IMG/VR virus record: IMGVR_UViG_3300023180_005138
Span: 1 to 64,000 of that record
Reading direction: 5' to 3' (one strand)
From: a virus
DNA: 64,000 bases
Shown: positions 1 through 64,000 of the stretch, piece after piece
Position numbering within the stretch: the first letter of the stretch is position 1
Layout of the letters: the number at the start of each line of letters is the position of its first letter
The notes under the pieces: generated by a model
What the model was told of the DNA's origin: nothing
Databases searched by the model: none
The model's input: the letters and a program-made list of their open reading frames with translations, nothing else
Position numbers and translations under genes: made by a program

Positions 1-937
1 GACGAGAGATATTTGTCCCTGTCATCATCGTTGCAATGGATGTGGCGATAACATCGTGTCCCTGTAGAACACCAACAGGAGTTGCAACAGGGTTGTCGAT
101 ACCAGATGCAGTTGGGGATAGAATTACGATCTTACCTTGCACAAATGATTCTTCAGCGTTCAGATCAATATCTGCAAGACTCATTGTTTTGGTTTTGTAT
201 TGGAAGTCAATCCAGATAGACCCATTTGCATCCGTAATGATTTTAGAGAACTTTGGAATACGAAGTGCCTCGACACCAGCCTCTGCGCTTGCCTTCATCT
301 GGTAGGATGGATCACCCGCTGCAACTCGTAGAGTTTCTAGTGAGATGGATGGAAAGAGTTGGTTGTTGATTTGCACTACAAGGGGAAGTCTACGAAGAAC
401 ACCATCTGCCTCTGGTGGACTACTCATCATACCCACACCAGCCGCAGCATCACCGATTATCTTAACTGGTCCAACAGCAGAATTGTATTCGTAAATCCAG
501 TTAGTCCAAGGGGGTTCCTCTCCGTTACCACCAATAACTGCTACACCTCTAGGAACTGGATTACCCTTTGCCTCATTGGCTGGTATCTGACCGATAACTA
601 CAGGAAAGGCAACAATTGATTTAGCAAAATCTAAATCCTTGCCACCACGGTCTGGTTGTGAAAATAGAATAGGCATTACGACCATACCAGCACCAGCGTC
701 AAAGAGTTTCTTTACTTCTCTTTGCATAATCTCGCGGGGCCAAGGCCATTGACCATTTTTATCCATAGTTTTATTATCAATTTCGACAGTAACGATGTCT
801 TCTAAGATAACGGTTTCTTGATTTTGCTGATGAATATCCAGCGCTTTCATTCTTACAGCTTCTAGTATCCACGGGTCCATATAACGAACACCACAGATAA
901 CTAGAAGCGTAAGAACTGTAATAGTCCATTTTTTCAT
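1..937 (-). CDS. CHASE2-domain sensor protein, partial (C-terminus beyond window)
   Basis: Reads leftward from an ATG at 937 and stays open to the window edge, so 312 codons are visible and any output domain is not. Residues 1-16 are hydrophobic and could be a membrane anchor. The region around residues 40-95 matches the CHASE2 pattern: VTVEIDNKT, then GQWPWPRE, then a glycine-rich strand and LFSQPDR. Further along are DGVLRRLPL and a PSISLETL helix, also typical of CHASE2. CHASE2 is an extracytoplasmic sensing domain, usually on inner-membrane cyclases, kinases or phosphatases, and is often encoded next to FecR-domain proteins; a FecR gene lies in this cluster. Eleven bases separate it from the upstream autotransporter-like gene, so the two are probably co-transcribed. 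The family call is good; signal and output are unknown. Confidence 0.8.
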   Translation of the reverse strand, partial: MKKWTITVLTLLVICGVRYMDPWILEAVRMKALDIHQQNQETVILEDIVTVEIDNKTMDKNGQWPWPREIMQREVKKLFDAGAGMVVMPILFSQPDRGGKDLDFAKSIVAFPVVIGQIPANEAKGNPVPRGVAVIGGNGEEPPWTNWIYEYNSAVGPVKIIGDAAAGVGMMSSPPEADGVLRRLPLVVQINNQLFPSISLETLRVAAGDPSYQMKASAEAGVEALRIPKFSKIITDANGSIWIDFQYKTKTMSLADIDLNAEESFVQGKIVILSPTASGIDNPVATPVGVLQGHDVIATSIATMMTGTNISR

Positions 938-948
938 TAAGCAGTTCC

Positions 949-2916
949 TTAAAACATAATTTTACCTACTAAAGAAGCTCTATTAATTGTTATATCTTCG
1001 TGAGTAACTCTACCTAGTATAACACTAATTGAGCTTGATTTACTTAAATTATATCCTACTCCGACTTCTGCTGTCAACCACTTATCTGTTGTATAAGAAA
1101 ATTGCCCGTGTAGGTCAATATCTTCAATAGAGGTCATAAGTCTAACACCGCCTTCAATATACTTTTCAGTCTCATCTACTGCTTCGATATCTCTAGCCGT
1201 GAGGTAGAAACCCGTTTCGTCTACGGCATCCACAGTGTGTTTCCCGTATGAACCACCAATGAATGGAATAATGTTCTCAGTTGCTTTGACGTAGATCCTG
1301 CCATTTACCCACATGTCTTTACCTTCTGTCTTGCTCTCATTAATCATCTCACCGCTAAATGGGATATATGAAGCGTATGGAAGACCTCTACCTGCATGGT
1401 AGTCGTTCTTACTGTAGTTTGCTGATACAGTCGCAATCATCATGTCTGATTCAGCCGTCACACCGATTGACCCATGAATCTTCTCGATTCCGCCCTCAGA
1501 CACTTCACCTGTCATCTCAGAACCAACTTTGTTCACAGAGACAATAGCCTTGACGTTATTGATTGGTGTGTTGATGACACCAGTTATACCAAAGCCCTTT
1601 GTTGTAGCATCATAGTCATTGGCTAGTGTGATCTTATCATAGTTACCATTGATGAAGAACTCACCGATCTCATTCTTTGCTCCGCCTTTTCTCCAAGGAT
1701 CATAAGTTAGGCCTCTGTTAATGCTCTTATTGATTTCATCTAGGACTTCGTACTGGTCGATTCTCCCGCTAACTGCTGGAAAATTCTCTGTAGTAGTTGT
1801 CACATCACCTGTTGATCCGTCTGAGTAGATGTCAGTAGAGGCAGTGTATAAAACGGTTGAAACAGATTGAACAGAACCATCAGCTGCTATATCAAAGTGT
1901 TTCAAAGAGGATGAAGTTGAACCGACAACTGTTGGTGCAGCAGTTCCACCAGACTCAGCAGCATCAGTAGCAGAACCAATGTCTGTTAGCTCGCCCGTAA
2001 GGATGCTCGTATCACCACCGGCGGCACCACTATCAACTGCTGTTTCAGCTGCGTCAAATGCACTTGGTCCAAAGATATATGCATAGTTTGCTGTGATGAT
2101 ATCACCCGCACTTACACCTGACCATACCCATGATAGACCAATCGTATCATCGCCTTGACCATAATTCAATGCATTACCGTCACCGTCCGTATACACCGTT
2201 CCGTTATAGCCATCAGCCTGCGTAGACCAGTTATTTACACCGGCGGTTACGTTAGTATTTGTAGTGTAAAGACCTAAGGCATAACGTGAGCTAAGTGCTT
2301 CAGAGAACGCAACGTTTGTTGTTGGGATTGCACCATAACCAATAACGTTATCCGTCGCTGAGCTGTCGCCGTCTGCCGCTCTTGCATCTGGATCAATGAA
2401 TCTTGCAAACCAAACAGTATGAGCATCGCTGCCTGCCGTAATTTGACTTGTGGTATCAATGAATTGTGATGTTGTACCTAGAATGTAAGTATTAGTGATT
2501 AACCAAGTCCCACCGTTATGAGTCCAACTACCGTTCCAAGTTAAACTATTCTCAGCGTCGGTAAGAGCACCTGTGCCTGTAATGTCAGTACCACCTCCGT
2601 TATTGTTGGTGTAGTTTGTCGCAGTACCACCGTCAGTGTCCAGAATCTTTACAGAGAAACCATCGAATGGTGATCCTGGGGTGAGATAGTCATATGAGGT
2701 ATTGAATGTACCTGTTCCTGTAGAATCATACAATAGACCTGGGCTTGTATTTCCACCAGATCCTAGAGTACCAGATGTTCCATTGACACCAGCTTTTACA
2801 TAGCTGTTCTCAAGAACGCCCATACCGGATGTTGTTGTACTTAAACTTGAAGTGTCTGCCCATGCTGGGACTGATAATAGTGTAGCAATTGCTACGCTAA
2901 AGATAATGCGTTTCAT
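949..2916 (-). CDS. autotransporter-like outer-membrane protein with signal peptide
   Basis: 655 residues. Residues 1-20 are a Sec signal peptide (MKRIIFSVAIATLLSVPAWA, cleavage before DTS). The next ~390 residues are rich in Thr, Ser, Gly, Asn and Asp, with almost no Lys or Cys, as in secreted passenger domains. From about residue 410 the sequence becomes alternating amphipathic strands and ends in VGKIMF; a terminal aromatic residue is typical of outer-membrane beta-barrels. A strong Shine-Dalgarno (AAGGAGG) precedes the ATG. It lies between the second curlin-like gene and the CHASE2 gene, all leftward. Base composition is visibly less AT-rich than in the neighbouring curlin and FecR genes, which may mark a different origin or high expression. 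A porin-like or adhesin role is inferred; the exact family is not recognised. Confidence 0.6.
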   Translation of the reverse strand: MKRIIFSVAIATLLSVPAWADTSSLSTTTSGMGVLENSYVKAGVNGTSGTLGSGGNTSPGLLYDSTGTGTFNTSYDYLTPGSPFDGFSVKILDTDGGTATNYTNNNGGGTDITGTGALTDAENSLTWNGSWTHNGGTWLITNTYILGTTSQFIDTTSQITAGSDAHTVWFARFIDPDARAADGDSSATDNVIGYGAIPTTNVAFSEALSSRYALGLYTTNTNVTAGVNNWSTQADGYNGTVYTDGDGNALNYGQGDDTIGLSWVWSGVSAGDIITANYAYIFGPSAFDAAETAVDSGAAGGDTSILTGELTDIGSATDAAESGGTAAPTVVGSTSSSLKHFDIAADGSVQSVSTVLYTASTDIYSDGSTGDVTTTTENFPAVSGRIDQYEVLDEINKSINRGLTYDPWRKGGAKNEIGEFFINGNYDKITLANDYDATTKGFGITGVINTPINNVKAIVSVNKVGSEMTGEVSEGGIEKIHGSIGVTAESDMMIATVSANYSKNDYHAGRGLPYASYIPFSGEMINESKTEGKDMWVNGRIYVKATENIIPFIGGSYGKHTVDAVDETGFYLTARDIEAVDETEKYIEGGVRLMTSIEDIDLHGQFSYTTDKWLTAEVGVGYNLSKSSSISVILGRVTHEDITINRASLVGKIMF

Positions 2917-3082
2917 TTATAGTTCCTCCTTTCCATTACGGATAGTATATTAACTCATTAATTTTCCTTTCTTTATGTGCAAATGCTTAAAGCAATTGAC
3001 ATTATTTGTTTAACATTAACATTAGCTGGAAAGCTAATTACTGCTAAACATATTAATAATAAAATTAACCAATATTCAGGTT

Positions 3083-3883
3083 TCATTGGCCTTGTGTAAC
3101 ACTTACACTACAACCGCCTGTGGTTTGACAGTCTTGCGTCAAACTATATGATTGTGCAGTGCTGCCTTGTTGTAACATATATAGGGATGTGGCATACAAA
3201 CCACTTAATGTAACTGTAGCACTGTGACCAGCATTACCTGTCTGTGCCATATCAACATCATTATTAGAATTATTAATAGTCAAGTTCATTGTCTTATTTT
3301 GGTTGCTGTCTTGTCTCATATAAACATTATTAGAATTACCGTATATACCAACTGTCATACTATGTTCGTGTCCAGAGTTGTTTGCTCGTTGTGCGCCGAG
3401 TAGTATGTTATTTGATCCGTGTATGTCTAATTGTGTAAAGTGTCCACCATACTCGTAACTATCGTAAGAATATGATCCACCAGTTGTTACAGTATATCCT
3501 TGATAAAAATCAACAGTGTTACTGTTGCCTGCGATATGAAACTCAAATCTATCACCACCACACACTGATTGATTACATAATTGTTTTACTGTAAGAGAAT
3601 TGCTATCACCGTCTAGGTCGCCGCCCCATGATGCGCCACTACCCCATGCTGTAGTATATCCAATATAACCATCTTTGCCCTTCTGTTCGATATTAACTGT
3701 GTTATTAGCACCGCCAAAACTAAAGTTAGTTATGTTATCACTACCCTCTACTGATACTGTAATATTGTTTGAGTTACCACTAGTAACTTGATTTATAGTA
3801 ACTGCATTATCCGCAAAAGCCTCAGTTCTGATTAATAACAATAACAGTATCGGAAGCGTTTTCTTGAGTGTGGAGAATGACAT
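3083..3883 (-). CDS. curlin-like secreted repeat protein (second copy)
   Basis: 266 residues with a signal peptide (about 1-24, ending AFA before DNAV). The mature part repeats a short unit with Asn-rich turns and a Gln after a beta strand: SGNSNNITVS, GANNTVNIEQKG, GDSNSLTVKQ, AGNSNTVDFYQG, GSNNILLGAQ, GNSNNVYMRQ, NSNNDVDMAQTG. This resembles the curlin repeat (QxGxxNxA...Q) that stacks into an amyloid beta-solenoid. There are four cysteines, two in LCNQSVCGG and two in DCQTTGGC, unusual for curlins. Its start overlaps the end of the FecR gene by 62 nt and has a perfect AAGGAGG ribosome site. With CsgG and CsgF upstream in the same cluster it is the likely export substrate or nucleator (CsgB-like role), which is inference. 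Confidence 0.65.
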   Translation of the reverse strand: MSFSTLKKTLPILLLLLIRTEAFADNAVTINQVTSGNSNNITVSVEGSDNITNFSFGGANNTVNIEQKGKDGYIGYTTAWGSGASWGGDLDGDSNSLTVKQLCNQSVCGGDRFEFHIAGNSNTVDFYQGYTVTTGGSYSYDSYEYGGHFTQLDIHGSNNILLGAQRANNSGHEHSMTVGIYGNSNNVYMRQDSNQNKTMNLTINNSNNDVDMAQTGNAGHSATVTLSGLYATSLYMLQQGSTAQSYSLTQDCQTTGGCSVSVTQGQ

Positions 3884-4892
3884 TATTACCTCCTTGGTTT
3901 AGTTGCATTTGGGTTTGTGAATAATTACCTACTTTTATACTTACTACTTTACCATCTACTTGTCTATATATTTCCCAATTTTCAGAAGCTCCTCCTATAA
4001 TTTGCGTATTTCCTTCTTCATATCTGCCAGGTTTAATAGGATTAGTTGGAAAAGTTTCTGTTTCCGCTAATAGTTTAGCATTTAACATATCAAGTATATT
4101 AGCTAGTAAATCGACATCTAATAAATTAAAATCTAATCTTGTAAAAACTAACTCGTCTTTATCAAGTTCATCATGTTTTAATAAATCAATATCTAATTCA
4201 TTAAAATCTAAAATTCCTTTTTCATTATTACTAGCATCTTCTGTTTTCTTTTCTTTTGGTTTTTTAACTATTAGTAAATTATTTATTTGAGCATCTGTTA
4301 GATCTAGTATAACAGGACGAGTAGGGGATTTTTCAGATGCTCCAACAACAGTAGCCTGATAAGCTTGATTGAGTATTACTTGACCTACATCTGACTCAAC
4401 AGAAATTTGACCCACAGAACCGTCTGCATTGGGCAAGAGTATTATTAAAGATTTACCTATTTCATCTACCGTCATACTAAAAGCAGTACCAAGAACGCCA
4501 ATACGTGCAGTAGGAGTCCTAATAGATACAGACTGTCGGTTATTTTTTGCAATAAGACCGCTAGCATACTTTACTGTTCCTAGTGCTATTTTTAATCCTA
4601 GCTTACTAGAAGTAGGTTTACTAGAATCATATACAAAATCATCAATAATAAGTTTTGAGTGTTTTTCTATTTGAACCTTTGTTTTATCAGTAAAACCAAT
4701 ACCAAGCACACCATTACCTGTACGGATATCATCATTCATCTCCACACCTGTATTTTTCTTTACTTCTAGCTTTGCCTTACTTCTATATAAATCTGCGGGT
4801 CCTGTTTGTTTTTCTACAGAACCAACAGAGGCAAAAGCACTAGTCGCTAACAGTAATAGTAACGGAAGAACTAGAACCATTCGTTGTAACAT
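3822..4892 (-). CDS. FecR-domain secreted protein with C-terminal curlin-like unit
   Basis: 356 residues with a signal peptide (about 1-21, ending AFA before SVGSVEK). Residues ~25-170 fit the periplasmic FecR domain: VEKQTGPADLYR, then DDIRTGNGVLGIGFTDKT, IALGTVKYASG and SIRTPTARIGVLGTAFSM. A charged middle region contains near-repeats LDFNELDIDLL and LDFNLLDVDLL, visible also in the DNA. The C-terminus (QLNQGGNNVILHTQ, then DTVIVINQ) looks like a single curlin repeat. FecR domains act in periplasmic signalling or bind beta-solenoid surface proteins, and often partner CHASE2 proteins. The gene overlaps its upstream curlin-like neighbour by 53 nt and the downstream one by 62 nt, implying tight co-expression. 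A role linking curlin fibres to the CHASE2 protein is inferred. Confidence 0.75.
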   Translation of the reverse strand: MLQRMVLVLPLLLLLATSAFASVGSVEKQTGPADLYRSKAKLEVKKNTGVEMNDDIRTGNGVLGIGFTDKTKVQIEKHSKLIIDDFVYDSSKPTSSKLGLKIALGTVKYASGLIAKNNRQSVSIRTPTARIGVLGTAFSMTVDEIGKSLIILLPNADGSVGQISVESDVGQVILNQAYQATVVGASEKSPTRPVILDLTDAQINNLLIVKKPKEKKTEDASNNEKGILDFNELDIDLLKHDELDKDELVFTRLDFNLLDVDLLANILDMLNAKLLAETETFPTNPIKPGRYEEGNTQIIGGASENWEIYRQVDGKVVSIKVGNYSQTQMQLNQGGNNVILHTQENASDTVIVINQN

Positions 4893-5544
4893 CTACAGTA
4901 CTCGCTTCTGCTCCAGATTGTGTCACACTAATTGTAGAACTACTACCTGTGTGATTAATTGTAGTATCGTGCTGAGAGGCTCCGCTCTTCGCAACAGTAA
5001 CAGTATTAGTACTACCTGTAATATCTATATCTGTAATTTTATCAGTAACGCTAGCCGCAGTGGAGTTTTCAGTAGCTGTAACAGTATTGCTACCACCATT
5101 AATGTTAATATCCATATTAACATCATCTACTCCAGAAGCTGTTGTACCAATATTAGCACTTACGGTGTTAGAGTTACCACCAGTAGCATTAATATTAAGA
5201 GTTACATCATCGCTCCCACCGTTACTACCTCCGGTAGTTCCAACATTGATATCTACATCTGAAGAGTTACCAGAAACATTAGAGGTAACATTTGCAGAAT
5301 CTCCATAGATATTATAGTCTAATTCGTTACTAGTACCTACCTGATCAATATCTAAAGTAGTAGTAGAACCACTACTACTACTGTCTGTACTGCTAGATCC
5401 GACTCGGTTTCCTGTACCATCTTGGTTAATATTTATTGAAGCAGAAGAACCAGATTGATCAATGTAAATCTCGTTATCTGCTAAAACTATAGTAGGAGTT
5501 ACTAACAAGCCTAATATAATTAATAGTAGCTTACTCCTTTTCAT
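4840..5544 (-). CDS. curlin-like secreted repeat protein (first copy)
   Basis: 234 residues with a signal peptide (about 1-22, ending VLA before DNEI). The first mature segment has clear curlin repeats: IDQSGSSASININQDGTGNRV is followed by IDQVGTSNEL, each matching QxGxxNx. The rest is a low-complexity Ser/Thr/Asn/Gly/Asp/Val protein with alternating pattern (VNDDIN-like strands) and ends TQSGAEASTVDV. It has no cysteine or tryptophan. This is the composition of CsgA/CsgB-type amyloid subunits, which leave the cell through the CsgG pore. It sits directly after csgG (14-nt overlap), so it is the best candidate major subunit. Repeat identity is clear at the N-terminus and weaker later. Confidence 0.7.
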   Translation of the reverse strand: MKRSKLLLIILGLLVTPTIVLADNEIYIDQSGSSASININQDGTGNRVGSSSTDSSSSGSTTTLDIDQVGTSNELDYNIYGDSANVTSNVSGNSSDVDINVGTTGGSNGGSDDVTLNINATGGNSNTVSANIGTTASGVDDVNMDININGGSNTVTATENSTAASVTDKITDIDITGSTNTVTVAKSGASQHDTTINHTGSSSTISVTQSGAEASTVDVTTNGSSSSVTITVSD

Positions 5545-6361
5545 TTTCCTTTCCTCCTGTAGACGCCTTTACCGTCTTATGAGTATAGTCCCAAAGTTTT
5601 TTCCTTCTCCCCTCTTTCACCATCTCAATAACTGCTGTTTCTATTGCTTGTCTAACAGCATAATTTACAGGCTCATTCGTGCTAGTCCCAGCTTCAACCT
5701 CAATTACTTTTGTACCCATATCATAGAACTTAAACACATTTAAGCCTACATTACAACTTAATATTGTTTTTTCGGTTGTAATAGTAAGTAGTACTTCTCC
5801 TGTAAGAACACTAATAACGCGTAATCCTACAGTAACAACGTCCATTCTCCACTCAGTTTGAGGTCCTATCCCTAGTAGTCTAATTCCTGCTCCACCAGTT
5901 TGTTTATTTGAGTCATATCCTACCACACCACCCTCAATCAGTATTCCTGCAAACTTAAGAGGAGATAGCTGTTTTGCTTTCTCTCCCTCAAAACTCTGTC
6001 TGGTGTTTCTAATTAGTTGTCTTTCTTTAATTAACGCCTCAAGACCCCCTCGCTCTACAACTTTAAAAAATTTTCCATCAGATATATCCATTAAGGCTTT
6101 TATTAAATAAACTTCTGCTCCTTGAGTAACTGCGCTACTTAAATTTGCAATATTATCCGCTGGTTTTCTTTGTCCAGTTAAATCTTTAAAACTGTAAACA
6201 GCTACTACCACAGGCTTACCTTTTATAGACGCAAAATCTCTTAATCCTGCTTTAAGAGGAGTAAAAGAAACAGAAGCAGGAGCTGGTTCCAACAAGCCCT
6301 GATGGGTTACGCAACCATTTAAAAATATAGCTAGAACAGCTACTCCTAATATCCGCATCAT
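5531..6361 (-). CDS. csgG: CsgG-type curli secretion pore lipoprotein
   Basis: 276 residues. A lipoprotein signal peptide ends FLNGC, with Cys17 the predicted lipidated residue. The body follows CsgG: VVVAVYSFKDLTGQRKP, an ALMDISDGKFFKVVERGGLEAL segment, KERQLIRNTRQ, LIEGGVVGYDSN, a GGAGIRLLGIGPQTEWRMD membrane hairpin region and a C-terminal VRQAIETAVIEMVKEG helix. Length equals that of bacterial CsgG (about 277). CsgG forms a nonameric outer-membrane channel that exports curlin subunits. csgF precedes it and a curlin-like gene follows, the order of an export operon, although CsgE, CsgC and CsgD are not visible. A host-acquired gene used by a phage, either to secrete amyloid or as an outer-membrane pore at lysis, is inferred. 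Confidence 0.93.
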   Translation of the reverse strand: MMRILGVAVLAIFLNGCVTHQGLLEPAPASVSFTPLKAGLRDFASIKGKPVVVAVYSFKDLTGQRKPADNIANLSSAVTQGAEVYLIKALMDISDGKFFKVVERGGLEALIKERQLIRNTRQSFEGEKAKQLSPLKFAGILIEGGVVGYDSNKQTGGAGIRLLGIGPQTEWRMDVVTVGLRVISVLTGEVLLTITTEKTILSCNVGLNVFKFYDMGTKVIEVEAGTSTNEPVNYAVRQAIETAVIEMVKEGRRKKLWDYTHKTVKASTGGKENEKE

Positions 6362-6373
6362 ATATATTTCCGC

Positions 6374-6820
6374 CTAAAAACCGAAGCCACTTGTCGGTAT
6401 TTCTACTGTTGTTACAGTTCCATTTGCATCTGTCACTGTCATTCTAATCATATCACCAATCGTCTCATATTGTATTGTATTTCCTAGAATAGTAATTGTT
6501 CCGCTCGACTGTGGGTTTTCCCCAAATAGCTTTTCACTTAACTGTTTACTAAGTTCTGCATAAACTCTACTCTCAAAATTTCTTAAAAACTTATTAATAT
6601 TAGTGTTTTCTGCTTCTCTTTCAGCTTCACGAGCCTCTGATTCTTTTTTTGCTTCTATATCCTTTTTTCTTTGAAAAGTTAAATTTTCTATGGTAAGAAC
6701 ATGAGAACTAAACCCCTGACCGTTAAAAGCCGGAGATTTAAAAGAATGTTTAAGTTCAGAAGCACTACTTGGGCTTACTAGGATGATCAAGGTCATCCAA
6801 ATTATCAATCTTGCCATCAT
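6374..6820 (-). CDS. csgF: CsgF-type curli assembly factor
   Basis: 148 residues with a signal peptide (about 1-20, ending SSA before SELKH). The mature start, HSFKSPAFNGQGF, matches the CsgF segment that inserts into the CsgG constriction. A charged helical linker (EAKKESEAREAEREAE) is inserted where bacterial CsgF has a shorter neck. It then continues with FLRNFESRVYAELSKQL and a C-terminal TITILGNTIQYETIG...MTVTDANGTVTTVEIP beta region, as in CsgF. CsgF sits outside on CsgG and couples secretion to nucleation. The gene lies 12 nt upstream of csgG and overlaps the preceding membrane-protein gene by 56 nt. The call rests on both end motifs and context. Confidence 0.85.
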   Translation of the reverse strand: MMARLIIWMTLIILVSPSSASELKHSFKSPAFNGQGFSSHVLTIENLTFQRKKDIEAKKESEAREAEREAENTNINKFLRNFESRVYAELSKQLSEKLFGENPQSSGTITILGNTIQYETIGDMIRMTVTDANGTVTTVEIPTSGFGF

Positions 6821-7055
6821 TATCTTTATCTCTTAATTGTAGAATAGTATTTAATTTTTGATTCAATCTAATTAAATCATTATCTAACATTCTAATTTGG
6901 TCAATTAGTTGAATAAGAGTACTTTGAGTTTCTGATATAACAGGTTTTACAATTTTAGTACTCCATGTCCATACATAATAAACAAAATAACCTAATCCCA
7001 TAGCTGCGATAATAGGAAATCCATATTTACTTATAGCATCTGCAATAGCATCCAT
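6765..7055 (-). CDS. small membrane protein with coiled coil and EF-hand-like loop
   Basis: 96 residues: a short N-terminal amphipathic stretch, one membrane segment (about residues 13-32, GFPIIAAMGLGYFVYYVWTW), a coiled coil (about 38-75, with MLDNDLIRLNQKLN) and a calcium-binding-like DKDNDGKIDNLDD loop near the C-terminus. It resembles the neighbouring gene at 7288-7566 in its GFP-I-AA membrane segment and its DLIR motif, so the two are probable paralogues. One membrane helix plus a coiled coil is common in phage holin-like or pore-support proteins, but function is not shown. It is encoded just before csgF, overlapping it. Confidence 0.6.
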   Translation of the reverse strand: MDAIADAISKYGFPIIAAMGLGYFVYYVWTWSTKIVKPVISETQSTLIQLIDQIRMLDNDLIRLNQKLNTILQLRDKDNDGKIDNLDDLDHPSKPK

Positions 7056-7070
7056 TATTTTTTTCTCTTT

Positions 7071-7304
7071 TTACTTACAGATTTTCTCACCCTCTTTAAA
7101 CGCTTTTTTTAATTCACAATCTTTACCTGTTACCCCACTAACTACATTATCAGTAAGATTTTTACCTGTCTCAGCTTCAACAGCGGAGTCAACTGCAAAC
7201 CACCCTATAGAACTAAATATTTGAGTGGCTGTTACAGCAGTGCAACCAGTTAAACAAAACATAAATAAAACACTAAGAATTAAATTTTTAGTCCCGTCTA
7301 GCAT
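7071..7304 (-). CDS. small lipoprotein of unknown function
   Basis: 77 residues from the ATG at 7304, chosen because AAGGAAAAG lies just upstream; an in-frame start 24 nt further up is less likely. The signal peptide ends FCLTGC, a clear lipobox, so the mature protein is lipid-anchored. The rest contains FSSIGWFAVDSAVEAETGKNL and two cysteines near the end (KDCELKK, EKICK). No family is recognised. Its place between two membrane-protein genes of the curli-type locus suggests an envelope role. Confidence 0.6.
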   Translation of the reverse strand: MLDGTKNLILSVLFMFCLTGCTAVTATQIFSSIGWFAVDSAVEAETGKNLTDNVVSGVTGKDCELKKAFKEGEKICK

Positions 7305-7566
7305 CTTCTTTTCCTTGTGCTCTAGCAATTCTTTCTATATCTGGTTTAGTACCTAACGCAGAAGACATTAAAATATCAATTCTAATCAAATCATGATTCA
7401 TTGTTTTAACACGATTATCTAGCGACATAATAATTCCTTGCATAGATTTTACAGATCCCATAACACTAGCTAATATAAATTTCATTGTTGTAAAAACAAA
7501 AAACCCGCTTGCAAGCGCAGCTGCAATCGGAAACCCCACCTCAGAAACTAATTTTAAAAAATCCAT
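7288..7566 (-). CDS. small membrane protein, paralogue of the 6765-7055 product
   Basis: 92 residues from the ATG at 7566, preceded by GGGAG; the longer reading frame upstream runs through a terminator hairpin and is rejected. Residues 5-35 form a membrane segment (VGFPIAAALASGFFVF...) followed by a predicted coiled coil (SLDNRVKTMNHDLIRIDILM). The segment and the DLIR motif match the other small membrane protein two genes downstream. First gene of the curli-type cluster. A holin-like role is possible but unproven. Confidence 0.6.
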   Translation of the reverse strand: MDFLKLVSEVGFPIAAALASGFFVFTTMKFILASVMGSVKSMQGIIMSLDNRVKTMNHDLIRIDILMSSALGTKPDIERIARAQGKEDARRD

Positions 7567-7580
7567 TTTTATTACTCCCA

Positions 7581-7626
7581 ATAAAAAAAAACATAGATAT
7601 ACATAATGAGTATATCTATGTTTTAA
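7581..7626 (-). terminator. intrinsic terminator, probably bidirectional
   Basis: A perfect 12-bp inverted repeat (ACATAGATATAC at 7591-7602, GTATATCTATGT at 7610-7621) with a 7-nt loop. It is flanked by a nine-A run on the left and TTTTA on the right, so a U-tract follows the hairpin in either direction. It ends leftward transcription of the spanin genes just before the curli-type cluster, implying that the cluster has its own expression control or depends on read-through. Confidence 0.8.
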
Positions 7627-7670
7627 TAAATTTACCAGCAAAATTTTCTTAAAGTAAGTTTTTACTTTGC

Positions 7671-8099
7671 TTACTGCTTATTTTTATCCGTATTATCTTT
7701 TGGTTTTTCAACTTTAGGTTTTATAGCCTCTTCATAATAAACTATAATTTTATCTTGCTGCTGAATATATCTTCTTAACTCAGATAGATTTATTGCTAAA
7801 TCCTCATAATCCCTGACACTAATTGCATAAAAAACAGTATTTCCATTTTCTTTTTCAAAACGTTTTAAAAAATCATTTAAATTCTTCTTCGTTACTACAT
7901 AAAATTTTACATTATTCATAGTAACAGGTTTTGGTTTTGTTTGAATTGGAATTTCGGGTCGTACAATTTTAGTCTGTACAGTCACCTTATCTTCTAAGAA
8001 GCCAGCACAACCTGTTAACGCAAGACTACTTAACAATAGGCTGCTTAGGAATAGCCCCTGTATCTTTTTCGATCTCTTCAAAAACTTTCTTTGTAGCAT
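7671..8099 (-). CDS. outer-membrane lipoprotein, probable o-spanin
   Basis: 142 residues. An N-terminal basic region and hydrophobic segment end in ALTGCAG, a lipobox (Cys about 31). The mature part is Pro/Lys/Val-rich then helical (KKNLNDFLKRFEKENG, INLSELRRYIQQQDKI) and ends in a charged Lys/Asp tail. Its start lies inside the end of the upstream gene (74-nt overlap), which encodes a membrane-anchored coiled-coil protein. This is the usual arrangement of Rz/Rz1 spanin pairs that fuse inner and outer membranes at the last step of lysis. The muramidase gene lies about 1 kb upstream. Confidence 0.65.
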   Translation of the reverse strand: MLQRKFLKRSKKIQGLFLSSLLLSSLALTGCAGFLEDKVTVQTKIVRPEIPIQTKPKPVTMNNVKFYVVTKKNLNDFLKRFEKENGNTVFYAISVRDYEDLAINLSELRRYIQQQDKIIVYYEEAIKPKVEKPKDNTDKNKQ

Positions 8100-8412
8100 T
8101 ATTAATTTTTCCTTCCACTAAAGCAGGTTTTTTCTCACTGAGAGCAGTGAGATCGTGCTTTCTTAGTTTTTGTCTTAATTCATCTCCATACGCTTCAGAT
8201 TCTTGTAATTGCTTTTGTAACTGAGAGTTTAGTTGAGAAAACTTTTTAGAATCTGCTTGAAGAGTATTGATTGTTTCTTGGTTAGTCTTATTAGCTACTT
8301 CAAGTTTAGCATTATTTTCTGTTAATATCTTAATTCTGGCCTGAGAGTCGTTATAGTACCAATAACCGGCTCCTGCCATTAAAATTATAACTACAATAAG
8401 ATATTTAGACAT
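8026..8412 (-). CDS. membrane-anchored coiled-coil protein, probable i-spanin
   Basis: 128 residues with one N-terminal membrane helix (about 3-20, YLIVVIILMAGAGYWYY) and then a long coiled coil (about 25-85, rich in Gln, Asn, Lys, Leu). The C-terminus is Pro-containing (GAIPKQPIVK). This is the shape of an Rz-like inner-membrane spanin. The overlapping downstream lipoprotein supplies the outer-membrane partner. The final ATG/stop junction with the previous gene shares one base (8412). Confidence 0.65.
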   Translation of the reverse strand: MSKYLIVVIILMAGAGYWYYNDSQARIKILTENNAKLEVANKTNQETINTLQADSKKFSQLNSQLQKQLQESEAYGDELRQKLRKHDLTALSEKKPALVEGKINNATKKVFEEIEKDTGAIPKQPIVK

Positions 8413-8576
8413 TAATATTCTCTCTTTGTAATTTCTTTATACATCTTTTTTATAAACTTACTAAAAGTATCATCAAAGATAAAAGGAAATACTGCATGAG
8501 TTAGTAGGCATACTCCCGTATAAAAAGATAAAAAAGAAGTAAAAATAGCAAATTTGAAATGTTGCCAATAACTCAT
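8412..8576 (-). CDS. small one-pass membrane protein, unknown
   Basis: 54 residues from the ATG at 8576, which has AAGGAAG upstream. One hydrophobic segment (about residues 8-31, FAIFTSFLSFYTGVCLLTHAVFPF) is followed by a basic C-terminal helix (FIKKMYKEITKREY). Small proteins with a similar MSYW-HF-FAI start occur in other marine phages, as I recall, without known function. It precedes the spanin pair, so a lysis-related role is possible. Confidence 0.5.
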   Translation of the reverse strand: MSYWQHFKFAIFTSFLSFYTGVCLLTHAVFPFIFDDTFSKFIKKMYKEITKREY

Positions 8577-8602
8577 TTTTACTTCCTTAAGATGATTAAA
8601 AT

Positions 8603-9181
8603 TTACCATTTTTCTTGTCTTTCAAAGTTAATATATAGCCCAGACTCAATAGAACGATCAATTAATGGGCCTAAAGTATCACTAACATACTCTTTTGCTG
8701 ATATTTCTCCAGAAAAATTTAATTTTGTTAATACATTACCTGGACAAATGCATAGTGTAATAATATCAGGATTATTTATATGATAACAAAGCCCTAACAT
8801 GTTAAAAGCTGCTTTACTACATTTGTGTAGTATGATGTCATTTGGAACTTTTTTAGATTCCTGAGTCCAAGAAAACACTCCTCCTGTAGAGGTTATTAAT
8901 ACTAATTTTTCTTTTATTTGTATATTTTCTAAAATTTTAGAGTAACTAAAGAGGTTTACTTTAAACATATTATAAACCTCTTCACTTCTTTGTGCAGCAG
9001 AAAAAATAACTAAATCAAAATAAACATCTTTTATTTTATTTATGAAATTAGCAACACTTTCTGTGTTACACAAATCTAACTCAGCTCTAGAAGTAGATAA
9101 GACATCATAACTGCTACTATGGTAGTTAGCTAATGCCTTACCTATACCTCTATTAGCACCTATTATTAATGCTTTTTTCAC
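8603..9181 (-). CDS. short-chain dehydrogenase/reductase-like protein
   Basis: 192 residues with a Rossmann nucleotide-binding start (IIGANRGIGKALA; glycines 8, 12, 14), an SAAQ motif in place of NNAG, and a TSTGG strand. The usual catalytic YxxxK reads HKCSK, so Tyr is replaced by His while Lys is kept. It is shorter than classical SDRs (about 250). The gene is wedged between the muramidase and the lysis membrane proteins. Either it uses an altered mechanism or it is a nucleotide-binding protein without normal redox chemistry; substrate unknown. Confidence 0.75.
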   Translation of the reverse strand: MKKALIIGANRGIGKALANYHSSSYDVLSTSRAELDLCNTESVANFINKIKDVYFDLVIFSAAQRSEEVYNMFKVNLFSYSKILENIQIKEKLVLITSTGGVFSWTQESKKVPNDIILHKCSKAAFNMLGLCYHINNPDIITLCICPGNVLTKLNFSGEISAKEYVSDTLGPLIDRSIESGLYINFERQEKW

Positions 9182-9183
9182 TT

Positions 9184-9723
9184 TTACCAGTCAGGTTGTT
9201 TTAACATTGACATTGCAGAGTCAGTAGTTTCTGTAACTCTCCTAGTCCAACCTCTACCAAAAGTATCAAAAGTTTTTAATGACTCATAATATGCTTGTCT
9301 ACGAGCTTGATATTCGCTAATTATTCCTTCTACGCTTTCCATATTCACAAACTCTGTAACTTTTCTTAGAGTTGCAGGACCAATCGCTCCATCAGCAGAA
9401 GCTCCAATCATTCTTTGTAAATATTTAGCAGCTCTACCTGTTCCAGCATTTACTCCAAAATCAAAAACACATAAATCAAGACCTACAGGAAGTTTATCGC
9501 ATTTTAAACGTCCCCAATAGTTCTTTTCATAAATGGGAGCAACATCTTCGATAGTTAAATCTTTCATGTCTTTTTGATGTAGATCATTTTCCATACACCA
9601 AGCTTCATAAACTCTTTTCGTAACTCCAAGATTTGTTTCTCCACCAGGGTCTTTAGGATGGTTTACGTAACCCCCTTCATGGTGAAGAATAATTTTTAGA
9701 CAATGATTAAAACTATTTGCCAT
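9184..9723 (-). CDS. GH108-type N-acetylmuramidase endolysin
   Basis: 179 residues. The N-terminal HHEGGYVNHPKDPGGETNLGV motif is diagnostic for glycoside hydrolase family 108, with catalytic Glu16. The helical middle includes FDFGVNAGTGRAAKYLQ, and the C-terminal part (GASADGAIGPATL) matches the family's peptidoglycan-binding domain. It cleaves the glycan backbone of peptidoglycan at the end of infection. No signal peptide is seen, so it probably needs a holin. It has its own promoter (9759-9787) and heads the lysis gene group. Confidence 0.92.
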   Translation of the reverse strand: MANSFNHCLKIILHHEGGYVNHPKDPGGETNLGVTKRVYEAWCMENDLHQKDMKDLTIEDVAPIYEKNYWGRLKCDKLPVGLDLCVFDFGVNAGTGRAAKYLQRMIGASADGAIGPATLRKVTEFVNMESVEGIISEYQARRQAYYESLKTFDTFGRGWTRRVTETTDSAMSMLKQPDW

Positions 9724-9736
9724 TTAATAACTCCTT

Positions 9737-9787
9737 TAGCTTAGTTAAGCTATATAAAATACTAACACAAATTATTTAATTTGTCAA
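9737..9787 (-). promoter_or_regulatory. leftward promoter with operator-like palindrome for the muramidase gene
   Basis: On the minus strand TTGACA (9782-9787) and TAGTAT (9759-9764) are 17 bp apart. A palindrome, ACAAATTA-TT-TAATTTGT (9767-9784), fills the spacer and overlaps the -35, so it could bind a regulator. A second inverted repeat, TAGCTTA-GT-TAAGCTA (9737-9752), lies in the 5' leader and could form an mRNA hairpin ahead of the ribosome site. Confidence 0.6.
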
Positions 9788-9793
9788 TACTTA

Positions 9794-10912
9794 CTATCCT
9801 AATTGATACTCTCTTACAGGTATTCTCTCCATATCAAAATTATTTAAATTTAAATAATTAGACCTTCCTATCTCTTTAACAATAGGAATAACTATACTAT
9901 CATTCCACAAATTCATTAAATTAGGAACATATTTTCTCATATGTTTATACACTAAAGAATCTTCATTATCACAAACATCAGATCTAAGATCATTTCCTAA
10001 TCCTGTGGGTTTTACTGCTTGCCATCTTTGATCAAACGGTAGTCTACAAGCCGCTTCTAAATGTTGTCTAATTGATCTGCCATCTTTTAGTATACTAGTT
10101 TCTTTATCGTTTAATCCTCCCAACACTTTATTTGTTGGAAGATTATACTCTTCCCAATAATTTTTAACTAAATAACACTGTTTTACATGTAATTTAGGTA
10201 GATCAGGGCTAGTAAAAAACCACTCTCCTGCTAAAGCAGCTGCGATTCCCCAGCCGCTTAATTTATTATACCAAGTTCCGTTTCTAACTGTTAGTACGGG
10301 TTTGTTCTCTCCATAGATTTGTCCAACATTGCCCTTCGCGTATATCTGACTATGGTTATACTCAGCGAAATCATAAGCCCCAAATCTTCTTATCATACCT
10401 ATGGTTCCATTAAAAGCGGTACCTACCCAACGATCTTTATTACAAAAATCAGTTATTATTTTTTCGTCTACGTGATTAATTGTAACTTTAGTTCCGGGCA
10501 TAAATCTAATATAGGTTTTTACTTTTTGAATAGCTAATTCTATATCTAGCAGGGCGGGGTCATTATTATTAAAACAGATTCGATTTATAACAATTTCGTC
10601 TAAAAAAGTTCTACTTTTTAGAAAACTTTGTAATACAGTTTCTGAGTCCGATCCTCCACTATAATATAAAATTAAATAGTCGTACTTATCTCTAAGTTGT
10701 CTACATCTTTCATCTAATAAATCTAAATAATTTTCTGTAGGCTCGTGGGACCAATCTACAGAATCCCAAAAACCACCGTCGTGAATCACTTCTAAATTAC
10801 TAAGAGTTTCTTTACTTAGTGCAACTTGTAACTTAGTAGAGTATATTTTTTTAGTAGTTTTACTGTGAACTTTAACTCTATCATCGTTTTGGACATGAAA
10901 TAAGTTTCTCAT
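9794..10912 (-). CDS. PP-loop ATP pyrophosphatase-like protein (copy 1)
   Basis: 372 residues. The PP-loop signature SGGSDS is at residues 85-90 after a YLILYY strand, so it should bind ATP and adenylate a substrate. It is not QueC, TilS or asparagine synthetase by its remaining motifs. It is clearly paralogous to the product at 18676-19749: both share HDGG/HDGQ-W, LDERCRQLR/LINRCRQLR, FNGTIG/FNGSIG and WFFTS/WFYTS...VKNY. In both arms the gene is paired head-to-tail with a DegT-family aminotransferase (here sharing one base at 10912). A joint role in making an amidated or amino-modified metabolite or sugar is inferred. Confidence 0.75.
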   Translation of the reverse strand: MRNLFHVQNDDRVKVHSKTTKKIYSTKLQVALSKETLSNLEVIHDGGFWDSVDWSHEPTENYLDLLDERCRQLRDKYDYLILYYSGGSDSETVLQSFLKSRTFLDEIVINRICFNNNDPALLDIELAIQKVKTYIRFMPGTKVTINHVDEKIITDFCNKDRWVGTAFNGTIGMIRRFGAYDFAEYNHSQIYAKGNVGQIYGENKPVLTVRNGTWYNKLSGWGIAAALAGEWFFTSPDLPKLHVKQCYLVKNYWEEYNLPTNKVLGGLNDKETSILKDGRSIRQHLEAACRLPFDQRWQAVKPTGLGNDLRSDVCDNEDSLVYKHMRKYVPNLMNLWNDSIVIPIVKEIGRSNYLNLNNFDMERIPVREYQLG

Positions 10913-12042
10913 TATAAAGAATTAGAAACCTCTATCATAATATCCTTATTTTCATCTGTTAAATACTCATGAAGGGGAAGAATAACTAATTCTTTTGCTA
11001 GTCGTTGTGCATATGGATACTCAACAGAGTCATAGTCAGAAAAACAAGGCATGTCAGGAAAACACGGATAAACACTAACACCTATTCCAACTTTTTTAAA
11101 CTCTCCTGCCGCTTCTTTTGCACTCATTTTAGAAGGAAAGAATCCAAATCCTGTACAAATATTATTTTCGCCAGTTAATCTTTCTTGTAGAATTTCTTTC
11201 TCAAATAGCTTATTATTTGCTCTACGCTGCTCTCTAACATCATTTTCTATTAGTATATCAATATCCTCTGCTATAATACGAGCAGTAGTATCGTCCATAG
11301 AACTTTTAGATGCAGGAGCAACAAACCCGTTTCTATTTTTATTGAATCCTTGCTGAGTTACTTCTTTCATATCATCTATTAGACGCTTACTAGAAGTGGC
11401 AACTGCCCCTCCTGTACCAGTGCTTGCTGGGTGTTTAGCAATATCAAAACTATAACAAGAAATATCTGCGTATCCCGGTTTATTACCTCCATCATTCATG
11501 TAGAATGCATTAGCAGCATCTTCAACAATCCACACATTTTTTGGGGCTATATTAGAAATCATTTCTACGTCTTGTACCCTTCCTAATAAATGAACGGGCA
11601 TAACAACCTTTGCAGTTGGAAATTTATCTAGAGCCTCTGCTAGACTATTAGGGCACATCATGGCGTCAGGTCCGTTATCACAGAATATAATTTTTCTGTT
11701 TATCCATAAAATGTTTTCAGGAGTAGCAATAAATCCCCAAGCGGGAATAATAACTTGATCACCTGGTTCTGTAGTTACTGCAAGTGCCGCTTGTATAGCA
11801 TCACTACCACAGTCAGTAAAATGCCAATGGTTAATTCCACTATGAAGTGTACATTTATTTGCTAAAGCGGCTCTACTAGGAGTATAATAATCGCTACTAG
11901 GCCCCGCACTTAGCCAGTCTGAGATAGTGTCTAGTCCTAATTCGTAGGCTTTTACATATCTATCTTTATATCTCTCGATTCTCTGTTTATATGCAAAATA
12001 TGGTACGTTTTGATTCTGATATTTATCTGGTATATCAACCAT
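10912..12042 (-). CDS. DegT/DnrJ/EryC1-type PLP aminotransferase (copy 1)
   Basis: 376 residues, fold type I. The PLP Lys is K203 in SFDIAKHPASTGTGGA; the cofactor-contacting VEDAANAF is at 173-180, and FTDCGSDAIQ (76-85) fits the phosphate-binding loop. The family transfers amino groups to keto sugars of nucleotide-activated glycans. It is paralogous to the product of 19749-20855 (both have H/YW-FTDC-DA-Q and the YSFD-K signature). It pairs with a PP-loop gene and ends in EVSNSL. A dTDP-keto-sugar substrate is possible because FdtA and RmlB are encoded in the other arm. Confidence 0.85.
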   Translation of the reverse strand: MVDIPDKYQNQNVPYFAYKQRIERYKDRYVKAYELGLDTISDWLSAGPSSDYYTPSRAALANKCTLHSGINHWHFTDCGSDAIQAALAVTTEPGDQVIIPAWGFIATPENILWINRKIIFCDNGPDAMMCPNSLAEALDKFPTAKVVMPVHLLGRVQDVEMISNIAPKNVWIVEDAANAFYMNDGGNKPGYADISCYSFDIAKHPASTGTGGAVATSSKRLIDDMKEVTQQGFNKNRNGFVAPASKSSMDDTTARIIAEDIDILIENDVREQRRANNKLFEKEILQERLTGENNICTGFGFFPSKMSAKEAAGEFKKVGIGVSVYPCFPDMPCFSDYDSVEYPYAQRLAKELVILPLHEYLTDENKDIMIEVSNSL

Positions 12043-12226
12043 TTTTTACCCTTTCTTTATACGCTTCTTCAAAACCTGTTTCGTGAAGATAGCTTTCTTC
12101 ATTATACCAACACCTTTTAAAAAAATTATCATAACAAGCTTGTTTAGTATTATCATCCCAGTGTTGTGGCATAAGAGTTCCTTTTATAATCCAATATAAC
12201 CTGTTCATTTCTATATCAGTAGGCAT
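12035..12226 (-). CDS. small protein of unknown function
   Basis: 63 residues, rich in Trp, Tyr, Asn and Glu (RLYWIIKGTLMPQHWDD, FFKRCWYNEESYLHETGFEEAY). No signal peptide or membrane segment. GGAG lies upstream of the ATG. It overlaps the aminotransferase start by 8 nt, so it is probably translated with it. Not recognised. Confidence 0.5.
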   Translation of the reverse strand: MPTDIEMNRLYWIIKGTLMPQHWDDNTKQACYDNFFKRCWYNEESYLHETGFEEAYKERVKNG

Positions 12227-12291
12227 ATTATTCTCCTATATAATAGTCTTTTCCAAAAGAATATTTAAGTATATCTCTAACCTAGCTGATT

Positions 12292-12597
12292 TCATATATT
12301 TTTTTCTAAAGCCGATAGCATAAACTCATATTCAAATTTAGGAATTTTATTCTCTTTAAAAGCTGTATGTATCCTATACTCTACTTTCTTTAATTTTTCT
12401 TGAAGTCCGTTAGCAAGTGTATTAATTACACACATACTTTCCCTGTCAAAAGGATGCTCCAATTCACACCCTGCTTTTTTAATTTGATCTGTAAGATTAT
12501 TAATAATCTTCATATATTTTTCTCTTTCTTTATCCAAAAGAGATTCCATTTTTTCCATAGTAAGAACTGTGTGTGGAGTTGTTTCTTCATCGACCAC
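12292..12597 (-). CDS. coiled-coil protein of unknown function
   Basis: 101 residues, almost entirely helical. Heptad-like stretches span about 15-45 (KMESLLDKEREKYMKIINNL) and 65-80 (LQEKLKKVEYRI). Two cysteines (44 and 56). It lies 1 nt from the upstream small gene. No family recognised. Confidence 0.5.
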   Translation of the reverse strand: MVDEETTPHTVLTMEKMESLLDKEREKYMKIINNLTDQIKKAGCELEHPFDRESMCVINTLANGLQEKLKKVEYRIHTAFKENKIPKFEYEFMLSALEKNI

Positions 12598-12598
12598 T

Positions 12599-12790
12599 TT
12601 ATTTATCTCCTGTATTGAGATACCTTTTTTCTATTTTTTTAATTGTATCCCATTGTACATTATTAAGTTGAAAATATAGTTTTTGGTGATTTAAACACCC
12701 TCTGATAAAATCATAATCTCTTTTATCTAACTCTACATTTAAATACTTTTCTAAATAATTATAAGGTAGTTTCCGTCTTTTATGTCTCAT
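12599..12790 (-). CDS. small basic protein of unknown function
   Basis: 63 residues, basic and aromatic (RHKRRKLPYNYLEKYLN, KLYFQLNNVQWDTIKK). No domain recognised. Its start overlaps the end of the nuclease gene by 11 nt, suggesting co-translation. Confidence 0.5.
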   Translation of the reverse strand: MRHKRRKLPYNYLEKYLNVELDKRDYDFIRGCLNHQKLYFQLNNVQWDTIKKIEKRYLNTGDK

Positions 12791-13451
12791 TAATTTTCTT
12801 GTACGTTAAAATTCTGTTTTTTAAATCAGGCAAAAATAAAACGGCGCGTTGCTCAAATATCTGAGGCTCTGCTTCTCCGTCTACACCAATTACTACTACG
12901 ATCTTCTTAATATCTGTTCCAAATAACTCATTATGAGCATAAGCATAACCAGAACATTGAAGATAGTAGTCTTTAATATCTTTTCCTTTTTTTAACTTCT
13001 TTGAAGTTTTAAAATCTATAATAGCTGGAACATCATTCCAACGTCCAATCATATCGACTCTACCAGCAAAGCCTAGAGAAGGGCTCCAAACAGGAATTTC
13101 TTGTGCCCAAACTTCGGTAACATTTTTAGAAGTTCCTCGTATAAGAGCATTAGCAGGACCACGTACTTTAGGAGATTCTTTAGCTAAATCTTCTGTAATA
13201 TCTTCGTCATTCCAGTACTTTTCTAAATATTCGTGTACTAATGTTCCTCGATCTGTTGCTTCTTTAGAGATACGAGCAGCTTCTTCTTCCCCTACTTTAT
13301 CCTTCCATTTTTGTAGCCAAACTAGACTAGGAGATGTTTTACCTAATAAGGTAGTAATACTAGGATAAGCACCATCTGGGGTAAAATAAGTACGTCCTGT
13401 CGGCAGCGTCTCTGCTGTCACAGATTCAGTAATTTCATAATTTAGTTGCAT
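12780..13451 (-). CDS. PD-(D/E)XK (RecB/Cas4-like) nuclease
   Basis: 223 residues. The nuclease core reads GRVDMIGRWNDVPAIIDFKTSK (about residues 130-151), giving the Asp and the D-x-K triad of the PD-(D/E)XK fold. An upstream DRGTLVHEYLEKYW helix (about 68-81) supplies the GxxxH motif. A QCSGYAYAHNELF helix follows, as in RecB-type exonucleases. There are no iron-sulphur cysteines of the Cas4 kind. Phage proteins of this type process recombination or replication ends. Confidence 0.82.
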   Translation of the reverse strand: MQLNYEITESVTAETLPTGRTYFTPDGAYPSITTLLGKTSPSLVWLQKWKDKVGEEEAARISKEATDRGTLVHEYLEKYWNDEDITEDLAKESPKVRGPANALIRGTSKNVTEVWAQEIPVWSPSLGFAGRVDMIGRWNDVPAIIDFKTSKKLKKGKDIKDYYLQCSGYAYAHNELFGTDIKKIVVVIGVDGEAEPQIFEQRAVLFLPDLKNRILTYKKINET

Positions 13452-13453
13452 TA

Positions 13454-13786
13454 TTAATAACTAATTTTAGTACCTTTAAGTAATATTTGATTACCCATAG
13501 ACAAGATACAACTAATCCCTTCTGCAAATGTAATAGTTAAAACAAAAGAATAGTTATCCTTTAAAGGACGACCCCAATAAGTAATTATATTAAGTCCCTC
13601 TTCTTCTACCCAGTTTTTTTGTACAGTAAAATTTTCATTTCTTAGTATGTCTAAAAACTCTTTACTGTTAGGGGAACAAAATAAAGGAATGGACAAATAT
13701 CCTCCGGTTGCTTGTGCTTTAACAGGCATTATTGGAAAGAGAATCATAAAAGCTACCAATAGTAGTTTTGTTAGTCTCTTTTTCAT
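13454..13786 (-). CDS. secreted small protein of unknown function
   Basis: 110 residues with a Sec signal peptide (about 1-25, KLLLVAFMILFPIMPVKA before QATGG). The mature part has two cysteines (LFCSPNS, ISCILSM), possibly a disulphide, and alternating strands. It lies immediately downstream of the hsp20 terminator, so it needs read-through or its own promoter. No family recognised; export to the periplasm is the only supported statement. Confidence 0.55.
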   Translation of the reverse strand: MKKRLTKLLLVAFMILFPIMPVKAQATGGYLSIPLFCSPNSKEFLDILRNENFTVQKNWVEEEGLNIITYWGRPLKDNYSFVLTITFAEGISCILSMGNQILLKGTKISY

Positions 13787-13790
13787 AAAA

Positions 13791-13820
13791 ATAAAAAAGG
13801 GGGTGCAATACGCACCCCCC
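13791..13820 (-). terminator. intrinsic terminator after hsp20
   Basis: On the minus strand an 8-bp perfect stem (GGGGGTGC/GCACCCCC, 13799-13806 with 13812-13819) closes a 5-nt loop and is followed by a run of six Ts. It lies between the hsp20 stop codon and the next gene, so it should end the heat-shock gene transcript. Confidence 0.9.
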
Positions 13821-13836
13821 TCCTCCTTAAGTTTAT

Positions 13837-14268
13837 TTACTTAATTGTAATTAACTTAGGCTTTTTCCCTTCTGGAATAATTCGCTCAAGCTCTACCGTG
13901 AGCATACCATTCGAGTACTCAGCGTCATTTACTACAATATCGTCTGCTAGAGTAAACTTTCTAGTGAACTTTTTAAAGGAAATACCTTTATAGATAGTAT
14001 CTGTTGCTGTGTCAACTCCTTCATAAGTAGAACGAACTGTTAGAACTCCATCAGCTACTTCAACCTCTAAGTCCTTTTTAGAAAGACCAGCTACTGCTAG
14101 GTCGATAAAGTATTTTTGTCCCTCTTTACGAATATTGTAAGGTGGGAACCCTGTAGACTGAGACTGATGCTGTGTGTATGTCATCAGCTGATCGAATAGA
14201 CGATCAAAACCTACAGCGTAGGGGGTTAGACGATTTACGTCAAAAAGTGATAGTTGATTGCTTACCAT
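13837..14268 (-). CDS. hsp20: Hsp20-family small heat shock protein
   Basis: 143 residues from the ATG at 14268, which has AGGAG seven bases upstream; a longer start would run through that site. The alpha-crystallin domain covers about residues 40-130: PPYNIRKEGQKYFIDLAVAGLSKKDLEVEV, then TVRSTYE, FTRKFTLADDIVV and NGMLTVELER. It ends with a Pro-Lys tail (KPKLITIK). Small heat shock proteins hold unfolding proteins without ATP; related genes are common in large marine phages. The 5' leader carries a ROSE-like thermometer (14276-14319), a candidate promoter lies at 14390-14418, and a terminator follows the gene, so it appears to be a self-contained unit. Confidence 0.93.
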   Translation of the reverse strand: MVSNQLSLFDVNRLTPYAVGFDRLFDQLMTYTQHQSQSTGFPPYNIRKEGQKYFIDLAVAGLSKKDLEVEVADGVLTVRSTYEGVDTATDTIYKGISFKKFTRKFTLADDIVVNDAEYSNGMLTVELERIIPEGKKPKLITIK

Positions 14269-14275
14269 TGTATTT

Positions 14276-14319
14276 CTCCTATTAAGCAAGATTTATTTGG
14301 GTTTCCATTAGGCAAACCC
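14276..14319 (-). promoter_or_regulatory. ROSE-like RNA thermometer in the hsp20 leader
   Basis: On the minus strand the Shine-Dalgarno AGGAG (14276-14280) can pair with CUUGCU (14285-14290) through a UAAU loop: C-G, U-A, U-G, bulged G, C-G, U-A. This is the conserved U(U/C)GCU anti-SD with unpaired G that defines ROSE elements. A second hairpin lies just upstream (14299-14306 with 14311-14319, eight pairs and one bulge), as in multi-hairpin ROSE leaders. Heating would melt the weak SD helix and allow translation. Confidence 0.7.
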
Positions 14320-14324
14320 TCTGG

Positions 14325-14369
14325 TTAGTTAATTTCTAATAATTTGTTGACTAATTTTTCAGTAGTCAT
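14325..14369 (-). CDS. possible 14-codon leader ORF upstream of hsp20
   Basis: An ATG at 14369 with GGAG eight bases before it opens a 14-residue frame (MTTEKLVNKLLEIN) that ends just upstream of the thermometer hairpins. It may be chance, or a translated leader that affects leader folding. Confidence 0.25.
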   Translation of the reverse strand: MTTEKLVNKLLEIN

Positions 14370-14389
14370 ATTAAACTCCACTATCAAAT

Positions 14390-14418
14390 AGAATACTATA
14401 AAAATAACTACTGTGCAA
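14390..14418 (-). promoter_or_regulatory. leftward promoter for hsp20 (TTGCAC-N17-TATTCT)
   Basis: Minus-strand TTGCAC (14413-14418) and TATTCT (14390-14395) are 17 bp apart. The same two hexamers with the same spacing occur upstream of the gene at 16819-17169, which supports a real promoter class. Confidence 0.6.
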
Positions 14419-14429
14419 GAAAAATTTCT

Positions 14430-15293
14430 CTATTTTTGGATAGCAGGTGACCAGTGTGTTGTTCTCTTATCATCAAGAACAATTCTTTCAATAGGGTTTC
14501 CATAGGGATCTTCTTTTTGAGAATAAACCATTACCCCTATTCTAGACTTCATCATATCATCTGCTTTAGACGGAAAAGCTACATAGTCACCTTGATTATT
14601 GTATAAATCAGAATAATTTCTAATGGTTGCACCACCAGACTCAAGTGAATTTTTAAGTACAGTTTTAACTGATTTGTATAGTCTAAGAAGTTCTTTTTCT
14701 GAGCAGCTACCCACTGTACGGTGAGGAGCCAAAGCCGATAAAAAAAGAGACTCAGATTTATATATATTTCCAACACCTGATACATTTTTTTGTTCCATTA
14801 AAAATTTTACTAAAGAGCTGTTTTTTCGCTTTTCGCATATTTGTAACCAAGTTTCTTCGTCACAAGGTTCATTTAACATATCTGGACCAATTTCAGATAG
14901 TTTTTTATTTAAATGTGTCTGACAGTCGGCACCCGAAAAAAATTTAAGAGTGCCAAAGTTACGCATATCGGAATAGTATACAGAAAAACCGTCATTAAAG
15001 TCCCAACGAACTCTTGCATATTTATTATCTTCTGTTTTATAAGTACCTGTCATACCCAGTGTACTAAATATAACTCCAGAGCTAGTAATCCAATAAATAA
15101 ACTTACCTTTATTGTTAACTCCAAGTACTTTTTGAGGCTCTTCGTTAATTGTATAGTCTAAATATTCTGTAAACCCGTCAGGTTCTTTTTTGAGATATCT
15201 TCCAGTTAAAATTTCTATATTTGAGATAGTCTTTCCATTTATAACGGAATGTAACTGTCGTGCTACTATAGTGCACTCCGGTCCTTCTGGCAT
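14430..15293 (-). CDS. Fpg/Nei-family DNA glycosylase lacking zinc-finger cysteines
   Basis: 287 residues. The start MPEGPE supplies the catalytic N-terminal Pro and Glu, and NNKGKFIYW carries the conserved Lys. The helix-two-turn-helix is at about 165-190 (NVSGVGNIYKSESLFLSALAPHR). The C-terminal zinc finger is present in outline (VYSQKEDPYGNPIERI...RTTHWSPAIQK) but all four Cys ligands are replaced, while the DNA-contacting Arg is kept. It is therefore a zincless finger, as in some eukaryotic and viral Nei proteins. The enzyme removes oxidised bases. The gene lies upstream of hsp20. Confidence 0.9.
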   Translation of the reverse strand: MPEGPECTIVARQLHSVINGKTISNIEILTGRYLKKEPDGFTEYLDYTINEEPQKVLGVNNKGKFIYWITSSGVIFSTLGMTGTYKTEDNKYARVRWDFNDGFSVYYSDMRNFGTLKFFSGADCQTHLNKKLSEIGPDMLNEPCDEETWLQICEKRKNSSLVKFLMEQKNVSGVGNIYKSESLFLSALAPHRTVGSCSEKELLRLYKSVKTVLKNSLESGGATIRNYSDLYNNQGDYVAFPSKADDMMKSRIGVMVYSQKEDPYGNPIERIVLDDKRTTHWSPAIQK

Positions 15294-15417
15294 TATACTC
15301 TCTTTCTTCTTTCATTTTACGAACTAAAAATTGATCCCAACTTTCATTTTCATGAGGGTGGTCTTTATAGTCAAAGGTCGGAGGCGGATCGTCTTTTTGC
15401 ACTTTCAACCAACTCAA
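15178..15417 (-). CDS. uncertain small ORF overlapping the glycosylase gene
   Basis: 79 codons from a TTG at 15417, overlapping the glycosylase gene by 116 nt and the gene above it by 47 nt. The first ~45 residues are charged and plausible (DQFLVRKMKEEREYNARR); the rest is the alternate frame of the glycosylase. No good ribosome site. Kept as a weak candidate because it fills the gap between two genes. Confidence 0.25.
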   Translation of the reverse strand: MSWLKVQKDDPPPTFDYKDHPHENESWDQFLVRKMKEEREYNARRTGVHYSSTTVTFRYKWKDYLKYRNFNWKISQKRT

Positions 15418-15673
15418 TAATAGTCATAATCTCAGTTTGTTTTTCTTCTAGCTCTTCTTTCTTGCGTTTGTAAAGAGCTGTTGCAGCAGCACGAATCGCA
15501 GAAGCATTAAAACCATAAGCTTCTTTTACTTCCTTTACAATATCGTTATTTAATTCACGAAAACTTTCAATCTGAAGAAGATTATCAGTAATCGCAGTAA
15601 TTTTTGTCATAAGCTCTTGCTTATCAATCATGCTCGGGTCTACTATACGGACCACGTTCTTCTCTTCTGGCAT
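15371..15673 (-). CDS. small helical protein of unknown function
   Basis: 100 residues, helical, with a GAGG ribosome site before the ATG. The centre (ELNNDIVKEVKEAYGFNASAIRAAATALYKRKKEEL) looks like a helix-loop-helix followed by a coiled coil. This pattern recalls small phage or GapR-like dsDNA-binding proteins, but the resemblance is too weak to assign. It overlaps the upstream gene by 50 nt. Confidence 0.5.
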   Translation of the reverse strand: MPEEKNVVRIVDPSMIDKQELMTKITAITDNLLQIESFRELNNDIVKEVKEAYGFNASAIRAAATALYKRKKEELEEKQTEIMTIIELVESAKRRSASDL

Positions 15674-15995
15674 TTAATTCCTCGTTTGTTATAAGTGTAA
15701 ATTTCTGTCTTTTATAATCTGGATCTTCTCTAAGAAGTCCATATTCTATTAAATTATCGCATAATTTAACTATATTGTCAATGTTAGATTCATCTCCGAA
15801 TTCTACATTGTTCGACTCAGCGACTTTTTGTATTGCTAACCATAGATTAAATAATCCTATATGTGTAGATCCATCTTCTCTAGATACTGCTAGTTCCCAC
15901 CTAGAGGTTCCAGATATAGACTCTTCTTCTTCGTCCATTACATCAATGGGAGTTTTTTTAAATAAAAGATATACATCTTTCTCAAGTTGATTCAT
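15624..15995 (-). CDS. protein of unknown function
   Basis: 123 residues, acidic, no signal peptide or membrane segment. It contains an acidic stretch (MDEEEES) and a helical segment (SNIDNIVKLCDNLIEYGLL) like a winged-helix edge, but no recognised motif. Overlaps both neighbours by a few to 50 nt, which suggests one operon. Confidence 0.5.
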   Translation of the reverse strand: MNQLEKDVYLLFKKTPIDVMDEEEESISGTSRWELAVSREDGSTHIGLFNLWLAIQKVAESNNVEFGDESNIDNIVKLCDNLIEYGLLREDPDYKRQKFTLITNEELNARREERGPYSRPEHD

Positions 15996-16774
15996 AAAAG
16001 GCTCCTTAAATCTTCAACTATTTCTTTTAAAGGTCTTATTTCTGTTATATGATCTATTCCGTACCCAGAATATATAATACCTTTTTTACCTGTTTGTACT
16101 CCTAATCTAAGATCATCTGTATGATTTAAATCGGTTGTTGTAAACTCAGTTAGTTTTAGTCCGTTTTTAGGCATTGTTACTATATCTTTAGTAGTTTTTT
16201 CTACTAGTAATTGTTTAGCTTCTTTTGATAAAGGACTTTCTTGGCTAGCAGCAAAAAGAGTGCCAATAGCACAAGCTATAGCGCCGTTATCTAAATAATA
16301 TTTTACTTGTTTTGGAGAGTGAATTCCTCCACTAACTATTATATCTTTATAAGGATATAAACTTTTTGCTTGAATAAAAACGTCTTTTAAAGATTTATCT
16401 CCTGGTAGTCCTGCAGCTTCTGCTCCTTTACAAAGTATAGTAGGAGCTTTATCCATATGTACTTTCTTAAATACAACTCTAATACCTGCATCTAATAATT
16501 GTTCTACTCTAATAAGTAGCTTTTCAAAATCAGAAACAGTATCAAAACCTAGTATTTCTATTATTTTAAAACCAGATTTTCTAAAATCTATTTTCATTAT
16601 TCTAGCAGCTACAACACTTACATATAAATAATTACCAAAATCTATTAAATCTTTTGAGGGAATTGTAGAGTTTCTATCAAAGAAAACTCCAGGAGTAATA
16701 TCTGCATCAATACAGGCTTCTATATATTCTCTACTATACACCTGATTCATAGGTGCTGATATTATATTTTTCAT
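15992..16774 (-). CDS. nitronate monooxygenase/FabK-like flavoprotein
   Basis: 260 residues from the ATG at 16774 (GGAG upstream); earlier in-frame codons cross a terminator. The sequence starts ISAPMNQVYS, as these TIM-barrel FMN enzymes do. It has CKGAEAAG (His of the usual GxEAGGH lost) and the FMN phosphate-binding motif IIVSGGIHSPKQVKYYLDNGAIACAIGTLF. The family oxidises nitronates or reduces enoyl-ACP. The altered active-site loop leaves the substrate open. Unusual cargo for a phage; its neighbours give no clear pathway. Confidence 0.7.
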   Translation of the reverse strand: MKNIISAPMNQVYSREYIEACIDADITPGVFFDRNSTIPSKDLIDFGNYLYVSVVAARIMKIDFRKSGFKIIEILGFDTVSDFEKLLIRVEQLLDAGIRVVFKKVHMDKAPTILCKGAEAAGLPGDKSLKDVFIQAKSLYPYKDIIVSGGIHSPKQVKYYLDNGAIACAIGTLFAASQESPLSKEAKQLLVEKTTKDIVTMPKNGLKLTEFTTTDLNHTDDLRLGVQTGKKGIIYSGYGIDHITEIRPLKEIVEDLRSLL

Positions 16775-16783
16775 GAGTCTCCA

Positions 16784-16810
16784 ATAAAAAATGGGGGCAC
16801 ACGTCCCCCA
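16784..16810 (-). terminator. intrinsic terminator
   Basis: TGGGGG (16792-16797) and CCCCCA (16805-16810) pair across a 7-nt loop. Reading leftward, the stem is followed by six Ts, ending transcription of the 16819-17169 gene. On the other side a T-rich stretch follows too, so it may work in both directions. Confidence 0.85.
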
Positions 16811-16818
16811 CTTTCTTT

Positions 16819-17169
16819 TTATACTGTATATGCCCAATCTTGTAGACGGTCTTCTGACATCCAAGAAAGTTCAGCGGCAATTTTATTAACCTTTTCAGAG
16901 ACGCTACCCTGTGTTCGAAGCACACTTCGAGAGTGGTCTAGGAAAAGATAATAAGGATTTTGTGAAACGTCATCACCAGGCTGAGGAACTCCGTTCCCAA
17001 GATACTTATGAGAAGGATGGCTAAACAACCAGTCTCCTGCATAATCATAGTTACTCATATGAGAAATAAGATCAATCTTCATATCATTACTTCCCTTTGA
17101 TAGAATAACGCGTTTTGTTTCACGATAAAAATTTAAGTATGGATTTTTGTTTTTCCAACGAATCATCAT
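16819..17169 (-). CDS. protein of unknown function
   Basis: 116 residues if started at 17169; a start at residue 30 (MKIDLISHMS), with GGGAAG upstream, is equally possible. No signal peptide or membrane segment. Contains HPSHKYLGNGVPQPGDD and a C-terminal SWMSEDRLQDWAYTV. It has its own promoter and terminator, so it is expressed as a single-gene unit. Not recognised. Confidence 0.5.
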   Translation of the reverse strand: MMIRWKNKNPYLNFYRETKRVILSKGSNDMKIDLISHMSNYDYAGDWLFSHPSHKYLGNGVPQPGDDVSQNPYYLFLDHSRSVLRTQGSVSEKVNKIAAELSWMSEDRLQDWAYTV

Positions 17170-17187
17170 TTATTTATTTCCACAATT

Positions 17188-17216
17188 AGAATAGCACACT
17201 TTTCAGGTTTGTGCAA
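17188..17216 (-). promoter_or_regulatory. leftward promoter (TTGCAC-N17-TATTCT)
   Basis: Minus-strand TTGCAC (17211-17216) and TATTCT (17188-17193), 17 bp apart, 19 nt before the next start codon. Identical hexamers and spacing precede hsp20. Confidence 0.55.
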
Positions 17217-17260
17217 ATTCAAAATTTCATTAATTCCTGCACTGCATTTTAGCCAGTGCT

Positions 17261-17554
17261 TTAGTCATAGGTTTCAAGCAATGTAACTCGTCGAACCCTA
17301 TCATTTTCCCAAACTTCACGTTTGTCATAGAAACGACAAGTTTCAAGATGATCTAGGTAATCATTCATACGTTTAGCTGCTCGATTATACGCACGAGCTT
17401 GAATATCGCTCCAGACACGCACAGAGATAGACTCCATCCAATCAATAGCTAGACGAGGATTCCAACGAACTACATTAGGACATTCACGAATATAATTATT
17501 TACATCCCAAGTTGAAAATCCTAGATTCTTAGATGTTTCTTTTCTTTTAACCAT
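17261..17554 (-). CDS. small basic protein of unknown function
   Basis: 97 residues, rich in Arg, Trp and Tyr (FSTWDVNNYIRECPNVVRWNPRLAIDWMES, AYNRAAKRMNDYLDHLE). Composition suggests nucleic-acid binding, but no motif is recognised. First three genes of the left arm (this, 17547, 17738) run without gaps and probably form an early operon from the promoter at 18024. Confidence 0.5.
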   Translation of the reverse strand: MVKRKETSKNLGFSTWDVNNYIRECPNVVRWNPRLAIDWMESISVRVWSDIQARAYNRAAKRMNDYLDHLETCRFYDKREVWENDRVRRVTLLETYD

Positions 17555-17729
17555 TTTTTACACGATCCATATTTAGTTGAAAATCAATATAAACATTACG
17601 GAGAAAGAGTGCTGCCACAAATTCTCCATTACTCTCTTTTAGTTCTTCATACTCTTCTAGGAGGATAGTCGCTGATTCGTGACCTTGATTAGATAGTTGT
17701 ATGAAGTACTGTTTTGCTTTTAGGTACAT
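17547..17729 (-). CDS. small helical protein of unknown function
   Basis: 60 residues, helical and acidic in the middle (ATILLEEYEELKESNGEF). No domain recognised. Overlaps the next gene by 8 nt. Likely an early accessory gene by position. Confidence 0.45.
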   Translation of the reverse strand: MYLKAKQYFIQLSNQGHESATILLEEYEELKESNGEFVAALFLRNVYIDFQLNMDRVKNG

Positions 17730-17737
17730 ATTTATCC

Positions 17738-18004
17738 TTATAGACCTGCCAATCCTGTATTTGACTGAATTTTTAGATCTTCTCTTGTTTTACGATTAAG
17801 CTCTTCGATAGCATCTACGCGTTCTGGCGAGAACACTAGATGAATACCTTCTAGAGCCAACTCAATTCGTTCGCCTTTATCATTAATAAAGAAACGAACA
17901 CTTGTCCCCTCAATTATGCCGTCTTCCTGTACATTTTTGATGTGTCTCCAGAAGAAGGACCGATGAGGGCGATACTTAACTTGATATTTAATAGCTTTTG
18001 CCAT
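17738..18004 (-). CDS. small basic protein, first gene of the left arm
   Basis: 88 residues. A strongly basic start (KAIKYQVKYRPHRSFFWRHIKNV) is followed by a small beta region (TSVRFFINDKGERIELAL) and a helix (AIEELNRKTREDLKI). GGAGG lies seven bases before the ATG. As first gene from the divergent promoter region it is probably made early; an RNA- or DNA-binding role is only suggested by charge. Confidence 0.5.
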   Translation of the reverse strand: MAKAIKYQVKYRPHRSFFWRHIKNVQEDGIIEGTSVRFFINDKGERIELALEGIHLVFSPERVDAIEELNRKTREDLKIQSNTGLAGL

Positions 18005-18023
18005 TGTTTTCCTCCATTTTCTT

Positions 18024-18029
18024 ATTATA
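18024..18029 (-). promoter_or_regulatory. leftward -10 box of the left arm
   Basis: A perfect minus-strand TATAAT lies 20 nt before the start of the gene at 18004. The -35 region 17 bp upstream (TGGTAA) is poor, so activation or an extended contact may be needed. It faces the rightward promoter across the 122-bp divergent gap. Confidence 0.5.
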
Positions 18030-18091
18030 CTAAATTTAAGTCTGTTTTACCAGAAAAATTTAGCAAATAAGCGTTTATCATGATATTTTAA

Positions 18092-18122
18092 TTGACTTTG
18101 GTATGGCACTATGATACCATAC
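18092..18122 (+). promoter_or_regulatory. rightward promoter of the right arm, with inverted repeat
   Basis: TTGACT (18092-18097), 17 bp, then TACCAT (18115-18120). Inverted arms GTATGG (18101-18106) and CCATAC (18117-18122) bracket the -10. The ATG of the first gene is at 18127, about where transcription would begin, so the mRNA could be leaderless. Confidence 0.5.
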
Positions 18123-18126
18123 AATT

Positions 18127-18393
18127 ATGCGTAATTTAGTAGAAATATCAGCATATCGCATTGACTTTAAAGAAACTATAGACCACTATGAAGAGCAAGG
18201 CTTCTCATATGTAAGTTCACATGTTACGCCAGAGCAAAATAAAACTGGTGAAATTACTATTGTTTTTGAAGGTTCACGCGAATATATTGCTGAAATTTCA
18301 GATGCAGACGGTCATCGTGCGTTCTTGCAATTCGATGACGGAACCGAATCTCCTTTATATATTAAACGAGAAAGAAACTTTTGGGAAGATTAA
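18127..18393 (+). CDS. small protein, first gene of the right arm
   Basis: 88 residues, acidic, mixed alpha/beta (DFKETIDHYEEQGFSYVSSHV, FDDGTESPLYIKRERN). No ribosome site is seen before the ATG, consistent with a leaderless transcript from the promoter at 18092. No family recognised. One base separates it from the next gene. Confidence 0.5.
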   Translation: MRNLVEISAYRIDFKETIDHYEEQGFSYVSSHVTPEQNKTGEITIVFEGSREYIAEISDADGHRAFLQFDDGTESPLYIKRERNFWED

Positions 18394-18394
18394 A

Positions 18395-18676
18395 ATGGCA
18401 GAATTTAAGCTCTGGGGTGTTTATACGCCTCTTTTAGAACAATGGACTCGTGATATGGGTAATCGCATGGAAGCCTATGTAGATACTAATGTTCATGATA
18501 TTGACGCTGAGTATTTTGATGAAGATGATCCTAGAGTCGCGCTATATGGATGGAAAAATTTTCCTCTATTTGTTGCTGTTAAGCATGGTCAACCTTTTCA
18601 AAAGGTAATTGGTAAACGTAACTGGGAATTTTATGAAGACTGGGTTAAAGGATTGGACTGGAAACGTGAGGCTTAA
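18395..18676 (+). CDS. small protein of unknown function
   Basis: 93 residues from the ATG at 18395; the frame is open further upstream, but that part overlaps the previous gene. Rich in Trp and acidic residues (LWGVYTPLLEQWTRD, DIDAEYFDEDDPRVALYGW, WEFYEDWVKGLDWKRE). Its TAA shares a base with the ATG of the PP-loop gene. Not recognised. Confidence 0.5.
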   Translation: MAEFKLWGVYTPLLEQWTRDMGNRMEAYVDTNVHDIDAEYFDEDDPRVALYGWKNFPLFVAVKHGQPFQKVIGKRNWEFYEDWVKGLDWKREA

Positions 18677-19749
18677 TGGAGTTTGACAGAGACTTTATCT
18701 TTTCTCATCAAAAAGTTTATAATATACACACAAATAAAAGTTATAATAGTAAAATATCTCTCATCTTATCTGATGAAACCCCTCAAAACTTAAGACTTCT
18801 TTTACATGACGGCCAGTGGGATCAATATAACTGGGAAATTGAACCGTCAGAATCTTTTGATAACTTATTAATTAATAGATGCCGACAACTAAGGCAGATG
18901 TACCCATATCTTACACTATACTTTAGTGGGGGAGCAGATTCTGAGACAATGGTACAATCATTTATAAAAGCTGGTATTGATCCTGATGAGATTGTAATAA
19001 ATGTATTCGAAGTCGCTAATGAAAATCCTTTACCTGATGTAGAATTAGCAATAAAAAAGCTAAACACCTATAAAAACTATTTACAAAAAACAAAGATTAC
19101 AATAAACCGATTCGGAAGAGAACTTCTGTTAAAGCTACTAGAAGGTAATCTTTGGTTTGACTCATACTTTAACGGGTCTATTGGTAATATCAGAAGGTTA
19201 ACCCTTCCAATTTATCAAGAGCTAGGGTTTTACAAAGATTCTGTACACTACACGGGTCATATTTTTGCTGATATGAAACCACAAGTAGAAGTAAAAAATA
19301 ATAAGTTTTATGCAAAAATGGGTCAAGGACTTAGCATAGGTCAATATGCAGACTGGTTTTATACAAGTTTAGATGCACCAGAGTTACAAATAAAACAAGC
19401 ACATTTAGTAAAAAACTATTTTAAAATACACGTTCCTACTGCTACTGGGTATTTAGGAGAACGTTCTAAGTATAAAGAAGATGTAATCAAAGCCTGTAGA
19501 TATAATTTTGACAACAGGTTTCAACCAGACAAGTTTGATGGGCTAGGATCAGATTTGCTAATTAAAAAGAAAACTGAAGATAGTGTAGTATATAATCTTA
19601 TGAAAAGCAAAGATCATCAACTATTTGATACCTACACTAGTAAAACTAAAGAACTTTTATCAGGAATAAAAAGTAAATCTCTAATTAGACCTGATACTTA
19701 TGATTTAGTGCCTATTAGTTATCAACAGGAATTTTATTTAGGTGAATAA
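18676..19749 (+). CDS. PP-loop ATP pyrophosphatase-like protein (copy 2)
   Basis: 357 residues with SGGADS at 84-89 after a YLTLYF strand. Paralogue of the left-arm protein at 9794-10912: the same blocks occur in the same order, including INRCRQLR, VQSFIKAG, FNGSIGNIRR, WFYTSLDAPEL and QAHLVKNYF. The PP-loop activates a carbonyl, carboxyl or nucleobase by adenylation. The aminotransferase gene follows, sharing one base, then two radical SAM genes, suggesting a multistep biosynthesis. The substrate is unknown. Confidence 0.75.
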   Translation: MEFDRDFIFSHQKVYNIHTNKSYNSKISLILSDETPQNLRLLLHDGQWDQYNWEIEPSESFDNLLINRCRQLRQMYPYLTLYFSGGADSETMVQSFIKAGIDPDEIVINVFEVANENPLPDVELAIKKLNTYKNYLQKTKITINRFGRELLLKLLEGNLWFDSYFNGSIGNIRRLTLPIYQELGFYKDSVHYTGHIFADMKPQVEVKNNKFYAKMGQGLSIGQYADWFYTSLDAPELQIKQAHLVKNYFKIHVPTATGYLGERSKYKEDVIKACRYNFDNRFQPDKFDGLGSDLLIKKKTEDSVVYNLMKSKDHQLFDTYTSKTKELLSGIKSKSLIRPDTYDLVPISYQQEFYLGE

Positions 19750-20855
19750 TGAAAAAAATAGCATTTATCCCTCATAAACAAAGATTAGAAAGACATAAAG
19801 TAGACTATTTAAGAGCCATGAGCGATGCTATGGACTATCCATATCAATCAGAAGATGGCAGAGATTTATCTCCTATACAACAAGCTCTTCATGATAAATG
19901 CGCAGAGCTTTCAGGCATTCCATATTGGACTTTTACAGATTGTTGTACTGATGCACTTCAAATTTCAATACATTGCTTAACTGAGCCTGGAGATATTATT
20001 GTAGTTCCCTCTTACGGATGGCGTGCTTTCGCAAATGCAGTGAAATTTATGAATCGAACTCTTCATTTTGTAGATTGTGATGAAACTGGTAATATTTCTA
20101 TAGATTCTTTAGAAGAGTATTGTAAAGAAGCAATTTTAGCTCCTGCAGCAGTAATTGCAGTACATAATTTTGGTACCGTTGTAGATTGTAGAAATATTAG
20201 AACTATTCTTGATAATGAAGGATTTGTAAATACTTGTATAATTGAAGATGCAGCTCCAGCATTTTATATGGGAGAGCCTTATGCTTATACCCCTGGTAGC
20301 TCGTCTGAAGCGGTATGCTATTCCTTCGACTTCACAAAATATCCAGGAACGCTTGGTAGCGGAGGAGCAATTGCAACACGTTTTGAGGACGTTAAGGAAA
20401 GGGTTTATCTTTCTTCAGCACATGGCAGAGCAAAATCTGGACAAATTATTACCTTTGGTACTAAGTCATATATGGATAATACCTCTTGTGCCGTTCTTTT
20501 AAAAGAGATTCAGTTGTTTGAGCAGTTTGAGTATAGAAAGCGTAGAGACGCAATTGCTACTTGGTATAAAAACAATCTTCCCTATCCAAACGTACCCGGC
20601 GATAATTATGTCTGGGAGAGATATACGATGGCAGTCTTTCCAGACCAGGTAGAGTCTGTTATAAAATCACTTAATGATGTAGGTTGTTTAGCAAGAACAT
20701 TCTTTAAAGAACCTCTCCATCAGTATGATTGGCTAAATGACAATAAAAAATGGTGCCCTATGACAGAACAGTTTACCGCTTCTACTGTTATGCTTCCTTC
20801 TCATCACTATTTAAAAGATGAAGAATTAGAAAGAATAGCAGAAGCCTTATGTTAG
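19749..20855 (+). CDS. DegT/DnrJ/EryC1-type PLP aminotransferase (copy 2)
   Basis: 368 residues. PLP Lys is K197 in YSFDFTKYPGTLGSGGA; IEDAAPAFYMGE (165-176) and FTDCCTDALQ (62-71) make the cofactor site. Paralogue of the left-arm aminotransferase, with the same unusual K(Q)R-ER start. Family members make amino sugars from keto sugars. It overlaps the downstream radical SAM gene by 7 nt. Together with FdtA and RmlB 5 kb downstream it could complete a 3-amino-3,6-dideoxyhexose route; this is inference. Confidence 0.85.
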   Translation: MKKIAFIPHKQRLERHKVDYLRAMSDAMDYPYQSEDGRDLSPIQQALHDKCAELSGIPYWTFTDCCTDALQISIHCLTEPGDIIVVPSYGWRAFANAVKFMNRTLHFVDCDETGNISIDSLEEYCKEAILAPAAVIAVHNFGTVVDCRNIRTILDNEGFVNTCIIEDAAPAFYMGEPYAYTPGSSSEAVCYSFDFTKYPGTLGSGGAIATRFEDVKERVYLSSAHGRAKSGQIITFGTKSYMDNTSCAVLLKEIQLFEQFEYRKRRDAIATWYKNNLPYPNVPGDNYVWERYTMAVFPDQVESVIKSLNDVGCLARTFFKEPLHQYDWLNDNKKWCPMTEQFTASTVMLPSHHYLKDEELERIAEALC

Positions 20856-21676
20856 ATCTAAGAATACTAGATGTAGTTGTATTATTAAATTGTAATCTTA
20901 ATTGTAGAGGTTGCAATAATTTTTGTGATCACAATGTAGCTGGTATAAGAAGTCTAGAAAACCTAAAACAAGATTTTATTAACTGGAAAACTAAAATTAA
21001 TCCTTCTAGAGTACAAATTATGGGAGGAGAAGCTTTATTACATAAAAATATATACGAAGTTATATATGCAGCTAGAGAGCATTTTCCTAATACTGACTTA
21101 AGATTATTTACTAATGGTCTTTTGTTAAATAAACACAAAGAATTAGTAAAAGTATTACAAGATACTAATTGTATGTTAGTAATTAGTGTACACTCTAAAG
21201 AGCCTAAGTATCTTAATTTTCTTTCTGATAGTGTACATTCTATTTTTAAAGGTTCTTTTAAAAATTCTGAAACAAAATCTTTAGTTTCTTATGGAACTGT
21301 ATATGAAAAAGAAGGTGTTACAATAGAATTTAGAGACATGACGAATCATTGGTATCAAACTTATAAAAATGGAGTAACCCCTTACCAAGATAATGACCCC
21401 AAAAAGTCCTGGGAAGCCTGTTATTTTAAATATTGCACTCAACTTTATGATGGAAAACTATGGAAATGCTCTCAAATAGCATATTTAGAGCCTTTAATGT
21501 CCCGTATCAATAATACAGAGTCTTGGGAAAAGTATAGAAATATTTATAAAGCATTAGATTATGATGGGTCAGATAAAGATTTTTTAGATTTTAGAACTAA
21601 TTTAAATAGAGAAGAGTTTATTTGTAATATGTGTCCGGCTAACCCAGAAATGCTGAGGTCAAAAAGTGTCTGGTAA
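20849..21676 (+). CDS. radical SAM protein
   Basis: 275 residues. CNLNCRGC near the N-terminus (about 15-22) is the CxxxCxxC that binds the 4Fe-4S cluster, and MGGEALL is the GGE strand contacting SAM. Four more cysteines towards the C-terminus (EACYFKYC, LWKCS, FICNMC) could bind an auxiliary cluster as in SPASM/Twitch proteins. Substrate unknown. It follows the PP-loop/aminotransferase pair and overlaps the next radical SAM gene by 11 nt. Confidence 0.85.
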   Translation: MLDLRILDVVVLLNCNLNCRGCNNFCDHNVAGIRSLENLKQDFINWKTKINPSRVQIMGGEALLHKNIYEVIYAAREHFPNTDLRLFTNGLLLNKHKELVKVLQDTNCMLVISVHSKEPKYLNFLSDSVHSIFKGSFKNSETKSLVSYGTVYEKEGVTIEFRDMTNHWYQTYKNGVTPYQDNDPKKSWEACYFKYCTQLYDGKLWKCSQIAYLEPLMSRINNTESWEKYRNIYKALDYDGSDKDFLDFRTNLNREEFICNMCPANPEMLRSKSVW

Positions 21677-22631
21677 AACTATTATTGGTATTAAACAAGA
21701 TGGAACAGTAGAAGAATTTTATCCTCAAGAATTAAGAGCTTCTAAGCTAAATGCTTGGAAAGGTTGGAAATGTTCTGTAGGACAATATAATATTGCTATA
21801 GCAGAAAATGGAGATATGAAAGGCGGAGATTGTGGAATCGGAGGACATCTAGGAAATATATATAAAGAGTTTCGTATTCCTAAGGAATGGCACACTTGTA
21901 CTATAGATTATTGTTCATGTTTTTTTGATATTGGAGTTCCTAAAGTATCTCAAGACCCCAACTCTGATTATAAAGAGTTTAGATCAAAAGAAATAGATTT
22001 AAAATTTGAATGGTTTTTGTCGGCTAAGTGTAACTATGCTTGTGAATATTGTCCTGATACGATTCATAATAATTTACCTCATAAAAATACATCAAAACAA
22101 GTATTTACCGGATTAGATAACTTATTTAAAAAACTAGATGGTAGAACATTTACAATGAGTCTTTGGGGCGGAGAGCCTACTATGTTTCCAGATTATATAG
22201 AAATTTGTAAAAAAATAAATGATTATGGAGCTAGAGTATTTACAACAACTAACGGAAGCAGAAGTGAAAAATACTTAGCAGAATTAATTCATCATAGCTG
22301 TTTATCTATATCAGTACATCAAGACTCTTATGATCAAGATAGAATGATAAATAATATAAAAGCTATAATAAGCGAAATAGATAAAAATAAGTTAGAAAAC
22401 TGGATAATGGTTAGGTGTATGGTTAAGCCAGGAAGTCTTTCTCACTGGAAAATTTTTATAGAAAGACTACAAAACGAAATACCCAACTTTACAAATAAAG
22501 CTAAATTAACATTAAACACCTTAGTAGGAGTATTACCTGATAGAAGTGATTGGACGGAAGATTTAATGGTAGGATATACAGAAAAAGAACTAAGTATATT
22601 AAAAAAATATGGTAGGTTGACAAATGTCTAA
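21666..22631 (+). CDS. radical SAM protein with N-terminal cysteine-rich domain
   Basis: 321 residues from a GTG. The first ~115 residues hold a cysteine-rich region (WKCSVG, GGDCGIGG, HTCTIDYCSCFFDIG) that could bind an auxiliary iron-sulphur cluster. The radical SAM core begins CNYACEYC, with LWGGEPTMFPD supplying GGEP. An auxiliary domain placed before the core is uncommon and recurs in the product of 47928-49013. Translationally coupled to neighbours on both sides (11- and 8-nt overlaps). Confidence 0.82.
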   Translation: MSGKTIIGIKQDGTVEEFYPQELRASKLNAWKGWKCSVGQYNIAIAENGDMKGGDCGIGGHLGNIYKEFRIPKEWHTCTIDYCSCFFDIGVPKVSQDPNSDYKEFRSKEIDLKFEWFLSAKCNYACEYCPDTIHNNLPHKNTSKQVFTGLDNLFKKLDGRTFTMSLWGGEPTMFPDYIEICKKINDYGARVFTTTNGSRSEKYLAELIHHSCLSISVHQDSYDQDRMINNIKAIISEIDKNKLENWIMVRCMVKPGSLSHWKIFIERLQNEIPNFTNKAKLTLNTLVGVLPDRSDWTEDLMVGYTEKELSILKKYGRLTNV

Positions 22632-23586
22632 TATATTAATTACTGGAGGACAAGGATTCATAGGGGCGGCAATTGCTGAAGTTCTTAAAAAAGAACATAC
22701 AGTAATTATTATGGATAAATGGTCAGAAAAGTATCCTGGGTACTCTGCTATTCATAGAGGTAAAGACGGACTAAAACCAGCTTCTATATTAGAAATGAAG
22801 CATAGAAAACAAGCAGCGGAATACAGAAATAATCAAATAAAAAATATATCTATTATAAAGTCTTGGACTTTTAATGAACATTTAGAAGATAAAATATCTC
22901 CTTTTTGGCCAGATTTAATTATAAATTGTGGTAGTTTGTCTGAGGCTATTTTATCTCAATATTTTAAGGAATTTACAGAAGACTCTATAGTAAGAGGCAT
23001 AGTTCAACTTAAATATATGTTTGATTGTCCTATACTTCATTTTTCTAGTTCCATGTCTTATGGATCTTGGACAGGGCCAATTAAAGAAGATGCTATGCAA
23101 AATCCAGTAGATTGGTACGGTAAATGTAAACAATTAAGTGAAATTTATATGGAAAGAGATAAAGATATAATAGTGCGTCCTATGCATGTTTATGGCTTCG
23201 GAGACGGTAAATTTCCAATGCCCATGAACATAGAAAGACAATATCAAAATGGCCGTCCTGTAACAGTAGAAGAGGCAGACTGCATCTATATTAAGGACCT
23301 TGTTGTAGTAATTAAAAAAATGATTGATAAATGGGTTCCAGGAGTGTATAATCTAAGTTCTGGATATCTTCGTTCTAAGGAAGTAATTAGAGAAGAATCT
23401 AAAAATATTCTTGGATATGAAATAGAAACAATTAATAAATCTGGTCCTACTGGTAAAGATAGAGGAACACTAGATTCTTCGAAACTAATGGAAGTTTATA
23501 ACTGGAACTCACAATATAAAAATTACAAAGAGACAATCATAGATTACTTTAATCAGTATAGGATAAATAATGAGAATAATAGTTAG
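22624..23586 (+). CDS. NAD-dependent epimerase/dehydratase (extended SDR)
   Basis: 320 residues. Rossmann motif ITGGQGFIGAAI at the start, an SSSMSYGS strand (catalytic Ser), and the YGKCK catalytic Tyr/Lys. A VRPMHVYGFGDG segment follows, as in nucleotide-sugar epimerases. Probably converts a nucleotide-activated sugar; exact activity not assignable. Overlaps the upstream radical SAM gene by 8 nt and the downstream bS21 gene by 17 nt. Confidence 0.85.
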   Translation: MSNILITGGQGFIGAAIAEVLKKEHTVIIMDKWSEKYPGYSAIHRGKDGLKPASILEMKHRKQAAEYRNNQIKNISIIKSWTFNEHLEDKISPFWPDLIINCGSLSEAILSQYFKEFTEDSIVRGIVQLKYMFDCPILHFSSSMSYGSWTGPIKEDAMQNPVDWYGKCKQLSEIYMERDKDIIVRPMHVYGFGDGKFPMPMNIERQYQNGRPVTVEEADCIYIKDLVVVIKKMIDKWVPGVYNLSSGYLRSKEVIREESKNILGYEIETINKSGPTGKDRGTLDSSKLMEVYNWNSQYKNYKETIIDYFNQYRINNENNS

Positions 23587-23899
23587 AAATAATGATCCTT
23601 TAAAGGCTTACAAGTTACTTAATAGAAAACTCCATGAAGCTAATATCTTTATAGAGTTAAAAGAAAGACAACACTATAAGTCTAAAGGAGAAAAAAGAAG
23701 AGAAAAGCGAAAAAGAGCTGTTGCTAGACAAAGAAAAGAGCATGCTCAAAAAGAAGCTATTCTATTAAAATTAGAAAACCAAATAACACGAGGAAATAAT
23801 GGTAGAAGAAACAACACAGGAAAACCAAATTCAAATAGAATGGGTTCCACTAACCGTAGCAGGAATCCTCAAAGTAAAGCTCCCAGAACCAACAGTTAA
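23570..23899 (+). CDS. rpsU: ribosomal protein bS21 homologue
   Basis: 109 residues. The first ~65 match bS21: IIVRNNDPLKAYKLLNRKLHEANIF, ELKERQHYKSKGEKRREKRKRAVARQRKE, i.e. the beta strand, helix and strongly basic tail helix. Bacterial bS21 is about 70 residues; here a ~40-residue Asn/Arg/Ser-rich tail is added, and its last 33 codons lie in a 101-nt overlap with the next gene. bS21 sits on the 30S subunit near the anti-Shine-Dalgarno and helps initiation. Phage copies are known and could bias ribosomes towards phage mRNA. Confidence 0.85.
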   Translation: MRIIVRNNDPLKAYKLLNRKLHEANIFIELKERQHYKSKGEKRREKRKRAVARQRKEHAQKEAILLKLENQITRGNNGRRNNTGKPNSNRMGSTNRSRNPQSKAPRTNS

Positions 23900-24491
23900 T
23901 TTCTTAACAGAACTTACAGATATTATTTTATCAGATGACCCTGATTTAGAAGGGCTATCATATGATGATAGGTTAGCTGGACAAATTAAAGCAGGAAAAC
24001 AACGAGAAATACCTCTTACTGAAGAAACTAGAAAATCAAAAGCTATGTCTAATTTCTTAACTTTTTCTTCTAATATTTGTCTTGAATGGATGAATGGTTA
24101 TCTACACTATAATCCAAAAGCACGTACTACTTGGAATGATACCATAAGTGTAGATATATATGAATTTTGGGTAAATAAACAGTTAACTGGTGATTATAAC
24201 CCTCTTCATAATCATTGTCAGCCTTTTGCAGCTCTTAGTTCGGTAATTTACTTGAAAGTTCCAGAACAGATTTCAAATAATAACGATTTAAAAAGCGATG
24301 ACGGAATGATTAAGTTTTTGTGGAGCGATAGAGGAAATCCTCATATGTTAGAATTTCCGGGCATGTTAACAGTAAAACCAGAAGTAGGAGATTATTATGT
24401 TTTTCCTGCTTGGCTAAATCATGAAGTATCACCCTTTAGAGGAGAAGGGGAGAGACGTTCTTTAAGTTGGAACGCAAAGCTTTGGGTTTAA
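23799..24491 (+). CDS. 2-oxoglutarate/Fe(II) oxygenase
   Basis: 230 residues. NPLHNHCQPFAALSSVIYL gives the first iron-binding His region, and FPAWLNHEVSPFRGEGERRSLSWNAKL the distal His and the 2-oxoglutarate-binding Arg, matching the 2OG-FeII_Oxy_5-type family common in marine phages. Substrate unknown. The ATG has GAGGAAATA upstream, so the start is sound despite lying inside the bS21 reading frame. Confidence 0.85.
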   Translation: MVEETTQENQIQIEWVPLTVAGILKVKLPEPTVNFLTELTDIILSDDPDLEGLSYDDRLAGQIKAGKQREIPLTEETRKSKAMSNFLTFSSNICLEWMNGYLHYNPKARTTWNDTISVDIYEFWVNKQLTGDYNPLHNHCQPFAALSSVIYLKVPEQISNNNDLKSDDGMIKFLWSDRGNPHMLEFPGMLTVKPEVGDYYVFPAWLNHEVSPFRGEGERRSLSWNAKLWV

Positions 24492-24499
24492 AATAAATC

Positions 24500-24537
24500 T
24501 TCTCTAATGCTTCTTTCAATGATATACTAATGGTATA
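24500..24537 (+). promoter_or_regulatory. weak candidate promoter with inverted repeat
   Basis: TATACT (24523-24528) is a good -10; the -35 17 bp upstream (TTCTCT) is poor. TATAC (24523-24527) and GTATA (24533-24537) form an inverted repeat over the -10. It would drive 24557, purS and the tmRNA. Confidence 0.4.
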
Positions 24538-24556
24538 AATTTGAAAGGAGTTTTTT

Positions 24557-24811
24557 ATGAAAGCGTACAAAGGTTCTTTTAAGAAAAAGAACGGCGATAA
24601 AAGAGAAATGGTATTCTCTAGAATCAAGGATTTACCTAACGGTTTTGTTGCTGCTTGTATTGTCGGAGCAGGATCAGAAAAAACATACCCAGAAGGTATG
24701 GAACTTGTATGGGACTTAGAGGCGGATGATTTTAGAATCTTTAATTATAAAACTGCTGATAGCGATATACAAGAACTAGATGTAGACGGAAGCTATTACC
24801 TAAAATTTTAA
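24557..24811 (+). CDS. small protein of unknown function
   Basis: 84 residues, beta-rich, with a strong AAGGAG before the ATG. A basic start (YKGSFKKKNGDKREMVFSRI) then an acidic beta region (MELVWDLEADDFRIFNYKT). No family recognised. Lies between a candidate promoter and purS. Confidence 0.5.
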   Translation: MKAYKGSFKKKNGDKREMVFSRIKDLPNGFVAACIVGAGSEKTYPEGMELVWDLEADDFRIFNYKTADSDIQELDVDGSYYLKF

Positions 24812-24832
24812 AAATTAAAAAAGGGGTTGACA

Positions 24833-25066
24833 GTGTCGCAAAAATCATATAAAATAACTATAATGCTAAAGAGAGGAATACTCGATAACGCAGGAAAAGC
24901 GACAACTAAAGCTTTAAATAATTTAGGGTTTAAAACTGTAGAAGATGTTAGAATTGGAAGATGCATCTATCTTACTACAGACAAAGATATTGAACCCATA
25001 GCTCAGTCTCTTTATAATAGTGTTATGGAAGAGTATGAAGTTAAGTGTCTTGATGACGTAGACTGA
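24833..25066 (+). CDS. purS: PurS subunit of FGAM synthase
   Basis: 77 residues from GTG at 24833, chosen because AAGGGG lies six bases upstream. The pattern YKITIMLKRGILDNAGKATTKALNNLGF, VEDVRIGRCIYL and NSVMEEYEVK matches PurS (about 80 residues). With PurL and PurQ of the host it makes the enzyme that converts FGAR to FGAM in purine synthesis. Phage-encoded purS is known from cyanophages. Its stop codon abuts the acceptor piece of the tmRNA. Confidence 0.9.
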   Translation: MSQKSYKITIMLKRGILDNAGKATTKALNNLGFKTVEDVRIGRCIYLTTDKDIEPIAQSLYNSVMEEYEVKCLDDVD

Positions 25067-25451
25067 AAACTGAACTGGACCGGGGGGCAGTACCCCGCGC
25101 CTCCACCATAAACATATGAAGGAAAAACAATGGATTGGTTTACAGCAGATTTAATACATGCAATGAACGAGACATCGTGGGTCGATGGCATTGGAACCAT
25201 TGTTGTTCTACTTGGTGCTTACTTTGTATACAAGTGGATTAACAATAAATTCAAATAATCGTGTGTTTATGATGGGGGCGAAATAGGATCGACAGGCAGA
25301 TAATAGGAAAGCCGAGAGACAGGTGCGCAAGCGACCTTAACCGCAAGAAAATCAATAAATGCAAACGATAATTTCGTAGCATCTGAGAATTATGCACTAG
25401 CTGCATAATCTTTCTGGGGTTCGGTAGGTTCCTAGCAACAGAATACCTACC
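25062..25451 (+). ncRNA. ssrA: circularly permuted two-piece tmRNA precursor
   Basis: The acceptor piece (about 25062-25108) ends ...GCGCCTCCACCA. The coding piece begins GGGGGCG at 25274. These pair as a 7-bp acceptor stem with G-U at the third pair, the alanine identity element, and discriminator A. The tag frame at 25361-25408 encodes ANDNFVASENYALAA then TAA, a normal ssrA tag with a degradation-signal end. The coding piece closes in a GGTAGGT/ACCTACC hairpin (25423-25451) containing CCTAGCAACAGAA, as I recall from alphaproteobacterial forms. Acceptor-before-coding order with a 165-nt intervening segment is the permuted, two-piece architecture. It would rescue stalled ribosomes and tag proteins during infection. 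Confidence 0.93.
25130..25258 (+). CDS. 42-residue membrane peptide encoded inside the tmRNA intervening segment
   Basis: An ATG at 25130 with GAAGGA about eight bases upstream opens a 42-codon frame ending at 25258, 15 nt before the coding piece. The peptide has a polar N-terminus (MDWFTADLIHAMNETSW), one membrane helix (about 19-36, DGIGTIVVLLGAYFVYKW) and a basic tail (INNKFK), so N-out or N-in single-pass topology. The whole frame lies between the two mature tmRNA pieces. Intervening segments are normally short and non-coding, so the arrangement is odd. Confidence 0.6.
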   Translation: MDWFTADLIHAMNETSWVDGIGTIVVLLGAYFVYKWINNKFK

Positions 25452-25465
25452 ATTTTGAGGGACAA

Positions 25466-25861
25466 ATGTTATACGAAATCTTAAAATTTCCTACTGTTTC
25501 TGATGACAGAGGCAATCTAACCTATATTAATAATCTTGAACAAATTCCTTTTGAAATTAAAAGAATGTTTACTGTTGATAGCGTCCCTGCCGGAGCTGTC
25601 AGAGGCGGTCATGCACATCATCAGCTTCAAGAAGTCTTAATTCCAATTTATGGAAGATTTATCGCTTATTTATCAGACGGAAAAACATCAGAAGAAGTAG
25701 AGATGATTAATCCTAGAACTGGTTTATTATTATATCCTCATATTTGGAGAGAAATAAAAGGGTATACAAAAGGAGCAATTTGTTTATCTCTTTGCTCTAT
25801 GACTTTTGATGAGTCTGACTATATTCACACATGGGAAGAATTTAAAAAAATATATGTCTAA
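25466..25861 (+). CDS. fdtA: FdtA-type dTDP-keto-hexulose 3,4-ketoisomerase (cupin)
   Basis: 131 residues. RGNLTYINNLEQIPFEIKRMFTV, then VRGGHAHHQLQEVLIPIYG and LYPHIWREIKGYTKGAICLSLCS match the FdtA/WxcM cupin family, with the HAHH active-site cluster. It isomerises dTDP-4-keto-6-deoxyglucose (the RmlB product) to a 3-keto sugar for transamination by a DegT enzyme. RmlB is encoded next (8-nt overlap) and DegT enzymes in both arms, so the core route is present. Confidence 0.88.
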   Translation: MLYEILKFPTVSDDRGNLTYINNLEQIPFEIKRMFTVDSVPAGAVRGGHAHHQLQEVLIPIYGRFIAYLSDGKTSEEVEMINPRTGLLLYPHIWREIKGYTKGAICLSLCSMTFDESDYIHTWEEFKKIYV

Positions 25862-26792
25862 AACTGTATTAGTAACTGGTGGATTAGGATTTATTGGTAA
25901 ACATTTTGTAAGTGAGTTGTTACATAAGGGCCATAACGTGATCAATATTGATTGTTACACTTATGCAGCGGATAGACACACTTCAAAAATATTTAAACAA
26001 AAGCCAAACTATATAGAATCAAGAGAATATATTCACAATTTAGGATATTTACCTATATGTGATTATGTAGTACATTTTGCAGCTGAGTCCCACGTAGATA
26101 ATTCTATTGCTGATAGCTCTAAATTTATTCATAGTAATATTACAGGTACACACCATATATTAGAATTATTAAGACGTATGCCAGAGAGTCATCGTCCTCA
26201 TTTAATTCATATTAGCACAGACGAAGTATATGGAGATTCTCAACCTAATCAACAGTTTCTAGAGACTGATATATTAAATCCTTCAAGTCCATATTCTGCC
26301 TCAAAAGCAGCAGCGGAACATTTAGTTACTTCTTATGCTAGAACATATGATATATCTTATAATATAGTTAGAATGACAAATTGTTTTGGTAATGACCAAT
26401 ACCCAGAAAAACTTATTCCTACTATTTGTATGAATCTTAAAAAAGATAAGCCTATACCAATTCACGGAACTGGAAATTATGTAAGAACTTGGTTATGGGT
26501 ACAAGACGCGGTAAAAGCTATAGAAACTATTATACAAACTGGCAATAAAAATGAAATTTATAACGTTTCAGGAGACTGGAGATTTTCTGTGCTAGAAATT
26601 GTTGACTTTTTCTGTAAAGTAGCAGGAAAAGGAGAGACAAAACTAGTAAAAAATAGACCTGGGCAAGATTTAGACTATCATATTAATGATGATAAAATTA
26701 GAAAACTTGGCTGGAATCCTACAAAAGGACCTGCTGAACTAGCAGAGGTCATCTATAGAAACTTTAATCCTAATAGATTTATAACAAAATAA
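25854..26792 (+). CDS. rmlB: dTDP-glucose 4,6-dehydratase-like enzyme
   Basis: 312 residues from the ATG at 25854 (ATGTCTAA junction with fdtA). VTGGLGFIGKHF binds NAD; AAESHVDNSI and ISTDEVYGD are diagnostic for RmlB, with YSASKAA giving the catalytic Tyr/Lys. MTNCFGNDQYPEKLIP is also conserved. It makes dTDP-4-keto-6-deoxyglucose. No RmlA thymidylyltransferase is seen, so dTDP-glucose would come from the host or another part of the genome. Slightly shorter than bacterial RmlB (about 350). Confidence 0.9.
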   Translation: MSKTVLVTGGLGFIGKHFVSELLHKGHNVINIDCYTYAADRHTSKIFKQKPNYIESREYIHNLGYLPICDYVVHFAAESHVDNSIADSSKFIHSNITGTHHILELLRRMPESHRPHLIHISTDEVYGDSQPNQQFLETDILNPSSPYSASKAAAEHLVTSYARTYDISYNIVRMTNCFGNDQYPEKLIPTICMNLKKDKPIPIHGTGNYVRTWLWVQDAVKAIETIIQTGNKNEIYNVSGDWRFSVLEIVDFFCKVAGKGETKLVKNRPGQDLDYHINDDKIRKLGWNPTKGPAELAEVIYRNFNPNRFITK

Positions 26793-27481
26793 TGAATATT
26801 TATATAAGAGTTAGCGAAAACCAAAAAACAATTAGTGGCGTTGATAGATGGAATTCTTATGATAAAAGAATGACACTTAAAAAGTGTTGGATGTCTCTTA
26901 TGATTAATGTTACTAGTGAAGATTTTATTACTATATATCACCACGATGTAAGAGATGAGACTCTTAACTGGTTATCTAATAAATGTTCAACTCTCCACAA
27001 TTTTGTAAAGATAAACTCATTAGAAGAAAGTTTTTTAGTGCCTTTAGAAGATATGAAGTCTAATCTAAAAGCAGAAAAGGATAAAAACAAATTATACGCG
27101 TTATTAGAGGATGATTATCTTTGGAATGGAAATGCGTTAAGAACTATAAAAGACGCTACTAAACATTGGAAAGGTTTTATAGCCCCTAATGATACTCCTG
27201 CTAATTATAAAGATTTTACACAAGCGCATATATTATTAGGACAAGATAGACATTGGAGAACTACTAACTATATTTCTTGGAATTTAATAGGCACACAAGA
27301 AATATTTTCTACTTTTATAGACGATATTATAGCTTCTGGTACTGATATAAAAGAATTAAATAATATTTTAAATAAAACTAAATGTATAAATCCATTACCA
27401 GGAGTCGCCACTCATTGTAAACAAGAAGATATGACTCCTTTAGTAAACTGGGATTATGTATGGGACGGAATTAAATTATGA
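26792..27481 (+). CDS. glycosyltransferase-like protein of unknown specificity
   Basis: 229 residues. YALLEDDYLWNGNAL carries an acidic D-D motif like the metal site of GT-A enzymes. FIAPNDTPANY and PGVATHCKQEDMTPLVNW at the C-terminus resemble small GT-like proteins. Position between RmlB and an epimerase supports a sugar role. Identity at family level is weak. Confidence 0.5.
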   Translation: MNIYIRVSENQKTISGVDRWNSYDKRMTLKKCWMSLMINVTSEDFITIYHHDVRDETLNWLSNKCSTLHNFVKINSLEESFLVPLEDMKSNLKAEKDKNKLYALLEDDYLWNGNALRTIKDATKHWKGFIAPNDTPANYKDFTQAHILLGQDRHWRTTNYISWNLIGTQEIFSTFIDDIIASGTDIKELNNILNKTKCINPLPGVATHCKQEDMTPLVNWDYVWDGIKL

Positions 27482-28497
27482 AAAAAGTATATATTACAGG
27501 AGCTGCCGGTCTTATAGGATCTGAGCTTGTTAGATTGTTTGTTTCTGTAGGAGCAAAAGTCAAATGTTGTGACACATTAATTGGAGGTCTTGACTCTAAT
27601 TTAACTAGATTTAAGAACAATATTGATTATAAACCAATTGATATTTTAGATTTTAAGTCTTTAAAAGAGCATATGGAAGGGGTAGACGCAGTATTTCATT
27701 GTGCTGCTTTACCATATGAAGGGTTATCAGTATTTTCCCCTAAAGTTGTAGCAGAAAATATTGTAGGAGGTACTGTTAGTGTAGCTTCTGCTTGTATTGC
27801 TAACAATGTTAAGAAACTATTTAACTTTTCTTCAATGGCTAGATATGGAGCACAAGAACCTCCTTTTACAGAAGATATGCCTAGAAAACCAGAAGACCCT
27901 TATGGACTAGCTAAAGCACAAGCAGAAGAACACCTAGAGCTACTAAGTAAATTACATGGATTAAGTTTTACTACTATTGTACCACACAACGTTATTGGAG
28001 TAGGACAAAGATATATGGACCCTTATAGAAATGTAGTAGCGATCATGATTAATCGAGTATTACAGAAAAAAACAATTATTATATACGGAGACGGACAACA
28101 AAAAAGAAGTTTTTCTAACATTCAAGATTGTGGAAGAGCTATTTGGCATTTGTATGAGTCCGAAAAAGATTTAACAGGACAAGTGTTTAATATAGGCCCT
28201 GATGACAATGAAACGACTATTAAAGATCTAGCACATCGAATCGGGCATCATTGTGGTATTTATCCAAGAATTGATTACTACCCAGATAGACCAGCAGAAG
28301 TTAAAAATGCTTGGTGTTCTTCAGAGAAAATTAAAACGCAATTTAATTATAATACTACTAAAAGTCTAGATGATACAATAGTAGAAATGATAAACTGGAT
28401 TTCAGAAAGAGGACCTGAGCCTTTTGTTTATGACTCTCTTTCCTTAGAATTTATTACAGAAAATACTCCCGCAACTTGGGTAGAAAGGTTAATTTAA
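27478..28497 (+). CDS. NAD-dependent nucleotide-sugar epimerase/dehydratase
   Basis: 339 residues. ITGAAGLIGSELV binds NAD; HCAALPYEG and FNFSSMARYG then YGLAKAQAE give Ser, Tyr and Lys. VFNIGPDDNETTIKDLA near the C-terminus is typical of GalE/UDP-glucuronate-type enzymes. A 40-residue tail extends beyond the usual end. Shares 4 nt with the previous gene; part of the sugar block. Confidence 0.87.
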   Translation: MKKVYITGAAGLIGSELVRLFVSVGAKVKCCDTLIGGLDSNLTRFKNNIDYKPIDILDFKSLKEHMEGVDAVFHCAALPYEGLSVFSPKVVAENIVGGTVSVASACIANNVKKLFNFSSMARYGAQEPPFTEDMPRKPEDPYGLAKAQAEEHLELLSKLHGLSFTTIVPHNVIGVGQRYMDPYRNVVAIMINRVLQKKTIIIYGDGQQKRSFSNIQDCGRAIWHLYESEKDLTGQVFNIGPDDNETTIKDLAHRIGHHCGIYPRIDYYPDRPAEVKNAWCSSEKIKTQFNYNTTKSLDDTIVEMINWISERGPEPFVYDSLSLEFITENTPATWVERLI

Positions 28498-29238
28498 ATG
28501 GCTACTATTATTTGTCCATATGTGTTTCCAGAAGAGATAGCAGGATTAAAAGACTCACTTTGGGAGTTAGATACTATATTTGAACAAGATACGTCAAAAA
28601 TAGGATCAGATATGATGTATCAAAAACTTTGGAAACAAACCGATGATGACATTATCATTCTTCATGCGGATATGCACCCTTTACCAGAAGATACAACCCA
28701 TATGTGGTATAAAGAATTAGTTAATTACGCAGAAAAATATCCAGAAGCAGGTATGTTAGGATGTAAGCTTCTTTATCCTGCTAAGAATGAAGAAGGTAAG
28801 TTTATTATTCAACACGCAGGAGGAAAAATTAATGAAGACGGAACTGCCGATCATTTTGGAAGCGGTTTTAGGATGGAAGATAAGAAATTCTGGAAAGCTC
28901 CAGAAGTTGATACTGGACAGTATGATAAAATTAGAGAAGTCGCTTGGTGCACCTTTGGAGGGTTATATATTAGAAGAAAAGTACTTGATGAAATAGGAGA
29001 TTTTGATGTGTCTTTTGAGTATACATACGAGAGAGATGTAGATTATTGTATGGAAACTCGTAAAGCTGGTTGGAAAATATATATGACTCCTTCAACTTTG
29101 ATTCACTGGGAAAGTAAAGATAATAAAAGAGTTATGACACAAAATCTTTATGACGCTCAAGCAAGAAATAAAGAAAGACTTAAAGAAAAATGGCAAGGAA
29201 CCGAATGGTTTAAAACCGTAGATACAGAGGTAGCTTAA
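28498..29238 (+). CDS. GT2-family glycosyltransferase
   Basis: 246 residues, a GT-A fold. DDDIIILHADMHPLPED provides the metal-binding acidic motif, GGLYIRRKVLDEIGDFDVSF the acceptor-site motif, and ERDVDYCMETRKAGWKIYMTPSTLIHW the catalytic-base region. Similar to rhamnosyltransferase-type enzymes. The start ATG follows the epimerase stop directly. Probably adds the sugar made by the neighbouring enzymes; acceptor unknown (host glycan, virion protein or DNA). Confidence 0.82.
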   Translation: MATIICPYVFPEEIAGLKDSLWELDTIFEQDTSKIGSDMMYQKLWKQTDDDIIILHADMHPLPEDTTHMWYKELVNYAEKYPEAGMLGCKLLYPAKNEEGKFIIQHAGGKINEDGTADHFGSGFRMEDKKFWKAPEVDTGQYDKIREVAWCTFGGLYIRRKVLDEIGDFDVSFEYTYERDVDYCMETRKAGWKIYMTPSTLIHWESKDNKRVMTQNLYDAQARNKERLKEKWQGTEWFKTVDTEVA

Positions 29239-29516
29239 TGGATGAGGAAAATATTTTTGTGATATCAAAAGAACATGCGATTGAAATTTTATCAGAAAAA
29301 ACTAAAAGCTACTTTTCAGGAGATAAAGTAAAGAACAATGTAATATATCTTACAGCATGGTTATTAATTGTAGCAGTTATAGGAATTACATGTTTAAGTA
29401 CTGCTATATTACTAATAATAACTGGTCCTTTCTTTTTACTAGAGTACATTATTAGAAAAATATTTAATAGAGGAGATAAAGTCAATGAAAACAATTACGC
29501 AATTGACGAAGAATAA
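29238..29516 (+). CDS. small membrane protein
   Basis: 92 residues with two adjacent hydrophobic segments (about 35-54 VIYLTAWLLIVAVIGITCLS and 55-73 TAILLIITGPFFLLEYI) and charged ends. It overlaps the next gene by 32 nt. No family recognised; lies in the sugar block, so could help at the membrane. Confidence 0.5.
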   Translation: MDEENIFVISKEHAIEILSEKTKSYFSGDKVKNNVIYLTAWLLIVAVIGITCLSTAILLIITGPFFLLEYIIRKIFNRGDKVNENNYAIDEE

Positions 29517-30189
29517 AATTATTGAAGCTTTTCATCAAGCCGAATTAGATAACTCAGGGCTTAGAGAGTTTGAAAGAGATTTATATGGAGCTAGTGGAAG
29601 AAAAACTAGACACGCAATTAATAATATTTGTGGAATAAAAGAAGGACTTACGTACTTAGAATTAGGAGTTTATAGGGGATCTACTTTAGTAGCTGCTAAT
29701 TATAATAATAAGTTGACTACATATGCTGTAGATGATTTTACTATGGATATTAAAGAACCAAAACAATACAAAGAGAATGGTTGGAGTAATGCTAGACAAG
29801 CTACTGTAGACCTATTAAATAGGTATAAATTTTCAAATGTCAATATCATTGAAGAAGATGCTTTTAAAGTAGATGTTAAAAAAATAGCAAAAAAAGTGGA
29901 TATTATACACTATGATTTAGATGAACATCACGCTAATGTAGAACAAATTTTAAGAAAATACTTATCAGTGTTTGATAAGCATACTGTGTTAATGTTCTCA
30001 AACTGGAATTCTAATGGAGTCAGAAAAGCATTTGCTCAGTTTACTAAAACTCCTGGGATTGAGATTGAGCCTCTTTTTGAAAAGCTTAGTAATAACGCAG
30101 GAGATAGTATGAATTGGTACAATGGTTTTGCTGTTTTCTTATTTACTCTAAACACAAAAGAAGTTGAAAAAGAGGTAAAAAATGATTAA
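29485..30189 (+). CDS. SAM-dependent methyltransferase-like protein
   Basis: 234 residues. LTYLELGVYRGSTLVAA fits class I motif I (the ExGxxxG form), followed by TYAVDDF, and HYDLDEHHANVEQIL in place of the family's metal-binding DxDH. Resembles the Methyltransf_24-like O-methyltransferases found in sugar clusters. Likely methylates a sugar or protein; not certain. Overlaps both neighbours. Confidence 0.65.
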   Translation: MKTITQLTKNKIIEAFHQAELDNSGLREFERDLYGASGRKTRHAINNICGIKEGLTYLELGVYRGSTLVAANYNNKLTTYAVDDFTMDIKEPKQYKENGWSNARQATVDLLNRYKFSNVNIIEEDAFKVDVKKIAKKVDIIHYDLDEHHANVEQILRKYLSVFDKHTVLMFSNWNSNGVRKAFAQFTKTPGIEIEPLFEKLSNNAGDSMNWYNGFAVFLFTLNTKEVEKEVKND

Positions 30190-31003
30190 AAAATCGGTAA
30201 TTTCTTTAATTAGTTATGATGCACATTTACTCCCTAATAGTATAAAATCTTACTATGATTACGTAGACGAGATTGTACTAGGATTAGATAAAGATAGATT
30301 TACTTGGAGTCACCAATCTTTTACATTTGACGAAAATAAACTTTGGGCAGAATTAAAAAAGATCGACACAAAAGGCAAAATTTCAGTAATTGAAGAGCAT
30401 TTTCATCCAAGTGGGCTTGCTATTGAAAATGATAACTATGAAAGAAATGTTTTAAAATCTCATTGCACTAATGACTGGATTATGTCTTTTGATGCAGACG
30501 AAGAATTGATTAATCCAAAAGAGTTCTTTTACTCTTGGTGTCCTTTGTTTGAGCCTTATTATAAAAAGTACGATTTAACTTTTACTTGGTTTTTGCCTTG
30601 GAAAGAGTTTGAAGAAGATATTCTTATGATTGCAGAGGAAGATACAAGTTTTATTAAATCAGAAAGACAAGGATTCGCTACATATAAAAATAATCAATTT
30701 ACCTATGCTAGATGGACTAATAATCAATTTAGAATAGAAACTCCTCTGTGTATCTTACATTGGAGTCTTTGCCGAAACGAAAAAGACTTAAATCAAAAAA
30801 TTAATAATATTGGTCACTCTGATAGAGTAAAAGAAGATCCTTTTTTTGATATTTGGAAACAGACTACTTTACAAAATTATGAACAATTAAGAAATTTTAA
30901 GACTTCTGGGCTAGGAGATCCAAAGCAGTGGGCTAGATTAACTAAAATTAAAAGAGCCGAATTAAATGATATATGTAAAATGGAAGCACAGAGGGTATAC
31001 TAA
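30182..31003 (+). CDS. glycosyltransferase-like protein (GT-A fold)
   Basis: 273 residues. It starts VISLISYDAHLLPNSIKSYYDYVDEIVLGLD, as in GT2-like enzymes. IMSFDADEELINP carries the DxD metal site, and LHWSLCRNEKDL the downstream His. Acceptor unknown. Ends in one base shared with the next glycosyltransferase, indicating coupled translation. Confidence 0.72.
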   Translation: MIKKSVISLISYDAHLLPNSIKSYYDYVDEIVLGLDKDRFTWSHQSFTFDENKLWAELKKIDTKGKISVIEEHFHPSGLAIENDNYERNVLKSHCTNDWIMSFDADEELINPKEFFYSWCPLFEPYYKKYDLTFTWFLPWKEFEEDILMIAEEDTSFIKSERQGFATYKNNQFTYARWTNNQFRIETPLCILHWSLCRNEKDLNQKINNIGHSDRVKEDPFFDIWKQTTLQNYEQLRNFKTSGLGDPKQWARLTKIKRAELNDICKMEAQRVY

Positions 31004-32166
31004 TGATAACAGTTGAAATATTAGGGAAATTTTTTGACAATCACTCACTAGCTATAATTAATAGAAAGCTAGCTGTTGGATTAAGTAAAAATAAAAACAT
31101 AAATACTATTATTACTCCGTTAGATTCTTATGATAGTTCCCACAAAGTAAATAAATCAGAAATTAAAGTTTTAAAGGGTATTTTACAAAAATCCGAAAAT
31201 GTAGAACCTGATATTCAAATTAGACACACCTATCCTCCTATTTGGAGATGGCCTGTTTCTGAAAAAACTAAAATTTTATTTATTCAACCTTGGGAATATT
31301 CAAAAGTACCATTTGAATGGCAATACAAATGGGAAAATTTTGCTGACGGAGTAATTACTCCTAGTATGTGGACAGGAGATAAATTTTTAGAAGGAGGGTT
31401 AGATCCAAATAGACTTTTTGTAGTTCCAAATGGTTATGACCCAACTATATTTAATACTAAACCGGAAGAGTCAAGGTTTTTTGACGCTAAAAAATTCACA
31501 TACTTATTTGTAGGTAATCATCAAGCTAGAAAAGGTCTAGATACCTTATTAAATGTTTGGAAAGAGTCTTTTGTTAGAGCTGATAACGTACAACTATTTA
31601 TTAAAGATACTCCTCAAATTTATGGACAGAACAATTTATTATCCCAAATTCTAAGTTTGCAATATCATGTAGACTGTGGTAAAATTATATATAATTCAGA
31701 CCTATTATCTGATCAAGATATGGCAAATATCTATAAAAATTCTAAAGTAGTAGTTCATCCATATAGAGGCGAAGGGTTTGGTATGCATATACAAGAATCT
31801 GTAGCGTGCGGTGCCTATCCTATTATTAGTGATCAAGGACCTACAGAAGAGTTTATTCCTAGAGAAATTGGCGCTAGAATCACAACGAACAGAAAACATG
31901 TTAATATTACAGACCCAGAGCTTTTTGCCCTAAAACCTGGGGATAGTGTTACTAATATGGGTGGACATGCTTGGATTCTTGATCCTGATGCAAATAATTT
32001 AAAGTTTCAAATGAAATTAATCTATCAGCATCACGAAAGAAAAAGAATTTTAGAAACTGTAAAGAACTATAATAACCCTAATACTTGGGACGCTATTATT
32101 GAAAATTACATTAATGTAATTACAGGAGTATATAATAATGAACAAAGACCAAGAAGATACACTTAG
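31003..32166 (+). CDS. GT4-like (GT-B fold) glycosyltransferase
   Basis: 387 residues. The C-terminal nucleotide-sugar domain includes FVVPNGYDPTIFN, YLFVGNHQARKGLDTLLN and the E-x7-E motif in GEGFGMHIQESVACGAYPII. The N-terminal domain binds the acceptor. Retaining enzyme by family. Its end overlaps the iron-sulphur carrier gene by 29 nt. Confidence 0.88.
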   Translation: MITVEILGKFFDNHSLAIINRKLAVGLSKNKNINTIITPLDSYDSSHKVNKSEIKVLKGILQKSENVEPDIQIRHTYPPIWRWPVSEKTKILFIQPWEYSKVPFEWQYKWENFADGVITPSMWTGDKFLEGGLDPNRLFVVPNGYDPTIFNTKPEESRFFDAKKFTYLFVGNHQARKGLDTLLNVWKESFVRADNVQLFIKDTPQIYGQNNLLSQILSLQYHVDCGKIIYNSDLLSDQDMANIYKNSKVVVHPYRGEGFGMHIQESVACGAYPIISDQGPTEEFIPREIGARITTNRKHVNITDPELFALKPGDSVTNMGGHAWILDPDANNLKFQMKLIYQHHERKRILETVKNYNNPNTWDAIIENYINVITGVYNNEQRPRRYT

Positions 32167-32584
32167 TATATGGAGCTATATAGAACAACCAAAAACTTTA
32201 GATGAAAAAATCTTAAGAGATTTTCATGGTAATGCTCCTATAGTAGACGAAAATCAAATAGAAAACCCTACAGTAGATGACGAATGTATAAAGTATTTTA
32301 ATACTCTTATAAAAGAAAAGAATGATTTTATAAGAATAGCTATTGAGGGAGGCGGATGCTCTGGTTTTCAATATGCTTTTTATATTAATGATCCAGAGAT
32401 AGAAGATTCTGATATTATTATAAATGAGTCTCCTAAAGTAGTTATAGATTGCGAAAGTATTAAGTATATGAAAGGTGCTATCATAAGATATGAAACAGCT
32501 CCTTTTAATCAAAGAGTTTATGTAGACAACCCAGGAGCAAAATCTAGTTGTGGTTGTGGAGAGTCTTTTTCTTATGAATTTTAA
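32138..32584 (+). CDS. IscA/ErpA/HesB-type iron-sulphur carrier
   Basis: 148 residues. The last ~105 are the A-type carrier domain: IEGGGCSGFQYAFYIND contains the first Cys and SSCGCGESF the C-terminal Cys pair. The first ~40 residues are an extra charged extension (EQPKTLDEKILRDFHG) not found in bacterial IscA. GGAG precedes the ATG. It could deliver clusters to the phage's own radical SAM enzymes, of which three are encoded here, or keep host cluster assembly going. Confidence 0.92.
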   Translation: MNKDQEDTLSIWSYIEQPKTLDEKILRDFHGNAPIVDENQIENPTVDDECIKYFNTLIKEKNDFIRIAIEGGGCSGFQYAFYINDPEIEDSDIIINESPKVVIDCESIKYMKGAIIRYETAPFNQRVYVDNPGAKSSCGCGESFSYEF

Positions 32585-33197
32585 CTGGATAAAAACAGAA
32601 AGTAGACTACCGTGGCTTCCTTTAGATATTTCTATTCCATACGAAGAAATGTTAGAGGAGGCTAAAAAAGTTAAAGAACGTTTTGTTTCACATAGAGACG
32701 GAGACTCTCCTGGAGGCTATAGACATCGAGGTTGGAAGAGCTTATGTATTCATGGAATAGAAGAGACTAAGACTAATCATTTTACTTCTTATGGATATAA
32801 GTCTCACGAAGATACCCCCTATAGATGGACTAAAACAGCTTTTTTATGTCCAATTACAACTAACTGGTTAATTAATAAGTTTCCAATGGAAAAATATTTT
32901 AGAGTTCGTTTTATGTTATTAGAACCAAATGGTTTTATTGCTCCTCATAGAGATATGGATAAAAATATGTTATCACCAGTAAATATAGCACTTAATCATC
33001 CCACTGGTTGTATATTTAAGATGGAGACTCATGGGGTAGTTCCTATGGAACCAGGATCTGTAATGTTGTTAGACGTAGGAAATACTCACGCCTATATTAA
33101 TAAGTCTGATGAAGATAGATATCATATTATTATTCATGGGGTAGAAAATGATAGGTATAGAAAGTTAGTAGAAGAGAGCTATAATAAATATGCCTAA
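32574..33197 (+). CDS. aspartyl/asparaginyl beta-hydroxylase-like 2OG oxygenase
   Basis: 207 residues from the ATG at 32574. APHRDMDKN gives the H-x-D iron site; CIFKMETHGVVPMEPGSVMLLDVGNTHAYINKSDEDRYHI gives the distal His and the Arg that binds 2-oxoglutarate, as in AspH-type enzymes. Substrate unknown. Overlaps the upstream gene by 11 nt and the downstream one by 8 nt. Confidence 0.8.
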   Translation: MNFNWIKTESRLPWLPLDISIPYEEMLEEAKKVKERFVSHRDGDSPGGYRHRGWKSLCIHGIEETKTNHFTSYGYKSHEDTPYRWTKTAFLCPITTNWLINKFPMEKYFRVRFMLLEPNGFIAPHRDMDKNMLSPVNIALNHPTGCIFKMETHGVVPMEPGSVMLLDVGNTHAYINKSDEDRYHIIIHGVENDRYRKLVEESYNKYA

Positions 33198-34548
33198 ATA
33201 TATAATCGGTATTTATGATGACAGAGATCAGATATATAAAAAAGATTTAGCAAATAGATATAAAGAATTAACTGAATTTTTTATTAGACATATGAGTTCT
33301 CCTACTCCCAGAGAATTACTTTATGGAAATTCTATCAATGAGGTTTTAAATAAAGCAATAAAAACAGAAAATACTCATTGTTTAATAATGTCTATAGGTC
33401 ATTTTATTCGAAGTCCTACCTTTTTTAAATATATAGATGAATGGATAAATAAAATAGACTTTTTCATAACTGGGCATATAATTGATAAAGATTCGGGCAA
33501 TTCACAAGAAAACAGTGATAATCATTATTATGGATTACACAAACAATGTCTATTAGTTAATTTAAAATATTACGAAGAGTTTAAAAAACCTGACTGGGGG
33601 GTAAATGTTAGAGATTCTGGTATGCCAGAAAAAGTAGCTGTAGCAAAGCGCTCTTCAGATAATATTCATGACGACTATACACCTTTATTCTTAGACCCTA
33701 CACAAGATACAAAAGTATGTACTCCTTATGTAGATGGATGGAACTTTATTAATACCTCATTAAATAATAATTTAAAAGTATATAATTTTCATCCTAAGAT
33801 AAGAGTTACTAAAAGATATGCATACCCTAACAAAGATTTAGATACCCTAAAAGAACAGCTTAATTGGATAGTAAACATATTAAATGGTGCTACAGACTGT
33901 GTATTTTTTTGGAACACAGAAGCTATGTTTGATGTTAAAAGATATACGAAAAAAGTACAAAAACCAATTAAAAAACTATATTCTGTAGCTGCCGGATTCA
34001 AACCCAACTATATGTTACATTCTATAGGTTTTACAGATACTACAGAAATCGTTTACTTTGATTATAGTAAACAAGCACTTAGTTTTAAAAAAGCCTTAAT
34101 AGACCTTTGGGACGGAAGAGATTATCCCAATTTTTTAAGAGAGTTAAAGAAAAAATTTAAAGTAAATGAAACTTTCGGAGCACAAACAGAGGGTAAGTCT
34201 TATGAAGAGCTGTGGGAAAGAGAATTAACTTATTGGGAGTCAGAAGAGACGTTCTACGAACACTGGCAACAATATAAAAAATTAAAACATACTTTTATAC
34301 ATTGTAATTTGTTAGAAAATTCAGAAAAACTAATAAAATTAATAGATGGTACGGAAGACTCTTATATTTGGTGGAGTAACTGTTTTCACACAGTAACAGC
34401 ACACTATACTATGCCTTTAAATGATTTAGAGAATTTATATAATAATTATGTAAAAAATATATACGAAAACAATAATAGTATAGTAGTATTTGGTGCAGAT
34501 CACATGAATAATAGAATAGAAGGAGTTAAAATTAGTGAATTACTTTAA
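33190..34548 (+). CDS. large protein of unknown function
   Basis: 452 residues, no signal peptide or membrane segment, Lys/Asn/Tyr-rich. Notable segments: YIIGIYDDRDQIYKKD at the start (like a nucleotide-sugar GT), ITGHIIDKDSG, FKKPDWGVNVRDSG, and a C-terminal WWSNCFHTVTAHYT and VVFGADHMNN. It lies between two 2OG oxygenase genes with overlaps of 8 and 14 nt, which suggests a shared pathway. No family is recognised. Confidence 0.55.
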   Translation: MPKYIIGIYDDRDQIYKKDLANRYKELTEFFIRHMSSPTPRELLYGNSINEVLNKAIKTENTHCLIMSIGHFIRSPTFFKYIDEWINKIDFFITGHIIDKDSGNSQENSDNHYYGLHKQCLLVNLKYYEEFKKPDWGVNVRDSGMPEKVAVAKRSSDNIHDDYTPLFLDPTQDTKVCTPYVDGWNFINTSLNNNLKVYNFHPKIRVTKRYAYPNKDLDTLKEQLNWIVNILNGATDCVFFWNTEAMFDVKRYTKKVQKPIKKLYSVAAGFKPNYMLHSIGFTDTTEIVYFDYSKQALSFKKALIDLWDGRDYPNFLRELKKKFKVNETFGAQTEGKSYEELWERELTYWESEETFYEHWQQYKKLKHTFIHCNLLENSEKLIKLIDGTEDSYIWWSNCFHTVTAHYTMPLNDLENLYNNYVKNIYENNNSIVVFGADHMNNRIEGVKISELL

Positions 34549-35092
34549 GCCTAATTTTACTATCAGTGCTAGTTGGGATAAAGAAATAGAAAAACTTCCA
34601 TATTTTGCTTGTAATGATTATGATTTAAAAAATGCAATAACTGCCTGTGCTATAAAAAGTGCTACAGGAAAAGAAGATGACTTATATAAATCTGAACTAG
34701 AAGATATACCAAAAAATTATAAATATACTAGGTTGATGGAAGTTCCTATTATTAATAAGGTAGTAGATTACTTTAAATTTGAAACTACAAGAATAAGAGT
34801 CTTTAAACAAGAACCAAAACATTCTACTCCTATGCATATTGATAAAGACGATCCTACTATCATAAGAATGTGGATGGCTCTAAATGAAGATGAAAAATTT
34901 AAATTCTTTTTTGGAGAAGAAAAAGAAGAAATAGTTTTAAAAAAAGGAGAAATAATATTCTTTAATCCAAACTATTTACACGGTGCTATTAATTTAAGTA
35001 ATAAAAATAGGTATACTTTAAATATCTGTGGAATTCCTAATAAATGGATAAAAGAATTATTAGAAGTTAGGAACAAGGTAGTATTTTTATGA
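34535..35092 (+). CDS. 2OG-Fe(II) oxygenase-like protein
   Basis: 185 residues from a GTG at 34535. STPMHIDKDDPTI gives the H-x-D motif; ILKKGEIIFFNPNYLHGAINLSNKNRYTLNI-like order at the C-terminus gives the distal His and Arg. Small for the family, but all ligands are present. Third such enzyme in the window. Coupled to the unknown gene upstream. Confidence 0.68.
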   Translation: MNYFKPNFTISASWDKEIEKLPYFACNDYDLKNAITACAIKSATGKEDDLYKSELEDIPKNYKYTRLMEVPIINKVVDYFKFETTRIRVFKQEPKHSTPMHIDKDDPTIIRMWMALNEDEKFKFFFGEEKEEIVLKKGEIIFFNPNYLHGAINLSNKNRYTLNICGIPNKWIKELLEVRNKVVFL

Positions 35093-35367
35093 TTGATATA
35101 GACGTTTTTAAAAAACCAAATGAAAATGTAGTAAAAGTTACTATGAGTGAATTTAGAGGACAAGTTTATGTACATATTCGAGACTATCAAATGGATGGTG
35201 ATACTGGATACTGGTTTCCAACCAAGAATGGGTATGCCTTTATTGCAGAAGAAACAGACTCCATTATACAAGCACTAGGAGAAGCTAGCGAATTTTACGC
35301 TAAGTATTCTAGAAACTTAGAAACAGCAGAACAACTGGAATTTAATTTTAGGGAAGAAAATGATTAA
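35089..35367 (+). CDS. small protein with PC4-like beta pattern
   Basis: 92 residues. VVKVTMSEFRGQVYVHIRDYQM then TGYWFPTKNGYAFIAEE resembles the beta sheet of transcriptional coactivator PC4-type ssDNA-binding proteins (IR-Y--D--G-W-PT-KG). This likeness is only by pattern. It shares bases with both neighbours (ATG and stop overlaps). Confidence 0.45.
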   Translation: MIDIDVFKKPNENVVKVTMSEFRGQVYVHIRDYQMDGDTGYWFPTKNGYAFIAEETDSIIQALGEASEFYAKYSRNLETAEQLEFNFREEND

Positions 35368-35675
35368 TGAGTATTAAAGCATGGTCAGACGAACAAGAAG
35401 CATCTTTAATAGATTTATATACAAATCAAAATAGGACAGATGTACACGAACTAGCAAAACATTTTGGAAAAGGATATAGGTCTGTAATTAGTAAGCTAGT
35501 ACAACTTAAAATATATCAAAAACCAGAAGACTTAGAAGAAAGTAAAACTAAAACAGTTAAAACTATGTTAAGAGAAATAGAAGAGTTGTTAGAGATTCAA
35601 ATTGAAGGTATTAACCTTAATAAAAAAGAAAATCTCGTAAAACTAGTAGAAGCTTTAAATAGTAAATTAGGTTAA
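35367..35675 (+). CDS. small helix-turn-helix protein
   Basis: 102 residues. Residues 1-48 (WSDEQEASLIDLYTNQNRTDVHELAKHFGKGYRSVISKLVQLKI) look like a SANT/Myb-type or GcrA-like HTH, followed by a C-terminal helical domain (TMLREIEELLEIQIEGIN). Probable DNA-binding regulator. The same HTH style recurs in the products at 38082 and 41251. Confidence 0.6.
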   Translation: MSIKAWSDEQEASLIDLYTNQNRTDVHELAKHFGKGYRSVISKLVQLKIYQKPEDLEESKTKTVKTMLREIEELLEIQIEGINLNKKENLVKLVEALNSKLG

Positions 35676-35677
35676 AT

Positions 35678-36124
35678 ATGATAGATTGGAAAATCTTAAA
35701 CTATTTAAATAAGCAAAAATATAAACGTATTTTACTTATTACAAAAAATTATAACCAAATAAAAAAATTTGTAAATAACCCCTGTATAACAGTAATTGAA
35801 GAAAAAAATTTTCTTGAACATTATCCAGAAAATGCGTATCATATAATTTCGACCTGGGAATTATTGTCTGAGGGGGCATCGGTATTTATCTATACCTATT
35901 TAGCAAAAATGAATCATCTCTTAAGAGATGATGGTCAGCTCTATTTAAGAGTTCTTCACAATCAAAATCATTTCGTTGAATTTGATACCCCTCCTTTTTG
36001 TTGGAATATAGAAAGAATAGACTCTTTTGGAAAAACAAAAGGTCTTAAACTATATAAAGAAGCACAAAAAATTACTACTAAAAAAGCTTCTTTCTTACGA
36101 TTTAGGTATATTCCAGCCATCTAA
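35678..36124 (+). CDS. methyltransferase-like fragment or unknown protein
   Basis: 148 residues. The second half (LAKMNHLLRDDGQLYLRVLHN) resembles motif V of class I methyltransferases, but the SAM-binding glycine loop is not seen in the first half (RILLITKNYNQIKKF). It may be degenerate or a different fold. Last gene before the ligase promoter. Confidence 0.4.
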   Translation: MIDWKILNYLNKQKYKRILLITKNYNQIKKFVNNPCITVIEEKNFLEHYPENAYHIISTWELLSEGASVFIYTYLAKMNHLLRDDGQLYLRVLHNQNHFVEFDTPPFCWNIERIDSFGKTKGLKLYKEAQKITTKKASFLRFRYIPAI

Positions 36125-36138
36125 ATTTCAATTAATTA

Positions 36139-36179
36139 TTGCCTATCGGTTAAAACTTATTGTATAATTTTTATACAAT
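36139..36179 (+). promoter_or_regulatory. promoter with perfect palindrome over the -10 (ligase)
   Basis: TTGCCT (36139-36144), 18 bp, TATAAT (36163-36168). A 9-bp inverted repeat, ATTGTATAA (36159-36167) and TTATACAAT (36171-36179) with three Ts between, covers the -10 and start region. Candidate operator. Confidence 0.65.
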
Positions 36180-36197
36180 AAAACGGATAACTATTTT

Positions 36198-37934
36198 ATG
36201 ACATACGAAGAATTAAAAGAACTGGTTGCCCATCACTGCCACTTATACTACGATATAAATCGTCCTGAGTTAAGTGATGCAGAATTTGATCAACTATATG
36301 ATAAACTGGTAAAAGTAGAAACAGATCAAGGATGGCATGATGCAGATTCTCCTACCGTTCGTGTAGGCGGTACAGCTGGTAAAGTGCGTCATCCATATAA
36401 ATTATACTCTCTTCGCAAAGTATATGATGAAGAAGAGATTGAAGACAAATTTATAGTTGAGACTCCTAAAATGGATGGAGCCAACTTAACAATTATCTAT
36501 AAAAATGGAAAACCTTCTATGGCTCTAACTCGCGGAAATGGTGAGTTTGGAGAAGATGTATCACATCTAATTCCAGGAATATTAGGTATTCCAGAACTTA
36601 TTGCCGGAGATGTCGCTGTAAACGGCGAATGTGTAACCGACAATGAAGTAGATAATTTTAGAAATTACGTTAGCGGAGCACTTGGTCTACTTGATCTTGA
36701 AGAGTTTCGTTCTCGTAATATTAGATTTATTGCACATGAACTTTTAGGTGTGGCTATGAATTACACCAATAAAATGAAAGTTCTATCTGCATCGTTGTTC
36801 CATACAGTTTTCGATGAGGAATTGTGTTCAAAGTATCCTCAAGACGGATTAGTGTATAGAATTGATGATTGGAGAGAGTGTGAAAGGCTAGGATATACCT
36901 CTAAATATCCGCGGTTCGCTGTTGCTCTTAAAGAAAAAGAGAGTCTTACAGCCACAACAACACTACAAGATGTGATTTGGGTTGTTGGTAGAACTGGAAC
37001 TGTTAATCCCACGGGCATAGTAGACCCGGTTGAACTTGACGGTGCGACGGTAAGTCGCGTAACTCTTCACAATATAGAATTCATCGAAAGTCATGACTTG
37101 GGCCTTGGCGACCTGATACAGATCGAAAGAGCAGGCGGGGTGATTCCGAAGTTTAATAGAGTACTCCAGCACTCACAACATAATCTAAAAATTAAACAAA
37201 GACATGCCGAAGAGAGCATTGGACACGCTCTTCGTAAAGTCGGCCCAAAGTTATTTGTAACTGATGCTTCGCAACACAGTACAAGTAAGTTGCTAGAACA
37301 TTTTATCAAGACCCTTGAAATCAAGGGACTTGGCCCTGCGTCCGTGTCTAAAATGGGACTACTTCATCCGATTGACCTTTTTGACAATCAAGATTGGAGC
37401 CTTCTTGGGGCAAATGGCGAAAAAGTTGTAGCAGAAATTGAACGTAGCAAGACAAAGCCTTATGAGCTAGTTCTTGCATCTCTGGGTATCCCTGGTGTTG
37501 GAAAAAGAGCTTCTAAGCTAATTGTAAAACACATACCTTCGTTTGATCGGTTGCGAGAGATCGAAACGGTGCAGATACACGGAATCGGGCCTAAAACCGT
37601 AGAAAATCTACTAGTTTGGCTTGACACGAACGAGGAGTGGGTCTATGGGCTTCCTCTTCGTCTAGAGCAGAATCAAAGCATAGACTTCGAGAGTGATTCC
37701 GACGAAGTACGAAAAATTTGCATAACAGGGAAAATGGATATGACCCGTAATGAACTTGCTGAAGTATTAGAAAGCAAGGGATTTAAGGTTACTAACACAG
37801 TCACAAAAGACTGCTATGCTTTGATAACTGCAGGAGATACTAGTAGCAGTAAATATAAAAAAGCTATTAGTAGTGGAATAAAAGTGGTAGACTATTGGGA
37901 AAATAGAACTGAAGTGTTAAACGGTGCTTTTTAA
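36198..37934 (+). CDS. ligA: NAD+-dependent DNA ligase without zinc-finger cysteines
   Basis: 578 residues (bacterial LigA about 670). Domain Ia (YYDINRPELSDAEFDQLYDKL) binds NMN; KMDG at 91-94 is the adenylated Lys; TRGNGEFGEDVSH, NGECV and VALKEKE are further nucleotidyltransferase motifs. The OB fold (WVVGRTGTVNPTGIVDPVELDG) follows. The usual four-Cys zinc finger before the HhH domain is replaced by a stretch with no Cys (about 320-375). Helix-hairpin-helix motifs (KGLGPASVSKMG, LGIPGVGKRASK, IHGIGPKTVENL) and a C-terminal BRCT (KICITGKMDMTRNEL) complete it. It seals nicks in replication. It has its own promoter and starts the DNA-metabolism block. Confidence 0.95.
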   Translation: MTYEELKELVAHHCHLYYDINRPELSDAEFDQLYDKLVKVETDQGWHDADSPTVRVGGTAGKVRHPYKLYSLRKVYDEEEIEDKFIVETPKMDGANLTIIYKNGKPSMALTRGNGEFGEDVSHLIPGILGIPELIAGDVAVNGECVTDNEVDNFRNYVSGALGLLDLEEFRSRNIRFIAHELLGVAMNYTNKMKVLSASLFHTVFDEELCSKYPQDGLVYRIDDWRECERLGYTSKYPRFAVALKEKESLTATTTLQDVIWVVGRTGTVNPTGIVDPVELDGATVSRVTLHNIEFIESHDLGLGDLIQIERAGGVIPKFNRVLQHSQHNLKIKQRHAEESIGHALRKVGPKLFVTDASQHSTSKLLEHFIKTLEIKGLGPASVSKMGLLHPIDLFDNQDWSLLGANGEKVVAEIERSKTKPYELVLASLGIPGVGKRASKLIVKHIPSFDRLREIETVQIHGIGPKTVENLLVWLDTNEEWVYGLPLRLEQNQSIDFESDSDEVRKICITGKMDMTRNELAEVLESKGFKVTNTVTKDCYALITAGDTSSSKYKKAISSGIKVVDYWENRTEVLNGAF

Positions 37935-37979
37935 TGATTTTCACAAAAGACCAAAAGACTAAATACTGTCACATTAATC

Positions 37980-38038
37980 TTGCTCTATCATCTTTTAACT
38001 GCTATAATCCTTTTATGACGTTGAGAGAAAAACTCTCA
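37980..38038 (+). promoter_or_regulatory. strong promoter and leader hairpin of the tandem-HTH gene
   Basis: TTGCTC (37980-37985), 17 bp, TATAAT (38003-38008). The transcript would begin just before a hairpin: TGAGAG (38022-38027) and CTCTCA (38033-38038) with a five-A loop. A 5' stem-loop of this kind can stabilise mRNA. The AGGAG ribosome site follows. Confidence 0.7.
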
Positions 38039-38081
38039 GTCAGAAAAAACCAAAATAACTACTGACAAATAAGGAGAAAAC

Positions 38082-38762
38082 ATGTCTAAGTTTGAATACA
38101 CTGATGAAATGGTCACCCGCATGAATGATGTCTGCGGCAGTGGCGTAACTGAGGATATTATCGAGTCACTTTGTGACGAGTTTGAGTTTCCTCGTCGTTC
38201 TGTAACTGCAAAGCTACGTAAGCTTGGTTACGACGTTCCTAAGAAGCCAGGTGCAGCACCTGTCTTTACCGCAGATGAGACTGATGCTCTCGCTGCTTAT
38301 CTTGAAGCTAACTCTGGTAACCAGACAGCTGAAGAGATTGCTGCTGGATTCGCGGACGGTAAGTTTACCGCTCGTCAGATTAATGGTAAGGCTCTCTCAC
38401 TAGAGATGACCTCACACATTAAGCCCGCTGAGAAGAAGGTTACACCTAAGACCTACTCTGCTGAAGAGGAAGAGAAGATTGCTTCTATGGTCGAAGATGG
38501 TGCGTTCCTTGAGGACATTGCCGAGGCAGTCGGCAAGACCGCTAACTCAGTTCGTGGTAAGCTTCTAAGCATGGGTCTTAAGGCCGAGCAGAAGAACAAG
38601 AAGGGTACTAAGGCCGATCCTTATGAAGGTATCGAAGATATGCTTGACCAGTCAGTTGAGCAGATTGCTGAGAACTTTGATAAGACAGTCCGTGGTGTCA
38701 AGACAGTTCTAACTCGTCGTGGTCTATCTTGCGCAGACTATACGCCAAAGACAGCTGAGTAA
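38082..38762 (+). CDS. tandem helix-turn-helix DNA-binding protein, probably abundant
   Basis: 226 residues built from at least three similar HTH-like modules: EYTDEMVTRMNDV...RRSVTAKLRKLGYDVP, FTADETDALAAYL...ARQINGKALSLEM and YSAEEEEKIASMV...ANSVRGKLLSMGL. A fourth, GIEDMLDQSVEQIAENFDKTVRGVKTVLTRRGL, closes the protein. Linkers are Ala/Pro/Lys-rich. Codon and base use is far less AT-rich than in neighbours (many GGT, CGT, CTT, AAG), as in highly expressed genes, and the promoter is strong. A nucleoid-like or regulatory role is inferred. Confidence 0.65.
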   Translation: MSKFEYTDEMVTRMNDVCGSGVTEDIIESLCDEFEFPRRSVTAKLRKLGYDVPKKPGAAPVFTADETDALAAYLEANSGNQTAEEIAAGFADGKFTARQINGKALSLEMTSHIKPAEKKVTPKTYSAEEEEKIASMVEDGAFLEDIAEAVGKTANSVRGKLLSMGLKAEQKNKKGTKADPYEGIEDMLDQSVEQIAENFDKTVRGVKTVLTRRGLSCADYTPKTAE

Positions 38763-38782
38763 TCAGTTACACTGTTAGAAAA

Positions 38783-38815
38783 TATAGAGTGGGGTGCTAT
38801 GCACTTCACTCTATA
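38783..38815 (+). terminator. long hairpin after the tandem-HTH gene
   Basis: TATAGAGTG (38783-38791) pairs with CACTCTATA (38807-38815); inside it GG/TT wobbles and GTGC-TAT-GCAC continue the stem, giving about 15 pairs and a three-base loop. No U-tract follows, so it may protect the 3' end, be a processing site, or stop polymerase only partly. Confidence 0.55.
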
Positions 38816-38829
38816 AGTGTATCTAAAAT

Positions 38830-39141
38830 ATGGCAGCAAAAGAGTTAACTTTAAACGAGATAGAAGAAGAAAAAATAGACATAGTTTTATCTTTGGATGA
38901 TCAAAGTAAAACAATATTTTTTGATAATTTGATTCAATTACACTATCCTAATATTAAAAGAGAATCGACAGAATATCATAATCTACAAGTACATTATAGA
39001 GCTTGTTGGTTAATGGAAAAGATTTACCGTAATAATGATTTTATGAAAGAGTGTTTTAGTGTAGTATATACAAAAACTGGTTTAATAAGAAATATTTGGA
39101 ATGATTTGTATTACACTGATGACGATTTAATAATACACTAG
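38830..39141 (+). CDS. small protein of unknown function
   Basis: 103 residues, helical, acidic (LTLNEIEEEKIDIVLSLDD), with a aromatic central region (YHNLQVHYRACWLMEKIYR). No motif recognised. Lies between the tandem-HTH gene and the nucleotidyltransferase. Confidence 0.5.
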   Translation: MAAKELTLNEIEEEKIDIVLSLDDQSKTIFFDNLIQLHYPNIKRESTEYHNLQVHYRACWLMEKIYRNNDFMKECFSVVYTKTGLIRNIWNDLYYTDDDLIIH

Positions 39142-39149
39142 GAGAATTA

Positions 39150-39911
39150 ATGAAATACGTATTAGTAACTGGAGGATTTGATCCTGTTCATTCTGGACAC
39201 ATAGAGTATTTTAAAGCAGCTAAGAAATTAGGCGATAAATTAATTGTAGGACTAAATTCAGACGAATGGCTTACTCGTAAAAAGGGTAAGCCATTTATGC
39301 CTTTAAAAGAGCGTATTAGTGTGGTAGAAAACTTAAAAATGGTTGACGAAGTTATAACCTGGGATGATTCTGATGGGTCAGCTAGTGCAGCTATTTTTAA
39401 ACTTCGTTGTACTACTGGGAATGATGACTCGATAATTTTTGCTAACGGAGGAGATAGAACAGAGACTAATACTCCTGAGCAAAAGCTATGGAAAGATACA
39501 ATAGGTGTTGAGTTTGCTTTTGGAGTAGGAGGGGGAAAACAAAATTCTTCAAGTGTTATTTTAAATAACTGGGATAAAGAGTTTGCTAACAGGGACTGGG
39601 GTAGTTGGAGTGTTTTAAAAGAATATCCTAATGTAAAAGTAAAAGAATTAGTAGTAAATCCTGGACAGTCATTAAGTATGCAAAGACACCAGCACAGAGA
39701 AGAGTTATGGTTTGTAGCAGCGGGAACTGCTACTGTAGGAACTTTAAATGTCTCAACAGATTATGATCTTTACACCGTAGAAAGGCTTAGTACTACAACA
39801 ATTAGAAAAAAACAATGGCATCAACTACAAAATAAACATGATGAAATACTAAGAGTAGTTGAGATTCAATATGGCGATCTTTGCGAAGAAGACGATATTG
39901 AAAGAAAATAA
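39150..39911 (+). CDS. cytidylyltransferase-cupin fusion
   Basis: 253 residues, two domains. Residues 1-135: a nucleotidyltransferase of the RfaE/TagD type, with TGGFDPVHSGHIEYFKAAKKLGDKLIVGLNSD (the HxGH motif) and KERISVVENLKMVDEVI. Residues ~148-253: a cupin like the C-terminal domain of mannose-6-phosphate isomerase/GDP-mannose pyrophosphorylase (VNPGQSLSMQRHQHREELWFVAAGTATV). An unusual fusion; it may activate a sugar phosphate and isomerise it. AGGAG precedes the ATG. Confidence 0.82.
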   Translation: MKYVLVTGGFDPVHSGHIEYFKAAKKLGDKLIVGLNSDEWLTRKKGKPFMPLKERISVVENLKMVDEVITWDDSDGSASAAIFKLRCTTGNDDSIIFANGGDRTETNTPEQKLWKDTIGVEFAFGVGGGKQNSSSVILNNWDKEFANRDWGSWSVLKEYPNVKVKELVVNPGQSLSMQRHQHREELWFVAAGTATVGTLNVSTDYDLYTVERLSTTTIRKKQWHQLQNKHDEILRVVEIQYGDLCEEDDIERK

Positions 39912-39914
39912 CGT

Positions 39915-39957
39915 TTGACTATTACTCTAACTTATTGTAAAATAGTAAAAAATAAGT
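39915..39957 (+). promoter_or_regulatory. promoter with inverted repeat (uvsE)
   Basis: TTGACT (39915-39920), 17 bp, TAAAAT (39938-39943). ACTTATT (39930-39936) and AATAAGT (39951-39957) form a perfect 7-bp inverted repeat around the -10. Confidence 0.7.
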
Positions 39958-39967
39958 AGGAGATAAT

Positions 39968-41065
39968 ATGTATTTTAACCAATCACAAACTGATTGGCGC
40001 ATTTCCCAATGCTGCCAATTTCACGATAAATCACTAGCTAAACGATACAATTTCGGAACAACGACAAAAACCTACGCTCTTAAAGACGGAGGTAAAGAAC
40101 GTGTTCAATCTAAAGCTATTGAAAATTGTACAAAACTAGTAGATATTCTTTCTACATATTTTACAAAACAACCTAAGAATTTGCGCTGTTTCAGAATCTC
40201 TTCTGAGCTGTTTCCTTGCTATACGCTAGAGTTTACAAAGCCTTGGTATGAAGAAATCATGCCAGAGATTTCTAAACTCCTAAAACAAGCAGGTGACATT
40301 GCTAAAGAGCATGAAATTCGTTTGTCTGTTCATCCAGGACAGTATACAGTTCTTGCATCTAATAATCCACAGGTAGTTGAAAACTCCGTTAAAGATCTAG
40401 AATACCATGCTTTATATGGTATTCTAATGGGTATCCCTGCTAAAGATTTTGCAATGAATATTCACCTTCAAGGGCTATATGGAGGCAAACACATTGATGG
40501 TATTAAGCGTTTCGCTACACATTTCGACTATCTTTCAGACTATGCTAAAGAATGTCTCACTGTTGAAAATGAAGACAAACCAAACGGATACGATATTGAA
40601 CATACACTAGAGCTTGCCCAACGAGTTCCTATTAGAACTTGCCTAGACATTCATCATTATGCTTGCCATCGTATGCGTACCTCTGAAAAAGCTATCAATT
40701 CATCAGGTAAAGAAGTTAATAAAAAGATTAGGGATGAAGTTACCCATATTACTGTGAATGATGATTTCTTCAAAGAAGCAGTAAAAACATGGGGTGATGT
40801 ACGTCCTCTATTTCATAAATCTCAGTCTTTTCCGATAGATAATGAAGATTACTGGATGAAGCCAAATGCACACTCTGATATGTATCATGATGAAGAGTTG
40901 ATGTCCTTGGCTATTCCAATGCTTGAGTATGCAGATTTTGAAGTAGAAGCTAAAAACAAAGAAGTTGCAGTGCAACACTTTTACAAATTTATACAAGACG
41001 AAGAGTCTATGGCAGGAGAAACCCTAACATGCAAAACTTTTGGAAATACTGGTGTAAAGCAATAG
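39968..41065 (+). CDS. uvsE: UV DNA damage endonuclease (UVDE)
   Basis: 365 residues. TIM-barrel UVDE motifs: LRCFRISSELFPC, EIRLSVHPGQYTVLASNN, EYHALYGILMGIP, MNIHLQGLYGGKH, CLTVENEDKPNGYD and RTCLDIHHYACHRM, with His/Glu/Asp metal ligands in each. The enzyme nicks 5' of UV photoproducts. About 60 residues longer than common UvsE because of an insertion between residues 30 and 55. Useful to a surface-water phage. The next small gene begins inside its end. Confidence 0.92.
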   Translation: MYFNQSQTDWRISQCCQFHDKSLAKRYNFGTTTKTYALKDGGKERVQSKAIENCTKLVDILSTYFTKQPKNLRCFRISSELFPCYTLEFTKPWYEEIMPEISKLLKQAGDIAKEHEIRLSVHPGQYTVLASNNPQVVENSVKDLEYHALYGILMGIPAKDFAMNIHLQGLYGGKHIDGIKRFATHFDYLSDYAKECLTVENEDKPNGYDIEHTLELAQRVPIRTCLDIHHYACHRMRTSEKAINSSGKEVNKKIRDEVTHITVNDDFFKEAVKTWGDVRPLFHKSQSFPIDNEDYWMKPNAHSDMYHDEELMSLAIPMLEYADFEVEAKNKEVAVQHFYKFIQDEESMAGETLTCKTFGNTGVKQ

Positions 41066-41187
41066 GTCAAAAAGCGTATGAAGATAATAAACAAGCAGAT
41101 CGAGTAGCTATTATTCGTACCTGTTGGATTATATTACATATTATAACGTGTTTTGCAATTATCGCAAATGCGGTAAGACACTGGTAA
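41029..41187 (+). CDS. 52-residue one-pass membrane protein
   Basis: Starts at ATG 41029 with AGGAG ten bases upstream and overlaps the end of uvsE by 37 nt in another frame. An aromatic-basic start (MQNFWKYWCKAIGQKAYED) precedes a membrane helix (about 27-47, VAIIRTCWIILHIITCFAIIAN). Similar small proteins sit near replication genes in marine phages, as far as I recall. Function unknown; good coding evidence from ribosome site and composition. Confidence 0.6.
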   Translation: MQNFWKYWCKAIGQKAYEDNKQADRVAIIRTCWIILHIITCFAIIANAVRHW

Positions 41188-41199
41188 TTTACATTTTAA

Positions 41200-41234
41200 T
41201 TGACATGTATTCTTCTTTATGTTAAAATAAAGAA
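41200..41234 (+). promoter_or_regulatory. near-consensus promoter of the replication operon
   Basis: TTGACA (41200-41205), 17 bp, TAAAAT (41223-41228). TTCTTTA (41213-41219) and TAAAGAA (41228-41234) are a perfect 7-bp inverted repeat bracketing the -10. It should drive 41251 onwards: regulator, helicase, primase, polymerase. Confidence 0.8.
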
Positions 41235-41250
41235 AAATAGGAGATTGACT

Positions 41251-42027
41251 ATGGCTAGGAAGCCAACAACAAACGAAATTTCAGAAACAAAAATTAGACA
41301 AGCTATCTGGATGGTAAAAGCAAATAAGACTAAAAAGTCTATTTGTGAACATCTTGGTATTGCTTACAACACAAAACGTCTCGACAATATTATTAACGAG
41401 TTTCAAGACAAAGAAAACAGACTAAAAGAGCTAAAAAAGAAACGCTCTAAAACTCCGTTTACCACAGAAGAAAAGAAAAGTATTGTAGACGATTATAATA
41501 ATGGCGAGAGTCAATCTGCCATTGCTACTCGTTTATATGCTTCTCCTCAGAGAATTAAAAACGTTCTAATCGAAATGAACGTTCCTATTCGCGCCCGATC
41601 TAAAACTGGCGAAGCAAAAGTAGATCACGTTGTTCAAGACTTAGACGTTATCTTTAAAAAAGAAGATAGAGTATTTATTCCAAAAATTAACGCTTTTGGA
41701 AAAGTAAAAGAAGTATTTGATGAAGAATGGATTGATTATCATAGACAGCCAGAACGTCGTCGATACGTAGAACTTCACGCACTAGAAGAAGCTAAGAAAC
41801 GGTATGGAGAAACGTTTGAAGGCCGTGAAGATGTACACTGGAATATTTACTGGCAATATGATAACGGAACTGAATGGAAAGAGTCTGCTATAAAGTATAA
41901 AATCGGTCAAGTAGAAAATATAATAGAAGAAACCGGTAGAGAGTACTATTCACTATTTGTAGACGGAGACTACGGACATTTTAGGAATGAAAAACGAGAA
42001 AATCTTTTCCCTGTAAAGAGTAATTAA
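41251..42027 (+). CDS. DNA-binding protein with two HTH-like motifs
   Basis: 258 residues from the ATG at 41251 (GGAG upstream; the longer frame crosses the promoter). Two HTH-like segments: IRQAIWMVKANKTKKSICEHLGIAYNTKRLDNII and FTTEEKKSIVDDYNNGESQSAIATRLYASPQRIKNVLIE. The C-terminal half is a mixed domain rich in charged and aromatic residues (GYGHF-like DGDYGHFRNEKRENLF). As first gene of the replication operon it could act in origin recognition or regulation. Stop and next ATG overlap. Confidence 0.6.
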   Translation: MARKPTTNEISETKIRQAIWMVKANKTKKSICEHLGIAYNTKRLDNIINEFQDKENRLKELKKKRSKTPFTTEEKKSIVDDYNNGESQSAIATRLYASPQRIKNVLIEMNVPIRARSKTGEAKVDHVVQDLDVIFKKEDRVFIPKINAFGKVKEVFDEEWIDYHRQPERRRYVELHALEEAKKRYGETFEGREDVHWNIYWQYDNGTEWKESAIKYKIGQVENIIEETGREYYSLFVDGDYGHFRNEKRENLFPVKSN

Positions 42028-43427
42028 TGGCACTAGACTTACAAAAACTTGCTATCCGAAGATTGTTGGATGGCAAAGACCCTGATTTTTATTCTAAATT
42101 AACCCCTGTGTACTTCACAGGGGCTAATTCTGCTTTGTTCAATAGAGTTCAAACATTTTACAAAGCTAATATTAGAATTCCAACTTTAGATGAGTTTCAG
42201 GTATTAAAGAAAGAATCCTCTCTTCAAGAGTATTTTGATACTCAAATTCTTGATGAAGATAATAAATATGATGAAGTTGCAGATGAATTTTTGGTCGGGC
42301 AACTACAGGATTACTATATCCGAGAAGAAACTATTGGATTCTTAGACAAATTTATTAATGATTTATCAGAACTAGAAAAAGTAGAAATAGTAGATCAACT
42401 ACAAACTCATTTATTAAATCTAAATAAGGCTCTTCCAATGACGGACGAGCTTTACGATGTTGCAGATCTAGATTTCTTTCCAAATCCTGATGATTTTATA
42501 TTACATCCGTCTGGATTAAGTGCTGAGTATGACTCTGCAAATGGAGGGCTTGCGCTACAAGAACTGGTATTACTTGGAGGGCGTCGAGGCTCTGGTAAAT
42601 CTATTATAAGTTTAAATCTAGCTATAAATAGGTTTTTACAAGGTAATACTATTGCATTTTTTACAATCGAAATGCGATATAAAGAAGTTTATGATCGTCT
42701 ACTAAGTATTCTTAGTGGAGTTCCTTTTCTATCTATTTTTAAGAATGAACTATCTAATGATCAAAAACTATCCCTTGTAAAAGCAAAGATTGATAATTTT
42801 TATGCTAAAGATTCAGTCATTGATGATTGGTACAAAGAATTATATTCTACAAAAGATTTTAAGAAGTTTGAGAAACGAGTAAAGTCGGAAAAACCTCCTT
42901 TACGAGACAATAGATTTTTTATTATTGATGATGAAGGACTGACCCTTAATCGTATTGATCATTATTGTAATATGTTTTCTAATCAATATGATAAATTTAA
43001 TATGGCTGTTGTAGATTATATTAATATTATTAAACATGACGACTCTAAAGACTGGAAAACACAAATTGTATTAGCAGAAGCTTTAAAAGGTATGAGTCGT
43101 AAATTTAATCTTACAATGCTGTCTCCTTATCAGATTGACGCAACTGGTGAAGCCCGATTTGCTAAAGGTATTCTTGATAGTGCAGATAGAAGTTTCGCTT
43201 TCTTTCCAGCAAAAGAAGGAGATGATAGAGCGCAAGAAAATAAGCTACAGATTCATACAACAAAGATTCGTAATGGTAAGCATATGAGTTTTGATGTTTA
43301 TATGGATTGGGCTTGTGTAAAAATTGACCCATCTCAAAGTCAGTCTATTAATGCCGCTCCGCATCGTGGAGCAATGTACGGAGACGATGAGAACGGAAAA
43401 TCATCAGAAGTGAGTCGCGACCTATGA
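42027..43427 (+). CDS. DnaB-type replicative helicase
   Basis: 466 residues. The RecA-like core contains Walker A GGRRGSGKSIISLNLA (about 189-204), IAFFTIEMRYKEVYDRLLS (motif 1a), Walker B with FNMAVVDYINII, and EALKGMSRKFNLTMLSPYQI (motif 3). The N-terminal ~150 residues are helical. Unlike T7 it has no fused primase; the primase is encoded next (4-nt overlap). Unwinds DNA at the fork. Confidence 0.9.
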   Translation: MALDLQKLAIRRLLDGKDPDFYSKLTPVYFTGANSALFNRVQTFYKANIRIPTLDEFQVLKKESSLQEYFDTQILDEDNKYDEVADEFLVGQLQDYYIREETIGFLDKFINDLSELEKVEIVDQLQTHLLNLNKALPMTDELYDVADLDFFPNPDDFILHPSGLSAEYDSANGGLALQELVLLGGRRGSGKSIISLNLAINRFLQGNTIAFFTIEMRYKEVYDRLLSILSGVPFLSIFKNELSNDQKLSLVKAKIDNFYAKDSVIDDWYKELYSTKDFKKFEKRVKSEKPPLRDNRFFIIDDEGLTLNRIDHYCNMFSNQYDKFNMAVVDYINIIKHDDSKDWKTQIVLAEALKGMSRKFNLTMLSPYQIDATGEARFAKGILDSADRSFAFFPAKEGDDRAQENKLQIHTTKIRNGKHMSFDVYMDWACVKIDPSQSQSINAAPHRGAMYGDDENGKSSEVSRDL

Positions 43428-44305
43428 ACATGATTGATGTTTTAGAGCAGCACGGATTAAACTATGAAAAAACTAATAATCCAATAGAAATTGTTTTACA
43501 ATGCACTTCTGGTAATCATGCAGATAACAGACCAAGTATGATGTATAACTTAGATAAAGATATATTTCATTGTTGGTCCTGCGGTTTCAAAGGAACAAAA
43601 CGTCGTTTTCTACAAAGTATTGGTATAAATACCGATATACCTTTTGATAGTAAACAGCCTTTTAAAATTCAAAAATTACGCGATAAATTAAATGAAGTAA
43701 TGTTTGAAGATAATATGACAGTTCCAGAGGATGCTCGGTCTGTTAACGGAACTGTACGCAATATCAGTGCTACCACCTTAAAAGATTTTGAAGCTTTCTT
43801 TACTGAGAAGCTTGGGCTAGAAGATTATATTTGCTTTCCTGTATCACAATTTGGTAAAATAAGATTTATAGAAGGTAGAAACAGATTTGCAAAATCTGAG
43901 AAACCAAAATATTATCGTCGTCCTGCTAAAGCTAGATCATCAGATATACTTTTTCCGTTGGATAAGATAAAAAACAAATCACAACTTATCTTAGTAGAAG
44001 GTTTATTTGATATGCTAAATATGTGGGACAAAGGTTATACCAATACCGTATGCGTATTTGGTGCAACTAACTTCAGTACTCCTAAACTGGAAGTTCTTGA
44101 TAAAATTGGAACAACTTTTGTTGAGATACTATTTGATGGAGATGCTGCAGGAGTATCTGGTGCAAACAAAATAGCAAACCTTTTAGAAAGACGATTTATA
44201 CAGTCAAAAATTATTAAACTACCGTCTGGTAAAGACCCAGGCGACTTAACACAAGATGAATTAAACATGATATTACCAAAGGATAGATATAAAAATGTCA
44301 AATAA
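43424..44305 (+). CDS. DNA primase with CHC2-like zinc motif and Toprim domain
   Basis: 293 residues. The zinc motif is CTSGNH...FHCWSCGFKG (about 21-54). Toprim motif: LILVEGLFDMLNM (Glu) and VEILFDGDAAGVSGANK (Asp-x-Asp). Equivalent to the N-terminal half of T7 gp4 as a free protein. Makes RNA primers; overlaps the helicase and polymerase genes, forming a replisome operon. Confidence 0.92.
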   Translation: MNMIDVLEQHGLNYEKTNNPIEIVLQCTSGNHADNRPSMMYNLDKDIFHCWSCGFKGTKRRFLQSIGINTDIPFDSKQPFKIQKLRDKLNEVMFEDNMTVPEDARSVNGTVRNISATTLKDFEAFFTEKLGLEDYICFPVSQFGKIRFIEGRNRFAKSEKPKYYRRPAKARSSDILFPLDKIKNKSQLILVEGLFDMLNMWDKGYTNTVCVFGATNFSTPKLEVLDKIGTTFVEILFDGDAAGVSGANKIANLLERRFIQSKIIKLPSGKDPGDLTQDELNMILPKDRYKNVK

Positions 44306-46523
44306 TGTAGCTTTTGTTTTTGCATCTACTTCTGAAAAAGACCCTCAGATTATGAGTAAGTATTTTGAAGAAGAGTTTGATGTACATTTCCTATGCTCAA
44401 AACCTAAAGATAAAATTCTAAAGAAAGATATTGATTTAGACTTGTCAGTTCTTGACGAGTATAAAGTAGTGTGTCCTGTTGGTGCAGAACCTCTAAAATA
44501 CGTAGCTGGTTTAACTGGTATTACAAAATATAATGGTATGTTTATTGAGAAGAAATGGTTACCATTTCTTCATCCTAACATGACAGTTTTCAAACCTCAA
44601 TATGAGGATGAAATCCTAAAAGCTACTATTCAACTTAAGAAAGTTCTATCTGGAGAAATTGACTCTAATATTCAAGAAAAAAACTATGTGTATATAGACT
44701 CACAAAAAGAATTAGATACTGTAATGGATAAGTTTATGTCTGCCGACCCTCTAATTGTAGATATTGAAACTTCAAGCCTATCCCCCAGAACTGGTAATGT
44801 GATTGGTATTGCTTTATCAACACAAGCACACGAAGGCTATTATATACACTCAGATCTAATAACAAATAACAAAGACTGGTTTCATAAACTGTTTGAGACT
44901 CGTAAATGTGTCCTTCATAATGCAAAATTTGATATGAACTTTCTTCAATATGAGTTTGGATTTGAGTTTCCAGACTTTGAAGACACAATGCTTATGCATT
45001 ATTGTCTAGAAGAATCTGTAGGTACACACGGTCTTAAACCCCTAGCTCTAAGATTTACTGATCTTGGAGACTATGAACGTGAGCTTGATGAGTACAAGAA
45101 AACTTTTGCGCGTAAAAACAAGATCAAACTAGAAGACTTTAATTATGGTATGATTCCAACAGACATTCTCGCTCCATATGCTGAGAAAGATGCCGATGCT
45201 ACATATCAACTGTGGAACAAGTTCAATCCACTAATTAGTAAAAATAAAGAGTTTTCTTATCTTTACAATAAGATTCTAAAACCTGCTACACTTGCTCTTA
45301 TGAGACTAGAGCATAATGGCGGTCCTATTGATATGGATAAGCTATCTTCTATAGAAGAAGAGTATAAAATTGATATAGAAGAATGTTTAGCTGAGATTGA
45401 ATTGCACGAAGATGTTAAAACTTTTGAACGTCTTCATAATAAAACATTTAATCCAAATAGTACTCAACAATTACAAGAACTTTTCTTTAAGATTATTAAA
45501 CTTAAACCTACCAAAAAAACTGCAACAGGTGCTTGGTCTGTTGATAAAGAAGTTCTTGCCGAGTTAAAACATCCACTATCTCAGGCTATTCTTGATCTTC
45601 GTGAAAAGAATAAGCTTCTAAATACCTATATTTCTAGTATTAGAAATGGTGTTGACCAAGATTTACGACTCCGTAGCGGATTCAATATTCATGGAACTAC
45701 TTCTGGACGACTGTCTAGTTCTGGTGTTCTAAATTATCAAAATATTCCAAGAGATAATAAAGATGTAAAAAAACTGTTTAAAGCACGCCCTGGATATAAA
45801 ATTGTTCAAGGAGACCTTGGAACCGCAGAAGTTTATATTGCAGCCGCACTAAGTAACGATCAGTTCTTACAACGAGCGTTTAAAGAAAAACTAGACTTTC
45901 ACTCTTATGTTGCAAAGCAGATTTTTAATCTACCTTGCGAAGTGAACGAAGTTAAAAGTGCGTTCCCAGATAAGAGACAACACGCAAAAGCTATTACCTT
46001 CGGTATTATGTATCAAGCTGGTCCGGCAAAAATTGCAGAAACTGCCGATGTAACACCTACAGAGGCTAAATCTTTTATCGCAAAATATTTTAGAGAAGCC
46101 TATGCCCTAAAATCTTATATTGATGATAGTAACTCTCAAATTGAGAATAATGCTTTTATCTATAGTTTCTTCGGGCGTAAACGTAGATTACCAGAATCGC
46201 GCTCTCCAAATCGTGGTGTAGCACAACATGCAATTCGTTCTGGTGTTAACTTCTTAGTTCAGAGTGTGGCTTCTGATATTAATATTTTTGGTTTAATCGA
46301 CTTAATTAAGTGGATTGATGATAATGAGTATCAAAATGATATTCTACCCTTTACAGTCGTACATGACTCTATTGTTGCAGAAGTTAGAGAAGATTTAATT
46401 GACTTATATATTTCTAAGACAAAAGAGTTTATTCAGATTGATAGAGGTTGCTCTATTGAAGACTGTCCTATTGGAATGGACTTCGAAGTAGGGCCTAGTT
46501 GGGGAGAACTCAACGATTATTGA
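44295..46523 (+). CDS. polA: family A DNA polymerase with 3'-5' exonuclease
   Basis: 742 residues. Proofreading motifs: LIVDIETSSL, LHNAKFDMNF and YAEKDADATY. Polymerase: TSGRLSSSGVLNYQNIPRD, motif A QGDLGTAEVYIAAALS, motif B RQHAKAITFGIMYQAG and motif C VVHDSIVAEV. Phe occupies the position of E. coli 762, the common state in virulent marine phages; the Gly after the O-helix Tyr is Gln here. No 5'-3' nuclease domain. The first ~130 residues are an extra N-terminal region unlike Pol I. Phage replicative enzyme; directly follows the primase. Confidence 0.95.
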   Translation: MSNNVAFVFASTSEKDPQIMSKYFEEEFDVHFLCSKPKDKILKKDIDLDLSVLDEYKVVCPVGAEPLKYVAGLTGITKYNGMFIEKKWLPFLHPNMTVFKPQYEDEILKATIQLKKVLSGEIDSNIQEKNYVYIDSQKELDTVMDKFMSADPLIVDIETSSLSPRTGNVIGIALSTQAHEGYYIHSDLITNNKDWFHKLFETRKCVLHNAKFDMNFLQYEFGFEFPDFEDTMLMHYCLEESVGTHGLKPLALRFTDLGDYERELDEYKKTFARKNKIKLEDFNYGMIPTDILAPYAEKDADATYQLWNKFNPLISKNKEFSYLYNKILKPATLALMRLEHNGGPIDMDKLSSIEEEYKIDIEECLAEIELHEDVKTFERLHNKTFNPNSTQQLQELFFKIIKLKPTKKTATGAWSVDKEVLAELKHPLSQAILDLREKNKLLNTYISSIRNGVDQDLRLRSGFNIHGTTSGRLSSSGVLNYQNIPRDNKDVKKLFKARPGYKIVQGDLGTAEVYIAAALSNDQFLQRAFKEKLDFHSYVAKQIFNLPCEVNEVKSAFPDKRQHAKAITFGIMYQAGPAKIAETADVTPTEAKSFIAKYFREAYALKSYIDDSNSQIENNAFIYSFFGRKRRLPESRSPNRGVAQHAIRSGVNFLVQSVASDINIFGLIDLIKWIDDNEYQNDILPFTVVHDSIVAEVREDLIDLYISKTKEFIQIDRGCSIEDCPIGMDFEVGPSWGELNDY

Positions 46524-46544
46524 GGGGGGAAGAGAGAATGACTA

Positions 46545-46997
46545 TTGAGAAATATATTACTAGCCTTAATATTATTTTTAATTCCCAAACAAATTAAAGC
46601 AAATGAAGCTTTGAACGAAGCTAGATCTTGGTTAGGGTATCACGAAAGAAAAAATAGAGTATCTTTAAAAAATTTTTTAAAGATAGACCCTGTAAGAGTA
46701 GAGTGGTGTGCTGCTTTTATGAACTCTGTTTTAAAAAAAGCAGGATATAAAAGCACTAATAGCTTAATGGCTAGAAGCTATTTAAGATATGGTAAAAAAA
46801 CTAGAAAACCAAAAGTGGGAGATATAGCTATCTTTAAAAGAGGTAGAAGTAGAATAACAGGACACGTTGCTTTCTATTTAGGTACTGAAATTATTAATGG
46901 TAAAAAGTTTATCAAAGTACTAGGAGGCAATCAAGATAAAAAAGTTAGTATTACTTTATTGCCTTACAAAAGACTGTTAGCATATAGGACATATTAA
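46545..46997 (+). CDS. secreted CHAP/NlpC-like amidase or peptidase
   Basis: 150 residues from a TTG at 46545; the ATG at 46538 is out of frame and gives only 19 codons. Signal peptide about 1-20 (LLALILFLIPKQIKA). The mature part matches the TIGR02594-like peptidoglycan hydrolase pattern: EARSWLGYHERKN, VEWCAAFMNSVLKKAGY (catalytic Cys) and TGHVAFYLG (catalytic His), then GGNQDKKVS. Probably cuts peptidoglycan cross-links from the periplasm. A second lysis or entry enzyme besides the muramidase. Confidence 0.75.
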   Translation: MRNILLALILFLIPKQIKANEALNEARSWLGYHERKNRVSLKNFLKIDPVRVEWCAAFMNSVLKKAGYKSTNSLMARSYLRYGKKTRKPKVGDIAIFKRGRSRITGHVAFYLGTEIINGKKFIKVLGGNQDKKVSITLLPYKRLLAYRTY

Positions 46998-47444
46998 ATG
47001 AATCTAATTGATACTACAGATGATAGGTTATATGCAACTTGTAACCATGTTGCTAAACCAGAATCTTTAAGTATAAAAATGCTTAGAGATAAAATGATTA
47101 AAGTTATGAAAAAAGAAAAAGGCATAGGATTAGCGGCTACTCAAGTAGGTAGGTCCGAGGCTATTTTTATTATGTATAAAGAAGGAAGAATCATAACTTG
47201 TTTAAACCCTGCTATTTCTTGGCAGTCAGACGATGTGGTAGAAATGAAAGAAGGATGTGTTAGCTTTCCTAATATGTTCGTTAACCTGTGGCGTCCTTCT
47301 AAAATTATTGCAGAATATACTGATATTAGAGGAAAAAGAATAACTGAAAAAATGGAAGGTATAGAAGCGAGATGTTACCAACATGAGCTTGATCATTTAA
47401 GTGGTATCACTTTTATCCATAGACAAAATGAACAAGTTCAGTAA
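46998..47444 (+). CDS. def: peptide deformylase
   Basis: 148 residues with all three family motifs: GIGLAATQVG (42-51), EGCVSF (85-90, Cys ligand) and QHELDH (128-133, two His and Glu). Slightly shorter than bacterial Def (about 170), ending soon after the last motif, as in known marine phage deformylases. Removes the formyl group from new proteins. Phage copies are thought to help maturation of phage or photosystem proteins; here it joins bS21 and tmRNA as translation-linked genes. Confidence 0.95.
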   Translation: MNLIDTTDDRLYATCNHVAKPESLSIKMLRDKMIKVMKKEKGIGLAATQVGRSEAIFIMYKEGRIITCLNPAISWQSDDVVEMKEGCVSFPNMFVNLWRPSKIIAEYTDIRGKRITEKMEGIEARCYQHELDHLSGITFIHRQNEQVQ

Positions 47445-47937
47445 GTTAAATTTTCCTATTTTCGGGTTAAAAACTGTTGTAGACTTTAATTTTACTATTA
47501 ATGAAATATTTACTACAATAAATGGACAAAAATATATCGTAGATGATAAATCTATTAATAATCCATCTTATTTAAGTAGATTAATAGAGTTAGACTCTAG
47601 AAAAAAGTATCAAAGACTAAAATTTGACTATACTATTAGAAATATGGAAGAATTATTAAAATCTGATTGTAAAGTAGGAATTGATGAGCTAGGAAACATT
47701 AGATATTTTGATGTAAAAGAACAATTTAAATATTCTGAGCGAAAAATAGTCAAAAATAGAAATAAACACTTTTGGTTTGATAAAATAAGCTACCCTTTTA
47801 CCTTAGATTTAGAGAATATAGAAAAAATTGCTGAAGATTACAAATACTATTATGGAAAACTAACATATATTAACAGAAATTGGTATTTTTTAGGTTTTTC
47901 TGATGAAAAAGGCACTAAAGATAAGATATGGATATAA
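47428..47937 (+). CDS. protein of unknown function
   Basis: 169 residues from the ATG at 47428 (a GTG 27 nt earlier is possible). Lys/Asn/Tyr-rich, no membrane segment. Contains FDYTIRNMEELLKSDCKVGIDELGN and a C-terminal LTYINRNWYFLGFSDEKG. Coupled to peptide deformylase upstream and a radical SAM gene downstream by small overlaps. Not recognised. Confidence 0.5.
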   Translation: MNKFSKLNFPIFGLKTVVDFNFTINEIFTTINGQKYIVDDKSINNPSYLSRLIELDSRKKYQRLKFDYTIRNMEELLKSDCKVGIDELGNIRYFDVKEQFKYSERKIVKNRNKHFWFDKISYPFTLDLENIEKIAEDYKYYYGKLTYINRNWYFLGFSDEKGTKDKIWI

Positions 47938-49013
47938 ACAAAGACACTTTTTGCTCTCGTCCTTTTAATGAAATTAATATTGATATATATGGAGGTATTA
48001 GCCCTTGTTGTACCATGTATGGTAAGCCTTATCAATCTATAAATAACTATTTAAACAGCGATTTTCTAAAAGATTTAAAAAAAGACCTTACTACAGGAGT
48101 TAAAAGTACCTCGTGTTTTAGATGCTGGATACACGAAAACAGAGGAACTTGGTCAAATAGAGAACTTAATGAGATAAAAGACTCTATAAACTATGCACAT
48201 ATAAAGTTTTCTAATAAATGTAATTTGAAATGTCTAATGTGTAGTAAATACCATTCCTCAGCAATTGGACAAGAAGAAACTGGTAAAACAAACATAGTTA
48301 ATGCGTTTGATAATAATGTTTTAAAAGAAGATTTTTACAATAATATACTTCCTAAATTAGAAATAGCATGTATAAGTGGAGGTGAGCCTTTTTTATCAGA
48401 GGATCATTTGCATTTTCTACTACATGCTCATAAAGTTAACCCTGATTTGATGTTAATATATAATTCTAATGTTACAACTTCTAGTTATAAAGGTTATAAT
48501 TTTGTAGATTTATGGAAAAAATATAAACAAGTATGGGTATCCCCGTCGGTTGATGGGTTTGGTAACATTCAAGAATATCAGAGATATGGAAGTAAATGGG
48601 AGATAATAGAAGAAAATCTACTTTATTTTAAAAATTATATAAATTTTATACATTGCTGCGTATCAATCTATAATATTAGTAATATTACAAAATTAATTAA
48701 CTGGTGTGTTAAACATGATACTAAAATAAGGTTTTTCTACGTAAGTGATCTTTGGCTAGACGCAATTACACTACCAAAGTTAGAAAAGAAATTAATTATT
48801 GAAGAATATAAACAATTAAAAAATATTCCAGAAGATTTACAATTAGAAATAAAAAATAATATACTAGTACCTTTATTAAATGAGGTTCCAGAGAAGTATA
48901 GGATAGAAAATAATAAAAAATTTAAAGAACACACAAAAAAGAAAGATAGGATTAGAAATAAATCTTTTATAGAAGAAGTTCCTTTATTGAAAGAATGGTA
49001 TGAAAAAATATGA
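47928..49013 (+). CDS. radical SAM protein with N-terminal auxiliary-cluster (twitch-like) region
   Basis: 361 residues. The first ~75 residues hold CSRPFNEINIDIYGGISPCC and CFRCWIHE, like an SPASM/twitch auxiliary iron-sulphur site placed before the core. The core motif is CNLKCLMC (about 95-102), and SGGEPFL gives GGEP. Substrate unknown. Similar layout to the radical SAM protein at 21666-22631. Followed by pyrB, sharing 4 nt. Confidence 0.85.
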   Translation: MDINKDTFCSRPFNEINIDIYGGISPCCTMYGKPYQSINNYLNSDFLKDLKKDLTTGVKSTSCFRCWIHENRGTWSNRELNEIKDSINYAHIKFSNKCNLKCLMCSKYHSSAIGQEETGKTNIVNAFDNNVLKEDFYNNILPKLEIACISGGEPFLSEDHLHFLLHAHKVNPDLMLIYNSNVTTSSYKGYNFVDLWKKYKQVWVSPSVDGFGNIQEYQRYGSKWEIIEENLLYFKNYINFIHCCVSIYNISNITKLINWCVKHDTKIRFFYVSDLWLDAITLPKLEKKLIIEEYKQLKNIPEDLQLEIKNNILVPLLNEVPEKYRIENNKKFKEHTKKKDRIRNKSFIEEVPLLKEWYEKI

Positions 49014-49810
49014 CAATAAACCACTTGATTACACTAAATAATTGGAGCATAAATACTTTTAACAGGTTTTTTATAACTGTAGATGAGTTTAGAAAAAATA
49101 GATTTATGCCTCATACTAGTAATAAAATAGTCGCAAATTTATTTTATGAGCCTTCCACTAGAACAAGCTCTAGTTTTTACGCGGCTGCTAAAAAAGTCGG
49201 GGCTGATGTTATCTCTATTAACAACGTTAACTACTCAAGCGTAGCAAAAGGAGAAACTTTAGAAGACACTATAAGGACTTTAGCCTGTTATAGTCAAATT
49301 ATAGTACTTAGGCACCCGGAAATTGGAGCAGCAAAGCGTGCAGCTAATATTTCTCCAGTTCCAATTATAAATGCTGGTGACGGAGCAGGAGAACACCCGA
49401 CACAAACACTATTAGACCTATATACTATATATAAAAACTTTGGAAAAATAGAAGATTTAAAAATCGCGTTCGTTGGAGATAATAAAAATAGCAGAACAGT
49501 GCATTCTTTAGGTAAGGTTTTAGAAAAATGCGCTGAAGTTTACTATTGTGATGATTATTCTGTTGATAATATACCAGAATCAGACATATATTACTTAACA
49601 AGAGTACAAAAAGAGCGAGGAAGCTCTGGTAGTTATGAATTAACAAAAGAACATATTGATAAATTACCAGAAAAATGTATAGTTATGCACCCATTTCCTA
49701 GAAATGAAGAAATTCCTCAGTGGTTTGATAGCGATCCAAGAGCAAAATACTTTGAGCAAATGTCAAATGGGCTTTATGTCAGAATGGCAATACTTTATGA
49801 GAGACTATGA
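49010..49810 (+). CDS. pyrB: aspartate carbamoyltransferase catalytic subunit
   Basis: 266 residues (bacterial PyrB about 305). Carbamoyl-phosphate site FYEPSTRTSSSF (STRTS 49-53) and SVAKGETLEDT; HPEIGAAKRAA and NAGDGAGEHPTQTLLDLYTI are the substrate signature. MHPFPR...GLYVRMAILY closes the protein as in intact ATCases. All catalytic residues appear present; the shortening lies in the second domain. No regulatory PyrI is seen. Commits carbamoyl phosphate to pyrimidines, so it would raise dNTP supply during infection. Confidence 0.93.
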   Translation: MTINHLITLNNWSINTFNRFFITVDEFRKNRFMPHTSNKIVANLFYEPSTRTSSSFYAAAKKVGADVISINNVNYSSVAKGETLEDTIRTLACYSQIIVLRHPEIGAAKRAANISPVPIINAGDGAGEHPTQTLLDLYTIYKNFGKIEDLKIAFVGDNKNSRTVHSLGKVLEKCAEVYYCDDYSVDNIPESDIYYLTRVQKERGSSGSYELTKEHIDKLPEKCIVMHPFPRNEEIPQWFDSDPRAKYFEQMSNGLYVRMAILYERL

Positions 49811-51099
49811 ACAAAATTAACATAAAATCAGCAACAATTACAGATAAAATATACATAAAAGAAGAAGATATTCAAGATATTTCTGCTTTTGAACAAGCAT
49901 ATACATATCAAATTGTTGATGATTTTCACTATACCTATGAATATGACGAAGATACTGGAATATATACTGTTCCTAGCAATTCTTATGCTAAATTAGATAT
50001 AGAAACTGTTGAAGACTTAAGAAATTTTGAAGATTCTGAGAAAAAATTTGAATTTAAAGGGCAATTAAGAGAAGAACAGCAAGATATGGTAGATGCTTTC
50101 TTCCAAATCAAGGACAGGGTGCGTAGTGGACTATTCCAAGCACCTTGCGGCTGGGGTAAAACCTATGTAGGATGCAATCTTTTAGCCCGTGCTAACAAAC
50201 CCACTTTAATTTTAGTTCACACAAAGCTACTTTTTAGACAATGGATTGAAGAGTTAGAAAAACAAATACCAGGAATAAAAATTGGTCGAGTTGGAGACGG
50301 TCTTTTAGATATTCAAGACATTACAGTAGGCATTTATAAAAGTGTATTGAACAATATTCCTCAACTACATGATAAGTTTGGTCTTCTAATGGTTGACGAA
50401 GCTCATTTATGTCCTGCAGATATGTTCTCTCAAGCAGTAAATGCTATAAATTGTAGAGCAAAAATAGCTATTACAGCTACTCCTCGTAGAAAAGATGGAA
50501 AACATATAGTTTTAGACGACTATTTTACCACATTTAAGTCATATGCGTATGACCCACGAGTTCTTGCAACTCCAAAAGTTGAAATATACCAAACAGCTAT
50601 TAGATTTAATGTGGTTGACCCAAAACGAGATTGGAGTAGGCAAACTAACTCTCTAGCAAAAAATTCACAATTGCGCCGGCTGGTAGCTGAAAAAGCCATA
50701 TCAAAAGTGAGTGGAGGTCGCTGTATACTCATTTTAGGAGAACGTCTAGATTGGCTTCGTGAGTTAAATAAAATTATACCTGAATCAGTTCTTTTAATTG
50801 GAGAAACTGGGGAAGAACAACGTAAAGAAATATTAGATAACGTAGGTACAAAGTATAAAGTAGTTTTAACAACTAAGTTATTTGATGAAGGCATTAGCTG
50901 TCATAGACTTGATACTTTATTTTTAGTATTTCCTTCTAATAATCCCATAAAACTGGAACAAAGAATTGGTAGAATTATTAGAGAACATCCCGAAAAGAAA
51001 CGTCCTCTTATTTGTGATTTTTGGTTAACAGGACCGATAGTACAAAAACAACAAACTAATAGAAGAAACTGGTATATACAAAGAGGGTACTCTCTATGA
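49807..51099 (+). CDS. UvsW/T5 D10-like superfamily 2 helicase
   Basis: 430 residues. REEQQDMVDAFF (Q-like motif), Walker A APCGWGKTYVG, MVDEAHL (DEAH), ITATPRR (motif III), TKLFDEGISCHRLDTL (V) and QRIGRIIREHP (VI). Residues 1-75 form an N-terminal domain. Proteins of this type remodel forks and branched DNA. Coupled to pyrB upstream and an unknown gene downstream. Confidence 0.9.
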   Translation: MNKINIKSATITDKIYIKEEDIQDISAFEQAYTYQIVDDFHYTYEYDEDTGIYTVPSNSYAKLDIETVEDLRNFEDSEKKFEFKGQLREEQQDMVDAFFQIKDRVRSGLFQAPCGWGKTYVGCNLLARANKPTLILVHTKLLFRQWIEELEKQIPGIKIGRVGDGLLDIQDITVGIYKSVLNNIPQLHDKFGLLMVDEAHLCPADMFSQAVNAINCRAKIAITATPRRKDGKHIVLDDYFTTFKSYAYDPRVLATPKVEIYQTAIRFNVVDPKRDWSRQTNSLAKNSQLRRLVAEKAISKVSGGRCILILGERLDWLRELNKIIPESVLLIGETGEEQRKEILDNVGTKYKVVLTTKLFDEGISCHRLDTLFLVFPSNNPIKLEQRIGRIIREHPEKKRPLICDFWLTGPIVQKQQTNRRNWYIQRGYSL

Positions 51100-51557
51100 G
51101 TTTTTACTTTAACTGGTATGAGTTGCTTAAAAAATCCAAAAAGGATTACGATTCAATAATCGTATTGACATATGCTTCTACTTTTGGATATAATAAGAAA
51201 ATTGCAAATAGCTCGTTAGAATTAGTAAAAAAACTATATGTTCATAGAATACCAAACTGGTTAAATTCTAGTTTAATAACAAATAGAAGTTTTGAAATCT
51301 TTAATAATTATAGAGTTGAAGAACCTCAAAGCTATTTTAGAAATCCATCATTTCTCAAAACTGTTACACCAGTAACACATAAAATACAATACTTATGGTT
51401 GCTTTCGCACAGAAGAAATGATGATAAAAACCCATTTATTAACAGAGACTTTTTTAAGTTAAAAGAAATAGATGGTATAAAAAGTAACCCATTTATAAGT
51501 ATTGACAAAGATAAGATAAATTTTATCTTAGAAAATACCTACACACAAAGAACATAG
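51096..51557 (+). CDS. protein of unknown function
   Basis: 153 residues, aromatic and basic (SFYFNWYELLKKSKKDYDS, YLWLLSHRRNDDKNPF). No signal peptide. Position between the helicase and the ssDNA-binding protein suggests a DNA-metabolism role, but no motif is recognised. Confidence 0.5.
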   Translation: MSFYFNWYELLKKSKKDYDSIIVLTYASTFGYNKKIANSSLELVKKLYVHRIPNWLNSSLITNRSFEIFNNYRVEEPQSYFRNPSFLKTVTPVTHKIQYLWLLSHRRNDDKNPFINRDFFKLKEIDGIKSNPFISIDKDKINFILENTYTQRT

Positions 51558-51581
51558 TTCAACAAGAAAGGAAACACTATT

Positions 51582-52241
51582 ATGGTATCATGGGACAAAG
51601 CTAAAGGAAACGCCGGAGGTGGCGGTGGCGGACAACGCCGAGAAATTGAGAGACTAACTCTCCCAGTCGGAGAAACAAAGATTCGACTAATTGGAGAAGT
51701 TATGCCTCGTTATGTATATTGGGTAGTAACCACAGAAGGCAAAAAGATGCCTGTTGAGTGCTTACGTTTTGATCGTCAGAAGGAAACTTTTAATGAGTCA
51801 AATAAAGACCCAATGACAGAAATTGACGAAGAGATTTATGCTGATAAACCCCAATTTGCGTATGTTTGTAATGTAATTGATCGTGCAGACAATAAGATTA
51901 AGATTTTTGATCTTCGCTCTACGATTTACAAGCAGATTGTAGACTATGCTACAAATCCTGATTACGGTAATCCAGCAGATGATAGTACAGGATATGATAT
52001 TACTATTAAGAAGGAAAAGACAGGACCTCTACCACAGAATGTTAAATATTCTGTAATTCCTGCTCGTAATAATTCTGCTCTTACAGATTCAGATAAGGGC
52101 CTAGAGCTTTTTGAACTTGATAAGATTTACAAGCGTCAATCTTATGAAGAGCAAAAACAGTGGCTTCTTCAAAATACGGCTTATTTTGCTGAAGAAGCTT
52201 CTGATGAATTTAAGCCAGAAGCAGTAGAGGATCTCGACTAA
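51582..52241 (+). CDS. single-stranded DNA-binding protein (gp32-like)
   Basis: 219 residues. A Gly-rich N-terminal arm (GNAGGGGGGQRR) is followed by an OB-fold-like region (LPVGETKIRLIGEVMPRYVYWVV, FAYVCNVIDRADNKIKIFDLR) as in phage ssDNA-binding proteins. An acidic tail (DEFKPEAVEDLD) is suited to recruiting replication proteins. AAGGAAA precedes the ATG. Base use is less AT-rich than nearby, fitting high expression. Confidence 0.75.
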   Translation: MVSWDKAKGNAGGGGGGQRREIERLTLPVGETKIRLIGEVMPRYVYWVVTTEGKKMPVECLRFDRQKETFNESNKDPMTEIDEEIYADKPQFAYVCNVIDRADNKIKIFDLRSTIYKQIVDYATNPDYGNPADDSTGYDITIKKEKTGPLPQNVKYSVIPARNNSALTDSDKGLELFELDKIYKRQSYEEQKQWLLQNTAYFAEEASDEFKPEAVEDLD

Positions 52242-53066
52242 ATGGCAAAAAAGTCACTAAGTGATTTTACTACAGTAGAAGCAGAGGAAAATTCTGCTCC
52301 TACTGGGGCCTTATTAGTAGGCCCAGAAGGTCAGACACAAGTTGACCTACAAAAACTAAGAGAAACCTGTTCTGTATTTTTTGCTACACCTTGCTATGGT
52401 GGTATGATTACAGACCAGTACTTTTTAAGTATTTTTAAAGCATCTCAAGAATTAGTAAGGCATAATATTACCTTCCGACTAACAACCCTTAGAAACGAAA
52501 GCCTTGTTACACGAGCTAGAAACATTCTTACTGCAATGTTTTTAGATTCTGGTGCTAGTCACCTATTTTTTATTGATGCTGATATAGAATTTGAACAAGA
52601 CGCAATTATTAGAATGTTAGCTATGGATAAGCCTATTATCGCAGCAGCATATCCTAAAAAAGCTCTACCAATTCAATATGCTATGAATTTCAAGTATATT
52701 GATCCTGTAAAACAACAAATCAGAGTAGAAAACGGGGCAGTAGAAGTTTGGGACGCATCTACAGGATTCTTCTGTATTAAACGTGAAGTTTTCGAAAAAA
52801 TGATGGTTGAATATCCACACCTTCATTATAAGAATGATAGTAATATTGACCCTAAACTACAAAAATATTGCTATGCATTTTTTGATACAATGATTGATGA
52901 AGATGAAAATGGTGACAATCGTTATCTATCAGAAGATTATACTTTCTGTCGTCTTTGGCAAAAGATGGGAGGAGAAATTTGGATGGACCCTAATACTAAA
53001 CTAAATCACGTAGGATCATATACTTTTGAAGGTGATTTAGGTAAAATTATTAATATGAAGAGGTAA
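52242..53066 (+). CDS. GT-A-fold glycosyltransferase
   Basis: 274 residues. ATPCYGGMITDQYFLSIF start, LVTRARNILTAMFLDSG, then FFIDADIEFE gives the DxD metal site, and SEDYTFCRLWQKMGGEIWMDPNTKLNHVG the catalytic region. Immediately follows the ssDNA-binding gene rather than the sugar block, so modification of phage DNA or a virion protein is possible but unproven. Confidence 0.75.
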   Translation: MAKKSLSDFTTVEAEENSAPTGALLVGPEGQTQVDLQKLRETCSVFFATPCYGGMITDQYFLSIFKASQELVRHNITFRLTTLRNESLVTRARNILTAMFLDSGASHLFFIDADIEFEQDAIIRMLAMDKPIIAAAYPKKALPIQYAMNFKYIDPVKQQIRVENGAVEVWDASTGFFCIKREVFEKMMVEYPHLHYKNDSNIDPKLQKYCYAFFDTMIDEDENGDNRYLSEDYTFCRLWQKMGGEIWMDPNTKLNHVGSYTFEGDLGKIINMKR

Positions 53067-53069
53067 TCA

Positions 53070-54245
53070 GTGAAACGTATTCTACTATTAGGAAGTGGTG
53101 AATTAGGTAAAGAAGTTGTTATTAGTGCTAAAAGACTAGGAATGCATGTAGTAGCTTGCGATAACTACTTCGGAGCACCTGCTATGTCAGTAGCAGATCA
53201 TGATGTTACTTTTGATATGCTTGATGCAAAACAACTTGAACGTGTTATAGATAAATATAAACCTGATTATATTGTTCCTGAAATAGAGGCTATTGCTACA
53301 GAAGTTTTACTAAAGAAAGAAGCAGAAGGATACACAGTAGTACCCTCTGCTAAAGCTGTAAACCTTACAATGAATCGTGATAAAATTAGAGATCGGGCAG
53401 CGGAGCTAGGCATTCGTACTGCCCGATTTTCTTATGCAGAGTCTTTAGCTTCTTTATATTCTATTGCAGATGAAATTGGATACCCTTGTGTAATAAAACC
53501 AGTAATGAGTTCGAGTGGTAAGGGACAGTCGATAGCAAACTCTGTAGAAGACCTAGCTTCTTCTTGGCAATATGCTGTGGATAATATGAGAGGAGACAGA
53601 GAAAAAGTAATCATAGAAGAGTTTATTAAATTTGATTATGAAATCACTCTTCTCACAATTAAACAACAAAATGGTCCTACTTTATTTTGTCCTCCTATTG
53701 GGCACCACCAAGAAAGTGGTGATTATAAACATAGCTGGCAACCTGCTACAGAAGAAACTTTTACAGGACATATTATTGAATCAGATGCTAGACAAATTGC
53801 AAAAACTATAACAGACGATTTAGGAGGTTCTGGCATATTTGGAGTAGAGTTTTTTGTAATAACTTCTTCAGATAGACCAGAAGTTATATTTAGTGAATTA
53901 AGTCCTCGTCCACACGATACAGGTATGATCACTATGATATCTCAAGAATTATCAGAATTTGATCTACATGTTAGGGCATTTACTGGACTTCCTATACCAG
54001 AAATTAAAGTTAGACCTAATAAAAATAAATGGGCAAGTGCTACTATTAATATTCCATCTGATACTAAATCAGGGTTAGTTTATGATCTAGAAGGTATTGA
54101 AGAAGCATTGGAACTGGGATGTGATATTAGAATCTTTGGAAAACCAAGTACAAAACCTAATAGAAGAGTAGGAGTGTTACTGTCTAATAATTTAGATACA
54201 GCACTAGAGGCTCAGAAGTTAGTCAAAATCAAGACGCAAGTGTGA
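53070..54245 (+). CDS. purT: formate-dependent GAR transformylase (PurT)
   Basis: 391 residues from a GTG, the length of bacterial PurT (392). ILLLGSGELGKEVVISAKRLGMHVVACD is the nucleotide-site start; EIEAIATE follows; the ATP-grasp region has CVIKPVMSSSGKGQS, EEFIKFDYEITLLT and FSELSPRPHDTGM. It makes formyl-GAR from formate without folate. With PurS it points to purine synthesis support. Followed by a structured intergenic region. Confidence 0.95.
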   Translation: MKRILLLGSGELGKEVVISAKRLGMHVVACDNYFGAPAMSVADHDVTFDMLDAKQLERVIDKYKPDYIVPEIEAIATEVLLKKEAEGYTVVPSAKAVNLTMNRDKIRDRAAELGIRTARFSYAESLASLYSIADEIGYPCVIKPVMSSSGKGQSIANSVEDLASSWQYAVDNMRGDREKVIIEEFIKFDYEITLLTIKQQNGPTLFCPPIGHHQESGDYKHSWQPATEETFTGHIIESDARQIAKTITDDLGGSGIFGVEFFVITSSDRPEVIFSELSPRPHDTGMITMISQELSEFDLHVRAFTGLPIPEIKVRPNKNKWASATINIPSDTKSGLVYDLEGIEEALELGCDIRIFGKPSTKPNRRVGVLLSNNLDTALEAQKLVKIKTQV

Positions 54246-54345
54246 CGTCTTAGGAAAGTAGCGCACTCCGTGCGCCCGGCTGTGTCTCTCCGAGACAACG
54301 TGAATGAACATCTTAGGTCAGCGCTGTCCAACAGCTGTTCACCTG
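54231..54345 (+). ncRNA. candidate structured RNA between purT and the dCMP deaminase
   Basis: GC-rich compared with the surrounding genome. Consecutive hairpins: AAGACG/CGTCTT (54231-54236, 54246-54251); GCGCAC-TCC-GTGCGC (54261-54275); TGTCTC-TCC-GAGACA (54283-54297); TGAACA/TGTTCA (54305-54310, 54336-54341) enclosing GCTGT-CCA-ACAGC (54323-54335). Three hairpins have three-base loops of TCC or CCA. TCTTAGG occurs twice (54248, 54311). No known RNA family is recognised; no U-tract, so not a simple terminator. Confidence 0.45.
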
Positions 54346-54383
54346 CGGTGGTATTTATTCACTAATTATGCACATAGAATAGC

Positions 54384-54426
54384 ATACTTTTTGCCTTTCG
54401 GCAAGTATATAAAATTAAAATTTTAT
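54384..54426 (+). other. hairpin and AT palindrome
   Basis: A TTGCC-TTTC-GGCAA hairpin (54391-54404) is followed by ATAAAATT-AA-AATTTTAT (54409-54426), a perfect 8-bp palindrome. Could be a terminator of the upstream transcript or regulator sites for the next gene. Confidence 0.35.
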
Positions 54427-54448
54427 CGTTGCTCTTTCTGGTGCAACG

Positions 54449-54481
54449 CTGTCATAAAACTGTAACAAAACTGTGATATAT
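54449..54481 (+). repeat. three 11-bp tandem repeats before the dCMP deaminase
   Basis: CTGT occurs at 54449, 54460 and 54471, each followed by an A-rich heptamer, giving three direct repeats with an 11-bp period, about one helical turn. They end 6 nt before the start codon. They could position a regulator. Confidence 0.4.
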
Positions 54482-54486
54482 TTATA

Positions 54487-54933
54487 ATGAAACTAAAACA
54501 TATTCATGCTCATATGAAATCTGCTTTTAACTATGCAGAGTGTTCCACAGCCGTCCGTCTTCAGGTCGGCTGTGTTATTGTAAAAGAAGATCGTATTATT
54601 AGCATCGGATACAACGGTATGCCAAGTGGTTGGAACAACTGTTGCGAAGACACTGTATTTTTTCAAGGTGGCAAGCAATTAGTAGAGCCTATACTAAAAA
54701 CAAAACCAGAAGTACTACATGCAGAATCTAATGCTATAGCTAAACTAGCACGATCACCTGAGAGTGGAGAAGGAGCTGTAGCTTTTATTACCCACGCTCC
54801 TTGTTTAGATTGTGCAAAACTTTTGTATCAAGCTGGTATCTGTGAAGTATACTACTCTCATAGCTATAGACTCACAGATGGAATAGATTTTTTAAAACAG
54901 TGTAAGATTAAAGTTCATCAGGTAGAACTATGA
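54487..54933 (+). CDS. dCMP deaminase
   Basis: 148 residues. Zinc site: LHAESNAIAKL (His, catalytic Glu) and APCLDCAKLLYQAG (two Cys). SIGYNGMPSGWNNCCED is the family signature of ComEB/T4 Cd-type deaminases. Converts dCMP to dUMP for dTMP synthesis. It works with the ribonucleotide reductase and dNMP kinase encoded downstream. Confidence 0.93.
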   Translation: MKLKHIHAHMKSAFNYAECSTAVRLQVGCVIVKEDRIISIGYNGMPSGWNNCCEDTVFFQGGKQLVEPILKTKPEVLHAESNAIAKLARSPESGEGAVAFITHAPCLDCAKLLYQAGICEVYYSHSYRLTDGIDFLKQCKIKVHQVEL

Positions 54934-55166
54934 AAAGAGTGATGTTTTCTGCTAAATTAAGTGATGAACTTGCAGAAGAACTCACAGATGCTATAGTAGA
55001 GATGCTACAAGAGGAACCTGAGATAGAGATTAAAGATCTATCTCGTAGATTAAAAATAGAGACGATTAATCTTCCCTGGGGAGTTGATTCTCCCTTTGCC
55101 TATATATTTAAAGAAGATCAAAAAACCTGGTGTTGTCTCAAACCTCAATATAGAAAGAGAGACTAA
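54930..55166 (+). CDS. small protein of unknown function
   Basis: 78 residues, acidic and helical at the start (KLSDELAEELTDAIVEMLQEEPEIEIKDLSRRL), then INLPWGVDSPFAYIFKED. Shares 4 nt with the dCMP deaminase gene. No family recognised. Confidence 0.5.
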   Translation: MKRVMFSAKLSDELAEELTDAIVEMLQEEPEIEIKDLSRRLKIETINLPWGVDSPFAYIFKEDQKTWCCLKPQYRKRD

Positions 55167-55168
55167 AA

Positions 55169-56128
55169 ATGGATGCAGTAACTATTTGGATGGCGATCGG
55201 ATTTCTCATGGCCGCATATAGTGTTATAGCAAACGATTCAGTCCAAACGCTTGGAACTTGGATTGCATCAAATAACGAACGATTCCACTGGACAGTTTTA
55301 TGGACCGCCTCTTCGGCGGTTTTGCTTTGGGCGCTATGGTTCGGTTGGTATATCAATGGAGGCGACATTTCATATGGTCGCCTAACTAAGATACCTTTCC
55401 AAGAGGTTCAATGGTATCATGCAGCTGCTCCAGCAATCCTTCTACTTCTAACTCGTGTGGGTGTCCCTGTCTCTACTTCCTTCCTCGTTCTCTCTGCATT
55501 TGCATCAACCTTTGTGTTAGAAAAGATGTTGATGAAATCTATCATGGGATATGCTGTAGCAGCTGTCACTGCCTACGCACTTTGGCATATCATTGCTCGA
55601 TTAATTAATGAAAAGAAGCCTATCGGTGATCACTGGAGTCGCCCATACTGGCGTGTAGCACAGTGGGTAACTACTGGTCTACTTTGGTGGACTTGGTTAT
55701 CACATGATATGGCAAACATTGCAGTGTTTCTTCCCAGACAAGTTCCATGGGATTTAATGATTATCATTTCAATCATCTTTGTCGCAGGACTAGGATGGAT
55801 GTTTATGGAACGTGGAGGTAAGATTCAAAATATTGTGTTAGAAAAATCTACAACACGATATATTAGATCAGCTACGTTAATTGATTTAGCGTATTTTGTT
55901 ATTCTCTACTTCTTCAAAGAACTCAATAATATTCCAATGTCAACCACATGGGTATTCGTTGGTCTACTGACAGGACGAGAACTAGCAATTGCTTCTGTAT
56001 ATAATACTAAGATGAAACAAATCTTTCCTTTAGTCACTCGTGATTTTATGAAAATGATGATTGGTCTTGGTGCTTCAGTAGGCATTGTACTATTAATTCA
56101 TTATGTAATTGTACCTAACGGTTACTAG
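55169..56128 (+). CDS. PiT-like phosphate (or sulphate) permease
   Basis: 319 residues with about eight to nine membrane helices. Two inverted-repeat motifs of PiT transporters are recognisable: ANDSVQTLGTWIASN near the start (compare AND-AN--GT), GVPVSTSFLVLSAFAS and NNIPMSTTWVFVGLLTGRELA (compare PVSTTH...G). Shorter than bacterial PitA (about 500). A phage-encoded importer would relieve phosphate limits in infected cells. Family call is by motif; the ion is not certain. Confidence 0.65.
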   Translation: MDAVTIWMAIGFLMAAYSVIANDSVQTLGTWIASNNERFHWTVLWTASSAVLLWALWFGWYINGGDISYGRLTKIPFQEVQWYHAAAPAILLLLTRVGVPVSTSFLVLSAFASTFVLEKMLMKSIMGYAVAAVTAYALWHIIARLINEKKPIGDHWSRPYWRVAQWVTTGLLWWTWLSHDMANIAVFLPRQVPWDLMIIISIIFVAGLGWMFMERGGKIQNIVLEKSTTRYIRSATLIDLAYFVILYFFKELNNIPMSTTWVFVGLLTGRELAIASVYNTKMKQIFPLVTRDFMKMMIGLGASVGIVLLIHYVIVPNGY

Positions 56129-56148
56129 AATTTAAATTTAAATAGTTC

Positions 56149-56186
56149 TGGACAATTATGGGATAGTGTAGTAAAATACACTATCC
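56149..56186 (+). promoter_or_regulatory. promoter with 10-bp perfect inverted repeat (sbcD operon)
   Basis: TGGACA (56149-56154), 17 bp, TAAAAT (56172-56177). GGATAGTGTA (56161-56170) and TACACTATCC (56177-56186) form a perfect 10-bp inverted repeat centred on the -10. Strong operator candidate. Confidence 0.75.
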
Positions 56187-56208
56187 TTAAATTTTTGGAG
56201 AAGCTAGA

Positions 56209-57177
56209 TTGAAAATTTTACACAGTGCCGACTGGCATATTAACCTACATAAGAAAAAAGTTCCCGCTAGTTGGAGTGCGAATCGTTTCAGACTTTTCTT
56301 TGAAGAGATTCATAAATTAGAAGAAACACATGATGTTCACTTCTTATCTGGTGATATTTTTGATAGAAAACCTGAACCAGATGAAATTTGTTTATTTCTT
56401 AGATTCGCAAATGCAGTAAAAATTCCAACCTATATTATCCCAGGAAACCATGAAGCTACGAAGAAAGGCGAAACATTCCTTGAACATTTCCATGAACAAC
56501 ATGCTATTACGAATCCAAACGTGGTTCTTATTACAAAAAATCAACGTGAAACTATACGGGGTCAAAGCGTATATTTCTATCCCTATGGAGAAATGCAAAA
56601 AGAAAATCTTCTGGATTTTGAGGGAGATGAAATTCTTGTTACTCATATTCGTGGAGAAGTACCGCCCCATATCACGGCTGAATATGATTTTGAAAAGCTT
56701 CGTCCCTGGAAACTCATACTTCTTGGTGACATACATTTTGCTCATCGTTACTTGGATTATCCTGCTTGGTATAGTGGTTCTCCGATGAATGTAAGTTTTG
56801 ATAGAGATGACTCTAGAGACTATGGAGTTAACTCTATTGATTTTAGATCTATTGATGATTATGAAGTATCTTTTCTACCACTAAAACTTCCAAAGCTAGT
56901 AAGAAAGACTCTACAAGTAGGAGAAGAAATGGTTCCTGATAATTTTAATCATGTAATATATGAAGTAACTGGTTCAGTAGATCAACTTGCTAAAGTACAA
57001 AACTCAGAACTACTTGATAAAAAGATTGCTCTAAAGCCAACTGAAAACTCAAAACTAGACTTAAAAAATATGAGTCTTATTGAAGAACTTAGAGCATATT
57101 TAGAATACACAAAAATTTCAAATACAGAAGAAATTATAAAAGACTTTCAAGACTTAAATATAAATGTTGGAACTTAA
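56209..57177 (+). CDS. sbcD: SbcD/gp47-type nuclease subunit
   Basis: 322 residues from TTG (GGAG eight bases before). Metallophosphoesterase motifs in order: HSADWHIN, GDIFDRKP, IPGNHEA, VTHIRGE and LLGDIHFAH. Partner of SbcC in the Mre11-Rad50 type complex that processes DNA ends and feeds recombination-dependent replication. A PP-loop gene is inserted between it and sbcC. Confidence 0.93.
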   Translation: MKILHSADWHINLHKKKVPASWSANRFRLFFEEIHKLEETHDVHFLSGDIFDRKPEPDEICLFLRFANAVKIPTYIIPGNHEATKKGETFLEHFHEQHAITNPNVVLITKNQRETIRGQSVYFYPYGEMQKENLLDFEGDEILVTHIRGEVPPHITAEYDFEKLRPWKLILLGDIHFAHRYLDYPAWYSGSPMNVSFDRDDSRDYGVNSIDFRSIDDYEVSFLPLKLPKLVRKTLQVGEEMVPDNFNHVIYEVTGSVDQLAKVQNSELLDKKIALKPTENSKLDLKNMSLIEELRAYLEYTKISNTEEIIKDFQDLNINVGT

Positions 57178-57982
57178 TAGAGTATATTGGGAATATGATG
57201 ATAGAAACTGGTGGCGACCAACTCCATACTCTCAAGCAAAAGTAACTTGTCCTAGATATAAAAGATATGGACCTACAATAAGACATGATTTATTTACTCT
57301 TGTAGAAAAATTTGTAGAAAAGTATCCTAAATATAACTATTATATAGCTATGAGTGGCGGCATTGATTCTGAAATCACTGCTGAAACTTTTTTTCAATTA
57401 GGTGTACCCTTTGAAGCTGTCAGCTTATCGCTATTCGAAGCACAAAATGCACATGACTTAATATATGTAAAACATTTTTGTCAACAAAGAAGTATAAACT
57501 ATAATTTTATAGATTTAGATTTAACTGATTTTGTAAATAATGTAATACCAAAAGCAGTAGAGTTTGGACAGTTTACTAATTCTTTGAGTCAAGTTGCCTT
57601 AACATATCTTTTTGAATTTATGGATGAAAAAGATATTCTTATTTTTTCTGGACATAACCCTGACTTTTGTTTAAAAGGTATAGGATGGTGGGAAGACTCA
57701 CCAAACTTGGTAAAGTATGCAATAAATACTGATAATAATTTTTTTACTTTTACAAGTTTAGAACCTATTTTTATGCACTATCTAATAAACTACGACCCAA
57801 GGCAGCCTGGAGATAAAGATAATACTTTTATATATAACTGTTATCCTAATCTAAAAAAGAGAACAAAAAGAACTGGATGGGAAGTATTAGGGCATATTCA
57901 AGATAAATATAAAACACTATTAGACACTCCTGTATTACTAGGAAGTGATACATATGAACAGGTATTTTTAACATGGAAATAA
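57164..57982 (+). CDS. PP-loop ATP pyrophosphatase-like protein (third)
   Basis: 272 residues. SGGIDS at 64-69 after the YYIAM strand. Shorter than the two paired PP-loop proteins and without their W(F/Y)TS-VKNY blocks, so a more distant relative. LIFSGHNPDFCLKGIGWWEDSP suggests a second nucleotide or substrate contact region. Lies between sbcD (14-nt overlap) and sbcC (10-nt overlap), so co-expressed with DNA repair. Activated substrate unknown. Confidence 0.7.
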   Translation: MLELNRVYWEYDDRNWWRPTPYSQAKVTCPRYKRYGPTIRHDLFTLVEKFVEKYPKYNYYIAMSGGIDSEITAETFFQLGVPFEAVSLSLFEAQNAHDLIYVKHFCQQRSINYNFIDLDLTDFVNNVIPKAVEFGQFTNSLSQVALTYLFEFMDEKDILIFSGHNPDFCLKGIGWWEDSPNLVKYAINTDNNFFTFTSLEPIFMHYLINYDPRQPGDKDNTFIYNCYPNLKKRTKRTGWEVLGHIQDKYKTLLDTPVLLGSDTYEQVFLTWK

Positions 57983-59799
57983 CATTAGAATCATTAAAAT
58001 TTAATAATATGTTTAGCTATGGAAATGATAATGAATTATCAATAAATAGCAATAAAATTACACAACTTACTGCTCCTAATGGAAGCGGTAAATCTACTAT
58101 TGCATTAATCATACAAGAACTGCTATTTTCTAAAAATATTAAGAATATTAAAAAAGGTGATATTTTAAATAGATACTCTAATGTAAAAGAATGGAACGGA
58201 TCTATTGAATTTAAAGTAAATGCTAAATCTTATAAAATAGACGTTAAAAGAGTAGGAGCCTCTTCTAAGGTTGCTCTTTATGAAAATGGAACGGATATTT
58301 CAGATCACAAAGTCCCTGATACCTACAAAAAAATAGCTTCTATTTTAGGAATGGACTTTGAAGTATTTTCTCAATTAACATATCAAAGCTCAACAGACTT
58401 ACTAGACTTTATTAAGGCAACTGATACAAACCGTAAAAAATTCTTAATTAACCTCTTTGGATTAGAAAAATATATAGGAATAGGAGATGCTCTTAAAGTA
58501 TCGCTATCTTCCCTAGAAAAAGATCTTGCTGGTAAAAATGGTGAAATGAAAACTGTTAAAGCTTTCTTAGAAGAGACTCAAATAGGAAGAGCAAAAAACT
58601 TAATTGAAGTACCAGAAGTAGATGATAGATTACGTCAAAGTATTGCTAGACTAAAAAACGAACTAGAAGATTACGAAGATCAATGTAAAAAGATTGATAG
58701 AAATAATTCCTTAATTGAGGATAGAGATTCTTTAAAATTTGATGTGTCATTAAAATCTCCCAAAATAAATGAGACGCTTTCTGACGAGTTAGAAACCGCA
58801 AAAAATGATGTATCAAAGAGAAAAAATCATATCTCTAACGTAAATAAACAACTTAAGGACATAGATACAGCCGATAAATGTTATGTGTGCGGACAGCAAA
58901 TCGACAATACGCATTCAATGCTTATGAAGGCTAATCTTGAAGAAGATTTATTCTCTTCTAAAAAAGAACTAGAAATTGAAGAACAAAAGTTACAAGAATT
59001 ACAAAAAACATTAGATGACTATCTTAAACTTGATAAAGAATATAGCAGAAACTTAGCTGCAATTGACAAGTTTGAGAATCTAACTCAAATTATTGATTCA
59101 TCTCTACCTGTAGAATATCCAGACTATACTCAAATAGAAACAGAAGCAAAGAAATTGTCAAAAACTCTTTTTGAACAAGAAAAAGAAAGAGACTTTGCTA
59201 TGGAACATAATGAACAAGTTAAGATTCATAATACTAAATTGGAAGCCCTGCAGGAACAAAAACGACAATTTTTAGTTAGACAACAGCTGTTAAATAATGA
59301 TATAATTTCTTTAACTTCAAAAATTAAAAATATAACAATTTTAAGAAAAGCATTTAGCACAACAGGTATTGTAGCGTTCAAACTTGAAAATCTAACAAAA
59401 GAACTTGAAGATACTATTAATAGATATTTATCAGAATTATCTGATGGTAAATTTCAAGTAGTTTTCAGACTAGAAGGCGAAAAACTAAATATTGTTGTAG
59501 TTAATGATGGAAAAGAGACTCCTATAGAAACCGTCTCTGGAGGAGAGTTTAGTAGAATACAAACTGCTATTCTTCTTTCTATAAGAAGCCTACTATCTAA
59601 AATAGGCGGAAATTATATCAATTTGCTGTTCTTAGATGAAATAACTGGTGTTTTAGATGATGCCGGTAAGGAAAAACTTATTGATATTTTACAAGAGGAA
59701 GAGAACTTAAATGTGTTTTTGATATCTCATGATTTTACACATCCTCTAATAGAAAAAGTTTCAATATTAAAAGAAAATAATGTAAGTCACATAGAATAG
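57973..59799 (+). CDS. sbcC: SbcC/gp46-type SMC-like ATPase
   Basis: 608 residues. Walker A in TAPNGSGKSTIAL (about 36-43), Q-loop LTYQSSTDLLDF, coiled coils about 175-280 and 330-450 separated by a zinc hook CYVC (about 300). Signature TVSGGEFSRIQTAILLSIRSLL, Walker B LLFLDEITGVLDD, and an LISHDF His switch. Length matches T4 gp46. With SbcD it forms an ATP-dependent nuclease. Confidence 0.95.
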   Translation: MEITLESLKFNNMFSYGNDNELSINSNKITQLTAPNGSGKSTIALIIQELLFSKNIKNIKKGDILNRYSNVKEWNGSIEFKVNAKSYKIDVKRVGASSKVALYENGTDISDHKVPDTYKKIASILGMDFEVFSQLTYQSSTDLLDFIKATDTNRKKFLINLFGLEKYIGIGDALKVSLSSLEKDLAGKNGEMKTVKAFLEETQIGRAKNLIEVPEVDDRLRQSIARLKNELEDYEDQCKKIDRNNSLIEDRDSLKFDVSLKSPKINETLSDELETAKNDVSKRKNHISNVNKQLKDIDTADKCYVCGQQIDNTHSMLMKANLEEDLFSSKKELEIEEQKLQELQKTLDDYLKLDKEYSRNLAAIDKFENLTQIIDSSLPVEYPDYTQIETEAKKLSKTLFEQEKERDFAMEHNEQVKIHNTKLEALQEQKRQFLVRQQLLNNDIISLTSKIKNITILRKAFSTTGIVAFKLENLTKELEDTINRYLSELSDGKFQVVFRLEGEKLNIVVVNDGKETPIETVSGGEFSRIQTAILLSIRSLLSKIGGNYINLLFLDEITGVLDDAGKEKLIDILQEEENLNVFLISHDFTHPLIEKVSILKENNVSHIE

Positions 59800-59811
59800 G
59801 AGAAAAATATA

Positions 59812-62112
59812 GTGTCAAACATAGAGGTAATAAAAAGAGATGGTAATAAAGAGTCTCTTAATCTAGAAAAGTTACATAAGATGACTTTTGAAGCCTGTGA
59901 TGGATTAAGTGGAGTTTCTGCGTCACAGATTGAAATGAATTCTGGTATTCAAATTTTTGATGGTATTACAACTAAAGATATTCAAGATATTTTAGTTAAA
60001 AGTGCTGCTGATCTAATTTCTTTAGACACACCAAACTATCAGTTTGCAGCTGCCAGACTACTTCTTTTTGCGCTTAGAAAAGAAGTAATGGGTCAGTTTG
60101 AATATATTTCTTTATCAGAAATGATTAATAGAAATATTAAGCATGGTGTCTATGATAGTACTATACTAGAGTGGTACTCTGCAAAAGAGATTGAAAAACT
60201 TGATTCTTATGTTAAACATCAACGTGACTTCGACTTTACATATGCTGGACTACGACAAGTAGTAGATAAATATTTAGTACAAGATCGTTCTAGCGGTCAG
60301 ATATATGAAACTCCACAATTTATGTATATTATGATTGCTGCAACTATGTTTGCACAATATCCGAAAGAGACTAGATTATCCTATGTTAAAAAATACTATG
60401 ATGCTATTTCTACATTTAAAATTAATATCCCAACTCCTGTTATGGCAGGCGTTCGCACTCCTATCAGGCAGTTTGCTTCTTGTGTTCTCGTTGATGCTGA
60501 TGATACTCTTCAGTCCATATTTAGTTCTGATATGGCTATCGGATACTATACAGCACAAAGAGCTGGAATTGGTATCAACTCTGGAAGAATTAGAGCGATC
60601 AATTCGAAAATTAGAGACGGAGAAGTACAACATACAGGGGTCATTCCTTTCCTTAAGAAATTTGAAAGTACAGTTCGTTGTTGTACTCAAAACGGTGTAC
60701 GCGGAGGCTCTGCGACAGTACATTTTCCTATTTGGCACAGAGAAATCGAAGACATTCTGGTACTAAAAAACAATAAAGGAACTGAAGATAATCGTGTTCG
60801 TAAGTTAGACTACTCTATTCAAATTTCTAAGTTATTTTATGAACGTTTTATTGAGGATAAACAAATCTCTTTATTTTCTCCTCACGATGTTCCTGGTCTA
60901 TATGAGGCTTTTGGCACTGATAAGTTTGATGAACTTTATGAAAAATATGAACGCGCTTATTCAATTCCTAAAAAGAAAGTTAAAGCTCAAGATATATTTA
61001 TGGCATTATTAAAAGAAAGAGCAGAAACTGGTCGTATCTATATTATGAATCTAGATCATTGTAATTCTCACTCATCTTTTAAAGACAAAGTATATATGTC
61101 TAATCTGTGCCAAGAAATTACGTTACCTACGAAACCGATTCAACACATTGATGATAAGAATGGAGAAATTGCTCTTTGTATCTTAAGTGCTCTAAACTTA
61201 GGTAAAATTAGTAAGCTAGATGAAATGGAAGAACTTGCTGATATAGCAGTTCGTGCGTTAGACGAACTAATAGATTTTCAAGGATACCCAGTCGATGCTG
61301 CAGAAAAGTCTACAAAAGCTAGACGTTCATTAGGTGTAGGATATATCGGAGTAGCACATTACTTAGCTAAGAATAAAGTAAAATATGATTCTCCAGAAGC
61401 TTGGCAGCTTATGCATGATACTACAGAAGCATTTCAATATTACTTAATTAAGGCTTCTGTGAATCTTGCTAAAGAAAAAGGAGCTTGTGAGTATTTTAAT
61501 CGTACAAAGTATTATGATGGTATTTTACCTATTGATACATATAAGAAGGAAGTTGACGCTCTTATTCGTGACCCCTCTTTAAAGTATGATTGGGAAAGAT
61601 TGAGAGAAGAAATTTGTAGGCATGGAATGAGACACTCTACTCTTACAGCACAAATGCCTTCAGAATCTTCTTCTGTTGTGTCAAACGCTACTAACGGTAT
61701 TGAGCCTCCACGAGGATACCTATCTGTTAAGAAATCTAAAAAAGGACCTCTGAAACAGATTGTTCCTGGATACTATCATTATAGAAACTATTATACCCTA
61801 TTATGGGATATGCCAAGTAATGATGGATATATTAACATTGTAGCCGTAATGCAAAAATTCTTTGATCAAGCTATTAGTGGAAACTGGAGTTATAATCCAG
61901 AAAATTATGAAGATAATGAGGTTCCGTTATCTGTAATGGCTAAAGATTTATTAAATACTTATAAACTAGGGTGGAAAACTTCTTATTATCAAAATACTTA
62001 TGATGCTAAGAAAGACGAAGATGAAGAGCCAAAACATAATATTGGCTGGCATGATGAAACAGATTTACCAAAATTAGAAGACCCAGAAGATTGTGAAAGC
62101 TGCACTATATGA
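59812..62112 (+). CDS. nrdA: ribonucleotide reductase class Ia, large subunit
   Basis: 766 residues from GTG (GGAG upstream). N-terminal ATP-cone (EVIKRDGNKESLNLEKLHKMT) for activity control. IRQFASCVLVDADDT (first active-site Cys), GIGINSGRIRAI, YIMNLDHCNSHSSF, SNLCQEITLPT (radical Cys), TALTAQMPSESSS-type loop, and the C-terminal redox pair CESC. Reduces ribonucleotides with NrdB; glutaredoxin downstream can re-reduce it. Confidence 0.96.
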   Translation: MSNIEVIKRDGNKESLNLEKLHKMTFEACDGLSGVSASQIEMNSGIQIFDGITTKDIQDILVKSAADLISLDTPNYQFAAARLLLFALRKEVMGQFEYISLSEMINRNIKHGVYDSTILEWYSAKEIEKLDSYVKHQRDFDFTYAGLRQVVDKYLVQDRSSGQIYETPQFMYIMIAATMFAQYPKETRLSYVKKYYDAISTFKINIPTPVMAGVRTPIRQFASCVLVDADDTLQSIFSSDMAIGYYTAQRAGIGINSGRIRAINSKIRDGEVQHTGVIPFLKKFESTVRCCTQNGVRGGSATVHFPIWHREIEDILVLKNNKGTEDNRVRKLDYSIQISKLFYERFIEDKQISLFSPHDVPGLYEAFGTDKFDELYEKYERAYSIPKKKVKAQDIFMALLKERAETGRIYIMNLDHCNSHSSFKDKVYMSNLCQEITLPTKPIQHIDDKNGEIALCILSALNLGKISKLDEMEELADIAVRALDELIDFQGYPVDAAEKSTKARRSLGVGYIGVAHYLAKNKVKYDSPEAWQLMHDTTEAFQYYLIKASVNLAKEKGACEYFNRTKYYDGILPIDTYKKEVDALIRDPSLKYDWERLREEICRHGMRHSTLTAQMPSESSSVVSNATNGIEPPRGYLSVKKSKKGPLKQIVPGYYHYRNYYTLLWDMPSNDGYINIVAVMQKFFDQAISGNWSYNPENYEDNEVPLSVMAKDLLNTYKLGWKTSYYQNTYDAKKDEDEEPKHNIGWHDETDLPKLEDPEDCESCTI

Positions 62113-62681
62113 AAAAGATAATATTTTTTAACGGACCTCCTAGATGTGGTAAAGATACTGCATCTAACGGTCTCCTATCTCATTATGAAAAATCAGAAAA
62201 TATTAAGTTTTCAGAGTCTTTAAAATCTTCTTTGCCTAAGTTTTTTGGTATTTCCGATGACTATGTAAGTGCCCTAGAAAATCATAAAGAGTTTCCTCTC
62301 GAAATTTTATTAGGCAAAACTTGGAGAGAGGTGCAGATCTCTTTATCTGAGTATTGGGCTAAACCAATATTCGGTAAAGATGTATTTGGTAGAATAGCAT
62401 CTAATAGAATAAAACACTCTAATAATGAAATTTTTTTTATTAGTGATAGCGGATTCTATGAAGAAGCCCATACTTTAGTAGAAGATTTTGGAGTAAAAAA
62501 TTGTTTACTAATAAGAGTAAAGCGAGAAGGTTACGATTTTTCGTCAGATAGTAGAAGTTACTGGAATAATATTGATGACATTTATGAAACAGCAGTGTAT
62601 AATAATAAAGATATAAATTCTTTAATAGAAACATGTATTAAAGAAATAAATAGGTGGCTAAATAATGACAACAGTTTTTAA
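62109..62681 (+). CDS. deoxynucleoside monophosphate kinase-like protein
   Basis: 190 residues. P-loop GPPRCGKDT at 9-17, a helical lid region and DSGFYEEA-like acidic segment. Related by pattern to phage gp1-type dNMP kinases. It lies between nrdA and nrdB (4- and 17-nt overlaps), so a role in dNTP formation is the best reading. Confidence 0.75.
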   Translation: MKKIIFFNGPPRCGKDTASNGLLSHYEKSENIKFSESLKSSLPKFFGISDDYVSALENHKEFPLEILLGKTWREVQISLSEYWAKPIFGKDVFGRIASNRIKHSNNEIFFISDSGFYEEAHTLVEDFGVKNCLLIRVKREGYDFSSDSRSYWNNIDDIYETAVYNNKDINSLIETCIKEINRWLNNDNSF

Positions 62682-63765
62682 TAAGAATAAAATAGATTTT
62701 ACTAAACAGCCTATGTTCTTTGGAGAAGAGTTAAATTCTCAAAGATACGATGCTTTTAAGTATCCAATTTTTGATAAGCTAACGCAAAGTCAGCTTGGAT
62801 ATTTTTGGCGCCCAGAAGAAGTATCTCTTCAAAAAGATCGTAATGATTATAATGAACTTAGAGAAGAACAAAAATTTATTTTTACTTCTAATCTAAAATA
62901 TCAAACGCTGTTAGATTCTGTTCAAGGTAGAGGACCTGCGCTAGCTTTTATACCTTTCTGTACTCTTCCAGAACTAGAAGCTTGTATGATTACTTGGGAC
63001 TTTTTTGAGACTATCCATAGTCGTTCATATACGCATATAATGAAAAATGTGTATTCTAATCCTAGTGAAGTATTTGATACTATTCTAGATGACCCTATGA
63101 TTATTGAAAGAGCTGAAAGCGTAACTAAAACCTACGATGATTTTATTGAGTATGGAAACCGTTTTAAGCTTGGATTAGTAAATGATACTAGAGAACTTAA
63201 AAAGAGGCTCTGGTTAGCTTTAATTAATGTTAATATACTAGAAGGAATTAGATTTTATGTAAGTTTTGCTTGTACTTTTGCCTTTGGCGAACTAAAACTG
63301 ATGGAAGGTAGTGCTAAAATTATTTCGCTGATTGCTAGAGATGAATCTCAGCACCTTGCTATTACTCAGCATATTATTAAAAACTATCGTGCTGCTGAAG
63401 GTGATTCAGAGATGCGAGAAGTTATTAAAGAATGCACTCCTACTGTTTATCAGATGTATAAAGATGCAGTTGCGGAAGAAAAACGTTGGGCTGAGTATCT
63501 TTTTGAACATGGTTCAATGGTAGGACTAAACGCAAAACTTTTATCAGATTATGTAGAGTGGGTTGCCAATAAACGTATGAAAGCTATTGGATTAGAAGCA
63601 ATATTTAGTCAGAAAACTAATAATAACCCACTTCCTTGGACACAACATTGGTTAAATTCAAGAGAACTTCAAAATGCTCCTCAAGAGACAGAAATTGAAT
63701 CCTACATAGTAGGAGGAATTAAACAAGACATTAATAAAAATACCTTTGAAGGATTTAAACTATGA
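62665..63765 (+). CDS. nrdB: ribonucleotide reductase class Ia, small subunit
   Basis: 366 residues. Di-iron ligands in ACMITWDFFETIHSRSYTHI (Asp/Glu and E-x-x-H) and ARDESQHLAITQHII (E-x-x-H); LEGIRFYVSFACTFAFGE carries another Glu and lies near the radical Tyr region. Length typical. Provides the radical for NrdA. Confidence 0.95.
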   Translation: MTTVFNKNKIDFTKQPMFFGEELNSQRYDAFKYPIFDKLTQSQLGYFWRPEEVSLQKDRNDYNELREEQKFIFTSNLKYQTLLDSVQGRGPALAFIPFCTLPELEACMITWDFFETIHSRSYTHIMKNVYSNPSEVFDTILDDPMIIERAESVTKTYDDFIEYGNRFKLGLVNDTRELKKRLWLALINVNILEGIRFYVSFACTFAFGELKLMEGSAKIISLIARDESQHLAITQHIIKNYRAAEGDSEMREVIKECTPTVYQMYKDAVAEEKRWAEYLFEHGSMVGLNAKLLSDYVEWVANKRMKAIGLEAIFSQKTNNNPLPWTQHWLNSRELQNAPQETEIESYIVGGIKQDINKNTFEGFKL

Positions 63766-64000
63766 GTAAAAATATTATATGGTCAAAAGACGATTGCATT
63801 TTTTGTCAAAAAGCAAAGTATGAATTAGAGTCAAGAAGCATTCCTTATGAAGAAAGAAAATTAGGAGATGGTTGGACAAAAGAACAGTTACTAGAAATAG
63901 TGCCGGATGCTAAAACTGTACCTCAAATATTCATGTGGGGTAAATATGTAGGAGGGTATACAGACCTACAAAATTACATTGAGAATCATGGAATGAACGT
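63762..64000 (+). CDS. glutaredoxin-like protein, partial
   Basis: 79 codons visible before the window ends. Redox site CIFC (residues 12-15), TVPQIFMWGKYVGGY with the cis-Pro and glutathione-binding GG. ATG overlaps the nrdB stop. Probable electron donor for the ribonucleotide reductase. Confidence 0.9.
   Translation, partial: MSKNIIWSKDDCIFCQKAKYELESRSIPYEERKLGDGWTKEQLLEIVPDAKTVPQIFMWGKYVGGYTDLQNYIENHGMN

Follow-up and report, generated by a model that had tools for sequence, protein, structure and literature searches.

We found that the first 64,000 nucleotides of IMG/VR record IMGVR_UViG_3300023180_005138, a 117-kb contig of a marine bacterial virus (positions 1 to 64,000 of the record, hereafter the window), carry a curli locus that extends from position 7566 to the contig end. 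We consider it fairly probable that the phage encodes here a complete type VIII (curli) secretion module, with which infected cells would secrete a surface fibre through a pore of phage CsgG and CsgF. A first-pass annotation had read the locus as a curli-type export system with its own curlin substrates, and this reading was borne out by matches to CsgG and CsgF and by family-level matches to curlin repeats. The locus is real and largely known; what is new is that it occurs in a T5-like lineage and that two of its parts, the FecR-domain protein and the short genes ahead of CsgF, are read differently.

The curli module and its carrier phage

The gene for the outer-membrane lipoprotein pore CsgG (5531-6361, minus strand) matched PF03783 with an E value of 5e-48 and E. 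coli CsgG in the PDB with 3.6e-45, residues 7-264 being aligned. The lipobox cysteine, Cys17, was invariant among 25 relatives, and a profile-guided scan detected at least 594 CsgG relatives in IMG/VR. The neighbouring CsgF gene (6374-6820, minus strand) matched PF10614 (E 5.7e-19, profile positions 4-132 of 132), with a conserved N-terminal region that weakly matched residues 4-35 of E. coli CsgF. Both homologues had been named in the first-pass annotation, which had not seen CsgE; a PF10627 search of the entire 117-kb record likewise gave no match. In terms of sequence, the features of type VIII (curli) secretion found here are a CsgG lipoprotein pore, CsgF and an exported curlin-repeat substrate, and the feature absent from the 117-kb record is the CsgE gate, which some lineages also lack. 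This absence counts against the fibre reading.

The genes from HOLa, the first of the short genes, through the curlin-repeat gene CUR2 lie head to tail on the minus strand and mostly overlap, as had been described for this leftward cluster. The reported succession of CsgG and CsgF by two exported curlin-like proteins was correct for all four genes and had missed three others, namely the FecR gene (3822-4892), the BAR gene (949-2916) and the CHASE2 gene (2-937). The order CsgF-CsgG-curlin-FecR-curlin-cyclase is thus present in the window, with the BAR gene inserted and the cyclase cut where the contig ends. Among 59 phage loci with full flanks, a set that contains near-duplicates, every one had CsgF, FecR and two curlin genes; the cyclase was found in 58 of them, HOLb in 52 and HOLa in 45. 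Where dN/dS could be measured, most module genes had values of 0.02-0.18, and the module genes are under purifying selection.

BAR (minus strand) is an exported 655-aa protein with no significant match in Pfam, NCBIfam or PHROG, and its C-terminus appears outer-membrane-barrel-like. Its slot, the gap between CUR2 and the cyclase, is likewise filled in five other loci, making it an optional module member. The CHASE2 gene (minus strand; PF05226 E 9.3e-39) encodes the sensor part of an adenylate/guanylate cyclase and is cut by the contig start; an intact relative also contains Guanylate_cyc. The GC content of these two genes is 42-44%, as compared with about 29-38% for the remainder of the first 26 kb.

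The TerL of the phage showed 42-43% identity over 97% to those of T5-like phages, and the record also encodes a portal, a head protease and a major tail protein of T5 type. Judging from these genes, the carrier of the curli module is a T5-like phage, and we found no prior report of such a carrier in the papers examined on curli and siphoviruses. Two near relatives of high identity, L353 and L354, keep the gene order through spanins-HOLa, and L354 also through HOLb. Five further loci (L240, L357, L359, L362 and L378) show the order endolysin-spanins-HOLa-HOLb-CsgF-CsgG-curlin onward, as in the window. The type of endolysin varies despite the conserved order. A chimeric contig was ruled out, since the junction recurs in all seven of these independently assembled loci.

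A gene at 14430-15293 is common to the window, the same five loci and G082, a 173-kb T5-like record, and is missing from all 12 other module carriers tested. G082 has spanins and no CsgG. CsgG was found in none of 38 T5-like relatives identified through TerL, which are mostly fragments; the eight that were compared do not include the module region, so that the absence carries little weight except in G082. The spanin gene, used as a query, retrieved a single distant relative. T5-like carriers were intermixed with T4-like ones in the CsgG tree, with at least two label changes forced by well-supported branches. From this intermixing we conclude that the curli module has passed from one phage lineage to another, moving as a cassette.

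Curlin-repeat, FecR-domain and small membrane proteins

Curlin-like repeats had been noted at first pass in two exported proteins, CUR2 (3083-3883, minus strand) and CUR1 (4840-5544, minus strand), together with the suggestion of a curlin-repeat HMM search. In that search, 19 of 23 relatives of CUR2 matched Curlin_rpt (best 2.5e-25), as did 24 of 29 relatives of CUR1 (best 8.6e-6), whereas the window's own copies gave E values of 0.0033 and 0.052, respectively, both failing the Pfam cut-off. Curlin homology was accordingly decided at the family level, at which the earlier claim held. The half-repeat N-x-h-x-h-x-Q occurs seven times in CUR2, as compared with 1.0 in shuffled sequences (0 of 5000 as high); in CUR1 it showed no enrichment over shuffles. 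The canonical glutamines are mostly lost in this degenerate protein, which counts against the fibre reading. The predicted model of CUR1 was all-beta (pLDDT 82) and resembled phage models labelled 'Curlin associated' (E 3.3e-6, TM 0.76), suggesting a beta-solenoid; a fold search of the PDB returned nothing significant. CUR2 is the fastest-evolving gene of the module, and its relatives add N-terminal domains such as PA14, a combination of PA14 and curlin repeats being found in HTVC008M gp018. CUR2 is probably the exposed adhesive subunit.

Between CUR1 and CUR2 lies the FecR-domain protein (minus strand; PF04773 E 4.3e-8), which consists of an N-terminal signal peptide, a FecR domain (54-147) and a curlin-like tail. 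No second Pfam domain, an anti-sigma domain included, scored above the cut-off in this protein. The tail is a strand ending in [ILVF]x[ILVF]xQ, which was found in 104 of 112 phage FecRs, the corresponding counts being 1 of 82 for bacterial relatives and 20 of 1522 for other ORFs; this motif was picked after the first FecR alignment and held in loci fetched afterwards. In an hhalign profile comparison, the tail matched the cap at the C-terminus of CUR2 with a probability of 89.9 (E 1.7e-6; non-curlin control segments at most 4.4). The tail was of low confidence in the predicted structure (pLDDT <50), so that the assignment of a curlin cap rests on sequence profiles. The model of the FecR domain showed weak likeness to the cell-surface anchoring domain 5ix9 (E 0.017) and to the PupR signalling domain 6ovk (E 0.027). 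The layout of FecR anti-sigma regulators, with a cytoplasmic anti-sigma domain, a TM segment and a periplasmic FecR domain, was not matched by the phage protein, which is predicted to be exported rather than a cytoplasmic anti-sigma regulator. The protein looks like an exported fibre part or anchor: its export, together with the curlin-type cap at its end, makes it most likely that it is incorporated into the fibre or anchors it.

Two small proteins are encoded ahead of CsgF. HOLa (7288-7566, minus strand; phrog_18771 E 2.3e-32) is 92 aa long and has a single predicted TM segment, and HOLb (6765-7055, minus strand; E 2.9e-29) is a 96-aa membrane-type paralogue of the same phrog. The small lipoprotein-like ORF between them (7071-7307, minus strand; lipobox-like CLTGC) occurred in only two loci of the survey, plus L354 at 68%, and is not conserved across the module. 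The HOL pair is located either ahead of CsgF or past the cyclase on the opposite strand. Among 50,697 phage records, HOLa matched solely the six HTVC008M/Melnitz records that carry CsgG, which makes it a module-specific partner. The short genes of the window sit where the published module has a 'histidine kinase' (PMC9599517), and we infer from position and size that HOLa and HOLb are the genes given that label. HOL-type proteins are mostly 85-115 aa, none of 31 members matched HisKA or HATPase at E 0.1, and HOLa contains no Pfam domain of any kind, kinase included; by sequence, the kinase label is not supported. The holin label also appears weak: the family phrog_4898 matched the HOL proteins weakly (15 of 31, best 4.2e-5), and HOLa and HOLb are strictly linked to CsgG rather than to lysis genes.

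Possible roles of the module

The content and order of the module and the selection on its genes are established from the sequences, whereas a fibre, signalling and a benefit to the phage are inferred. In the reading that we favour, the host Sec machinery would export the module proteins during infection, and CsgG would form an outer-membrane pore with CsgF inserted. CUR1 and CUR2 would then traverse the CsgG-CsgF pore and build a beta-rich, putatively amyloid fibre on the infected cell. FecR would join or anchor this fibre, its FecR domain being held at the cell, and may report the status of the fibre to the CHASE2 cyclase. The likely benefit would be a changed surface adhesion of infected cells, either through clumping or through the blocking of competing phages. 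The roles offered at first pass, namely superinfection exclusion, clumping and a lysis pore, are all earlier published speculations (PMC9004378, PMC9599517, PMC7029224), and sibling capture, uptake and lysis timing have also been discussed (PMC7029224, PMC9004378). Neither cytograms nor TEM revealed clumping in Melnitz cultures (PMC9004378), which counts against the fibre reading.

Bacterial relatives of FecR were located near a CHASE2 cyclase in 21 of 74 loci, with no CsgG or CsgF nearby. It thus seems that a curli part and a FecR-cyclase part have come together in the phage module, linked via the curlin cap. A tentative and rather doubtful extension is that the FecR-curlin hybrid acts as a gauge: it would be a retention anchor with its FecR domain in the periplasm and its cap built into the fibre, and would signal assembly to the CHASE2 cyclase, coupling fibre growth to cAMP. 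To our knowledge, no curli-coupled signalling part of this sort is known in bacteria.

One alternative explanation is that the module is an uptake pore or a nutrient-signalling device based on FecR and the cyclase, the fibre being incidental, as proposed previously (PMC7029224, PMC9599517). The association of FecR with CHASE2 cyclases in bacteria without curli genes, as well as the absence of the CsgE gate, is consistent with this proposal. However, all 59 loci have two curlin-repeat genes and FecR itself bears a curlin cap, which ties signalling to the fibre, and we regard this explanation as unlikely. The constant retention of the substrates makes an uptake pore less likely, and a lysis pore as well.

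A role in lysis is suggested by the genes upstream. Directly ahead of the module are two overlapping Rz-like spanin genes (7671-8412, minus strand; phrog_812 E 2.1e-16 for 7671-8099), a pair retained in relatives, and an endolysin of the glycosyl hydrolase 108 type (9184-9723, minus strand; PF05838 E 1.3e-30). According to this hypothesis, CsgG-CsgF has been repurposed for lysis timing as a gated outer-membrane pore, secretin or pinholin-like, acting with the lysis genes, and the curlins are secondary (PMC9004378). The position of the module directly after endolysin and spanins in the window, L240, L357, L359, L362 and L378, and the weak holin-family matches of the small proteins, argue for it. 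However, a terminator-like hairpin (7588-7624, minus strand; 15-pair stem and T-run) lies between the spanins and HOLa, in agreement with the earlier statement that the cluster begins right after the spanin terminator, and such a hairpin with a T-run was found at six of seven junctions (window, L353, L357, L359, L362 and L378; none in L240). Spanins already serve outer-membrane disruption, the T5-like relative G082 has them without CsgG, and curlins, FecR and cyclase are retained in essentially all loci. Since CsgF, two curlins and FecR are present in every one of the 59 loci, and no lysis gene is annotated adjoining the module in HTVC008M and Melnitz, a lysis pore fits least among the roles suggested earlier, and we judge it improbable. 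It is more improbable still that the published regulatory roles of FecR and the twin small membrane proteins (a FecR regulator, and a histidine kinase ahead of CsgF) are correct and the curli system is otherwise ordinary: the FecR domain is real and its model is weakly PupR-like, but the protein has a signal peptide, a curlin cap and no detected anti-sigma domain, and the small proteins, at mostly 85-115 aa, lack HisKA and HATPase matches.

Comparison with known systems

A 2022 study described the arrangement CsgF-CsgG-CsgA/B-FecR-CsgA/B-adenylate cyclase in podo- and myo-pelagiphages, with a short 'histidine kinase' ahead of it and no CsgE, and detected viral curli proteins at all 65 GOV2.0 stations (PMC9599517). 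The T4-like carriers HTVC008M and Melnitz have a module order identical to that of the window, annotated in part, and the HTVC008M record annotates a curlin subunit. The novelty that the first-pass annotation had implied for a phage locus with its own curlin substrates is therefore not upheld. Our results add a third phage lineage to those in which the curli module is known, show that the module travels as a cassette, and substitute testable proposals for two published guesses, that FecR is an iron regulator and that the short genes are histidine kinases. Should fibres be formed, infected marine bacteria would acquire a new surface structure that is not encoded by SAR11 and OM43 hosts according to published accounts, which would affect clumping, superinfection and gene exchange.

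The phage module shares the CsgG pore, CsgF and curlin-repeat substrates with the enterobacterial csgBAC-csgDEFG system, and differs from it in lacking CsgE, in the degenerate repeats of CUR1 and in adding a FecR with a curlin cap, a CHASE2 cyclase and twin small membrane proteins. The four alphaproteobacterial curli operons that were sampled (L511-L514) have CsgF, CsgG and nearby curlin-repeat genes in common with it, but no homologue of the phage FecR or its cap, the cyclase, or HOLa/HOLb. Bacterial FecR-CHASE2 cyclase neighbours resemble the module in encoding a FecR domain close to a CHASE2 cyclase; only 1 of 82 bacterial FecRs has a curlin-type tail, and neither CsgG nor CsgF is near. The closest likeness is to the pelagiphage module (HTVC008M, Melnitz and HTVC023P-type; PMC9599517, PMC7029224, PMC9004378), which has the same genes in the same order, short genes ahead and no CsgE. 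The pelagiphage carriers are T4-like or podoviruses, whereas the carrier described here is T5-like, and its copy of the module abuts a lysis cassette and adds the gene for the 655-aa barrel-like protein between CUR2 and the cyclase.

tmRNA and other genes of the viral record

The window carries a permuted tmRNA of the alphaproteobacterial type at 24986-25454, which was matched by the Rfam models alpha_tmRNA (117 bits) and tmRNA_permuted (116 bits), and its tag reads ANDNFVASENYALAA. This tmRNA type hints that the virus may have an alphaproteobacterial host.

Reading by eye, we noticed an island at 18221-35092 containing DegT aminotransferase, radical-SAM-like, epimerase and glycosyltransferase-like genes, which looks like one for surface-glycan modification; the stretch 9794-12042, on the opposite strand, partially resembles it. 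Likewise by eye, the aspartate carbamoyltransferase-like and PurT-like genes at 49010-49810 and 53070-54245 look like nucleotide-synthesis auxiliary genes, and a 2058-aa tail-region protein (L052:12355-18531, record 76355-82531) has near its N-terminus a Hint/intein-like start, CFAPDTLISIESGFKPISDIEVGDSVWAFNE.

Module copies and a CsgG relative in other records

The phage-type curli module was also present on contigs assigned to Flavobacteriaceae, Rhodobacteraceae, Pirellulales and Pelagibacter genomes (L057-L061 and L067), which are probably phage contigs placed in genome bins. Among the phage records searched, a CsgG relative with 36% identity was found in OR851715.1, a 1499-base 'Salmonella phage' record, where it is perhaps host contamination.

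Variation within the module

At loci where the small membrane-type proteins HOLa/HOLb are displaced, a divergent Fis-family (HTH_8) gene, a possible regulator of the curli module, lies directly upstream of CsgF (L037:3200-3430, L044:7088-7417 and 17 more loci). As for the exported curlin-repeat protein CUR2, additional heads on curlin may be common, since gp018 of the pelagiphage HTVC008M (L055:10579-11904) fuses a PA14 domain to curlin repeats and 42 of the 99 CUR2 proteins reach at least 330 aa.

Follow-up and report, generated by a model that had tools for sequence, protein, structure and literature searches.

A marine-type phage known from an IMG/VR record of 117,378 bases (IMGVR_UViG_3300023180_005138) carries two gene pairs, each joining a DegT aminotransferase to a PP-loop protein, that are well supported as separately inherited cassettes of one phage gene family and not as copies duplicated in this genome. 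Each cassette may combine the aminotransferase with an amide ligase that lacks a glutaminase, and together the two would make a sugar amide for a host or virion glycan; we place the probability of this reading at about 0.45. An amidated or amino sugar had been floated as a joint product in the first-pass annotation of the sequence, and is still the best reading here. The four open reading frames assigned to the pairs by that annotation are present in the window—the stretch analysed, positions 1 to 64,000 of the record—with one pair in each arm. Together with a remote third PP-loop frame that the annotation had overlooked, they are:

9794..10912, minus strand: pair A PP-loop protein (372 aa), with an AsnB/beta-lactam-synthetase-like predicted fold and no glutaminase Cys2
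10912..12042, minus strand: pair A DegT aminotransferase (376 aa; PF01041, 3.2e-36), the first gene of pair A
18676..19749, plus strand: pair B PP-loop protein (357 aa)
19749..20855, plus strand: pair B DegT aminotransferase (368 aa; PF01041, 1.7e-41)
57164..57982, plus strand: remote PP-loop frame (272 aa; hmmsearch E 4.2e-18 with an iterated profile)

The pairs are true paralogues, as had been proposed. The PP-loop proteins share 40% identity over 316 columns (E 8e-67) and the DegT proteins 28% over 378 (E 1e-43), the latter scoring 125.7 and 143.1 bits against PF01041, for which the Pfam cut-off is 19.8. Both junctions are formed by a one-base TAATG overlap. The gene order, earlier described as the same in both, proves to differ: read 5' to 3', pair A runs from DegT to PP-loop and pair B from PP-loop to DegT. 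Across the 117,378-base record there are two DegT genes, both in pairs, and two close PP-loop copies, those of pairs A and B. The remote frame at 57164-57982, whose single-sequence hhalign alignment spans the motif region only, belongs to a second PP-loop cluster of 31 ORFs from 23 loci.

Phylogeny does not bear out the idea that a duplication was retained in this genome, as each copy is sister to pairs of other phages (designated here by L-numbers, which denote loci on viral contigs related to the window genes). In a careful tree comprising 28 of the 67 PP-loop rows in a wider one, PP-loop A joins L018 with bootstrap/SH-aLRT support of 99/99, and PP-loop B joins L004 and two L013 copies (98/97); a constraint that makes A and B sisters lowers the log likelihood by 160 units (p-AU 1.1e-63). 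DegT A likewise groups with L018 (100) and DegT B sits within a clade of 22 phage rows, with a cost of 427 units for forced sisterhood (p-AU 1.8e-100), in a tree where cellular outgroups are few (7 of 45 rows) and some branches are long. A branch with SH-aLRT 99 nonetheless divides the 24 DegT rows that include A and B from the 21 others, which indicates that both DegTs derive from one phage family that divided long ago. The PP-loop copies also share a clade (9 rows, 99/97). Where the first-pass annotation had set duplication against independent acquisition from unrelated clades, the clades are indeed separate, yet they belong to a single phage family. That these two clades hold both pairs is the one point in favour of a duplication in the phage's own lineage with later divergence and inversion, since the pairs could share a very deep common ancestor. 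Such an event is scarcely credible, however: the A and B copies each lie nearer to other phages than to each other, the AU tests reject sisterhood for both genes and thus any recent duplication, and the gene order differs between the pairs.

The nearest kin of pair A is a pair in the same order on the contig L018/L019 (DegT 73%, PP-loop 53%); the two loci yield the same matches and are in effect one phage. Among ORFs of at least 80 aa, only 3 of 20 on L018—PP-loop, DegT and a radical SAM gene—share a gene cluster with the window, versus 15 of 19 on L013. Clamp-loader-like AAA and Cpn10 genes lie near the L018 pair, and the window phage encodes a polymerase of family A whose best-listed matches are phages of around 102-114 kb, at 41%. 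A same-order pair in an otherwise unrelated phage argues that the pair travels as a cassette. Pair B is shared with a group of syntenic phages, in which DegT B finds matches at 62-93%. At the site of pair A, between exonuclease and lysozyme, both genes are missing from L004, and L016/L017 carry only a PP-loop gene, which falls on the B side of the tree. L021/L022 carry one PP-loop copy per arm, and as these come from different clades the arms appear to be sites that are filled independently.

Other features of the window and its relatives are recorded here in their own right. The minus arm holds a curli-like operon at 3083-6361 (minus strand; CsgG PF03783 5e-48, a FecR domain at 4.3e-8 and a weak curlin repeat), and such an operon is described for pelagimyophages in an excerpt of earlier work (PMC7029224). 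Membership of that group, at which the curli genes hint, was set aside in view of the polymerase matches given above. A permuted tmRNA gene of alphaproteobacterial type lies at 24986-25499 (plus strand). Near Fpg and Hsp20 genes, relatives carry other ORFs resembling PP-loop proteins or asparagine synthases (L004 4967-7469, L011 2578-5080, L013 10611-11936), and the window has none there; the L004 ORF has a cysteine at residue 2 and matches PF00733 at 0.003, below the cut-off. A 437-aa L004 ORF considered by eye as an adenylate-forming ligase matched no Pfam family.

The PP-loop family proved to be widespread among viral contigs, although its recovery depended on the query. Single proteins or two sequences gave no match there, and a motif pattern search returned 11 stretches, of which 3 (L004, L011, L013) encode clear relatives. 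By contrast, a five-sequence alignment led to 116 candidate stretches, 71 of which yielded a total of 70 loci, and iterated hmmsearch brought in 135 PP-loop ORFs at E 1e-3. The main cluster comprises at least 94 ORFs from 73 loci, all viral, a count that includes near-duplicates; raw locus counts are further inflated by overlap (L013 with L014/L087, L004 with L015/L101, L011 with L020, and L018/L019 with L128/L129). L051, L069 and L070 each hold five profile-matched ORFs if remote types are counted. Beyond these contigs, no relative was found in INPHARED with four different members as queries, among plasmids (PLSDB) with the query used, or in GTDB contigs with two alignments and strict peptide patterns, which distant cellular members may escape. 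A literature search using mostly narrow word sets found no paper on the family.

The earlier view that known PP-loop families fit poorly holds at the level of sequence. Of three Pfam families matched at E 0.01—SCF, ATP_bind_3 and NurA—each was hit weakly by 1 of 63 dereplicated members, which we read as chance or the bare motif. PF00733 (Asn_synthase) is absent from the matches of the 63 members at that threshold, and is absent in the phage's own record. Judged by such profile searches, no Pfam model covers the family. One of the 63 members matches phosphoadenosine phosphosulfate reductase in PHROGs (7e-4), and a sequence search of the PDB gave no significant match for the PP-loop proteins. 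Searched by predicted structure, BFVD returned as best matches uncharacterised proteins of uncultured Caudovirales phages, with E values down to 3e-16.

AlphaFold2 predicted PP-loop B with a pLDDT of 90.7 and PP-loop A with 87.1, each at pTM 0.90, and both predicted structures contain the synthetase-domain fold of the AsnB/beta-lactam synthetase group. In VIA-align, the B model reaches Z 11.1 to AsnB 1ct9 (273 residues, 5.1 A) and 10.3 to beta-lactam synthetase, and the A model reaches 10.8 and 10.4 to asparagine synthetases. The best LarE row stands at Z 7.8 for both models, such that asparagine synthetase rows lie about 3 above LarE/NadE. Foldseek agrees with this ranking for B (E 2.1e-4), where MnmA and LarE also appear; for A, Foldseek alone places LarE first (E 1.6e-4). 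The SGGxDS motif is intact in both window copies and throughout the family, with S84, G85, G86 and D88 in all 63 members and S89 in 62. Lysines are conserved at two further positions, K201 (59 members) and K286 (58). Enzymes of the AsnB/beta-lactam synthetase group have a catalytic lysine in a C-terminal loop, for which K286 is a candidate counterpart: counted along the sequence, the conserved lysine lies 202 and 216 residues from the motif in the phage proteins, versus 215 in Escherichia coli AsnB. Sequence comparison with AsnB found nothing alike beyond the motif. None of the 63 aligned members has the glutaminase Cys2, and no column holds a cysteine in more than 17 of them. Taken together, the AsnB-like predicted fold, the SGGxDS motif with K286 and the lack of a conserved cysteine or Cys2 point to an amide former that is probably ATP-dependent, has no glutaminase of its own and uses ammonia or an amine as nucleophile.

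The DegT partners resemble sugar aminotransferases of known structure. Among solved structures the best match for DegT B is WbpE, which also ranks near the top for DegT A; QdtB, a 3-aminotransferase whose substrate is dTDP-3-keto-6-deoxyhexose, is also among the solved relatives, though not the best match (3frk is only seventh for DegT B). Motifs with the PLP-binding aspartate and Schiff-base lysine are intact in both window copies and in all but three (L115, L118 and L122) of the 47 full-length proteins in the phage family. Around pair B lie further genes, among them the sugar enzymes of its operon:

18395..18676, plus strand: small protein (about 93 aa) immediately preceding pair B, which resembles thioredoxin by eye, with no CxxC and no Pfam match
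20849..21676, plus strand: radical SAM enzyme 1 (PF04055, 3.2e-11), which adjoins B-type DegT in other phages
21666..22631, plus strand: radical SAM enzyme 2 (PF04055, 1.4e-11), found near B-type DegT in other phages
22624..23586, plus strand: SDR/epimerase (PF01370, 1.4e-13)
23799..24491, plus strand: 2OG-Fe(II) oxygenase (PF13759, 5.3e-20)
25466..25861, plus strand: FdtA/QdtA-type 3,4-ketoisomerase of the retaining type (PF05523, 3.7e-37; H49, H51, R95)
25848..26792, plus strand: NDP-sugar 4,6-dehydratase, RmlB-like (PF16363, 9.2e-54; PF01370, 9.9e-53)
27478..28497, plus strand: NDP-sugar epimerase/dehydratase (PF01370, 5.2e-43)
28498..29238, plus strand: family-2-like glycosyltransferase (PF13641, 7.7e-4, weak and below the cut-off)
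31003..32166, plus strand: glycosyltransferase group 1 (PF00534, 1.9e-13)

An arginine at the place of R95 marks retaining 3,4-ketoisomerases according to a review excerpt (PMC2943079). By this rule the FdtA-type enzyme would be retaining and would lead to 3-keto-6-deoxy-glucose. Among B-type loci, an FdtA-type gene was seen only in the window and its closest relatives (L013/L014 and L111).

B-type DegT genes occur on 45 contigs once known duplicates are set aside, on 34 after dereplication at 98%, and on 24 with 1.5 kb available to either side. In 8 of these 24 loci a same-strand PP-loop gene is found within 1.5 kb (six upstream, two downstream), and the majority of PP-loop loci have no DegT, so the two are not obligate partners and their partnership is loose. 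The commonest partner of B-type DegT is the SDR/epimerase: of 19 dereplicated loci whose sequence extends at least 2.5 kb past DegT, 15 have a gene like that at 22624-23586 on the downstream side, the exceptions being L024, L096, L104 and L115. The interval between DegT and SDR is variable: in some loci it is empty, in others it holds a PP-loop gene or up to two radical SAM genes. The PP-loop genes that adjoin B-type DegT come from several separate clades, and thioredoxin-like small ORFs lie upstream of many of these DegT genes (41 ORFs, near-duplicates included). An NDP-sugar dehydrogenase cluster is present in 14 PP-loop loci, near-duplicates counted; no such dehydrogenase was found in the 117,378-base record.

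At L084 (3-12352), a DegT/radical SAM/SDR cluster follows large ORFs that look by eye like tail fibres, hinting at virion decoration. An ORF of about 297 aa resembling a secreted solute-binding protein is often near PP-loop genes, in 29 loci between L030 and L083 (NMT1-like match of 3.2e-4, below the cut-off). In L057, L059, L063, L066 and L067, a short ORF of about 307 aa resembling a PLP aminotransferase lies near PP-loop genes (Aminotran_1_2, E 0.0033, below the cut-off), and may represent a second PP-loop/PLP partnership.

How might the two enzymes of a cassette cooperate? DegT would aminate a keto sugar, probably one linked to a nucleotide. The PP-loop ligase would use ATP to adenylate a carboxylate, which would then be joined to ammonia or an amine, leaving an amide on DegT's sugar: a uronamide, or else an N-acyl amide at the amine introduced by DegT. 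This chemistry is read from predicted fold and motif. SDR, radical SAM and oxygenase enzymes might diversify the sugar, which glycosyltransferases would attach to a glycan of the host or the virion. The two cassettes may, as the first-pass annotation suggested, serve two related substrates. The FdtA, RmlB, epimerase and glycosyltransferase genes in the pair B operon favour a sugar amide.

Analogy with characterised systems leads in the same direction. Amidotransferases of the AsnB family normally carry a glutaminase domain. In Porphyromonas gingivalis, according to an excerpt (PMC7468200), wbpE is followed directly by wbpS, a member of the AsnB family, and cells deleted for wbpS no longer have the uronamide on a linking sugar. 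WbpE and WbpS are most likely the closest working model for the DegT/PP-loop pair, as in each case a sugar aminotransferase gene lies near an AsnB-fold candidate for amide formation. The phage PP-loop protein, however, has neither Cys2 nor a Pfam match, and unlike the Wbp/Vim pathway, with its UDP-3-keto-HexNAcA substrate and uronamide product, the phage record yielded no uronic-acid dehydrogenase. Asparagine synthetase B, beta-lactam synthetase and carbapenam synthetase provide the best VIA matches and share SGGxDS and a lysine at similar spacing, but the phage proteins lack a glutaminase and PF00733, and resemble them in sequence only at the motif. The RmlB-FdtA/QdtA-QdtB route to dTDP-3-amino-3,6-dideoxyhexoses finds a parallel in the RmlB-like and retaining-type FdtA genes of the pair B operon and in QdtB among the solved DegT relatives, whereas the limitation of FdtA to the closest B relatives and the ranking of QdtB set the phage apart. 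The cultured marine Pelagibacter phage Mosig has a DegT among radical SAM genes annotated as MoaA, together with a carbamoyltransferase; its DegT nevertheless falls outside the A+B family in the tree, and the four INPHARED queries found no member of the PP-loop family there.

Rather than sharing a product, DegT and PP-loop could be independent cargo of hypervariable islands that collect small-molecule enzymes, which we regard as unlikely but as a serious contender. It would explain why no PP-loop gene lies near DegT in 16 of the 24 B-type loci, where its slot is empty or taken by radical SAM genes, and why PP-loop genes are also found next to genes for desaturases, oxygenases, other PLP enzymes or solute-binding-protein-like products. 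It fits less readily with retention of the DegT-to-PP-loop order of pair A in an otherwise unrelated phage, with the one-base overlap in both window pairs, or with the arrival of PP-loop genes of several clades beside B-type DegT.

Two further alternatives assign the pairs a different chemistry. That the PP-loop protein is a sulfur transferase of the LarE/MnmA kind, thiolating a sugar, cofactor or tRNA, is suggested by the Foldseek results, yet seems improbable. LarE has a conserved catalytic cysteine (a Cys176 mutant is among the structures listed), for which the scattered cysteines of the phage family offer no counterpart, and its match is both shorter and lower than those of the asparagine synthetases (about 160-173 residues at Z 7.8 versus 237-279 at Z 10.4-11.1). 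Modification of phage DNA bases in place of a glycan is a long shot. QueC and QueE of the 7-deazaguanine pathways are indeed PP-loop and radical SAM enzymes, respectively, and a radical SAM gene has a weak QueE-like PHROG match (2.5e-3). Against this, the QueC model is matched by none of the 63 members in Pfam at E 0.01 and by neither window PP-loop protein in NCBIfam, QueC is absent among the VIA matches listed, and the pair B operon encodes dTDP-sugar enzymes and glycosyltransferases.

Formation of a sugar amide is thus the reading we prefer. What would be new is an undescribed phage PP-loop family with DegT partners, as the sugar-amide chemistry itself is probably of a known kind. No Pfam model represents this family, and the searches described above met it in no cultured phage, plasmid or GTDB contig, yet it occupies dozens of viral loci. 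A broader generalisation, possible though doubtful, is that these phage-private, fast-spreading, glutaminase-free amide ligases serve as interchangeable modules: beside DegT they would acylate or amidate amino sugars, and copies adjoining other PLP, radical SAM and oxygenase genes would make further amides, with phages building unusual glycans and small molecules of their own and not following host pathways. If its members do form amides on sugars, the family would also offer small ATP-dependent amide ligases for biocatalysis. The exchange of radical SAM genes, a PP-loop gene or nothing beside one DegT-SDR core provides a natural series by which genes might be linked to sugar structure. If the PP-loop proteins do form sugar amides, phages would possess a glycan amide chemistry of their own, with bearing on superinfection exclusion, receptor change and decoration of the virion.

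Follow-up and report, generated by a model that had tools for sequence, protein, structure and literature searches.

The hsp20 leader of the window

The window, which is the whole stretch of 64,000 nucleotides that was analysed and a portion of a 117,378-base IMG/VR virus record, carries on its minus strand a gene for a small heat shock protein (Table 1). The product matches the Pfam family HSP20 (PF00011, 1.3e-16) and PHROG 432, annotated as Hsp20; the nearest NCBIfam models are IbpA and IbpB, both of which score below cut-off. The nearest relatives of the DNA polymerase encoded by this record, at 41% identity, belong to enterobacterial phages of about 100–114 kb, which we take to be T5-like. 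The gene directly upstream of the hsp20 leader resembles that of formamidopyrimidine-DNA glycosylase, a base-excision repair enzyme, and its N-terminal, H2TH and C-terminal Pfam domains all score above cut-off. Elsewhere, the window contains an aminotransferase gene and a permuted two-piece tmRNA of the alphaproteobacterial type (RF01849, 117 bits; RF04321, 116 bits), the tag of which is given by ARAGORN as ANDNFVASENYALAA. Two-piece tmRNAs are already in print for marine phages, Melnitz being one example (excerpt of PMC9004378).

Table 1. Features of the window discussed in the text, in window positions; bulged bases stand in square brackets
Feature	Positions	Strand	Description	Basis
DegT/DnrJ/EryC1-type aminotransferase	10912..12042	-	sugar or surface modification gene	
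Intrinsic-terminator-like hairpin and T run	13793..13825	-	directly 3′ of hsp20; 15 pairs, 7 GC	
hsp20	13837..14268	-	IbpA-like small heat shock protein, 143 aa	profile searches
hsp20 codons 1–5	14254..14268	-	contain UAAGCAA, complementary to anti-SD UUGCUUA (alternative SD-exposing fold)	prediction only
hsp20 start codon	14268..14266	-		
Shine-Dalgarno (SD) of hsp20	14276..14280	-	AGGAG	sequence
Hairpin 2 (SD hairpin, proposed thermosensor)	14275..14291	-	UCUU[G]CU-UAAU-AGGAGA; bulged G 14287 faces the SD	sequence, comparison
Hairpin 1	14299..14319	-	GGGUUU[G]CC-UAAU-GGAAACCC; 8 bp, one bulged G (14313)	sequence, fold, covariation
14-codon ORF	14325..14369	-	own GGAG	
Formamidopyrimidine-DNA glycosylase-like gene	14430..15293	-	directly upstream of the hsp20 leader	
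Permuted two-piece tmRNA	24986..25499	+	alphaproteobacterial type	

Read 5′ to 3′ on the minus strand, the leader consists of hairpin 1 (GGGUUU[G]CC-UAAU-GG-AAACCC when spelled out), seven unpaired bases (AAAUAAA), hairpin 2 and the start codon. Each hairpin has one bulged G that follows a pyrimidine in the 5′ arm. In hairpin 2, the SD is engaged by the succession C-G, U-A, U.G, bulged G, C-G and U-A. An earlier note on this DNA had claimed that AGGAG is paired to CUUGCU with the G bulged and that a second hairpin stands upstream, and the window sequence bears out both points: the two-hairpin leader 5′ of hsp20 is real. Hairpin 1 was also considered as a transcriptional terminator and rejected, for it is followed by no U run and a terminator-like hairpin is found after hsp20 instead. 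The 14-codon ORF ends 5 nt short of hairpin 1. A different reading frame enters the matching place in the related loci L001 and L003, and the ORF could possibly be a leader peptide or have arisen by chance.

Comparative evidence and placement of the element

The phage comparison comprised 102 records, namely the window, 80 IMG/VR loci (the best 80 of 486 protein relatives) and 21 annotated isolates drawn from the 494 phage records that matched hsp20. A signature of the SD hairpin, defined as an anti-SD motif at most 45 nt from the hsp20 start and then AGGA, with UUGCG also allowed, was present 5′ of hsp20 in 100 of the 102 records (84 with UUGCU, 15 with UCGCU and one with UUGCG). The two records without it were L044, the contig of which begins 17 nt before the start codon, and Vibrio phage PWH3a-P1, an isolate in which hsp20 is present and the element absent. 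Among controls taken from the same loci, the signature was found at 5 of 201 other ORFs, and in the window at 2 of 39. This comparison (100/102 vs 5/201) is the decisive support for the conclusion that hairpin 2 is beyond chance.

The core of hairpin 1 (G-CC..GG) is conserved in 69 of 75 distinct leaders. The exact core is lacking in the other six (L039, L040, L070, HTVC115P, P-RSM1 and PWH3a-P1), and a variant hairpin occupies its position in L070, HTVC115P and P-RSM1. In a swap test anchored solely on this core, the seven outer pairs were standard in 84.9% of cases within their own sequences and in 49.3% when the 3′ arms were swapped between sequences, the maximum of 2000 swaps being 57.3%. 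All four Watson-Crick types occur at pairs 2–5, i.e. the changes are compensatory. In the structural alignment A6, 93.7% of the cells were paired, compared with 76.9% after shuffling, and the covariation score was 0.447, against 0.126 ± 0.010 for shuffled and at most 0.063 for slid versions; these counts lean toward structure because A6 was fitted to the hairpin structure. Hairpin 1 covaries strongly in these data. In contrast, covariation in the core of hairpin 2 is weak because this core hardly varies. Replacement of the U.G beside the bulge by C-G occurs in 13 of 73 leaders, and outer pair 4 showed a pairing of 0.849 vs 0.734 when swapped. Inspection by eye of hairpin 2 in S-RSM4 showed GUC[G]CU with AAGGAC, both sides being altered.

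Covariance models were used to locate the element. Since stems of unequal length were out of register in the MAFFT alignments (A1–A3), model R1 was built from four leaders that share one layout (A4), and model R2 from the R1 matches. With R1, which was made from four other leaders, the window site scored 25 bits (E 0.0024 in 375 kb) and the hsp20 leader was recovered in 67 of 75 phage sources; there were 71 matches in all, four of them elsewhere. A second R1 search, the source of A6, covered 59 of the 76 sources used in the initial one, weak or odd ones having been left out. R2 matched 27 of 30 phage records and its best site was always the hsp20 leader, a result with large training overlap, as many of the searched phage leaders were among the 58 on which R2 was trained. 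This best site lay 3–5 nt before the annotated hsp20 start in 18 of 21 isolates and on the hsp20 leader in 9 of 9 IMG/VR records. The next-best sites in the 30 records had E values of 0.198 or worse, which means essentially one strong site per genome. HTVC115P, S-RSM4 and PWH3a-P1 were missed by the standard search; laxer filters gave a weak match in HTVC115P (17.9 bits) and one of 31.5 bits in S-RSM4.

Further, IMG/VR DNA was scanned with a pattern made of hairpin 2 and a start codon, without protein information, which yielded at least 80 matches in 79 further loci. Profile searches assigned the genes behind them: among the 80 matches listed, 73 lie before hsp20, three before dnaK, one before groES and three before something else. 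This near-exclusive placement before chaperone genes indicates that the leader belongs to chaperone genes. Assignment was confirmed for DnaK in L232 and L248 and for GroES in L237, and the dnaK of L203 was assigned from its N-terminus only. The motif accompanies dnaK at 5626–7565 in L232, a contig of unproven phage origin, at 708–735 in L248, which also carries a gene matching the phage ATP-dependent DNA ligase family, and at 1143–1170 in L203. L237 (10752–13251) contains groES-groEL and hsp20, with the hairpin 2 pattern before each unit and few phage-like neighbours, and may be bacterial.

SAR11 bacteria are hosts for some of these element-carrying viruses. The bacterial set consisted of the best 80 of 589 hsp20 relatives, mostly from Pelagibacteraceae single-cell genomes and 45–52% identical, and R2 matched directly before hsp20 in 78 of these 80 Pelagibacteraceae and related loci, with 28–61 bits. 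Of the remaining two, L117 gave a weak match and L141 is cut at the contig end. When R2 was run with strict filters (E<=0.01) on 142 alphaproteobacterial and 200 Pseudomonadota genomes, sites were found in 11 and 2 of them, respectively, so that the sequence family is not general in bacteria. These sites correspond to 14 places: seven before hsp20, two before dnaK, one before rpoH and four without an assignable gene. Genomes G010 and G014 had already supplied known loci, so that L184 and L185 repeat earlier sites and L195 stems from a genome already represented. The return of bacterial heat-shock genes by a model trained on phage leaders is the best evidence here for a role in the heat-shock response. 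In alphaproteobacterial genomes, the rpoH site lies at 1484–1535 of L188 (minus strand) and the dnaK sites at 1501–1561 of L190 and 1501–1557 of L195 (the latter on the minus strand); they may be thermometers of this kind that control DnaK and the heat-shock sigma factor.

The earlier note had also proposed that a phage copy would act independently of host sigma factors. Promoters of the RpoH type, for which we assumed the consensus CTTGAAA-N11..17-CCCATATA, were sought upstream of hairpin 1 with a threshold of at least 12 of 15 positions. Matches were obtained in 22 of 74 phage leaders, with Mosig, HTVC008M and S-CRM01 among the named phages, in 67 of 76 Pelagibacteraceae-type leaders and in 1 of 199 control ORFs; E. 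coli ibpA scored 13. With 22/74 phage leaders against 1/199 controls, independence of host sigma factors is unsupported as a generality. The window leader itself has no such match, reaching 8 of the 15 positions of the presumed consensus. Transcription appears to vary among carriers, many relatives adding an RpoH-type promoter match, and the AT-rich −10 of these matches could in part act as a T4-type late promoter.

Predicted folding and alternative readings

We consider it highly probable that the leader acts as a ROSE-like RNA thermometer and keeps translation of the phage-encoded small heat shock protein repressed. Hairpin 2 would, at growth temperature, pair the SD with the U(U/C)GCU anti-SD strand, and this pairing would lead to poor ribosome binding. 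The SD helix would be weakened by the U.G pair and the bulged G, and warming or heat stress would open hairpin 2 while hairpin 1 remained closed. Hsp20 would then be made at once, the mRNA being already present. We infer from this scheme that the SD is sequestered in the cell and released by heat, which would constitute the temperature response. The benefit to the phage would be that phage or host proteins are protected during infection under thermal or folding stress, and ocean phages probably switch the chaperone on when the cell is heat-stressed.

Hairpin 1 alone folded better than all but one of 200 shuffles (z −2.64), and the energy of hairpin 2 alone was unremarkable in the same kind of comparison. 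For the window leader alone, the predicted probability of an unpaired SD was 0.07 at 5 °C, 0.15 at 25 °C and 0.43 at 50 °C, and that of the SD helix was 0.82 at 5 °C and 0.47 at 42 °C; hairpin 1 was predicted to be stable over 5–50 °C (0.97 at 50 °C). These values agree with the proposed opening of hairpin 2 on warming. The addition of 30 nt of coding sequence lowered the predicted probability of the SD helix to 0.26 at 5 °C. The SD helix at low temperature, the lack of which the earlier note had named as a refutation, is hence formed in silico in the leader alone and largely lost in the longer RNA. In the latter, the anti-SD strand pairs with codons 2–5 and SD openness was 0.53–0.72 at every temperature, so that a plain energy model predicts no repression in the full context. 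Across 74 leaders with coding sequence, mean SD openness was 0.39–0.61, resembling that of 150 control ORFs (0.43–0.57). The E. coli ibpA thermometer, folded by the same method, kept its SD closed at all temperatures with an opening of 0.05–0.10 only, and because almost no opening is predicted for it the method is a poor yardstick. Minimum-energy folding was dropped as proof, being undecided with the coding sequence and failing for E. coli ibpA, the control.

The predicted fold between the anti-SD and codons 2–5 may represent the on-state of a switch with two states, or it may be an artefact that arises when free RNA is folded. The former would make the leader bistable: the anti-SD strand would choose between the SD (off) and the first hsp20 codons (on), in a two-fold switch and not by simple melting, with the balance set by temperature or co-transcriptional folding. 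We regard this as rather unlikely. In the window, UUGCUUA fully complements UAAGCAA, and the minimum is predicted to be this duplex at both 20 °C and 37 °C and the SD helix at 10 °C. AAGCA or AGCAA is found in the first codons of 21 of 75 hsp20 genes and 9 of 240 controls. Duplex energies of −5 kcal/mol or lower were predicted for 47% of 58 phage hsp20 starts, compared with 23% in a synonymous null, and for 81% of 21 Pelagibacteraceae-type starts, compared with 21% in the null; among 240 control ORFs, the share was 24%. Against such a switch, the nulls are inflated by related sequences, the mean duplex energy of the phage set (−3.98) is barely apart from that of control ORFs (−3.88), 39 of 73 distinct leaders have at most three consecutive Watson-Crick pairs, and the codons would be cleared by translating ribosomes.

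A second alternative to the thermometer is a translational operator bound by a protein, for example by a phage repressor similar to RegA or by an RNA-binding protein of the host, in which the hairpins would be recognition elements without direct heat sensing. The regA gene lies directly upstream of hsp20 in S-CRM01, S-RSM4 and ACG-2014f, and the strong conservation of the hairpin 1 core is as expected of a binding site. However, the element is shared by Pelagibacteraceae, the window phage and jumbo phages, the genes that follow it include hsp20, dnaK and groES, no other strong site was found in the 30 phage records searched and the core matches the ROSE motif, all of which makes an operator very improbable. 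The least credible reading is that of constitutive hairpins that stabilise the 5′ end of the mRNA next to a coincidental SD complement, as 5′ hairpins can do, as the predicted stability of hairpin 1 at 5–50 °C would allow and as has been suggested for Pseudomonas ibpA hairpin I (excerpt of PMC3669281), since it leaves unexplained the near-invariant bulged-G anti-SD and its tie to heat-shock genes.

Evolution and comparison with known RNA elements

A 67-row tree of hsp20 places the window inside a clade of IMG/VR viruses (12 rows, 100/100) that is nested in a wider set with four bacterial-catalogue rows. The ten cyanophages in the tree form a separate clade, and HTVC008M and Mosig join an alphaproteobacterial gene. 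Given the starred branches, the label must change at least three times to account for the phage isolates. Many deep branches are poorly resolved, and L104, counted as bacterial, could be a viral contig that was binned with bacteria. The gene and its leader have likely been exchanged together and repeatedly between phages and alphaproteobacteria. A bolder proposal, which we regard tentatively as a serious possibility, is that hsp20 and a ROSE-like thermometer, often with an RpoH-type promoter, might be a portable cassette swapped as a unit with SAR11-type hosts by unrelated marine phages, among them T4-like cyanophages and pelagiphages, jumbo phages and a phage whose DNA polymerase is T5-like. 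The phage chaperone would then follow the host heat-shock response twice, in transcription and in translation, and dnaK and groESL on some viral-catalogue contigs would use the same leader.

The element represents a structured RNA family outside the cut-offs of Rfam 15 that occurs in ocean cyanophages, pelagiphages and Pelagibacteraceae and is tied to chaperone genes. If temperature is sensed, one can directly predict, and test, how much chaperone phages make in warming water, and there is a regulatory explanation for hsp20, which is present in 494 records of the phage collection.

A covariance search with the Rfam ROSE models, which the earlier note had proposed as a check of its ROSE-like reading, gave no match over cut-off in the 30 phage records: RF00435 (ROSE) was absent from all 30 at E<=10, and RF01832 (ROSE_2) reached at best 15 bits against a cut-off of 65, its weak matches including one on the hsp20 leader of P-SSM4 (13.9 bits). 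At gathering threshold, Rfam returned nothing at the window locus or in the 20 of the 80 IMG/VR loci and the 7 of the 80 bacterial loci that were scanned, and a permissive scan gave chance-like matches only. What stands of that reading is the anatomy, which extends far beyond this phage: U(U/C)GCU faces the SD, a G is bulged, a stable hairpin lies upstream and a heat-shock gene, hsp20, follows. The likeness to ROSE is thus one of structure, since the element escapes the Rfam ROSE models. The manA motif RNA (RF01745) was considered because this structured RNA of marine T4-like phages has some copies before ibpA genes (excerpt of PMC2864571), and was rejected; it was found in 6 of 27 phage records, in each case away from the hsp20 leader, and has a 192-position structure.

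In the excerpts seen of the open-licence PubMed Central literature, we found no thermometer on a phage hsp20 and no ROSE-like element in a phage. In these excerpts, the RNA thermometers described for phages amount to a handful of single cases, namely lambda cIII, SPbeta blyA and Caudoviricetes sigma70, the latter two being of the fourU type (excerpts of PMC4166951, PMC11182007 and PMC11342760). Like the present element, these are temperature-responsive leaders of phage genes, but they have other structures and genes, and as described there none is ROSE-like or placed on a chaperone. A ‘possible RNA thermometer’ is mentioned for SAR11 strain HIMB5 in an excerpt of PMC6429828 that does not give the gene, so that the host element may have been noticed before.

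Among cellular systems, ROSE of the rhizobial hspA type (RF00435) likewise has an SD motif with a bulged G and precedes a small heat shock gene, and differs in having three to four hairpins (excerpt of PMC3669281). The E. coli ibpA element (ROSE_2, RF01832) is alike in its two hairpins, both of which carry one bulged G in the 5′ arm, in the pairing UCUC[G]CU..AGGAG over the SD and in the control of ibpA. The two are unlike in that the sequence models do not cross-match, E. coli ibpA reaching just 10.2 bits with R2 (the ibpB leader, at 2405–2459 on the minus strand of L103, outranks it with 15.2 bits, E 0.18), in the extra lower pairs beneath hairpin 2 in the Rfam model and in the carrier, which here is a phage. 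The ROSE-like thermometers of Pseudomonas ibpA share the leader of about 60 nt, the two hairpins, U(U/C)GCU facing the SD and the position before ibpA; the gene is cellular, and the likeness is one of layout. There, heating opens hairpin II while hairpin I stays closed, and removal of the G opposite the SD tightens repression (excerpt of PMC3669281). In conclusion, the element of the window is real, widespread and apparently unannotated and, to our knowledge, represents a known, ROSE-like kind of regulatory RNA in a new carrier.
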